This document shows positions 1-35,069 of a DNA stretch of 35,069 bases, piece by piece. The notes beneath the pieces were generated by a model that saw only the letters and a program-made list of their open reading frames with translations, was not told the origin of the DNA and did no database searches. This DNA is from Verrucomicrobiales bacterium (GTDB lineage Bacteria; Verrucomicrobiota; Verrucomicrobiia; Verrucomicrobiales; DEV007). Both the position numbers and the translations under genes were made by a program. Within the stretch, counting starts at the first letter, position 1. Each line of letters starts with the position of its first letter. The stretch lies in the NCBI GenBank assembly GCA_029213195.1, contig JARGNI010000051.1, positions 1 through 35,069 of the forward strand, given 5' to 3'.

Positions 1-105
1 GATAACGTGGCCTCTCACGCCTTTGCCACTCAAAACCCGGTAGGACCATTTTTTTAGCTCTTTGGCTACTCGTAGATCTTCTTTGTGGATGCGGATTTCT
101 GGCAT
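1..105 (-). CDS. 5' end of an unidentified gene, cut by the window edge
   Basis: An open frame starts at an ATG at 105 on the minus strand and runs without a stop through base 1 (35 codons). The peptide begins MPEIRIHKEDLRVAKELKKW and is rich in Lys, Arg and Glu with no signal peptide, so a cytoplasmic protein is likely. A 10-bp perfect palindrome (CTAACGTTAG, 124-133) lies just upstream and an AT-rich TTAAAAT sits before the start. I do not recognise the family. The frame is too short to exclude chance; the opposite strand also has a short open frame ending near 57. Being hydrophilic and unexported, it looks unrelated to the sulfatase locus. Confidence 0.35.
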   Translation of the reverse strand, partial: MPEIRIHKEDLRVAKELKKWSYRVLSGKGVRGHVI

Positions 106-241
106 TCCGTATTTTAACTTACCCTAACGTTAGTACAAGCCATTTATTGAATTTTCGAACGCACCCTAGATCAGAAGGAGCCCCCAATAGGCCCGAATAT
201 GATCGACCCGACTTGATTCAATCGAACCGCTCGGCAGCTAC
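106..241. other. Intergenic stretch without a supported gene
   Basis: Between the partial gene on the left and the decayed tail after the ThuA gene I see no coding frame of protein-like composition. The only local structure is the perfect palindrome CTAACGTTAG at 124-133, about 19 nt upstream of the start at 105, which could be an operator or chance. Confidence 0.4.
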
Positions 242-584
242 CTAAAGCTTGATCGAGATCAGGTAGACCATCGGCACCGCCTTGCCGTCCTTGCTTGGCT
301 TCAGGTTGGCGACGACCTGGACCTTCCTGTCGAGGTAGGGAGGCACCTGCTCCGCTACATCGATCACGTAACAGGTTCGCTTCTCGCCTTCGCGGGAGAA
401 TATCAGGCTTCCGTTCTCGCTCTTTGAGAAGACACCTGAAGTCTTGAGGCGGCTTCTGCATCGTGCCGTCTTCCATTCCCTTCTTGTACGCCTGCGTGAA
501 AGAGACCCCGCTTTCGATGAGCCGCGTCAGGTTCTGCGTGACCGCGCGAGGAGAACCGCGCCCGCTTTCATCCCACCTCCGGTT
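242..584 (-). pseudogene. Decayed coding remnant continuing the ThuA reading frame after its TAG stop
   Basis: Directly after the stop of the ThuA-like gene (TAG at 585-587) the same reading frame stays open and reads as plausible protein, including the stretch TRLIESGVSFTQAYKKGMED (about 455-525). Near 430-450 the protein-like composition jumps to another frame, which continues with GVFSKSENGSLIFSREGEK and later VPPYLDRKVQVVANLKPSKD, ending at a TAG at 242-244. This is what a coding segment carrying one nonsense codon and one indel looks like. It may be a lost C-terminal domain of the ThuA protein or the end of a separate gene. I do not recognise the family. A sequencing error could explain the frameshift but would not by itself remove the TAG. 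Confidence 0.5.
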
Positions 585-1541
585 CTACTTGAAGTGCCGG
601 GCCATCTTGTAGAAGGCGGTATCGCCGTAGGAAAGGAGCTCTTCCAAGGTCGGTGTGGCGATCGCGGCCCCCTCTTCCGGAACCTCTAGGTTCAGGGTCC
701 AGAAGATACTGTTCGCGAAAGACTGGAAAAAGTGAGGATTCGCCCAGGTGTGATAGAAATGCGCCGAAGTCATCGCCACCGAGCGACCGCCATCCTTCCT
801 GTCAAATGACCAATAAACCGCCTGGTCGCGCCAGTTCTGCTGGTTGTCCATATCACTTCGATGACTCGGAGCATGAGCCGTGTGGAGAAAGGTGACCTGA
901 TCGGAACCCGGATTCCTGCCTTTCGCGTCGGTAAAGAAGTTGAAGTAGTATTCGTCCTGCAACCGAAAGGTCTCCGGGACTCCATTCGAGATCGGGTGGG
1001 TCTTGTCGACTTTCAGATCGAGCACGGGAAACTTCCAGGTCCAGGAACTCTTCGGACTCTTCGCTCGATCGACCCAATAGTAGACCGCACCAATCCAGTC
1101 CATCATCATCCCGGAGTTCTCCGCATGAAGCTGCCCCATCCCCGCGGACGGAGCATCCGTCGCCCAGTGGATGACAATGAGTCCGGTCTTGTTCTTCTTC
1201 AGAACACCATCGAGATGCTTGGTGTATTTGGTGGGATCCTGTTTGTTGGCCAGGGCATGCTTCCCGCCCCCATCGCTGGAGATGATGATGAGGTCGGCGT
1301 TCTCTACGAGCGACAAGTCTTTGGGATAATTGATAGTCGTTTCGATGTCGAACTGCTCGGCGTATTTCGACTTCTCCAGCTTGTCTTGGATGAGTTGTCC
1401 GACTTCGTTGTTGTTGTGCGAGTCTTTTCCGTGGGTCGACGCGCCTCGAATGATCAGGATTTCCTTCTTCTCCGCCCAGGCAGTGTCCATGCAGCAGCCA
1501 GCCAGTGCGAAGATCAGGGATAACCTTGTTAGGAATTTCAT
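585..1541 (-). CDS. ThuA-like domain protein, secreted
   Basis: The 318-residue product starts with a Sec signal (MKFLTRLSLIFALAGCCMDT, cleavage probably near AWA-EKK); I chose the ATG at 1541 because a start 13 codons earlier would put charged residues before the signal. The mature part has the ThuA-like (trehalose utilisation, glutamine amidotransferase-like) fold: an ILIIRG beta strand followed by STHGKDSHNNNE, a LIVIHWATD block near the middle, and a C-terminal run ending in FANSIFWTLNLEVPEEG. ThuA-like domains in PVC bacteria sit beside sulfatases and glycosidases; the reaction is unsettled, although some relatives act on oxidised sugars. It is third in a minus-strand unit behind two sulfatases (gap 116 nt). 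No Shine-Dalgarno is seen. The TAG stop may be premature, because coding-like sequence continues in frame. Confidence 0.85.
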   Translation of the reverse strand: MKFLTRLSLIFALAGCCMDTAWAEKKEILIIRGASTHGKDSHNNNEVGQLIQDKLEKSKYAEQFDIETTINYPKDLSLVENADLIIISSDGGGKHALANKQDPTKYTKHLDGVLKKNKTGLIVIHWATDAPSAGMGQLHAENSGMMMDWIGAVYYWVDRAKSPKSSWTWKFPVLDLKVDKTHPISNGVPETFRLQDEYYFNFFTDAKGRNPGSDQVTFLHTAHAPSHRSDMDNQQNWRDQAVYWSFDRKDGGRSVAMTSAHFYHTWANPHFFQSFANSIFWTLNLEVPEEGAAIATPTLEELLSYGDTAFYKMARHFK

Positions 1542-1591
1542 TTCGTAATATGGTTCAGATTTGTGCAGGCGAGCTTTCAATTCATTCGCGA

Positions 1592-1603
1592 GATTCGCGA
1601 ATC
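1592..1603. repeat. 12-bp perfect palindrome GATTCGCGAATC
   Basis: This lies in the 116-nt spacer between the sulfatase stop (1658) and the ThuA start (1541). It is made of the same ATTCGCG unit that builds the long inverted repeat at 3181-3274, so it is probably a short relic of the same intergenic repeat family rather than a protein-binding site. Confidence 0.5.
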
Positions 1604-1657
1604 TTACGAGGTTGCCATTTTCCCTTTAAGATTGCTTCGAGCCAATTCGTGATTCCT

Positions 1658-3154
1658 CTATTTCGCTGCCGCTTTCTTCTTGGGCTTCGGCTTCGGTTTG
1701 CGAACCAGGTTGGTGAAGACCGGCTTTTCCGGGCGTTCATCCATCGGGTCGAAAAAGCGCATGTTCTCGCCAACGCGATTGTAGTCGCCGATGTCGGCGC
1801 GGGCTTCTTCGGCGAGCTCCAGAAGTTGCGCGACCACTTCGGGATGTTCCGCGGCGACACTCTTGGTCTCTCCGGGATCGGCCTCAAGGTCGACCAGGAA
1901 CGGCTCTTCAAATCCGGCCCAGTCTTCTGCGGCGATGTGGGGGTTTCTGGAGAAATGCCCCAACCATGGAGGATTGGCTGGGCGAGGCAGATGCAGTTTC
2001 CACTTCCCCTGTCGAACGGCTTGCAGGGTGTTGATGAAGTAATAGCGAAAGTATCGATCTTCATCCGCCTCTTCAAAGTCGCCTTGGAAGAGATGGCGGA
2101 TATCGATTCCGTCGAGAACGCGGTCCGTGGGAGCTTCGGCTCCTGCCATCGCCGCAAAGGTCGGCAGGATGTCGATGGTCCCAGCAATCTTGTCGCAGGT
2201 CGTTCCCGCTGGCACACGATCGGGTGCCCAGAGAATCGTCGGAACTCGGACACCGCCTTCCCAGGTCGAGACCTTGCCGCTGCGCAGTGGGCCTGCCGAA
2301 CCTCCATGGTCGGCCGGACGATGACCGTCCACCTTGCCTTTGTTTTTGATCAACCAGGGACCGTTGTCACTGGTGAAAAGGAAGTAGGTGTTCTCGACAA
2401 GGTCGTGCTTTTTCAAGGCGTCGATAATGCGGCCGCAGTTGAAATCGATTTCCTCGACACAGTCCCCGTAGAGCCCACGCGGCGACTTGCCTTTGAAATC
2501 GGGTGACGCATCGAGACGGGTATGGACCATGGAGTATGGGATGTAGGCAAAGAAAGGTTGCTCGTGATGCTTCTCGATGAACTGAATGACCTCATCGGTA
2601 TGGTTCTTTGTCAGCATCGACATGTCCGCCTTTTCCTTGATCCGGGTCTCATTGCGATAGATATCGACGTAGCTGTCATTGCTCGAAGGGGTTCCGTAGA
2701 AATAGTCGAACCCCTGGTGATTCGGCATCAATTTCGGGATGAAGTTTTTCTGACTATGCCGGGCCAGGTCCCATTTACCAAAGCATCCAGTCGCATAGCC
2801 TTTTGTTTTCAAGACCTCGGCAACCGTGATTTCCTTGTCATGCAGTATCGGATGAACCTCTTTGACGTTGCCCGGCTCGGCCACTCGCAGCGGATGTGAT
2901 CCAGTCATCAAGGCCGCTCGCGAAGGACCGCAAATGTGCTGCGCGTAAAAGTGAGTGAAGCGCATCCCTTCCTTCGCGAGAGCATCCAGTCGGGGTGTTT
3001 TGATATCCGGCGAACCGAAGCAGCCGATGTCGGCGTAACCGAGATCGTCGACGAACACGACGACGAAGTTGGGTGGACGGGTTTCTTCGGTTTGACCACG
3101 AGACGGGAACAGCAAAACAGCGGCCCCCAAACAGAGTAACGGGAAGATTTTCAT
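1658..3154 (-). CDS. Secreted formylglycine-dependent sulfatase (type I, arylsulfatase family)
   Basis: A 498-residue protein with a Sec signal (MKIFPLLCLGAAVLLFPSRG). The type I sulfatase signature is C75-G-P-S-R with the following ALMTG; C75 would be matured to formylglycine by a generating enzyme that is not in this window. D36/D37 in the FVDDLG strand and the FTSDNGPW block supply calcium ligands. It should hydrolyse a sulfate ester on a sugar or aryl substrate outside the cytoplasm; the substrate cannot be read from sequence. The C terminus ends in a Lys/Pro-rich tail (KPKPKPKKKAAAK), which may bind an anionic polymer or the cell surface. It is the second gene of a unit with the sulfatase at 3289-4719; a 134-nt spacer carrying a large hairpin separates them. 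No Shine-Dalgarno is evident. Confidence 0.95.
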   Translation of the reverse strand: MKIFPLLCLGAAVLLFPSRGQTEETRPPNFVVVFVDDLGYADIGCFGSPDIKTPRLDALAKEGMRFTHFYAQHICGPSRAALMTGSHPLRVAEPGNVKEVHPILHDKEITVAEVLKTKGYATGCFGKWDLARHSQKNFIPKLMPNHQGFDYFYGTPSSNDSYVDIYRNETRIKEKADMSMLTKNHTDEVIQFIEKHHEQPFFAYIPYSMVHTRLDASPDFKGKSPRGLYGDCVEEIDFNCGRIIDALKKHDLVENTYFLFTSDNGPWLIKNKGKVDGHRPADHGGSAGPLRSGKVSTWEGGVRVPTILWAPDRVPAGTTCDKIAGTIDILPTFAAMAGAEAPTDRVLDGIDIRHLFQGDFEEADEDRYFRYYFINTLQAVRQGKWKLHLPRPANPPWLGHFSRNPHIAAEDWAGFEEPFLVDLEADPGETKSVAAEHPEVVAQLLELAEEARADIGDYNRVGENMRFFDPMDERPEKPVFTNLVRKPKPKPKKKAAAK

Positions 3155-3180
3155 GTTTTCGGATTTCTTATTGAGAAGTC

Positions 3181-3274
3181 ATTCGCGTCATTCGAGTAAA
3201 TTCTTTTCCATTCGCGTCAAAAAAAGCAGGTCATTCAACGCGAATGGTAAAGAATGGCCGCGAATGGCGCGAAT
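3181..3274. repeat. Large imperfect inverted repeat built from ATTCGCG units
   Basis: The 37-nt arms 3181-3217 and 3238-3274 are reverse complements at 31 of 37 positions and flank a 20-nt loop holding a run of seven A (seven T on the minus strand). Each arm contains ATTCGCG at both ends and CATTCG inside. In minus-strand RNA this folds into a long hairpin between the stop of the sulfatase at 3289 and the start of the next at 3154. It could attenuate or protect the transcript, or be a REP-like dispersed element. Confidence 0.8.
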
Positions 3275-3288
3275 CAAACAAAGTAGGC

Positions 3289-4719
3289 TTACTTATACCG
3301 CCGATACGGTTCCTTGCTTTTCGCCAAAGCTTCCGGGTCGTTGCGGAGAGAGGAGAAGACACCTTCAGGGTGATCGTCAGGAAGCGAGGCGAGCCACTCA
3401 TCGACCTCGGCCTTGATTTTCGCCACGACTTCGGGTTTCTCAGCCGCGAGGTCGGTCTTTTCCAGGGGATCTTCGACGAGATAATAAAGTTCCACCCGAT
3501 CCTGTTTCGGGTTTGCGAGATACTTGTAGCCCCCGGAGATGGCGGTGAGTGATGCCCAGTGTTCGCTGTTGGGAGCGCCGGCATTGTAACGGGAGAAGAA
3601 CGGTTTTTCACGGGTCGATGCCGGTTTTCCGAGAAGCACTTCCGAATAGTCGAGGCCATCGGAGACATAGCCCTCCGGCAGCTCTGCACCGGCCAGGCTG
3701 CAGAACGTGGGAAGCAAATCCACCGCGGTAATGAAGCTCTGATCGTCGACCGCACCCGCCTCGACTTTGCCGGGCCAGCGGACGAGAAACGGGACATTGA
3801 TCCCGCCTTCATGAAGCGATCCCTTGTAGCCCTTGCGGCCGCCGGTGGTTCCCTTGGCGGCTCCAATGCCGAAGCCCATCCCCGTGGCCGGATCGTAAGT
3901 CATCTTGGGAATCTCGATCTCAGTTCGACTCCGGGCCGGGCCATTGTCCGAGCTGAAGATTACGAGGGTATCTTTGGCCAGATCGTTCTCGTCAAGAAAG
4001 TCGAGCAACTGCCCTACCCGCTCATCGGCGTATGCCAACGTCGCCGCATAGATATTCTCCCCGTCGTTCGTCAGATGAGGAAACATCTGGCGATACTTGG
4101 GCAGGACGTGGAAAGGCGTGTGTGGCTCGTGCAGCCAGAGATTGATGAAGAAGGGTTTCTCCTCCTCCACCGCTTTTCTGATGAAGGCAATCGATCGAAC
4201 GACATCCTTGTCGTACGGCATCTGCTCGCCGGAGCAGTTGAAAGCGCCGTAGTCGTCGTAGCCGTATTCCATCACTGAGGGGCTGTCCGGAATCATCTCG
4301 TTGGAGAGATGCCACTTCCCGTAGTGGGCGGTCCGGTATCCGGCTCCCTGGAGAATACGAGGCAAGCTAGGTGCATTGGTGTCGAGCCAATCGGGCATGT
4401 TTCGTTTCTCATTGCTATCGGCCCAGGCAAAATGACCATCGATGAGATATCGGGAAGAAAAATGGCCGGTCATCACAGCCGTGCGGCTCGGGGAGCACAC
4501 CGGGCTGGCCACCGTGAAGCGAGTGAACTCTGCGCCTTCTTTGGCAAGGCGATCAATGTTCGGCGTTTTCACAAACGGATGATCATGGCAACTGAGATCT
4601 TCCCAACCCCAATCGTCGGCGAAGATGAAGATGATGTTCGGGCGCTCGGCTGCATTGGAAAAACTCCCGCAAAGCAGGATCAAAGCGACAAGGCAGGATT
4701 TCAGGGCGTTATAAAACAT
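3289..4719 (-). CDS. Secreted formylglycine-dependent sulfatase (type I)
   Basis: A 476-residue protein beginning with a Sec signal (MFYNALKSCLVALILLCGSF, cleavage near SNA-AERP). The active-site signature is C75-S-P-S-R followed by TAVMTG, so the nucleophile is a convertible cysteine. D35/D36 (FADDWGW) and FSSDNGPA are the metal-ligand blocks. The HEPHTPFH segment is typical of the family, which acts on sulfated sugars. It is the first gene of the minus-strand unit sulfatase-sulfatase-ThuA and lies divergent to the DUF1552 gene at 5134. The 5' leader is over 100 nt if transcription starts at the conserved element 4836-4852. Substrate unknown; identity as a sulfatase is secure. Confidence 0.95.
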   Translation of the reverse strand: MFYNALKSCLVALILLCGSFSNAAERPNIIFIFADDWGWEDLSCHDHPFVKTPNIDRLAKEGAEFTRFTVASPVCSPSRTAVMTGHFSSRYLIDGHFAWADSNEKRNMPDWLDTNAPSLPRILQGAGYRTAHYGKWHLSNEMIPDSPSVMEYGYDDYGAFNCSGEQMPYDKDVVRSIAFIRKAVEEEKPFFINLWLHEPHTPFHVLPKYRQMFPHLTNDGENIYAATLAYADERVGQLLDFLDENDLAKDTLVIFSSDNGPARSRTEIEIPKMTYDPATGMGFGIGAAKGTTGGRKGYKGSLHEGGINVPFLVRWPGKVEAGAVDDQSFITAVDLLPTFCSLAGAELPEGYVSDGLDYSEVLLGKPASTREKPFFSRYNAGAPNSEHWASLTAISGGYKYLANPKQDRVELYYLVEDPLEKTDLAAEKPEVVAKIKAEVDEWLASLPDDHPEGVFSSLRNDPEALAKSKEPYRRYK

Positions 4720-4835
4720 GGTTTGGATTGTCTCTTTTTCAGTTTGAAGCTGATCACGATCGTCTGTTTTTCTGCGGTATCAAAAAAGTTCTGCTCAACC
4801 GAGTCTTCCGAGACTCCGGTAATCAGCAGAAAAAA

Positions 4836-4852
4836 CCATATTATAAATCCAC
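4836..4852 (-). promoter_or_regulatory. Conserved upstream element, copy 1 (GTGGATTTATAATATGG)
   Basis: On the minus strand this 17-mer lies about 116 nt before the sulfatase start at 4719. It matches three other copies (12778-12794, 19195-19211, 34146-34162) to the consensus RTGGATYT-nnn-ATATKG. It contains TATAAT, so it may include a -10 box, but the copies share sequence well beyond the 17-mer. A homologous stretch reading TTTTCTG-TGATTA-CGGAGT follows in copies 1 and 2, and CACGAATCCG precedes both. Confidence 0.5.
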
Positions 4853-5083
4853 TTCGAGATTCGATTCGCTCACCGGATTCGTGGGCGAAAAACTGAGGTC
4901 TGCAATCAATCTGACGAATCAACAGGGTCTGGTCGATGATTCAACAGGGTTGCCCCCTCCTGCCCAGGGCCATGCGCGGTGACAACCGACCAGAGGGCAC
5001 CGGTGGCGAAGCCGGAGTAGAACGGAGGCAAATAGTCTGCTCCAACGGTCGCGGGACAGGAGCGAACCGTCAAAGCGCCGGGG

Positions 5084-5112
5084 TTGAAAAGGCGATTTCC
5101 TGGCCGTAACAA
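5084..5112 (+). promoter_or_regulatory. Candidate sigma-70-type promoter for the DUF1552/cytochrome pair
   Basis: TTGAAA at 5084-5089 and TAACAA at 5107-5112 are separated by 17 nt. A start about 7 nt further on would leave a leader of only about 15 nt before the ATG at 5134, in keeping with the absence of a Shine-Dalgarno sequence. Read from consensus only. Confidence 0.4.
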
Positions 5113-5133
5113 TTACTTCCCTTGATTCCCTGA

Positions 5134-6393
5134 ATGAAACGCCCCCGAACCACTGACCGTCGCCGCTTCTTGCAGGGCGCGCTTGCGTTGCCTATGCTGA
5201 CCTCGCTTTCGCATGCTGCCGAACCGAAAACGGCCCCAAAACGCCTGGTTACCGCTGGCACCCAGCTCGGTTGGTACAAACCGGACTTTTTCGCGGACAA
5301 ACCCGGTGCCCGACTCATCCAGCCCTTCGACCAGGCTGGCGTGGGTGACAAGCTCACCACGATTTCCGGTTTGGACCACAAAGGACCAACTGGCAACGGC
5401 CACGAACTGGTCTACACCCTGTTCACCGGGCAGGTTCTGAAGAGCATTTCGCTCGACCAGCTGGTGGCGCCCAAGTTGGGAGCGGACGCACGTTATGAAT
5501 CTCTCCAGCTCTGCGCTGGTGAGCAGCGTTTCAACGCACCGATGTCGCTGAACCAATATGGAATCCCCCTTCCGCCGATTTTGCGGCCCAGCGTCATGTT
5601 TGCCAAGGTCTTCGGGGGCAAGGCCACCGACATGGAACGGCAACAGTATTTGCTGGAATCCGGCCGCAGCCTTTTGGATGAGGTGACGGGTGATGCAAAG
5701 TCGCTCAGCGGTCGCGTAGGGGCAGAAGATCGCGAGAAGCTGGAGGAATATTTCAACAGCGTGCGTGACGTGGAGCAAAAACTGGCCCGCCGCCGGGATT
5801 GGCTCGACAAGCCATTTCCAGATCCCGACTCAGCGTTCTCGCTGCCGGAGGAAGAGACGATTGCGCACTCGATGATGATTCAGAACGAGGATCTGATGTG
5901 GGATTTGATGGCGCTGGCGATCAAGAATGACGCCTGCCGCGTATTTTCCCTCACCATTCCGCTCGCCGATGGAGCGTTGATGCTGGGAGACAAGCTGATG
6001 TCCGCTGGCTATCACAACTTGTCCCACCACGGGAACAAGAAACAGAAGGTCGACGACCTCGTCGCGATCGAGGCGGCGCACATGGGCGGCGCGGCAAGGT
6101 TTATGAAGGCGCTCAACGAGACCCGGGACGTGGACGGTTCGAACATGCTCGACAACACTACTTTGCTGATCGGCAGCGCGATGGCGGATGCCTCGAAACA
6201 CCGCCGGGTGGATTTTCCGCTGTTCGTGGGCGGCGGCGGATTCCGTCACCAGCGCCATCTTTCCTGCGGAGAAAAAGAGGAGCACAAAAACGAAATGGCG
6301 TGTGACCTCTATGTCACCGTTCTGCAAAGGTTAGGGTTCGAGATGGAATCCTTCGCGACGAGTCAATCGAATCTCAACGGAGCGCTGCTTTGA
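5134..6393 (+). CDS. HXXSHH-family (DUF1552) protein, Tat-exported
   Basis: A 419-residue protein with a twin-arginine signal (DRRRFLQGALALPMLTSLSH). The rest matches the DUF1552 family: the early AGTQLGW block, a SGLDHKG block and the family-defining motif H294-N-L-S-H-H299. The biochemical role is unknown; in PVC genomes the family is found paired with PSD-type cytochromes, so joint work in an envelope redox or degradation complex is likely (inference). It overlaps the next gene by 4 nt (start 6390, stop 6391-6393), implying translational coupling. Of the three DUF1552 proteins here it is the only one with the full HXXSHH; the other two read HXXSHY. It is also the most divergent in its N-terminal part. 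Confidence 0.9.
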   Translation: MKRPRTTDRRRFLQGALALPMLTSLSHAAEPKTAPKRLVTAGTQLGWYKPDFFADKPGARLIQPFDQAGVGDKLTTISGLDHKGPTGNGHELVYTLFTGQVLKSISLDQLVAPKLGADARYESLQLCAGEQRFNAPMSLNQYGIPLPPILRPSVMFAKVFGGKATDMERQQYLLESGRSLLDEVTGDAKSLSGRVGAEDREKLEEYFNSVRDVEQKLARRRDWLDKPFPDPDSAFSLPEEETIAHSMMIQNEDLMWDLMALAIKNDACRVFSLTIPLADGALMLGDKLMSAGYHNLSHHGNKKQKVDDLVAIEAAHMGGAARFMKALNETRDVDGSNMLDNTTLLIGSAMADASKHRRVDFPLFVGGGGFRHQRHLSCGEKEEHKNEMACDLYVTVLQRLGFEMESFATSQSNLNGALL

Positions 6394-8807
6394 AGCCAGT
6401 CGACGTCTGCGCGATTCTGTGCCCTTTGTGGCTTTGTGCCGTGGTGCGAGCTAAAACTCCCGAACAGGTTGCCACTTTTGCCCGGGAGTTCTGCATCGAG
6501 TGTCACAGCGCGGAAGTGCAGAAGGGAGATTTCCGCATCGACATGCTGCCGTGGAAGCTCAGCGATACCCATGCGCGAGAGCAGTGGGACCTGGTCTATG
6601 ACTACGTGGCCGATGGGGACATGCCGACGAAAAAGGCCAGCGAACAGCCGAGCGCAGAGACGCGAGCTGCGTTTCTCGATGCGTTGAGCGTTGGTTTTTC
6701 CAAGGCCGACCAATCCGCCAAGGTGGGCGGCACTCCGGTGCGGCGCTTGAATCGAATCGAGTATCTCAACACGGTGCGCGATCTCTTTGGATTCCGGAGG
6801 ATCGATCTGCCGCTGTCGTTCCCGGACGATGCGACCCATGAGGAGTTCGATACGATGTCTGCGGGGCTCTTTTTGTCGCCTGCAGTGATGGAGGCGTACC
6901 ATGAAACCGCAACGGATATCGCGGACCGTTTCGTTCCGCTGCCGAATCCGCCGACCTACCAATCGCACCTCACTGCCAAGACGATTGGCGGTGACGAGAC
7001 TCGACGTTGGTTTGGACCGAATCAGGAATTTCTCAAGTTCACCGGGTTCAATCATTCCGGCTGGGTCGGGGCGCTCTGGGATAGCCAGTTCGTGGCACCT
7101 GCTTCGGGGGTCTACCGGGTTCAACTACTGGCGAACGCTCAGGCGGAACTGGGGGCGGATGGGAAGCCGCTGCGCTTGAGTTTTTACGCCTTCGATCCCA
7201 CGGAGGAGCAACTGCCGAAGCGCTACCGGGTGGACCGTGCGACTCTCGTAGCGGAGGTCGAGATTCCGTCTGGCGATCCAGGCTGGGTGAAGTGTGAGCT
7301 TCCACTCGAGGCGGGCGAGACGTTCCACGTTTATTGCGCCAACCGGCTTCCGAACGATGCCTACAGCGTATCGGACCAAAATCGGAGCGAGGTGAACCGT
7401 GAGTTGGCACGGCTGAAAAAGCGCGAAGAGCCGACGGTGGAGCTTCGCGAAATGAAGCTGAATGGCCCCGTTGCCGTATTGCCCCGCATCACCCGATTTT
7501 TCGAAACCTGGCCGCCGAAACTCGACCGCGCAGAGTTGGAATCGAAGCTTCTTCCAGTTGCGAGCCGTGCTTTTCGGCGCCCCCTGACCGATGGAGAATC
7601 CGATAAACTTATCGCTGCCGTTTTGCAGCATGGCGCGCAAGTTGAGAATCCGGAGTTCGCCTGGCATTACGCGATTCGGCGGATTCTCTGCTCGCCAGAA
7701 TTCCTCTATCGCGAGGCGGAGGATGCCGACCAGCTCAGCGACTTCGCCCTGGCCTCCCGGCTTTCCTATTTTTTGTGGAGCACGATGCCTGACCAGGAAC
7801 TGCTCGATCTCGCCGCCGCAGGGAAGCTGAGTGAACCCGGAACTTTGGCCGCGCAGACCCGTCGTCTCCTTGCTGACCCGCGGGCGAACCAGTTTGTGAA
7901 GCATTTCAGCGGCCAATGGTTGGGAAACCGAACCGTGAAAGCCATCAACGTCTGTGATAACCGCTATCAATGGGATGACAACGTGCGCTACGGATTTGTC
8001 CGCTCGACGGAAATGTTTTTTGAGGCGGTTCTTCGCGAGAACCTGCCGATCAGCTCGTTCATCGATTCCGATTTCACCTACGCCAACACCGCGATGCAGA
8101 TCGTCTGGGGGATGAAACCCACGAAAGACAAAAGCCTCGGAGCCGTGGCGTCGCGTCAGCGCCAAAGTCTGGTTTGGCCAGAGCCGGAGCGCGTCAGCTG
8201 GGCGGAATCGACCAGCGTCCTTCCGGAACATGTTCGCGGCCGTGGTGGCGTGCTAGGGCTCCCCGGCGTCCTGACCGTTACGGGCGACGGGGTGGAGTCG
8301 TCCCCGATTTTGCGCGGCGTTTGGGTTTTGGAAAATCTGTTTGGCCAACACCCCCCTCCCCCGCCGAAAGATGTTCCCGCGCTCGACATCGACACCAGCG
8401 AGGCGACAAATGTGCGTGAAGTGCTGAAAGCGCACACTCAACTGGAGACCTGCGCCAAGTGTCACCGCGACATCGATCCACTCGGACTCGCGATGGAAAA
8501 CTACGATGCCATTGGTGGTTGGAGAACCAGCTACCCCGGCAAGGAGAAGATCGACCCGAATGCAGTGATGCCGGATGGCACAGCCTTGAGTGGGGTGCAT
8601 TCGATCAAGCAGCACCTCCTCAAAAATCGTGAAACCTTTACGCGCTGCCTCGCCACGAAACTGCTCGAATACGGCGCGGGACGAAAGCTGTCAGTCGGAG
8701 ATCAACGCGTGGTTGATGGGCTTGTGGAGAGGGAACCGGAGGCAGGTTATCGATTTCAAGACCTCATCGAGGAGGCTGTGCTGAGTGAGGTATTTCGGGC
8801 GAAGTGA
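6390..8807 (+). CDS. PSCyt/PSD-type cytochrome protein (DUF1587-1595-1592-1588-1585)
   Basis: An 805-residue protein beginning at TTG 6390, 8 nt after GGAG, with its start overlapping the DUF1552 stop. A hydrophobic signal is followed by a heme c motif C35-I-E-C-H39. Then come the PVC-specific domains in the usual order: DUF1587 (VRRLNRIEYLNTVRDLFGF, about 110), a beta-rich middle, DUF1595/1592 (FALASRLSYFLWSTMPDQEL, about 455), DUF1588 with a second CxxCH at C688-A-K-C-H692 followed by RDIDPLGLAMENYD, and a C-terminal DUF1585 stretch (KLLEYGAGRKLS). It is thus a probable di-heme, exported redox protein, partner of the preceding gene. The electron donor and acceptor are unknown. It converges with the minus-strand gene ending at 8877, 69 nt away. 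Confidence 0.9.
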   Translation: MKPVDVCAILCPLWLCAVVRAKTPEQVATFAREFCIECHSAEVQKGDFRIDMLPWKLSDTHAREQWDLVYDYVADGDMPTKKASEQPSAETRAAFLDALSVGFSKADQSAKVGGTPVRRLNRIEYLNTVRDLFGFRRIDLPLSFPDDATHEEFDTMSAGLFLSPAVMEAYHETATDIADRFVPLPNPPTYQSHLTAKTIGGDETRRWFGPNQEFLKFTGFNHSGWVGALWDSQFVAPASGVYRVQLLANAQAELGADGKPLRLSFYAFDPTEEQLPKRYRVDRATLVAEVEIPSGDPGWVKCELPLEAGETFHVYCANRLPNDAYSVSDQNRSEVNRELARLKKREEPTVELREMKLNGPVAVLPRITRFFETWPPKLDRAELESKLLPVASRAFRRPLTDGESDKLIAAVLQHGAQVENPEFAWHYAIRRILCSPEFLYREAEDADQLSDFALASRLSYFLWSTMPDQELLDLAAAGKLSEPGTLAAQTRRLLADPRANQFVKHFSGQWLGNRTVKAINVCDNRYQWDDNVRYGFVRSTEMFFEAVLRENLPISSFIDSDFTYANTAMQIVWGMKPTKDKSLGAVASRQRQSLVWPEPERVSWAESTSVLPEHVRGRGGVLGLPGVLTVTGDGVESSPILRGVWVLENLFGQHPPPPPKDVPALDIDTSEATNVREVLKAHTQLETCAKCHRDIDPLGLAMENYDAIGGWRTSYPGKEKIDPNAVMPDGTALSGVHSIKQHLLKNRETFTRCLATKLLEYGAGRKLSVGDQRVVDGLVEREPEAGYRFQDLIEEAVLSEVFRAK

Positions 8808-8876
8808 TGATTTCGCGTTTCACGACAATCGAAGCGCACGACTTTTTGACCGGCGTCGGAAACCAGGGATAGAATT

Positions 8877-10187
8877 TTACCCAAACAGTCCTTCGATCGG
8901 CCCGGTGGAATCTCCAAAGGAATCCGCCTGAATACCCGACCCCTGGAGCAGGGTGAGCCAGAGGTTACACAGTGGGGTTCTGGAATTCTTCATCACCAAA
9001 TGCTGCCCCTGCCTGATGCCTGAGCCGCCTCCGGCAACGAGAGTGGGGCAATTGATCAGCGTATGCATGGAGTTGATGTTACTACCGAAAGTGATCGTTG
9101 AGTTGTCGAAAATTGTCGTTCCGTCTGGTTCGGTCGAGGCTTTCAGTTTGTCGAAAAATTCAGCCAGCATGATGCTGTGCTGTCGATCCCGCTTTTGGGA
9201 AATCGTTTTGCGCTCGCCACCGCGCTCGGAGTAGTGGCTCGTCAGGTGCGCGGTCTCGCTGGCTCCCAAACTCTGTAGCAGGGTATCGGCCGGCATCCGG
9301 TAGGTAATCACCCGGGTGGCATCGACTTGCAGTGCAGCGGCCATCAAATCATACATCACGCGGATTTCCTCAATCCCGTTCAGCGAATCTCCCGGTTCCT
9401 TCACGGGCTTGTCGGGTTGGATTCGGGGAACCCCCAGCCAACCTTCTTCTTTGGTGATCCGTCTCTCGATGTCGCGAATGGACTCGAGGTACTCATCCAA
9501 CTTTTCGTGATCGGATTGATTGGTTCTGCGGCGAACGGCACGGGCATCAGCGAGCACGGTATCAAGCACACTTCGTTCTTCCGCCATCCGCGCTTTTTGC
9601 TCTTCCAGTGGTGAGTTGTCGTTGGAAAACAGTTTATGAAAGGTGGCGTTGGCCGATTCGTAGGCCGGCATCGGTTTGCCACTATGATCCCAGGCCAGCG
9701 AAAGTCCGGGGCCATGACCTGACCCGGCTCCTTCGAGTTTCTTCCCGGATAGTTGCAGTGAGGAGAAGCGAGTCTTCAATCCGAATTGCGCGGCAGCTAC
9801 CTGATCCACCGACACTGTGTTATGGAAACTCTTCCCCGGCACACCGTATTGATTGGCTCCCGTCAGCCAGAAGGTACTCCCGGAATGACCACCTCGGGAA
9901 TACTGGTGGTAGAGATTCTGAATGACGGAGAAATCACCTTTGTGGCGAGCGAGCGGCTTCAATCCTTCTGGCAATGTGTAGTCAGTGCCTACGGAATTCA
10001 CATCCGGAAACCAAGTGCTCTGGGTCACGCCGAAGCCCATGCCGAGAAAGACCATGCGTTTGGCTGGCTCGGAAGCAACAGCCGCTGCAGCTGTCGGCCC
10101 GGACATAAAAGACTCAAGGAAGGGCAACGGTATCAGCGCCCGGCTACTGGCAAGGAATTGGCGGCGATTGAAAGAATTTTTGCTCAT
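8877..10187 (-). CDS. HXXSHH-family (DUF1552) protein, Tat-exported
   Basis: A 436-residue protein with a twin-arginine signal (MSKNSFNRRQFLASSRALIP). Family blocks are AKRMVFLGMGFGVTQ, STFWLTGANQYG and the motif H314-L-T-S-H-Y, where the last His of HXXSHH is Tyr. It is much closer to the paralogue at 17790-19076 (same MFLG-GYGVTQ-TW, VDQVAAA-FG--TRFSSLQL and GPGHGPGLSLAWD blocks) than to the one at 5134. It lies 10 nt downstream of the broken cytochrome gene and was presumably co-transcribed with it, cytochrome first. With that partner truncated, this protein may now be an orphan or may work with one of the other cytochromes (inference). Confidence 0.92.
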   Translation of the reverse strand: MSKNSFNRRQFLASSRALIPLPFLESFMSGPTAAAAVASEPAKRMVFLGMGFGVTQSTWFPDVNSVGTDYTLPEGLKPLARHKGDFSVIQNLYHQYSRGGHSGSTFWLTGANQYGVPGKSFHNTVSVDQVAAAQFGLKTRFSSLQLSGKKLEGAGSGHGPGLSLAWDHSGKPMPAYESANATFHKLFSNDNSPLEEQKARMAEERSVLDTVLADARAVRRRTNQSDHEKLDEYLESIRDIERRITKEEGWLGVPRIQPDKPVKEPGDSLNGIEEIRVMYDLMAAALQVDATRVITYRMPADTLLQSLGASETAHLTSHYSERGGERKTISQKRDRQHSIMLAEFFDKLKASTEPDGTTIFDNSTITFGSNINSMHTLINCPTLVAGGGSGIRQGQHLVMKNSRTPLCNLWLTLLQGSGIQADSFGDSTGPIEGLFG

Positions 10188-10197
10188 GAGTATTTAC

Positions 10198-12747
10198 CTA
10201 TTTGCTCTGAAAGGTTTCCGTCTGAATGAGGGCGTGGATAAATTGATCCAGGGCGTATTCGCTGGGTTTCGACTTTTCGATGAGTTCTTCAGCCAGCTCA
10301 TGATCTGTAAAACCATAAGGGCGCCCCAGACCGTAGGCGATGATCGCCTCGGCAAAGTTTCGCGCAAAGTCATCGACATGGTCAGCCACGATATCGCGAA
10401 GTCCGCCGAAATCCTCAAATTTCGCGCCGGTGGCGAACTCTCCGCTCGGATCGATGGGGAAGGCTTCGGTCTTCGTTCTCTTTCCGACGCGCGCACTAAT
10501 CACTTCTTCAACACGCCACAACCCCGCAGCATCGAAGTTCTCCATGCCGTATCCGATCGGATCAATCTTGCGATGACAATTGGTACACTGCGCCGCTTCC
10601 TGATGGGCTTTGACTTTGTCTCTGGCGGGCTGAAAAACGTTTTCGATGCGATCCAGCTGGGGAACGTTCGGGGGTGCCGGTGGCGGCGGGTCATTCAAGA
10701 TGTGGCGCAGCACCCACACGCCTCGTTCGACCGGGGATGAACGGGTTCCATCCGAGCCCATTGCCAATACAGCGGCTGTGCTGAGCAGGCCGCCGCGTGG
10801 CGAGTTCGAAGGGAGAGATACCTTCGTGAATTCGTGGCCTTCCACCGGATCCATCCCATAGTAATCGGCCATGATGTCATTGGTCAAAACGTAGTCGGAT
10901 TTGAGCAAATGCTTGAGCGGTCGTTTCTCATTGAGATTATGGCGGATCATCTGATAGATTTCTTCGCGCGAATTTTCCATCACCGCGTTGTCGATCTCCG
11001 GGTAAAGCAGGGTGTTGAAAGGAAACATTCCGAGCCGTTCCATCCCGAGCCATTGGTAGGCGAAGTCGCTGACAAATCGGTCGGCACGCTGATCGGATAG
11101 AAGACGGGAGGTTTGCCTCCTGAGTTCTTCCGGATCGGAAAGTTTCCCCTCGTTTGCGACAGATCGCAGCTTCGTATCGGGTGGCGCGCTCCAAAGAAAG
11201 TAGGAGAGTCGCACCGCAAGCTCTGGGTCCGTGAGGCGTTCATTCCCTGTGGATTCGACCATGTAAAGAAAGCTGGGTGAAGCCAGCACGATCGACAAGG
11301 GTTGCAGAAGGGATTCGTGCAGCCCCTGACCTTTGCCGCGATTCGCCTCAAATCGTTGGACCAGTTTATCGAGATAATCATCAGTGGGCTCAACCGTCCG
11401 GAAAGCGCGGGTAGCAAACCGTTTGATCACTTCGCGAGCGTAGCTTCTTTCATCCTGGTCTTCCGATCGTGGGAAAAATATATCAGTAGCTTCCGCAGTC
11501 GGACCGTTCGGACGACCAGATCTCTCCATCTCGATCCAGTCGACCCAGATGCCGGGTGGAGTATGCAGCATCCCCTTGGCTCGATAGATGGCGCCGTCAT
11601 TTTTCGAGCCTTTTGGATGACTCCGATTTCGGATAAAGAAGGCGGTCGGTTCACCGACCACAGCTGTGGCCGGAAATTCAATGATTTCCGGTTCTTCGAC
11701 GGATGCCTTCACCTTGCGCCAGCCGAGAACTCGAACCGTTTTCTCGACGGGGTTGGAGGCGATAAACTCGATATAGTGAAAGCGAGAAGGAACATCGGGA
11801 TAAGCCGCGGCCCGCACACGGATGGTATATTTCTCCTGAGGTTTAGGTTCGATTCTGGGTGTCCCCAATTTGAAAGCGCCCTGCCCCAGAATCGCCCACA
11901 TGAGGGTTCCATGCTCAACTTCGGGACGTTGAACATAACTTTCAAGAACAGGAATCATCCGGCCTGCCGTCTTTCCCGCCAGTCGTGCACGGAGAGCCGA
12001 TTTGAATCCGTGTTCTTCGAACGATGCATTCGGATCTGAATTGAATCGTTTGGAACGTTCCGCTTCGTCCCGATAGGTATCAAGACGGTTCTGATACGCT
12101 TCCCTACTGAGTCCACCGCGCTCCGCCTCCAGTCGAACGGTCTGTTCCGGAATCGCGTCATCTTGTCCTAGAGCCTGCTCCAGGGACTCGCGGGCAATAA
12201 CAACATACTGTTCGAACTGACTGCTGGAAAAGTAGAGGGATGCGCCCGCGGTATCAAAGCCACTGCCAGCCCGGTCATCGGGAAGCCCATCGACAACCGG
12301 TCGCACTCCGAGGAGAACTTCCATGGTATTGGCATACTCCCGCTGATTGAGCCTGCGCATTTTGATTTCGCCGCCGGTGTCCGCATGAATTCTTCGGGCA
12401 ATGACCAGTGTTTCGGACAGATCGGCGAGGAACTCCGTCTTTTCCTCGGCACTCAATTGCGGCTTCTTGGGAGGCGGCATATCACCGGCGTTGATCGCAT
12501 TCAGCACCTCCTGCCAACGCTCCGCGGCCTGGACATCGGAACCAAGATCAAACGAGAGGTCTTCGAGATCAACTTGCCCCTTCGTCGTGTCCTAATCATG
12601 GCAGTCAAGGCAATAGCGAGCGACGATTTCTTTGTGACGATCAGGCATTTCTGCCGAGGGTTCGGCAGAAATGCCCGTGAGGCCAGCGGCGATCAGCGCT
12701 ACACCCAACAGACTGCTCTGCAGAAAATTCCCTCGACTCAAAGACAT
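10198..12747 (-). pseudogene. PSCyt/PSD-type cytochrome gene interrupted by an in-frame TAG at codon 52
   Basis: Reading from ATG 12747 (GGAG 8 nt upstream), a signal peptide leads to the heme motif C46-L-D-C-H50-D and then TAG (12592-12594). The same frame continues at once with DTTKGQVDLEDLSFDLGSDV and through the whole family: DUF1587 (MRRLNQREYANTMEVLLGVR), DUF1595/1592 (ELAVRLSYFLWSAPPDTKL), DUF1588 with a second CxxCH ending at H725, and DUF1585. The paralogue at 15118-17781 reads NCLECHDTLTQKGRVDLE here, so the TAG sits in place of a Thr. No frame change occurs. A downstream restart (for example ATG 12507) would give a protein with neither signal nor first heme. It could be a recent nonsense mutation, a sequencing error, or rare readthrough; TAG is an ordinary stop elsewhere in the window. 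Confidence 0.88.
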
Positions 12748-12777
12748 CCAACAAACTCCGATAGTCATCAGAAAACA

Positions 12778-12794
12778 CAATATCTCAAATCCAT
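12778..12794 (-). promoter_or_regulatory. Conserved upstream element, copy 2 (ATGGATTTGAGATATTG)
   Basis: On the minus strand this copy lies 30 nt before the start of the interrupted cytochrome gene at 12747. With flanks it matches copy 1 at about 35 of 46 positions, up to and including a CGGAGT that here acts as the ribosome-binding site. CACGAATCCG lies upstream in both. Confidence 0.5.
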
Positions 12795-12854
12795 CTCGGG
12801 ATTCAAAATCTCTACGGATTCGTGGAAAAAAGGCCGGACTTCGCAGCTACCATC

Positions 12855-15050
12855 TCATTGCAGCGATGCCTTACCCCACATGACCCAGTCGCCGCCCCAG
12901 CCATTTCCCCCTTCGGAAATGACCAGCTTGAGCATCTGGGTGCTGGTGACATCGACTTCGATGTCTTTTGGCGGGGTCTTACCGCGGAAGATGCTGGATT
13001 CAAAGACTTTCTTGCCATCGGCATGGACTTCGAAGACGGCCGAAGCCTGGTAGCAGGGAATCAGGGTGGCTGAGAACGTCGAAAACTTCCCATTCAGAAA
13101 ATAGGTCACTTCGCTCACTCCCTGAGAATGAACCTGCAGGCCGTTTTTGACGTCGATGCCGACAATGGAGTCATCGACTTTTACCGAATTTCCGTCGGGG
13201 TCGTGTCTTCCATTTACGAAATCAGCCTGCTCGAAGGAAAGCATCACTTTGCCATCGGTTTTCTCGGCTTCACCCAGTTGAAACGGACGCTTCGAAAGGA
13301 ATTCCGCTTTTGAGATCATTTCCCAGGTCAACTTCTTGAACGACGGCTCCGGTTTGCCCCGACTGGTCGCGAGTGTGATCATCGGACGCGGTAGAGCAAT
13401 CCAGCTCAGCAGGCTAGCTTTTGTTTTCTTCTCTTTCAGTTCAAAGGGATCAATTTCGATCTTCTGGGAATGCTCGTCTCCCTTGAGTGGGAATACTCCG
13501 CGGTAGTCACCAACCTCAACGGTGAGATGGTTGGATTCATCGCTTTGAACCTCCAGCACCAGTTTGCCATATTCAGGCATTGGCACGCGCTGGTGATTGA
13601 GTTTCCAGGATGTCCATCGTCGGTCGGTAACAATCCATTCCTTCTCCCAATCGGAATCGAAAGGCTCGATCACCGAGCTCGTTGTACTGTTCTTTTTGAT
13701 TCCAGCCTTCGCGAGATCCTCAGTGGAGAGCATGATCAGGCGAGTCGTCACAGTGAAAGTGTCACTTGCCAGCGTCAGCGCCCGGGCCGCTCCGGAATCC
13801 TTCAGTTCATAGTGAACATTGGCAAACACCCACAAGGGTTCATCGATGTCGAAGAGATCGAGACTCGCACTGAATTTCTCTCCCTCCTGCTTTGGCTTGG
13901 CATATTGCCAGTATCGGGTCCGGTTGGTGGCGTACTCCGATTGCTTCGCATCGCGGGTGTAGAAGATATCGACGTAAGCGGTTGGCATGGAGGAATCCGG
14001 TTGGACCAAAATCTTCGGGCGACCGTCCTCTGTGTTCAGATCGACTTGGAGGTCAGGCTGCCCAGGAAAGGAATGACCATCTTTCAATTTCGAGTCCAAC
14101 CAGAGCTCTCTTGCGGCCATGGATTGCGCATCGTTCTTGTGGTTCAGATGAATGGCGCGCGAGATCCGCACCTCGTCGCTCGGGATGTGATTGATCATCC
14201 AGGCCACATCTTCCACTTTTCCGTGAAAGTCATTCGAAGGGGCCATGAATAGCATGGGGCCTTTGATTAGCTCCGCGAAGGCATTCGGACTGGCGGTATG
14301 GCTTTTCAATTCGCCGTCCAAGTCGAGGGGTGGCGCCCACCACGGCACAGCCGCTTTGACACGATCGTCCATCGCCGCCGTCATCAGCGTGATCACACCG
14401 CCCATGGAAAAGCCATCCACGCCCAATCGGCTTCCATCTACTTCCGGCTGCTCCTCCAGAAAGGTCAGCGCGCGGCGCGCAGCCAGGGCTCGTAGAAAAT
14501 AACCACTGTTGCGCGCCGAGGGAACGGGGTCGTAACGCTTGTCGTCACTCGGCTCAATCCCGCGAGATTCCTTCACCTGTCGTCCTTCTACCGCAGCCCA
14601 ATCCGTCTGCGCCGTCTCAGGGAGTTCGTATACCTTGAGGTAGCGCTCATCTGCACGCCAGCTCAGCGAAATCGTAGCATAACCGCGCTTCGCATTGTCG
14701 ATGCAGAACTGCGAGTTGGCCATGCCGCCTCCGCCATGAATCTGGACAATCCCAGGAAGGTCTTTGGCACCTTTGGGAAAACCGTAGAGCGCGCCCATCC
14801 ACGACTTCTGCCCCTTGAAGATTCCAATCCGGTAGCGAACCGCACGAATCACGACTCCGTCTTCTTCCCACTCCTTGATGATCTCGATATCGAGCGGTTC
14901 TGCTTTCGGGTCAAAGCCCGCCCAGGCTTCTTCCACCGTTTGGGGTGACTTCCCGTCTTTGAGTGGCGGCAGAGACTCTGCCTGACCTATCAAGGGCAGA
15001 GTGAACGATGCTACTGCCGTAGCAAGAATGGATCGGAGTTTCTGTGTCAT
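12855..15050 (-). CDS. Secreted alpha/beta-hydrolase (acetyl-xylan-esterase-like) with C-terminal NPCBM-like domain
   Basis: A 731-residue protein with a Sec signal (MTQKLRSILATAVASFTLPL). The oxyanion-hole block is IVQIHGGGG (residues 101-109) and the nucleophile elbow G213-F-S215-M-G-G; IHLNHKND, about 100 residues later, may hold the histidine. This is the arrangement of dienelactone-hydrolase/acetyl-xylan-esterase-like enzymes, so removal of acyl groups from a polysaccharide is likely. The middle (about 380-590) is beta-rich. The end (about 595-731) resembles NPCBM/NEW2 carbohydrate-binding modules: IVGIDVKNGLQVHSQGVSEV followed by F-A-L-I-P and a VFEVHADGKKVFESS strand. It is third in the unit after the DUF1552 gene and the cytochrome gene (67 nt gap), linking that pair to carbohydrate processing. 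Confidence 0.85.
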   Translation of the reverse strand: MTQKLRSILATAVASFTLPLIGQAESLPPLKDGKSPQTVEEAWAGFDPKAEPLDIEIIKEWEEDGVVIRAVRYRIGIFKGQKSWMGALYGFPKGAKDLPGIVQIHGGGGMANSQFCIDNAKRGYATISLSWRADERYLKVYELPETAQTDWAAVEGRQVKESRGIEPSDDKRYDPVPSARNSGYFLRALAARRALTFLEEQPEVDGSRLGVDGFSMGGVITLMTAAMDDRVKAAVPWWAPPLDLDGELKSHTASPNAFAELIKGPMLFMAPSNDFHGKVEDVAWMINHIPSDEVRISRAIHLNHKNDAQSMAARELWLDSKLKDGHSFPGQPDLQVDLNTEDGRPKILVQPDSSMPTAYVDIFYTRDAKQSEYATNRTRYWQYAKPKQEGEKFSASLDLFDIDEPLWVFANVHYELKDSGAARALTLASDTFTVTTRLIMLSTEDLAKAGIKKNSTTSSVIEPFDSDWEKEWIVTDRRWTSWKLNHQRVPMPEYGKLVLEVQSDESNHLTVEVGDYRGVFPLKGDEHSQKIEIDPFELKEKKTKASLLSWIALPRPMITLATSRGKPEPSFKKLTWEMISKAEFLSKRPFQLGEAEKTDGKVMLSFEQADFVNGRHDPDGNSVKVDDSIVGIDVKNGLQVHSQGVSEVTYFLNGKFSTFSATLIPCYQASAVFEVHADGKKVFESSIFRGKTPPKDIEVDVTSTQMLKLVISEGGNGWGGDWVMWGKASLQ

Positions 15051-15117
15051 TTCCGTATGATCAGTGTGCTCTGCTGCGGCGCTCCAGGTCGTTGTCCAAA
15101 TGGATTCGGATCAGTCT

Positions 15118-17781
15118 CTAGCGCTTCCTGCGAAACCCCTCATGGGTGACGAGAGCTTCGATAAAGGCGGGCACGGCATAGTCCTGCTCTTTGGCTGTCG
15201 CGACCACTTCCTCGATCATCCCCTGATCGGTGAAACCAATTTTTCTGCCCAGAGCAAACTCGGCGAGGTGCTCGGTGAATCCGTGGGCAAAGTCGTCCAG
15301 GTAGTTACTGCTGATGATTTCACGCAGTTGGTAGTAGTCCTTGAACTCCGCCCCCCCGTAAATCTTGCCCGATGGGTCGATCGTCCGTTTCTCCTCGGCG
15401 ATCCCTTTGCGATCATCGCTGGTTCTCCAGACCCCAATGGCATTGAAATTTTCCAAACCAAACCCAATCGGATCGATCTTGCGGTGACACTGAGCGCACT
15501 GCGCTTCCTCCTGGTGCATGAATACGAGTTCCCGGGTGCTCAACTTCAGTTCTTCGAGACGACTAAGCTGGGGAATATTGGGTGGGGCCGGAGGCGGTGG
15601 ATTGTTCATCAGTTTCCGCAACACCCAGGCACCCCTCTCCACCGGACTGGTGTCTTCACCATTGCTCCCCTTGGCATTGATCGCAGCCATCCCTAACAAG
15701 CCACCCCGTGGCGAGCCAGCCGCTACTTTGACGGGGCGAAAATGATCCCCGTCCACGCCGGGAATCGCATAAAGATCGGCAAGAAGGGCATTGATCACGA
15801 TGGTATTGGAGTCGAGGAGGTTTCCGAGACTCCCGTTGGTCTCAAGCCAGTGAGCAAAGGTCTCGTAGATTTCCTGCCGGGAAGCTTTCTTCACTCCAAG
15901 GGTAAAGTCCCGATGCTTTTCCGTATTGAACTGGAAAAAATCGAGCCGATCGAGTCTCAACCATTGTTCCAGAAATGGCACCACGAAACGATCCCGCTCC
16001 GGGCTCTGCAACAAGCGCTGCGTGTGAGCCTTCAAACTCGCTGGCTCCTTCAGTCTCCCGCTTGCAGCTGCTTCGAGCAGTCTTTCGTCGGGAGGACCAC
16101 CCGTCAGGAAATAGGAGAGGCGACTCGCCAATTCGATATCGGTGATCTCCTCGGACGGGCTAGGTTTCTCTGCGAGATAGAGGAAGCCGGGTGATGCGAG
16201 GACGATGGCAAGAGTTTCCGACAACGCCGCTCTTGGCGCTGCTCCTTTTTCTCGGAACTCCTCAAAGAGTACTACTAACTGATCAATAAACTCCGTAGAT
16301 GGAGCTCGCCCTCGCCTCGCGACGGTAGCGAATTCTTCGATGATCTTTCTTACCTCCGCCTCGTCCTTCTCGAGACGAGCGACCCATTGCTGGAGTCGAT
16401 CGAGACTCTTGCGCTCGTCATCGGAAATATAGGGCCCGGTCATCTCCACCGATTCCACCCAGATCGCCGGTCCTTTCGGCACGCCTGTGGATTGGAGGGA
16501 CTCTCGATTGAGACTCTTCACTCTACCTTCACTGCTTCCTCTTTCGCGGAGAGTGAACCCCAGAGAATCACTTGGCCTCTTGATGACATCAACCTCGATC
16601 GTTCCCGGGTCTTCAAATGTCCCGTTCACTTGGAAAGTGCCATAGGTGAAACGCCCCTGAAAAGAATCGAGATCGAGAAAGCACCGAGAGGAATCGGCGG
16701 CAGGGAGTGGAAAGTCCTCTAAATCTCTCCGCGAGGAGGGAAGCAATTGCTCTCCTACCCTCGCGACCTTGAACTTGATCTGATAGTGACCCGGAAGCCA
16801 GTGTCCGGGGACATGAAAGTGGTTGTTTAAGACCGCATGCCCATCCGTCGTCAAATACACCCCCTGATCTCGATGGGGATAAGTTGAATAAGAAAGAAGC
16901 GGCGGCATGAGCCATTCCCACTGACTTCGATGGTGAAGAGCATCACTGGCATCGGTGAAGCCAAACTCCAACGGTGAAGGCGCGCCGGTAATCTTCTTCC
17001 AACTCCGGTAGAACTCCCATTGATTCTTGCCGCGATTCTCTGCGTGGATTGCGTTTCGAATTGCAGCGTTTTGAGGAAGACTTGCCTGAAGGTCCACCTG
17101 CTTCTTCCAGCGATTGAATCGATTCTGAATGCTCACCTGCTGAGCGAGCCCTTTCTCCACCGCCGGATTCTTGGCCTTTTCAAAGTCGATTCGGAGTGTC
17201 TGCATCTGGCGATTGGATGTCGCCACTTTGATCGATTCGCTCAGTGCCGTCACCCCCACCTTTCGGTAGTTCTCGATCTGGTCGGAGGAAATGTAGAGCG
17301 ACGAGCCCGCAGTATCGAAAGACTCCTCTTTCTTATCGGAAGGAAGAATGTTGGCATCGATCTCGATCCCCAGCAGATCATGGATCGTGTTTTCGTATTC
17401 CCGGCGACTCAATCGACGCATCGTAGCGACTCCTCCCGAATCGCTGAGGATATTGCGCGCAACTACCAGGGTCTCCGACAGGCTGGCGAGGAAATCCGCC
17501 TTCTCTTTCTCACCTGGTTGAGGTTTGTCCTCCGGCGGCATCTCCTTGGAATTGATCACGTTCAAGACCTTTTGCCACGACTCCGCATCCTTGATCGTCT
17601 TGATTTTGAACGGAAGCACTTCCAAATCGACACGCCCCTTTTGCGTAAGGGTGTCGTGACACTCCAGGCAGTTCTGCTCCAGGAATGCAAATTGCTTCTC
17701 CGGCAAGATCGCCTCCGGTTCTGCTCGTAGCGAAACTATCAGCAATCCTGGGACTGCAAACCAGCAGGCAAGCGTCTTCAT
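15118..17781 (-). CDS. PSCyt/PSD-type cytochrome protein (DUF1587-1595-1592-1588-1585)
   Basis: An 887-residue protein. I place the start at ATG 17781 (MKTLACWFAVPGLLIVSLRA is a Sec signal), 8 nt after the DUF1552 stop; an earlier ATG at 17874 would overlap that gene and add a non-signal leader. The first heme motif is C38-L-E-C-H42, the second C762-A-Q-C-H766 in the DUF1588 part. DUF1587 shows as MRRLSRREYENTIHDLLGIE, DUF1592 as ELASRLSYFLTGGPPDERLL, and the C terminus is DUF1585-like (EFALGRKIGFTDQGMIEEVV). It is the closest relative of the broken gene at 10198-12747. Probably an exported di-heme protein partnering the DUF1552 protein upstream; no substrate is known. Confidence 0.92.
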   Translation of the reverse strand: MKTLACWFAVPGLLIVSLRAEPEAILPEKQFAFLEQNCLECHDTLTQKGRVDLEVLPFKIKTIKDAESWQKVLNVINSKEMPPEDKPQPGEKEKADFLASLSETLVVARNILSDSGGVATMRRLSRREYENTIHDLLGIEIDANILPSDKKEESFDTAGSSLYISSDQIENYRKVGVTALSESIKVATSNRQMQTLRIDFEKAKNPAVEKGLAQQVSIQNRFNRWKKQVDLQASLPQNAAIRNAIHAENRGKNQWEFYRSWKKITGAPSPLEFGFTDASDALHHRSQWEWLMPPLLSYSTYPHRDQGVYLTTDGHAVLNNHFHVPGHWLPGHYQIKFKVARVGEQLLPSSRRDLEDFPLPAADSSRCFLDLDSFQGRFTYGTFQVNGTFEDPGTIEVDVIKRPSDSLGFTLRERGSSEGRVKSLNRESLQSTGVPKGPAIWVESVEMTGPYISDDERKSLDRLQQWVARLEKDEAEVRKIIEEFATVARRGRAPSTEFIDQLVVLFEEFREKGAAPRAALSETLAIVLASPGFLYLAEKPSPSEEITDIELASRLSYFLTGGPPDERLLEAAASGRLKEPASLKAHTQRLLQSPERDRFVVPFLEQWLRLDRLDFFQFNTEKHRDFTLGVKKASRQEIYETFAHWLETNGSLGNLLDSNTIVINALLADLYAIPGVDGDHFRPVKVAAGSPRGGLLGMAAINAKGSNGEDTSPVERGAWVLRKLMNNPPPPAPPNIPQLSRLEELKLSTRELVFMHQEEAQCAQCHRKIDPIGFGLENFNAIGVWRTSDDRKGIAEEKRTIDPSGKIYGGAEFKDYYQLREIISSNYLDDFAHGFTEHLAEFALGRKIGFTDQGMIEEVVATAKEQDYAVPAFIEALVTHEGFRRKR

Positions 17782-17789
17782 TTTTCTCT

Positions 17790-19076
17790 TCACGCCTGGA
17801 GTTGCTTCACGACACCTGCGCTGTCGCCATGGCGTTCGACTGGCAGTCCCACGCCGTGTAGAAGAGTCAGCCACACATCACACAGCGGGGTATCTTTCGG
17901 AAGGACAATGTTCTCTCCCAACCGGATCGAGGCGCCACCCCCGGCGAGAAGGGTCGTGCAGTTGTCGAGATAGTGGATCGCCCGGAGATTGGAGCCGAAA
18001 GCGAGACTCGTATGATCGAAGAGACTGGATCCATCCGCCTCCTTCACTGCCTTGAGCTTGTCCATCAGCCCCGCCAGAAGCTCGCTGTGCGCCTGGTCGC
18101 GTCGCTTCGAAACCTCCATACGAGGACCCGGCACGTAGTGACTCATGTCGTGAGGTTGCACCGAGGTCCCCAGGCTGTTGAGCACGGAAGCGATCGGCTG
18201 CCGGTAGGTCAGCACCCGCGTACTGTCGGTCTGGAGCGCCGCCACCATGAGGTCATACATCAGGCGAATTTCTTCAATTCCCTCGACGTTCGCTTGCGGC
18301 TCGCTGATGGGGGACTTCGGCCGAGGGCGGTCCATCCACGACTCGTCTTTTCCGAGGCGGGTTTCGATATCACGGATCCCGTCGAAATACTCGTCCAACT
18401 TCTCAACATCCGTCTTCGTGAGTCCACGTTGCAGATCCTTTGCATCGGTCAGGATGGTATCGAGAATACTGCGCTCCTGGGCAAGCAGTGCCTTGCGCTG
18501 GTCGAGCGGAGTGGAAGGGGCCGAGAAGAGCCTGTGAAACAAATCGACAGGATCATCGGTCCCTGCCACCGGCTTACCGCCCTTGTCCCACGCCAGGGAA
18601 AGACCAGGGCCATGCCCCGGCCCTGCGATGCCCTTGTCCGAGCCATTGAGTTGCAGCGACGAAAAACGCGTGTGTGGGCCCCATTCTGCAGCAGCAACCT
18701 GATCGACCGAAATTGTGTTGTGAAAACTACTCCCCGGAGCTCCAAACCGGTTGGCTCCTGTGAGCCAGAATGTGCTTCCCCAATGTGCTTCCGCCGAGTC
18801 TTTGTTGGTCGTATTCTGGACAATCGAAAAGTCATTCCGATGCCGATCCAAGGCCTTCAGGCCCTCTGGAAAGGTGTAGCCACTACCTACCTGCTCCTGG
18901 CTCGGCAGCCAGGTCTCCTGGGTGACCCCGTATCCGATCCCTAGGAACATCATCCGCTTGGGAGGAGTCGCAGGAGTCGCAGCTGCCACGAACGGACGAA
19001 ATCCGAATGATTCGAGAATCGGGAGCGCAATAGTCGCCGTGCTGCTTCGTAGAAAATTTCGTCGCTGTATAGCCAT
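17790..19076 (-). CDS. HXXSHH-family (DUF1552) protein, Tat-exported
   Basis: A 428-residue protein with a twin-arginine signal (MAIQRRNFLRSSTATIALPI). Blocks shared with the family are KRMMFLGIGYGVTQETWLPS, STFWLTGANRFG, GPGHGPGLSLAWDKGGKP and the motif H309-D-M-S-H-Y (Tyr for the final His of HXXSHH). It heads a minus-strand unit DUF1552, cytochrome, esterase, preceded by the conserved element at 19195-19211. The order DUF1552-then-cytochrome matches the plus-strand pair at 5134-8807 and is opposite to the pair at 8877-12747, although by sequence it is closest to the 8877 protein. Confidence 0.92.
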   Translation of the reverse strand: MAIQRRNFLRSSTATIALPILESFGFRPFVAAATPATPPKRMMFLGIGYGVTQETWLPSQEQVGSGYTFPEGLKALDRHRNDFSIVQNTTNKDSAEAHWGSTFWLTGANRFGAPGSSFHNTISVDQVAAAEWGPHTRFSSLQLNGSDKGIAGPGHGPGLSLAWDKGGKPVAGTDDPVDLFHRLFSAPSTPLDQRKALLAQERSILDTILTDAKDLQRGLTKTDVEKLDEYFDGIRDIETRLGKDESWMDRPRPKSPISEPQANVEGIEEIRLMYDLMVAALQTDSTRVLTYRQPIASVLNSLGTSVQPHDMSHYVPGPRMEVSKRRDQAHSELLAGLMDKLKAVKEADGSSLFDHTSLAFGSNLRAIHYLDNCTTLLAGGGASIRLGENIVLPKDTPLCDVWLTLLHGVGLPVERHGDSAGVVKQLQA

Positions 19077-19194
19077 ATGAATCGATTTCTATATCTGAAC
19101 AAGCTGGGCGAGTTTCGTTCGATCAATGAAACACCGGTAACACAGTTTCCCTTTCAATCTTGAAAGAAAGGATCCTCGCCAAAGAGAAGAAACT

Positions 19195-19211
19195 CCATAT
19201 TTCAGATCCAC
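19195..19211 (-). promoter_or_regulatory. Conserved upstream element, copy 3 (GTGGATCTGAAATATGG)
   Basis: This lies in the 223-nt gap between the five-gene sulfatase operon and the DUF1552 unit, about 118 nt upstream of the start at 19076. It is flanked upstream on the minus strand by TTCGCGAATTTTCAA, again the ATTCGCG/TTCGTG type of sequence. Nothing else in 19077-19299 looks coding. Confidence 0.45.
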
Positions 19212-19289
19212 TTGAAAATTCGCGAACCGGCACGGAATCACGGAGGAAAGCCGATGGCTTCTCGCTCCGCGCTCTCCGCCCCCACTTTA

Positions 19290-19310
19290 CAAAAAGCGAT
19301 CAATCGATCG
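19290..19310 (-). terminator. Weak candidate intrinsic terminator of the sulfatase operon
   Basis: On the minus strand CGATC-GATT-GATCG overlaps the stop of the last sulfatase gene and is followed after one base by five T. The stem has only 5 bp with two A-T pairs, so termination would be weak. Confidence 0.25.
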
Positions 19311-20787
19311 GCTCCGGTGCCCACTCCGGAATCCCCTTCTCCGCGAGTTGTTTCTCGTAGCGAAGCGACAGCGGCTGCTCGTCCGCTTTGACTCGGGGCA
19401 ATCCCTCATTGACCAGAAACGGCAGGGTCGAGTCCCACCACTCCTGGTAGGCCTTTCGGAGTTCAGCGACTACTTCGGGATTCTCGGCAGAGACCTCCTT
19501 GGTCTCCGAAGGATCGGTTTCGATGTGGTAAAGTTCGACGTTGTTGACCAACCTCCATTCCTCGGTACGGACGGCGCACTTTTCGTAGATGGCTTCGTCA
19601 CGCTTCCCAGCACTCCAACGCCCACAGTGGAAAAACAACTTCCGATCGGCCCATTCAGCTTCTGAGTCCTCTAACAACGGCAGCAACGAACGCCCGTCCA
19701 ATTCCTGCATCGTGTCGGGAAGTTCGACTCCAGCCAACTCACAGAAGGTCGGATAGAAATCGAGATGCGCGGTAAGTCCATCGATATCGATGCCTTCGGC
19801 AAGGCGGCCAGGCCATTGCCAGAAGCAGGGAACATGAGAGCCACCTTCGTTCGGAGAGTTCTTCCCTCCTTTGAGGTTGGCGTTGAAATGCCTGATCTTC
19901 TCCCCGTTGAGCCGACCACTAAGATGGGTCCCTCCATTGTCGGTCATGAAGATGACGATGGTGTTCTCGAGTGCCTCCCACTCCGCAAGCTTTGCCAGGA
20001 GCCGACCGAAGTTGTCATCGATATTCTCGACCATCCCATAGCGACCGGCTGTACTCTTGTCATAGCCAAGCTCGACAAATCTCTTCGTGTAGGACCCCGG
20101 CGCGACGAGCGGCGCATGAGGAGCGTTCAGAGAAATGTAGGCGAAGTAGGGATTCTCGGATTCGTTCTCCTTTCGAATCCAGGCCAGGGCCGACTCGAAA
20201 AAGAGATCGGTGCAGTAACCCTTCGTCTTCACAATCGTGTCGTTGTGAAGCAGGACATTGTCGAAATAGACATTCTCCTTGTTGGGAGGGAAATCGCCAA
20301 GTCCGACCTGACCAATCCCTCCGGCACCGTGCATGAGCACCTCATCGAACCCGCGATTCTGTGGCAGGTATTCCTCTTCGTCCCCGAGATGCCATTTCCC
20401 AAAGAGCCCCGTCGCATACCCAGCCGTCTTCAGGGCCTGCGGCAACGTAAAGACATCGGGTGCCATTCGCTCGCGCTGCATGATGGTGTGAGTCACGCCT
20501 ACCTTAAAGGGCGGACGTCCACTCATGAGCGCTGCTCGAGTCGGGGCACAGGTCGGGCTGACCTGGAAATCGGTGAATCGAATCGCTTTCTCGTAAAACT
20601 GGTCGATGTGCGGCGTCTTTACGACTTCGTTCCCCATGCAGGAAAGATCCCCCATCCCCTGGTCATCGGTAATGACGAGAACAATGTTAGGGCGACTACC
20701 CGTGAGAGAATCAGCACTCGCTATCAGGGTGAAATTGGCGACGGCCAGAACCGCACCGCAGAGAAGTTTTTTCATGATTGGTTTCAT
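19300..20787 (-). CDS. Secreted formylglycine-dependent sulfatase (CAPTR variant)
   Basis: A 495-residue protein with a Sec signal after MKPIMKK (the ATG at codon 5 is an alternative start). The active-site signature is C80-A-P-T-R with AALMSG; Thr replaces the usual Ser of CxPSR, a variant also found in active sulfatases. D41/D42 (ITDDQG) and FMTDNGGTH are the metal-ligand blocks. Its architecture and the blocks SPTCAPTRAAL and QEWWDSTLPF resemble the first gene of the same operon (SPSCSPTRAAL and DQWWDTNFPK), so the operon begins and ends with two related sulfatases. It starts 9 nt after the stop of the ThuA/cupredoxin giant. Substrate unknown. Confidence 0.94.
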   Translation of the reverse strand: MKPIMKKLLCGAVLAVANFTLIASADSLTGSRPNIVLVITDDQGMGDLSCMGNEVVKTPHIDQFYEKAIRFTDFQVSPTCAPTRAALMSGRPPFKVGVTHTIMQRERMAPDVFTLPQALKTAGYATGLFGKWHLGDEEEYLPQNRGFDEVLMHGAGGIGQVGLGDFPPNKENVYFDNVLLHNDTIVKTKGYCTDLFFESALAWIRKENESENPYFAYISLNAPHAPLVAPGSYTKRFVELGYDKSTAGRYGMVENIDDNFGRLLAKLAEWEALENTIVIFMTDNGGTHLSGRLNGEKIRHFNANLKGGKNSPNEGGSHVPCFWQWPGRLAEGIDIDGLTAHLDFYPTFCELAGVELPDTMQELDGRSLLPLLEDSEAEWADRKLFFHCGRWSAGKRDEAIYEKCAVRTEEWRLVNNVELYHIETDPSETKEVSAENPEVVAELRKAYQEWWDSTLPFLVNEGLPRVKADEQPLSLRYEKQLAEKGIPEWAPEPID

Positions 20788-20796
20788 ACGCGGAAT

Positions 20797-23700
20797 CTAT
20801 TTCCCGATTTCCACAGCCAGCTCCTGGTAAGCCGTGTTTTCATTGGCGGAGGTGACAGGCGATACGCTCCAGAGAACCCAACGATAGGTTCCCAGGTTCT
20901 TACCCTCTCCTGCACGGAGCGAAGCGGCGGTGTATTTCGACGATACCTGCCTGGTGGTATCGATGGTGCCGAGCTCGGTGTAGTTCGCGGTTTTCCAACC
21001 GGGATCCTTCTCGCTGTCGCTTCCGAAAATCCTGAGTCGCTGTGCACCGCGTTTCCCAGCTTGATCGTGTGACCAACTCGAAACGGCCCGGATCGGCTTC
21101 ACCTCTCCGAGATCCATCTTGTAGGCGCCATCCGAGACTCCATTGCCGAATACAGGGCCAAATCCCGGGCTGACTTTTCCGTCCGTGAGAATCTGGATCG
21201 GATCGTTTTTTGTTTTGTGATTGGTCGTGACCATCCCGGACGCTTTCTTCAGGGGGATCAGTTTCTTGAACGCGTCCGGAGCCGTTGCCGTTTCAATCAC
21301 GACCCCTTCGCTCGATACCATCTGACCTGGTGACTTCGCAGGAGTGGACCTGGCGGAAGGATGTGCTGCCACCGAGTCATCGGAGACAATCATGACCCCT
21401 CGCATCACCCTCCAATGCCCCGGAAAGGTGCAAAGAAAGGGATACTCTCCCAGCTCCTCCGGCGTCGTAAACTTCGCTTCGAACTTCTCCCCATGAGGAA
21501 TCTGTGGCGTAGAAAAGAGAATCATTTCTGACTCGGGCACAAAGTGCTTCGCCATCCCATCCGGTTGAGCAGCCATCGCGTCGGCCAATTCCCCAACGGC
21601 TGTCCCCTTTCCTTTCTCGACGATCACGAGATTGTGAAGCATGTGATCCGGGTTTTCGAAAATGAACTGGTACTCCCTACCTGGTTTCACGGTGAAACTC
21701 TTCACATTGAAGGCAAGCTGGGAAGGCACCGCTTTGATGTAGATTCGGGTTTCCGTCACCGTGGCGTAAAGATCTTCCCAGCGCTTGGCCCAGGATTGAT
21801 GCTCCGTATCATCCGCTGCGAAGGTCACTCCTTCCGGCTTCTCCCCGATCAGGTTGGCGAGATAGAGATTGGCCGCTCCTGGCTTGGGTTTTCCATGAGT
21901 CTCGGAAAAATACTCGATCTTGTTGATGCCCGGTTCCAGGGTCACGCTGATCTGGCCGTCCTTGGAATGCTGACTTCCCGTGGCGCGAAGAAGTGGGATT
22001 CCGTTAGCATCCACATTCATGTAGGGATTGCCTCGGTATCCGAGGATCGCCGATTGCTCCCGATCACTCTTCAGGTAGATGGCACCGCCGATCTCCCGCG
22101 AACCACCGATCCAATGGGTGAGGCTGGTCTCCGGCGCAACCTTGAGCAAGGGGAACTCCGGGCTGAGCGGTGGCGAATCGTACAAGGCCGCAAGTTGCTT
22201 CATCTTGTCGATCGGAGAACCATCGGGAGCTTCCACGGCCTGAATGAAGTCAGCCCAGAACGGATCCTGTCCCTGTAGATAGCTGGCCGCAGAAATCACG
22301 CTGACCTGCATCCGTTCATCACCAAAGTCGACCAACCTGGTCGCGATCTCCCTGGCCTCCATGCCCAGGGTCGGAGCCCAGGCTCGCAAGGACTTTGCGG
22401 CGGCTCGTCGGACGGAGAGATTCTCGGAAGTAACCAACTGGAGAAACAGGTCCTTCTCCGAGAAATCTTTGAGTCGCTCGAAGAGCCAGAGCAGTTCCAG
22501 ACCCAACTCCTCATTCGTTGCGGCGTCGGCTACCTTCGTCCTGGCGAGGGCGAGCACCTCCTCATCGGAGTGTTTCTCCATCTCGTAGCGAACCAGTTCC
22601 CTGGCCGTAACCTGCGGATGGCTTAGGAGAGAAAACAATTCTTCGAGCCCGGCACCTGCGATCTCGGGAGCCGTTGCGAGAGGAGCGCCTTTCTTCGTCA
22701 GGCGCCAGATTCTTCCATTCGTGTAATCACGGTTCTCGTCGCGTATGGAATGCTGCGCGTGTCCGATGATGGGGTAGTAGAAATCCGAAATGTAGAGGGC
22801 CCCATCGAGCCCAAACTTCAGATCCGCAGGCCGGAAGGACTTGTTCGACGAAGTCAGCAAGGGAAGCGAGGTCGCCGCTTTGACCAAGGTGCCTTCCCGG
22901 TATTCCAAGGGAGTATACAAGACCGTGTTCTTACCCAGCAGATGACCGGTGACCAATCCGCCTTCCCAATCCTCCGGGAAATGGGAACCACTGACAAAGG
23001 CAAGCGTGCAGCCCTTGTCATCACGAAACGGCATTCCCATATCGGACGAACTGGAGGTACCGACGGGAGTGGCTACATTGTAGTAGTCACAATCGATGAT
23101 CTGGCCACCGCCAAACATCTGCAGCGCTTCGCCCCAACGATTGAACGAAATCTTCCAGGGATTCGGATGGGTGGTCTGTCGCTCGATGCTGAGCTTTCGG
23201 GTCGTAGGGTCGAGATGAAGAGTCGCCGCATTCTTGGTTCGCACGGGCCCGTAGGGGGTCTCAAACTGCCCACGATGAAAAAGCGCTTCATTGAAAATGA
23301 TGTCGCCTTGCGGTGAGCGCGCAAGATATCCCCCGTGATGGGTATCCGTGTCATCCGCTCCCCGAATCAACTCCTCGGTCACATCGGCGATGTCGTCCCC
23401 ATCGGTATCGCGCAGCCAGACCAGTTTTCGTGCCACGGATACGACGATGCCATCACGATAGATGACAAAGCCATCAGGAAGTTTCAGACCATCGGCAAAG
23501 ACGGTTTCCTTGTCGGCCTTGCCATCACCATCCGTGTCTTCGTAAATGAGAATCTTGTCATCGGAAAGTTCGCCAGGGAGCGGGACCGGATAGCTCTCGA
23601 AGGTGCACACCCAGAGACGTCCCTTCGCATCGAACTGCATCTGGAGCGGGTTGATGAGATGAGGAAATTCTTCGCTCGAGGCAAAGAGGTTCACTTCGAA

Positions 23701-25584
23701 TCCATCGGCCACCGTGAAATCCTTGAGATCTTCCGCCGGCGTCTTGATCACCCCCAATCCTCGCCGAGGTGGCTTGGGAGGAGGATCCGCCTTCACGGTG
23801 GATAGCTTCGGGATCGGATAGACCTGGTCCAAGTTTTGTGCCTGCTTCCAGATCACCTCGTCCAGTTCATTGGCCAACCTGAGATGATGAGGAATCTCGA
23901 CGTCATACTCGTAGGGGCGTGCGCGAAGACCATAGTAGTGAATCCCATTGGCCGGTTTGTAGGCCATCGCCACCTCGTAGGCCTTGCGGGAAACCAACTC
24001 TCGCAGGGCCTCCAGTCCGGGGGCGTCCGTATCGATGCGGATCTCTTTGCCATGAAGTCTCTTGGCGAGAAGCTGGCCAATCTCGGCATTCCCCTTTTCG
24101 TTCAGGTGAAGTCCGTTATCGGTGAGCGGTTCCTCGTGTTGGGCGAAAATTTCCTGGCTGGGACCGAAGAGATCGATGAAGCGAACGCCCTGCTCGTCCG
24201 CAATGTTCTGCATCGCCTCGCTGTAGAGCTTGATCGACTGGTTTCGTGAATCAGGATCCGGAAAAACGCCGGCGTCGGATTCCTCGACCGCGGTCGGAGA
24301 AACGAGGACGAGTTCACTTCCGGGATGGCGCTCCCGAATCATTTTCAAGTAGGTGCCCAGATCTCTCTCGAAATCAGGCAGGCCTCCCGCCCCCGCAAAG
24401 GACTCATTCATCCCGAAGCACATCACGACGCGCTCGCAAGGGAGTTGGCTCGAGATGTAACCAAGATGATCTCCAAATTTCGCGGGACGAATCCGGAACC
24501 CGACTTCATCACCTGTATGCGCAAGGGAACGAAAGCGCAGTTGCTTTCCGGGTTCGGCAACCTGGAGAAGGGCTTCAAAGGTTCCGTCTTCCTGGAGCCG
24601 TTCCACGAAGCTGTTGCCATAGAAGAGTGTCAGGCCCTCCGATTCCACTTTGACATCGGAAGGAGCGGCAGGCTTCGGCACTTCGGGCTGACTCCGAGCA
24701 GGCTTCTTCGGTTTCGCCTTTGCCTTCGGTTTCCCGGCAGCAGCAAAGGTGAATGGCTTGATCTCGGTATTCGCATCCGGGACATCGACTCCCGCGGCCC
24801 AGAACACTCCATTGACCATCACTCGCATCGACTGGGGGACGGCGAAATCTCCGACATGGCCCAAAGAGGTGGAAAAGGTTTGGCCGCCCCACTTGTTCTC
24901 CCAGGTCCAGGCAACGGTATCGGTCATCGTCTTCTCGAGTTCGTGGGTGCCGAACTGATTCGTCACCTTTCCCGTTCGCTTCGAATTCCCCGTGCCGACG
25001 AGGAGCGGCTGAATACCTGGTTCGGTTTTCGTTAGATAGAGAGTTCCTGGCGACTCCCAACTCTCCGAATCGACGCCGGTCAGGATGGGGTGCTTCGCCC
25101 CTCCGTCGGCGAGCTTGATTTGCGTCTTCCCGGCGAGATGAATCAGATACGGGGTGCCGAGAGCATCCTTTCCGAAATCGTCATTCCACTTCGCCCGTGG
25201 ATCCTCTTTGGGGTAATTGAAAGCATGCGTGCTCGTCCGGAAACCGACGACCGGTTTTCCAGACTCGAGGTATCTTGTGATGTTGGCGAGCTGCTCGTCA
25301 TCCAGTTTCAAAAATCGGGTGAAGAAAACAGCCACATCCGCTTCCGCGAGCGCCTCGAGCCCAGGCAGTCCTCGTTTGTCTTTCTCCGGGTCCCAGTCAG
25401 GATTGATCACGGTAGTGCGAAACCCGAGCCGCTCCAACTCCGTCGCAAACAGAGGCATCGTTCTCTGCGGGGAGTAATGATGCGTGCCGACCACGATCAC
25501 CGCATGCGGTTTCTCGGCGCTGAAACCAAAGCTCCCAAGCAACAGCAGCGGAGCGAACAAGAGGAGAGCGAATTTGGAACTCAT
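20797..25584 (-). CDS. Giant multidomain protein: ThuA, SGNH esterase, PVC-type propeller, HEAT, azurin-like cupredoxin
   Basis: 1595 residues with a Sec signal (MSSKFALLLFAPLLLLGSFG). In order: a ThuA-like domain (about 24-275); a Lys/Pro/Ala linker (about 282-313); an SGNH hydrolase with G-N-S325, a CFGMNESF block and D489-N-G-L-H493; a PVC-type beta-propeller of the membrane-bound dehydrogenase/heme-binding N-terminal type (about 615-968, from FTVADGFEVNLFA to NGRIWRLT); HEAT-like helical repeats (about 975-1110); a beta-rich linker; a cupredoxin (about 1282-1402) with H1317-N, C1385, H1390 and M1394, which is azurin's C-x4-H-x3-M spacing; and a C-terminal domain of about 190 residues resembling discoidin-like binding modules. 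No CxxCH is present. The frame is intact throughout. It lies 41 nt after the sulfatase/cytochrome giant. De-esterification coupled to copper electron transfer is my inference. Confidence 0.88.
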   Translation of the reverse strand: MSSKFALLLFAPLLLLGSFGFSAEKPHAVIVVGTHHYSPQRTMPLFATELERLGFRTTVINPDWDPEKDKRGLPGLEALAEADVAVFFTRFLKLDDEQLANITRYLESGKPVVGFRTSTHAFNYPKEDPRAKWNDDFGKDALGTPYLIHLAGKTQIKLADGGAKHPILTGVDSESWESPGTLYLTKTEPGIQPLLVGTGNSKRTGKVTNQFGTHELEKTMTDTVAWTWENKWGGQTFSTSLGHVGDFAVPQSMRVMVNGVFWAAGVDVPDANTEIKPFTFAAAGKPKAKAKPKKPARSQPEVPKPAAPSDVKVESEGLTLFYGNSFVERLQEDGTFEALLQVAEPGKQLRFRSLAHTGDEVGFRIRPAKFGDHLGYISSQLPCERVVMCFGMNESFAGAGGLPDFERDLGTYLKMIRERHPGSELVLVSPTAVEESDAGVFPDPDSRNQSIKLYSEAMQNIADEQGVRFIDLFGPSQEIFAQHEEPLTDNGLHLNEKGNAEIGQLLAKRLHGKEIRIDTDAPGLEALRELVSRKAYEVAMAYKPANGIHYYGLRARPYEYDVEIPHHLRLANELDEVIWKQAQNLDQVYPIPKLSTVKADPPPKPPRRGLGVIKTPAEDLKDFTVADGFEVNLFASSEEFPHLINPLQMQFDAKGRLWVCTFESYPVPLPGELSDDKILIYEDTDGDGKADKETVFADGLKLPDGFVIYRDGIVVSVARKLVWLRDTDGDDIADVTEELIRGADDTDTHHGGYLARSPQGDIIFNEALFHRGQFETPYGPVRTKNAATLHLDPTTRKLSIERQTTHPNPWKISFNRWGEALQMFGGGQIIDCDYYNVATPVGTSSSSDMGMPFRDDKGCTLAFVSGSHFPEDWEGGLVTGHLLGKNTVLYTPLEYREGTLVKAATSLPLLTSSNKSFRPADLKFGLDGALYISDFYYPIIGHAQHSIRDENRDYTNGRIWRLTKKGAPLATAPEIAGAGLEELFSLLSHPQVTARELVRYEMEKHSDEEVLALARTKVADAATNEELGLELLWLFERLKDFSEKDLFLQLVTSENLSVRRAAAKSLRAWAPTLGMEAREIATRLVDFGDERMQVSVISAASYLQGQDPFWADFIQAVEAPDGSPIDKMKQLAALYDSPPLSPEFPLLKVAPETSLTHWIGGSREIGGAIYLKSDREQSAILGYRGNPYMNVDANGIPLLRATGSQHSKDGQISVTLEPGINKIEYFSETHGKPKPGAANLYLANLIGEKPEGVTFAADDTEHQSWAKRWEDLYATVTETRIYIKAVPSQLAFNVKSFTVKPGREYQFIFENPDHMLHNLVIVEKGKGTAVGELADAMAAQPDGMAKHFVPESEMILFSTPQIPHGEKFEAKFTTPEELGEYPFLCTFPGHWRVMRGVMIVSDDSVAAHPSARSTPAKSPGQMVSSEGVVIETATAPDAFKKLIPLKKASGMVTTNHKTKNDPIQILTDGKVSPGFGPVFGNGVSDGAYKMDLGEVKPIRAVSSWSHDQAGKRGAQRLRIFGSDSEKDPGWKTANYTELGTIDTTRQVSSKYTAASLRAGEGKNLGTYRWVLWSVSPVTSANENTAYQELAVEIGK

Positions 25585-25625
25585 GAATTTTGGATACTGA
25601 TCTGAAAGATACCGGCCACTGCCAA

Positions 25626-28600
25626 TTACTGGGAAACCTTCTTTTCGTCGACAAACTTGAGATAGGCAATAATGGAAGCAATCTGCTCGGGGCTGAGTCC
25701 GGCACCGAGATCCGGCATGACGGACCTTCCTTCGACATAGCCCGCGTTCTTGATATTCTTGATGGGGAAGGTCTGCGAAGCACCTCCCATTGAGAGCAAA
25801 GTGATGACCCCGCGCACCTCGCTTTTCTTGAAACCCTCAAAGGTCTTGCCGTCCTTGGTTTCGATCTGATAGGAGCGAAATACATTCTCGATCGCTGCGT
25901 TCGGATGAAGGATCGCGGTGATCGCACCGTCGAGATCGCGAGCCGCAAACCCATCGAGGGGCGGCGCAAAGCCTACTCCTTCTCCTCCGATCGCGTGACA
26001 GGTCAGGCAGAGGGATTGAGTGAGAAGCTTGCCATTTTCTGGCTTCGCCATCGGCATGGCCTTTGTGATCGCGGCACCCTTCTCAGCCAAAGCCGCTTCA
26101 TCGATTTTCGAGACATGACGATCGATGACCTTACTCCACTTCGATTCCTCGATGACCGGCAAACTGGTCTTCGCCTTTGCCATTTCAAAAAGGAATTCCT
26201 GAAACGCTCCCTGGTAGGAACCATCGAGTGCGAGATATTGCCCTTTCGGGCCTTTCACCTGGTTGGTCGGAGCAGGAGAATCACTCCATTTTCTCAGCCA
26301 GCCCAGATTCTCCGAAGAGATCTCGCCTTCCATCTCACGAAAATACCGGAGGACCTCGTAGCGAACCGTCCACGACGTTTCGTCTTCGAGAGCTCGGAGA
26401 ATGGGAGAGGCCTCGGCCTGACTCACATTCAAAGAAGTCAGCGAACGGACAACCTCCCGCCGCAGGTTGGGCTCGGGATCCTGCAACAACGCGCCCCAGA
26501 CTTTCTCATCGAAGTGACCGAGATGCTCCAAGGCGCGAAGAAGCGCGATCCGATCTTCGGGCGAGGAATCCGGCATCTGGATTCGTTCGATGAGATTCGG
26601 AACAATCGAAGAATCCCGTCGTTCGGCAATCTGGTTCAACGCCGCCTGCACTCCCCAAGAACTCTCCGAAACAAGCGCCTGAGGCAGATCCTTGGTCGCA
26701 ACCGCAGTGAAGTTGGTCGGATCCCGGCGTTCCTGGCTCTTCGCCCGAACTCGCCAGATCCGGCCATGGCTCTTGTCGCGAGCGGGATGGTCACGCGCAA
26801 CTTCGTTGTGGGAAATGATTCGGTTGTACCAGTCCGCAATGTAGAGACATCCGTCCGGTCCAAAGGAGACGGCAACGGGTCGGAACATCGGGTCCTCACA
26901 AGTCAATAAATCGGCCTCCTTCGTAAACTTCCAGACTCCGCTCTCATCCACCGTTCCGCTGACCGCGTTGATCTTTCCGAGAATGGGATTGGCTACAAAG
27001 AAACGTCCCTGCCACGGTTTCGGAAAGGAACCGCTTTGGTCCTCACAGATTGCAATTCCAGAGAACCCGGTCCCTCCAAGACTGAGATCCTGAGCCGTCG
27101 GCGGATGCAGTGGCGCGTCGGGATGGATGAGGCTCGAGACGAAGCTCGGATAGGAGCTGTCCTGTTCGAAAGGCACGAGGCTGTATCCCCAGTCGTTGGC
27201 CTCATGGATGAAAACGCGACCGAGGCGATCTTCGGCCCACGCCCAGATGTTGTTCATCCCCACGCCGAGAATACGAAGATCGGTTCCGTCAGGAGCGACT
27301 GAGGCAATCAAGGTCTTGTTGAAAGGATGACTCTTCCCGGCAGCATCCATGATCGTTCCGCCGTTGAGAACGCCCTGGGAGAATCCGATTTGCCCGGCTG
27401 GGAGTCGGACCAGTTGGTGTGGCAAGGTGTGGGTGTCCTGGACGCCAAATCCACGCAAGAGTGTGGTTCGCTCGTCGGCGACACCATCTCCATCCGTATC
27501 GGCCAGCTTGAGAATCTCCGGCCCCTGCGCCACGATCGCTCCACCGCCCCAGGGAAGGACTCCCATCGGCATCACCATTCCCTCCGCAAAGACGCGAGCG
27601 GTCTGCGGTTTCGCAAGATGGGGCTGATCGATGACCATGATGCGGTCAGGTCCCGGTTTCGTCCAAATGTCAGGATCGCGATCTCTCGGGTAGGCGGTCG
27701 AGGTCTGGGTCCAAAGCCGGCCGGCATCGTCAAAGGCGAGGCTGACTGGCTTCGGGACACCAGTTTCCTCGCTGGCAACCAACTCGACTTCGAAGCCCTC
27801 GGGAACTCGAAACGCGGCAAGCTGAGCTTGGGGAGATTGCGGCTCGGCATTCGCAGCGTTGCCTTCCTTGATCGCTTTTTTCGGTGCGGCCGAGGCAGGC
27901 GCAACAGGAGCCTTCGAAACCAATGTCGTGGCCTTGGCCCCTGGTGGAGTCAGCGCCACATAGTCGAGACCGAACATATGCTTGGGAAGCGCCTTGGGAT
28001 TGGAACCCGCCATCCGGACTCCCAACTTATGCTGGCCCTGGTCGAGCTTGAGCTTCTCGGCAAGAAGAATATCTCCAGTCAGCGTTACGTCGGGTGAAAA
28101 CAGATCCAGCGGCTCCCCCAGCTTCTCCCCATCGAGAGTAAACTGCACAATTCCGTAATCCCGCGCTTTTGTCAGGGCGACTGAAAGCGAGTATTCACCC
28201 GCCTCGGCAACCGGAAGTGCAAACACGATTTCGTCACCGGGCCTGGCCTCGCGCCACCAGAACTGCTTGCCGCTACTCCATTTTCCTCCTCCTACTTTCG
28301 CCAATTGCTGGACCCGGGGGCTTCCCGCCTTCTTGATCAGCTCGAGGTCTTCGCCCTCAAACTTCATTCCAATCGATTCCACCTTCGGCTTCGCCACCTT
28401 CTTCGTATTCGTGACAGGAAGAGCGGGCCTGTCGGTCTGTCGGTGCACAAAGCATCCCTTCTTATTCCCGGTCAGGACATCAACTCGCCCATCGCCATCA
28501 AGATCACCGACCGTGATGTCGACACCGACTCCCGAGTCATCGTGAATGCGGTGAGGAACAAACGTAACCCCACCCTCGTCTCCACGTGTCGTGCGAAACC

Positions 28601-31097
28601 AGTAGAGCACTGCCGGATCCTTCCCTCCGGGGTCCTTCCCGCCATGCGCAAAATACCGTTTCCCGGTAACCAGATCCACAATTCCGTCGCCATCGAAATC
28701 GGCGAGATTCATCCCGTGAAGTTGGCTGAACGCAATCCCCACGGGAGATTCCTCGACCGTCGCCCCCATGATGAGGTGCTTCTTGAAGTCGATTCCGCCA
28801 TCTGCTGCAGGGACCTGCTCGAACCAAGCCAGCCCATAGCCGTGCGCATTGATCGCCGTGATCACATCCTGATCTCCGTCCCCATCAAAATCATAGGCGA
28901 ACATCTGGCTACCGCCCTTGTCTTCGGAAAAGGCAAAGACATGTTTCTTCCAAAGGCCGCCGCTCGCTGACTGCTCCCACCAACCGCTCTTTTCGAGGAG
29001 ATCGTTCCTGCCGTCGTCATTCACATCGCCAAAGCCGAGACCATGGGTGAACTTTCCGCCGGTGGATTTCGGAGGACTGATCGCCGAAAACTTCCAAGGC
29101 TCCTGAGGTTTGGAGCGATCGGCTGGCGCGACAAACCCGAACTGTCCGTTCATCGAACAAAGAATCTCTTTCTTCCCGTCGCCCGTGACATCGGCCCAGA
29201 CAGGCGATTCGTTACCGACTCCTTCGAAGACGTTGAATCGCTCCCATCGCTTTTTCTCTCCGCCTTTGCCCGGATTTTTATACCAATAGGTCGCTTCCGC
29301 TCTTCGGGGAAACCCTAGCACCAAGACATCTTTCCATCCGTCGCCGTCGATATCGTCGGCATATGAAAAGAAGTTGTTTGAGTAGGCCGCCGTCTTGAAG
29401 GGGTTCGGTTTGTCGATCAATCGCCGCTCCTTGAAATCCGGCCCGAGGAAAAGAAACGGCCCGTAGACCACATCGGTATCACCGTCATTGTCCATGTCCG
29501 CCAATGCCGCGCTTTCCGAGTGAAACTCGTCCAGGAGCTGAAGGGTTTCGAATTCCCTGGCAGTCGCCGGAGGAGCCTTCCGATCCAACAGGGTTGGTTC
29601 GGTGACCTGATCCTGTTGAGTTTCAATATGGGAAACCCGGTAATGCTGGCTCCCTTTGAGCCAGTCGTAGTCTGCATATTGAAAGGCATTCTTTTTTCCG
29701 GTCCAAAGGCCGGGTTGACTGGTTGCCTCATCCCACGCATTCCAATCGGCGAGCATGGTTTGAACCAGCGCTGGCTTGTCCTTTGCAAGGTTGGTCGTTT
29801 CGCTCGGATCGGCTTTGAGATCGTAGAGCTGCGGGCTCTTCCCTTGAATCATCAGCTTGTATTCTCCGTCGCGAATCACCCCGCTCTTCCTCAGATAGGT
29901 CCCAGTCCTCCAATAGAGAGTTTCATGGGGAGCTTCCTCCGACTGCCCCGTCAGATACGGGCGGATATCTTTGCCATCCAGGCCTGCTTTCTTTGGATCA
30001 CCCCCGGCCATCGCGATAGAGGTGGCACCGATGTCGAGTGATGTCACCGGATGCTCGAGAACAGCGCCCTCTGGAAGTTTCCCCGGCCACTTCGCGATCA
30101 TGGGAACACGCAGTCCACCTTCGAACGACGTGCCCTTGGCTCCTTTGAAAGGCCGATTGTCGCTCGTGCGGCCCATCCCACCGTGATCACTCAGAAACCA
30201 GACAACGGTGTTCTCCTCCAGATCGAGCGCTTCGATTTTTGCGAGGACCTGCCCGATGCCATCATCCATTTCATCCACCATCGCGGCATAGATGGATCGA
30301 TGTTCGGGCTTCACTCCGGGAATCGGAGTCATGGAATCCGCGGGATACTTTGCAATGGTTTCTTCCGGGGCTTCCAGTTCCAGATGAGGGGCATTGTAGG
30401 ATAGGAAAAGGAAGAAAGGCTTCTCGTGATTCTTCTCTAAAAAATGGATTCCGGCATCGGTGAGTTCATGGGTGATATACTTCTTCCACTTCACCGGTGT
30501 TCGGTTGTGGAGGACCGGAAGCGTATGCTGCATGGCCCGAACTCCGGCAGGCCTTTTCAGGGGAGTGAATTTCCCATGGTAACTCGGATGATCCAGAGGG
30601 TAGTAGGTCAGCCCACCGCCGAGAAAACCGAACCAGTCATCAAACCCTTTCGCATTCGGATGCTGTTTGTCGGAGGTGCCCATGTGCCATTTCCCGACAC
30701 CGCCGGTCACATAGCCCTGCTGCTGCAACAGGCTGGCGATCGTGTCGATCTCGGGCAAGCCCTGAGCCGGATCGAGGGGTTCCGACACGTTCTTGTAGTA
30801 GCCAAACGAAGCCTGATGGCGACCGGTCAGAAATCCGGCGCGTGAGGGCCCGCACATGTTTCCCGTCACATAGGCGGAGGTGAATCGCACGCCCTCGTTG
30901 GCGAGGTCGTCGATGTGTGGCGTCGGAATGTCTTTGCAGCCATAGACTCCGACATCGGCATAACCCAGGTCGTCTGCCATGATGACGACGATGTTGGGAG
31001 GCTTGCTGCCTGAAGTGTCGGAAGGAGCCGCGAAAATGGTCCCGAGGAACCCTATCAGGAATGTCAGGACTCTGGAAAGATGCGCAGGGGTTTTCAT
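25626..31097 (-). CDS. Giant fusion: sulfatase, FG-GAP repeats, beta-sandwich, PVC-type propeller, HEAT, cytochrome c
   Basis: 1823 residues from ATG 31097, chosen because MKTPAHLSRVLTFLIGFLGT is a clean Sec signal (an ATG 9 codons earlier exists). Domains: type I sulfatase (about 34-480; D42/D43, C82-G-P-S-R, FLSDHGG); seven FG-GAP/VCBS calcium-loop motifs of the DxDxDGxxD type (about 530-880, such as DFDGDGDQDV and DLDGDGRVDV); a beta-sandwich probably binding carbohydrate (about 910-1056, WWREARPGDEIVF to FGLDYVAL); a PVC-type beta-propeller (about 1090-1460); HEAT-like repeats (about 1480-1600); and a c-type cytochrome with C1697-L-T-C-H1701 and likely axial Met1794 (SVMPDLG). No frameshift or stop breaks it. 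Sulfate removal and heme electron transfer would sit in one exported chain; the redox substrate is unknown. Confidence 0.9.
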   Translation of the reverse strand: MKTPAHLSRVLTFLIGFLGTIFAAPSDTSGSKPPNIVVIMADDLGYADVGVYGCKDIPTPHIDDLANEGVRFTSAYVTGNMCGPSRAGFLTGRHQASFGYYKNVSEPLDPAQGLPEIDTIASLLQQQGYVTGGVGKWHMGTSDKQHPNAKGFDDWFGFLGGGLTYYPLDHPSYHGKFTPLKRPAGVRAMQHTLPVLHNRTPVKWKKYITHELTDAGIHFLEKNHEKPFFLFLSYNAPHLELEAPEETIAKYPADSMTPIPGVKPEHRSIYAAMVDEMDDGIGQVLAKIEALDLEENTVVWFLSDHGGMGRTSDNRPFKGAKGTSFEGGLRVPMIAKWPGKLPEGAVLEHPVTSLDIGATSIAMAGGDPKKAGLDGKDIRPYLTGQSEEAPHETLYWRTGTYLRKSGVIRDGEYKLMIQGKSPQLYDLKADPSETTNLAKDKPALVQTMLADWNAWDEATSQPGLWTGKKNAFQYADYDWLKGSQHYRVSHIETQQDQVTEPTLLDRKAPPATAREFETLQLLDEFHSESAALADMDNDGDTDVVYGPFLFLGPDFKERRLIDKPNPFKTAAYSNNFFSYADDIDGDGWKDVLVLGFPRRAEATYWYKNPGKGGEKKRWERFNVFEGVGNESPVWADVTGDGKKEILCSMNGQFGFVAPADRSKPQEPWKFSAISPPKSTGGKFTHGLGFGDVNDDGRNDLLEKSGWWEQSASGGLWKKHVFAFSEDKGGSQMFAYDFDGDGDQDVITAINAHGYGLAWFEQVPAADGGIDFKKHLIMGATVEESPVGIAFSQLHGMNLADFDGDGIVDLVTGKRYFAHGGKDPGGKDPAVLYWFRTTRGDEGGVTFVPHRIHDDSGVGVDITVGDLDGDGRVDVLTGNKKGCFVHRQTDRPALPVTNTKKVAKPKVESIGMKFEGEDLELIKKAGSPRVQQLAKVGGGKWSSGKQFWWREARPGDEIVFALPVAEAGEYSLSVALTKARDYGIVQFTLDGEKLGEPLDLFSPDVTLTGDILLAEKLKLDQGQHKLGVRMAGSNPKALPKHMFGLDYVALTPPGAKATTLVSKAPVAPASAAPKKAIKEGNAANAEPQSPQAQLAAFRVPEGFEVELVASEETGVPKPVSLAFDDAGRLWTQTSTAYPRDRDPDIWTKPGPDRIMVIDQPHLAKPQTARVFAEGMVMPMGVLPWGGGAIVAQGPEILKLADTDGDGVADERTTLLRGFGVQDTHTLPHQLVRLPAGQIGFSQGVLNGGTIMDAAGKSHPFNKTLIASVAPDGTDLRILGVGMNNIWAWAEDRLGRVFIHEANDWGYSLVPFEQDSSYPSFVSSLIHPDAPLHPPTAQDLSLGGTGFSGIAICEDQSGSFPKPWQGRFFVANPILGKINAVSGTVDESGVWKFTKEADLLTCEDPMFRPVAVSFGPDGCLYIADWYNRIISHNEVARDHPARDKSHGRIWRVRAKSQERRDPTNFTAVATKDLPQALVSESSWGVQAALNQIAERRDSSIVPNLIERIQMPDSSPEDRIALLRALEHLGHFDEKVWGALLQDPEPNLRREVVRSLTSLNVSQAEASPILRALEDETSWTVRYEVLRYFREMEGEISSENLGWLRKWSDSPAPTNQVKGPKGQYLALDGSYQGAFQEFLFEMAKAKTSLPVIEESKWSKVIDRHVSKIDEAALAEKGAAITKAMPMAKPENGKLLTQSLCLTCHAIGGEGVGFAPPLDGFAARDLDGAITAILHPNAAIENVFRSYQIETKDGKTFEGFKKSEVRGVITLLSMGGASQTFPIKNIKNAGYVEGRSVMPDLGAGLSPEQIASIIAYLKFVDEKKVSQ

Positions 31098-31134
31098 GGC
31101 TCTTGGGGTTTCGCCGATAGGCAAGCTATCGAGA

Positions 31135-32526
31135 TCAGTAATTCAGCGTCGCTCCTCTTGATGGCTTCTGGCGCTCATTGAGCCACCATTCTTTCGGACC
31201 TTCCTCTTCGATCTGCTTCCAGACTTCGAAGAGCTTCTGCTTCAGCTCTTCGGTCTTCTCGGGCATCTCCTCGGAAAGATCGTTCTCTTCCTTCCAGTCT
31301 TTTTGAATCTCGTAGAGTTGGAACTCGGTCAGGACATCATTTCCGACAATCTTCCAATCGCCGATCCGCAAGGCGACGCGATCTCCGCCCTGGCTGACGT
31401 GGGTCCGCCAGAACAATGGCACTTGCCGCTCGACAGGCTTGCCGTCGAATACGGGCAACAGGCTGACTCCATCGATGGTCCGATTCTCCGGCAACGGAAT
31501 ATCGACGATGTCGAGAATGGTGGTGAAGATGTCCGTGCCGATCACCGGGGTATCGCTGATCGTCCCCGCCTCGATCTGTCCGGGCCAACGCATCACTCCG
31601 GGCACTCGAATTCCGCCTTCGTGACTGCTTCGCTTCCCGCCACGAAGACCACCTGTGGTTCCGCCAAAACGCGCAACGGGTCCGTTGTCGGACGAGAAGA
31701 ACAGCAGGGTATTCTCGGCCGTTCCGGTTTCCTCCAGTGCCTCCATGACCTGGCCGAGGGCGTGATCCAACTGCGTAATGTTCCCCATGTACTTGGCATT
31801 CTCGTGCCCGTCGTAGAGCTCCTGGAACTTCGGGTCGGTCGCGATGGGAGAATGCGGCTCATGAATCCAGACCGATAGAGCAAATGGCTTCTCTGGATCG
31901 CGAACCTCTTCCAACCAATGCGAAGCCTCCTCCGCTACGATCTGGGCCGAGTAGCCGTCCGTCTCACCGACGGGCTCCCCATTGCGAACGAAGTTGTCCG
32001 GCTTCTCGTGACTGGGACTTGCGTTGTTATGCGTATAAAAGACGTAGTCATAGCCATGATCCTTGGGCTGAGGGAACTCGGGCACATTGAATTGCGGGAG
32101 CGAGTTGAGATGCCATTTGCCGACATGGCAGGTTTCATAGCCGATTCCTTTGAGCAGCTTTGGGTAAGTAATTTCACTGGCGCGCAAGTGGGCTTCATGA
32201 TTCCCCGAAAGGTGACGCCATACTCCGTTGCGGTAGGGAGTCCGGCCCGTCAGAATTGCCGAACGCGAGGGTGAACAAACCCCGGCTGCGGAATAACACT
32301 GCGTAAACTTGACTCCCTGCGAAGCGAGCTTGTCGAGATTCGTAGTCTTGATCAGTGGGTGCCCGTAGGTTCCTGAATCCCCCCACCCCATATCGTCGGC
32401 CAGGAAGACAACGAAGTTCGGACGAAGCGGCTTCTTTTCGTCAGCGAAGGATAGCGAAGCCCAGGCCAAGACGACGAGAGCATAGAGGGCGAGGCGGAAT
32501 CCGCGAGATGGTTTCGGTTTATTCAT
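31135..32526 (-). CDS. Secreted formylglycine-dependent sulfatase (type I)
   Basis: A 463-residue protein with a Sec signal (hydrophobic LALYALVVLAWASLSFA, cleavage before DEKK). The signature is C84-S-P-S-R with SAILTGR; D44/D45 lie in FLADDMGWGD and FFSSDNGPVARFGGTTGGLR is a family block. The closest relative in the window by these blocks is the sulfatase at 3289-4719. It is the second gene of the five-gene operon, 15 nt after the first and 37 nt before the sulfatase/cytochrome giant. The C terminus is charged (EEEGPKEWWLNERQKPSRGA). A sulfated sugar substrate is expected but not identifiable. Confidence 0.95.
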   Translation of the reverse strand: MNKPKPSRGFRLALYALVVLAWASLSFADEKKPLRPNFVVFLADDMGWGDSGTYGHPLIKTTNLDKLASQGVKFTQCYSAAGVCSPSRSAILTGRTPYRNGVWRHLSGNHEAHLRASEITYPKLLKGIGYETCHVGKWHLNSLPQFNVPEFPQPKDHGYDYVFYTHNNASPSHEKPDNFVRNGEPVGETDGYSAQIVAEEASHWLEEVRDPEKPFALSVWIHEPHSPIATDPKFQELYDGHENAKYMGNITQLDHALGQVMEALEETGTAENTLLFFSSDNGPVARFGGTTGGLRGGKRSSHEGGIRVPGVMRWPGQIEAGTISDTPVIGTDIFTTILDIVDIPLPENRTIDGVSLLPVFDGKPVERQVPLFWRTHVSQGGDRVALRIGDWKIVGNDVLTEFQLYEIQKDWKEENDLSEEMPEKTEELKQKLFEVWKQIEEEGPKEWWLNERQKPSRGATLNY

Positions 32527-32541
32527 CTGTGGAAAGGTTTG

Positions 32542-34056
32542 TCAGGGTTGATTCGCAGTCCGATTACGATGGTTTCGAGGAGTCGGCTCCCCCTTGTCGC
32601 CTCCGCGTTGTATCATCTTCGGGAAATTCGTGTCCCACCATTGATCGTAGGCAGCGGAAAGATCGGAGACCAGCTTGGATTGACTCGATGCGATGTCCTT
32701 GCGGCAATTCGGATCGTTCTTGAGATCAAAGAGCGACCAACGGTCTTTCGTGGTGATCCCCCAGTGAAACCCCGCGTTTTCCCCGGTGTAGGTCGCCCGA
32801 GTCGCTCCCTTCTCGACGGAACGCAACGTCGTGCACTGGCTGCTGAACTCTCTGCACTCGGGAGCACCACATTCGTGACTGCGCACGAGCAGGTAGTCCC
32901 CTTTCTGCACCGAGGCCATCGCATACTTGTGCTCGGCAGCCATACCACTCGGCCATCGTCCGACATGACGGAAAAGCAATCGATCCTCGTGCCAGGTCAC
33001 GGGCTCCTCGGATTCCAGCAAGGGACGCAGGCTGAAACCCTCCAGATCCGCGTCCAGCGCGTCAGGAATCTCCACTCCCGCGAGGTCGCACAAGGTGGGC
33101 ACCACATCGAGATGGGCTGTCAGATGATTCACCTCGTGAGGCTCCCACTGCCCCGGCCAGCGCCACAAGGAAATTGCTCGGGATCCGCCCTGCCAGATGG
33201 TGCATTTGCAGCCACGCATCCCGGCATTGAATACCTCGAGACCGTAGGTAGCGCCGTTGTCTGTCATCAGGATCACGATGGTGTTCTCGTCGAGATCTCG
33301 ACCCCTCAGAAACTTCATGAGTCGCCCCACGTTGAAATCGATGTTGGCGACCATTCCGAGATAAGCCGCTTCGTCATCACTTACCCTACCGCGAAACGGG
33401 GCAACGAACTCCTCGGGAGCCGCGAGCGGAGAATGGGGAGAATACGTCGCGAGATAGCAGAAGAAAGGCTGATCCCCGCTTTCTTCAATGAAGGTCATGG
33501 CATCGTCGAAAAAGAGATCTTCACGATAGCCCTTCCCTTTCTCCCGCTTGCCGTTCCGGATCATCACCGGATCGAAGTGAACACGCGGGCCCCCGGCGTT
33601 GGTTGAACACCAATCAAACCCGCGTTGGCCTGGTGCGTAGTCCCCCTTGTTTCCCAGATGCCATTTCCCAATGAAGCCAGTGCGGTATCCCGCCGACTTC
33701 AGCAACTGAGGGAGAATGACCGCATCGAGATACAGTTGTTCGCGGGGTTGAAGGGTGTGCGTGACTCCATTTCGGAACTCATGCATCCCGGTCAGGAGAG
33801 CAGCGCGAGTCGGTGAGCAAGATGGGCTGACATAGAAATTCTCGAATCTTACACTCTCCTCGTGGAGCTGATTCAGGTGTGGCGTCTTCAGGAGAGGATG
33901 CCCATGACGGCCGAGATCTCCATAGCCCTGGTCATCGGTTAGAACCAAAATGATATTGGGAGGTTCCTCCCTTTCACTTCCCTCCAGAGTGCCCGTGAAA
34001 ACGGCAAGAGCCGTGACCAAAACGACACTGAACAAAGCGTTATTCGTAAAGCTCAT
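32542..34056 (-). CDS. Secreted formylglycine-dependent sulfatase (CSPTR variant), first gene of the operon
   Basis: A 504-residue protein if started at ATG 34056, where MSFTNNALFSVVLVTALAVF forms a Sec signal; an upstream in-frame ATG (34191) would add 45 residues before the signal and run through the conserved upstream element, so I reject it. The signature is C80-S-P-T-R with AALLTG, Thr in place of Ser. D41/D42 (LTDDQG) and LMTDNGATYG are metal-ligand blocks. It is related to the last gene of the same operon. The C terminus is basic and Asn/Arg-rich (GEPTPRNHRNRTANQP). The promoter region is shared with the divergent glycosidase at 34272. Confidence 0.93.
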   Translation of the reverse strand: MSFTNNALFSVVLVTALAVFTGTLEGSEREEPPNIILVLTDDQGYGDLGRHGHPLLKTPHLNQLHEESVRFENFYVSPSCSPTRAALLTGMHEFRNGVTHTLQPREQLYLDAVILPQLLKSAGYRTGFIGKWHLGNKGDYAPGQRGFDWCSTNAGGPRVHFDPVMIRNGKREKGKGYREDLFFDDAMTFIEESGDQPFFCYLATYSPHSPLAAPEEFVAPFRGRVSDDEAAYLGMVANIDFNVGRLMKFLRGRDLDENTIVILMTDNGATYGLEVFNAGMRGCKCTIWQGGSRAISLWRWPGQWEPHEVNHLTAHLDVVPTLCDLAGVEIPDALDADLEGFSLRPLLESEEPVTWHEDRLLFRHVGRWPSGMAAEHKYAMASVQKGDYLLVRSHECGAPECREFSSQCTTLRSVEKGATRATYTGENAGFHWGITTKDRWSLFDLKNDPNCRKDIASSQSKLVSDLSAAYDQWWDTNFPKMIQRGGDKGEPTPRNHRNRTANQP

Positions 34057-34145
34057 GAAATCGAACGATCGGAGTGCGAGCGCCAACGATCCGCACCCAG
34101 CCGTCTCTGCCCTTGATTCACTATCACTTTGACCAATCGAAGCGT

Positions 34146-34162
34146 CCATATTCGAAATCCAC
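34146..34162 (-). promoter_or_regulatory. Conserved upstream element, copy 4 (GTGGATTTCGAATATGG)
   Basis: On the minus strand this lies about 89 nt before the first sulfatase of the five-gene operon and within the 215-nt divergent region 34057-34271. Apart from this element and the plus-strand promoter candidate I see nothing further in that region. Confidence 0.45.
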
Positions 34163-34221
34163 ACGGAAATTTTGTGAGTTTCCACGATCATGGGGATTCA
34201 GGCCGTTAGAATGGAGAATTC

Positions 34222-34249
34222 TTGTCAGCGGACGGTAAAAAGATATCCT
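34222..34249 (+). promoter_or_regulatory. Candidate sigma-70-type promoter for the glycosidase
   Basis: TTGTCA at 34222-34227 and TATCCT at 34244-34249 are 16 nt apart. The leader to the ATG at 34272 would be about 15 nt and shows no Shine-Dalgarno, as for the plus-strand gene at 5134. Confidence 0.4.
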
Positions 34250-34271
34250 TCGAACCCGCAATCTCGACCCC

Positions 34272-35018
34272 ATGCATCGCCGAAAATTTCTCTCCGCCGC
34301 CGTTGGCTCTCTCCCAATCCTAACCCATGCCGCAAGTGGTGATGGCTCCAAGAAAGGATGGGCGGGCGGTTCGGCTGACTTTCACAAACTCTTCCGCGCC
34401 AGCTGGTATTACAACTGGACTCCAAATCCGGGATCCTCCCAGTCAGCCGAGTTTGTCCCCATGATCAAGGGAGCCGGGAACATGAAGCAACTCGGCGCGA
34501 TCCGGAAGCGACAAGGAGTTACTCACCTGCTGGGCTTCAATGAACCGGAACGCGCCAAGCAGGGCAACGTCAAGGTAGACGCAGCAATAAAGCTCTGGCC
34601 ACAGCTGGAAGCCGTGGCCAAGGAAAAAAGCCTGAGGCTCGGCAGTCCCGCCTGCTCAGGTCAGATCGGCATGAAGTGGTTTCGCGAGTTCATGAAGAAA
34701 GCCGAGGACAAAGGACTCCACATGGATTTCATCGCCTTTCACTACTACAGCCTCAACGCATCCGGCTTCGAACGCACCTTGGAAAATCTTGCCGACACCT
34801 ATGACCTACCCATTTGGGTGACAGAGTTCAATGGTTGGAATGGGGACGAGAGCGACAACCGCAAGTTTCTGAAAGACTCACTTCGCTTCCTCGAGAGAGA
34901 AAGATACATCGAGCGGTATGCCTATTTCAATTTCAAGCCCGGCCGTGCCCAAGCCCTGGTCGACACGAAGGGGGATCTGACTCAACTGGGCAAAATGTAT
35001 CGCGAAGCCGGAAGCTAG
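34272..35018 (+). CDS. Tat-exported glycoside hydrolase, GH128/Asl1-like catalytic core
   Basis: A 248-residue protein with a twin-arginine signal (MHRRKFLSAAVGSLPILTHA). The TIM-barrel blocks fit the glycosyl hydrolase catalytic core found in GH128 beta-1,3-glucanases and Asl1: ASWYYNWTPNP near the start, LLGFNE91PE for the acid/base, FIAFHYYS in the middle and IWVTE185FNGW for the nucleophile. Size is normal for a single catalytic domain. It would cut a beta-glucan-like chain outside the cytoplasm; whether the substrate is sulfated is unknown. It is divergent from the five-gene sulfatase operon and shares its intergenic region, so co-regulation is plausible. After the stop, 35019-35069 holds nothing recognisable. 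Confidence 0.85.
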   Translation: MHRRKFLSAAVGSLPILTHAASGDGSKKGWAGGSADFHKLFRASWYYNWTPNPGSSQSAEFVPMIKGAGNMKQLGAIRKRQGVTHLLGFNEPERAKQGNVKVDAAIKLWPQLEAVAKEKSLRLGSPACSGQIGMKWFREFMKKAEDKGLHMDFIAFHYYSLNASGFERTLENLADTYDLPIWVTEFNGWNGDESDNRKFLKDSLRFLERERYIERYAYFNFKPGRAQALVDTKGDLTQLGKMYREAGS

Positions 35019-35069
35019 GGTGTGTTCGAAAAACTAAATTCTGAGCCAGTCGCAAAGAGAAGCCAAGGT

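Follow-up and report, generated by a model that had tools for sequence, protein, structure and literature searches.

A sulfatase and a c-type heme are joined in one protein chain encoded in the window, by which we mean the whole stretch of 35,069 nucleotides that was analysed, and this fusion was confirmed to be real. Reading of the open reading frames placed the gene on the minus strand, with its ATG start at 31097 and its stop ending at 25626. It contains 1823 sense codons and no internal stop; given the base composition of the window, so long an open run would arise by chance with a probability of about 10^-30. The earlier note on this DNA had described a single uninterrupted frame of 1823 residues with sulfatase, FG-GAP, propeller, HEAT and heme c domains. 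Both the reading of the frame and a Pfam/NCBIfam domain search upheld this description, and the C82-G-P-S-R, CLTCH and distal VMPD motifs were all found in place. Its seven calcium-loop repeats stood in part: five strict loops were recovered by pattern search, whereas two looser ones (near residues 636 and 691) were seen by eye only. The note did not mention that the gene lies on the minus strand, that its FG-GAP part has an enzyme-like fold, or that a copper-type sister gene adjoins it. The gene and its parts are as follows.

25626..31097, minus strand: fusion gene, 1823 residues, with a signal-like N-terminus, S1 sulfatase, FG-GAP propeller, beta-sandwich, PVC propeller, HEAT and heme c
31026..31097, minus strand: signal-peptide-like N-terminus, residues 1-24 (by sequence and hydropathy scan, with no dedicated signal-peptide program)
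29700..30998, minus strand: S1 sulfatase domain, residues 34-466 (Pfam/NCBIfam, solved relatives)
30840..30854, minus strand: formylglycine motif C82-G-P-S-R (motif search)
29565..29639, minus strand: linker, residues 487-511, from the sulfatase C-terminus to the FG-GAP start, without an internal signal-like stretch
28383..29564, minus strand: FG-GAP (VCBS-type) propeller, residues 512-905 (model, structural search, alignment)
27933..28322, minus strand: beta-sandwich, about residues 926-1055, like the carbohydrate-binding module MiXBM (model and structural search)
26739..27836, minus strand: PVC-type propeller DUF7133/TIGR02604, residues 1088-1453, with a predicted PQQ-sugar-dehydrogenase fold
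26298..26600, minus strand: HEAT repeats, about residues 1500-1600 (Pfam and model)
25656..26042, minus strand: heme c domain TIGR02603, residues 1686-1814, with CLTCH at 1697-1701 and M1794 (NCBIfam, motif)

Pfam and NCBIfam placed Sulfatase at residues 34-365, SGSH_C at 325-441, FG-GAP_3 in six stretches (best 582-646), DUF7133 at 1088-1453, HEAT_2 with its best match at 1500-1583, and Cytochrom_C at 1687-1765. Hydrophobicity of the whole 1823-residue protein peaks at residues 1-24 in the hydropathy scan. The Sulfatase match (PF00884) covers profile positions 1-300 of 301 with 205 bits against a cut-off of 25, and the formylglycine motif C/S-x-P-x-R is present. FGE-family genes occur in the genome, with 14 matches of up to 298 bits (one frame accounts for two of the matches), although these family-level matches do not distinguish true maturases. 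The closest solved relatives of the sulfatase are carrageenan sulfatases, some of which are named S1_19 (PDB 6bia, 6b0j, 9hh3 and 6prm). Similarity to them extends across the whole domain (E 9e-79 to 7e-88) and the CxPSR motif is common to both. Unlike these stand-alone enzymes, the sulfatase described here is fused, and it contains Asp-His where the two best solved relatives, 6bia and 6b0j, contain Asp-Asn. At least 150 sulfatase matches were found in the genome, where 150 of 275 candidates were scored.

In the redox half, the curated cut-offs of both families were exceeded (TIGR02604, 161 bits vs. 122.2; TIGR02603, 83.8 bits vs. 68.15, with CLTCH present). The predicted structure of residues 1076-1823 has a pLDDT of 82 and a pTM of 0.79. 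When the propeller model was compared with solved structures, the 16 top rows were all glucose, aldose or PQQ sugar dehydrogenases or AA12 (Z 29.2-26.1), and the next row was hedgehog-interacting protein (Z 24.4). A profile of 22 propellers matched 12 GSDH sequences of related genomes with a probability of 98.2% (global) and 96.0% (local). These 12 sequences were chosen for carrying G-x-R-N-P (13 loci were tried, and L208 was dropped for want of the motif), so that they cannot tell how often real GSDH lack the Arg. His1223 falls on the motif His of GSDH (NHNSG/DHWGG), which is catalytic in Acinetobacter glucose dehydrogenase; it is invariant in the 22 propeller rows and at least 90% conserved in a 35-row alignment. 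At the GSDH motif GLRNPWG the fusion protein reads M-N-N, so that the Asn of RNP is kept and the Arg, which we take to be the PQQ ligand by its role in Acinetobacter glucose dehydrogenase, is replaced. In sequence searches the nearest solved protein to the propeller was 2g8s (E 6e-4), which is not a close match. As judged from model and alignment, the propeller resembles the PQQ sugar dehydrogenases GSDH and AA12 (3a9g, 1qbi, 6jt5 and 6h7t) in fold (Z 26-29) and motif His, but is not classed as a member because the PQQ-binding Arg is not kept. The fusion protein differs from them also in having no reported Pfam GSDH match and in carrying heme c. It shares with Coprinopsis pyranose dehydrogenase, in which a redox domain is joined to a sugar oxidase, the presence in one chain of a redox domain and, putatively, a sugar-oxidase propeller.

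The heme-domain Met (M1794) lies in a column with at least 90% conservation over the 35 aligned rows. Among solved structures, the heme domain is most closely related to the diheme protein Kustd1711 of Kuenenia, for which M292 mutants are in the PDB, and this is consistent with a putative axial Met ligand here. The propeller-HEAT-heme c core is the same as that of PVC-type heme-binding CxxCH proteins (TIGR02604 with TIGR02603, DUF7133). The relatives that we found among them have FG-GAP in front and no sulfatase, whereas the fusion adds a whole S1 sulfatase and its sandwich is internal, not C-terminal.

We propose, at about even odds, that the protein is an exported two-enzyme chain in which desulfation is coupled to oxidation of the same glycan and electrons leave via the heme. 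While the FG-GAP/beta-sandwich part binds a polysaccharide, the sulfatase would cleave off a sulfate ester, and the PQQ-dehydrogenase-like propeller would convert a ring hydroxyl of that glycan into a ketone. Electrons would pass to heme c and from there to the respiratory chain. Either the FG-GAP domain or partner 3-keto-disaccharide hydrolases may then open or eliminate the oxidised sugar, and the fusion would keep desulfation and oxidation on one substrate chain.

The fusion gene is the third of five genes that run on one strand: two sulfatases, the fusion, its copper-type sister and a further sulfatase, separated in this order by 15, 37, 41 and 9 nt. Its four companions are:

32542..34191, minus strand: S1 sulfatase, first in the run (Pfam)
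31135..32526, minus strand: S1 sulfatase, 37 nt ahead of the fusion gene (Pfam)
20797..25584, minus strand: sister gene, 1595 residues, ThuA - GDSL - PVC propeller - HEAT-like (below cut-off) - azurin-like copper domain
19300..20787, minus strand: S1 sulfatase, 9 nt behind the sister gene (Pfam)

By Pfam, the rest of the window contains two more sulfatases, a ThuA gene, a DUF1552 gene, a DUF1592/PSCyt3-type gene, an esterase-like protein with NPCBM and a Glyco_hydro_cc gene.

In the sister gene, the azurin-like copper domain (CTFPGHWRVM) occupies the position of heme c. The finding of a heme or a copper domain at the same position after a like propeller supports electron export from that position. 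The propeller, HEAT and heme parts could instead be a non-enzymatic scaffold for docking, sensing or storing electrons, which tethers the sulfatase to its glycan. The replaced PQQ-binding Arg and the distance of the propeller from any solved relative in sequence searches would fit such a scaffold. We consider it unlikely, since the motif His is conserved, a propeller-heme unit is elsewhere fused to a 3-keto-disaccharide hydrolase, which is sensible for a sugar oxidase, and the sister gene swaps the heme for a copper-type domain.

The FG-GAP part was compared over 23 rows from several phyla, with a mean column identity of 54%; in the 35-row alignment of the redox half, whose row set differs, it was 26%. 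Invariant FG-GAP residues extend past the calcium loops, His685, His752, His794 and His818 among them. The model of this part has a pLDDT of 82, and its best structural match is aldos-2-ulose dehydratase (4a7k; Z 26.6, rmsd 3.7, 340 residues aligned, 13% identity). The next fold scored Z 22.4 and integrins Z 22.0. Aldos-2-ulose dehydratase acts on keto sugars, and a structure with its intermediate ascopyrone M is available (4a7z). The modelled fold suggests that the FG-GAP part may carry out an elimination step on the oxidised sugar. The dehydratase shares the propeller fold but has a cupin, and no AUDH_Cupin match was found in the fusion protein at E<=1. AUDH_Cupin was likewise found in 0 of 288 genomes of the phylum, yet also in 0 of 14 control genomes, so that the survey is uninformative.

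The FG-GAP part may, on the other hand, be an integrin-like calcium adhesin only. Its profile matched integrins weakly (best E 4e-4, and 8e-4 in a second search), and no sequence-profile match to aldos-2-ulose dehydratase was seen up to E 10; the structural comparison, and nothing else, favours the dehydratase. VCBS propellers, aldos-2-ulose dehydratase and integrins are assigned to one supercluster by Pereira and Lupas (PMC8023676), thus a shared fold by itself says little. Polysaccharide lyase family 11 was also considered for this part and rejected; profile matches were weak (E 0.05-0.3) and it gave no row among the best 50 structural matches. The probable carbohydrate-binding beta-sandwich of the earlier note was borne out at the level of fold by the solved module MiXBM (7ehg; target-normalised TM 0.84-0.85, 25-26% identity), whose fold the beta-sandwich shares, and carbohydrate binding by it is putative.

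If the FG-GAP part does eliminate, the whole protein could be a single-chain oxidative depolymerase, which would desulfate the glycan, form a keto sugar and cut the chain by FG-GAP elimination without a glycosidase. The FG-GAP propeller, acting like aldos-2-ulose dehydratase, would then eliminate the neighbouring glycosidic bond or sulfate. We regard this extension of the two-enzyme proposal as rather improbable.

The junction was examined with the help of stand-alone relatives of each part. A stand-alone sulfatase of congener G022 (locus L048) terminates '...YDWLKGSPHYRETAE', and the fusion there reads '...YDWLKGSQHYR', followed by the linker of about 25 residues. The redox part is a separate gene in locus L052 (JAHDCN010000091.1, Verrucomicrobia bacterium MAG-135), with an identical sequence in congener G008. 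This gene is the closest relative (76% identity in the redox half, 70% in the FG-GAP part and sandwich together) and begins with its own hydrophobic, signal-like N-terminus. The hydropathy scan found no hydrophobic stretch at the sulfatase/FG-GAP junction. Since the stand-alone sulfatase stops near the matching residue and the stand-alone redox gene has its own N-terminus, both parts are full length, and the best reading of these sequences is that a full-length S1 sulfatase was joined end to end with a full-length, pre-existing PVC-type redox enzyme.

The exact fusion was seen in one draft assembly only, as would be expected if two genes had been wrongly joined in assembly or sequencing. The junction is in frame, and codon statistics are nearly even across it: G+C at codon positions 1/2/3 is 0.61/0.43/0.65 in the sulfatase and 0.61/0.42/0.64 in the FG-GAP part, with a slightly lower third-position value in the linker (0.53). 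The genome also contains three other sulfatase-heme fusions, and two further genomes share one of these types. These results make such an artefact highly improbable.

The redox half is, by its sequence relatives, an old and widespread family without a sulfatase. We kept 80 of 92 GTDB loci with related FG-GAP frames and scanned them with four sulfatase references. A propeller and/or heme domain lies in the same frame in 75 of the 80, and a 3-keto-disaccharide hydrolase in 6; FG-GAP frames joined directly to this hydrolase exist among the related loci. A sulfatase in the same frame was found in 0 of 80, of which 15 run off the end of the DNA with their full architecture unseen. The five-domain order of L052 recurs in loci L053 and L054, which likewise lack a sulfatase, and the beta-sandwich is at the C-terminus instead of internal in 36 of the 80 loci. 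Among 387 genomes of the phylum (own included; up to six candidates scored per genome), the only frame spanning the junction was our own. In 56 genomes (33 of the genus, own included), no second row spanned the portion of the junction contained in the query; these also had no other FG-GAP-bearing frame above 1665 residues. The two sets, 55 and 386 other genomes, overlap. Conservation of the exact fusion was thus not borne out, with no second case in the 80 GTDB loci or in either set.

Other sulfatase-heme fusions were found in the same genome. A sulfatase is in frame for at least four of its 28 heme-domain (TIGR02603) matches, in four domain orders; frames were compared across the family searches and by scans of selected loci, which checked a subset of the 28. 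The C86 fusion (2593 residues) has the order 3-keto-disaccharide hydrolase - propeller - HEAT - heme - sulfatase - sulfatase, with CGVSR and not CxPSR as one of its sulfatase motifs. The C2 fusion (1778 residues) begins with a diverged propeller that scores below the TIGR02604 cut-off; heme, F5/8, 3-keto-disaccharide hydrolase and sulfatase follow. The C11 fusion (1724 residues) consists of sulfatase, ThuA, propeller, HEAT-like, CBM4_9-like and heme parts; the HEAT-like and CBM4_9-like parts are below their cut-offs, and the heme domain is below that of TIGR02603 and above that of Pfam Cytochrom_C. The C86 type occurs again in congeners G006 (2443 residues) and G008 (at least 1848 residues, one sulfatase), that is, in three species. 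Counterparts of C11 are ThuA-propeller-heme genes without a sulfatase in all six congener loci examined (8 candidate rows). Congener G020 has a heme gene separated from a sulfatase gene by 3 nt as called, and this adjacent pair is likely the precursor state of a fusion. Ten congeners gave 252 heme-domain frames, 27 of them of at least 1490 residues and 225 shorter. Inspection covered 18 of the long frames, and the other 9 belong to the FG-GAP family; one of the 18 had a sulfatase, which indicates that, within what was inspected, other genomes seldom carry sulfatase-heme fusions.

These comparisons bear on a simpler explanation, in which a stop was lost between neighbouring genes of a polysaccharide locus and the parts act independently, so that the fusion has little functional meaning. 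Sulfatases of the same genome are also joined to GH127, GH32, GH2, GH43, BNR-type and second sulfatase domains, which suggests that fusion is a general habit there. The single occurrence of the exact join, the closely spaced genes of G020 and the sulfatase-free counterparts of C11 point in the same direction. However, the joined genes share one functional sphere, the C86 type is retained in three species, and the junction has no remnant of a signal-like sequence. The sulfatase is N-terminal in two of the fusions and C-terminal in two, thus several separate joining events are likely; the further fusions and the C86 type in congeners argue that joining is recurrent and no single accident. We judge an incidental fusion to be possible, though clearly less probable than the two-enzyme chain.

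The earlier note had held that a fusion seen in one assembly only, with separate genes elsewhere, would count against its claim. Half of this was found: the exact fusion is known from one genome so far, but it stands within a recurrent, partly conserved pattern of sulfatase-heme fusions. The suggestion of desulfation followed by oxidation fared in the same mixed way, as the three further fusions favour it while the unrepeated exact join and the general habit of fusion do not. For redox anchoring of the enzyme, the other suggestion made, nothing speaks beyond the presence of binding modules. The note knew of no described chain with a sulfatase and a c-type heme, and we found none in the full-text literature, the coverage of which leaves out most subscription journals.

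Fusions of sulfatase and glycosidase genes in Kiritimatiellales, Polaribacter and Planctomycetes are described in PMC6388578. There, as here, a sulfatase and a polysaccharide-active enzyme are in one chain, but the partner is a glycosidase there and a heme redox module here. The new element is the heme-bearing redox partner of the sulfatase, since sulfatase-glycosidase fusions are already published. In freshwater Verrucomicrobia, PSCyt heme genes, some with carbohydrate-binding modules, often adjoin sulfatases according to the portions of PMC5615132 on these genes. Those are separate genes of other heme families, and the same portions mention no sulfatase fusion, whereas here heme and sulfatase are in one frame.

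PVC heme proteins are numerous, as the 28 TIGR02603 matches of this genome illustrate. Their repeated fusion to sulfatases and 3-keto-disaccharide hydrolases is a clue that they may serve in the oxidation of desulfated glycans. An eliminase in the FG-GAP part would mean that sulfated glycans could be broken down by a non-hydrolytic route, one that glycosidase-based surveys would miss. Should the oxidative depolymerase reading be true, the sulfatase-free members of the family in Verrucomicrobiota and Planctomycetota would constitute a large unrecognised enzyme class.

The fourth sulfatase-heme join was found in the organism's own genome, at locus L228, and 57 nt downstream of it lies a further FG-GAP - propeller - heme gene.

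L228 2612-7786: sulfatase - ThuA - propeller - heme fusion, 1724 aa

Three species of the genus carry a single-frame type of 1848-2593 aa (at least 1848 aa in L186) with one or two sulfatases. One of the sulfatase copies of the L039 fusion has the motif CGVSR.

3-keto-disaccharide hydrolase - propeller - HEAT - heme - sulfatase(s), one frame:
L039 6905-14686
L162 5258-12589
L186 2-5548

Other sulfatase fusion partners in the own genome (loci L043, L044, L045, L046, L047 and L050) are GH127, a second sulfatase (in L044, together with CBM4_9), GH32, GH2, BNR-type and GH43.

In the sister gene, a copper-type (azurin-like) domain takes the position that heme c has in relatives.

Window 20797-25584, minus strand: ThuA - GDSL - PVC propeller - HEAT-like - azurin-like copper domain fusion, 1595 aa

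At 5134-19076 of the window, between the sulfatase groups, several genes are DUF1552-like or DUF1592/PSCyt-like, two of them (5134-6390, 10201-12507) on the basis of Pfam and the rest by eye.

In an alignment of related FG-GAP domains (A4), the Verrucomicrobiota and Planctomycetota rows are about 45-56% identical to the FG-GAP domain of the 1823-aa fusion, and many residues not involved with calcium are invariant in the family. This domain is also found joined directly to a 3-keto-disaccharide hydrolase.

FG-GAP fused to 3-keto-disaccharide hydrolase:
L057 7923-9803
L068 7896-9770
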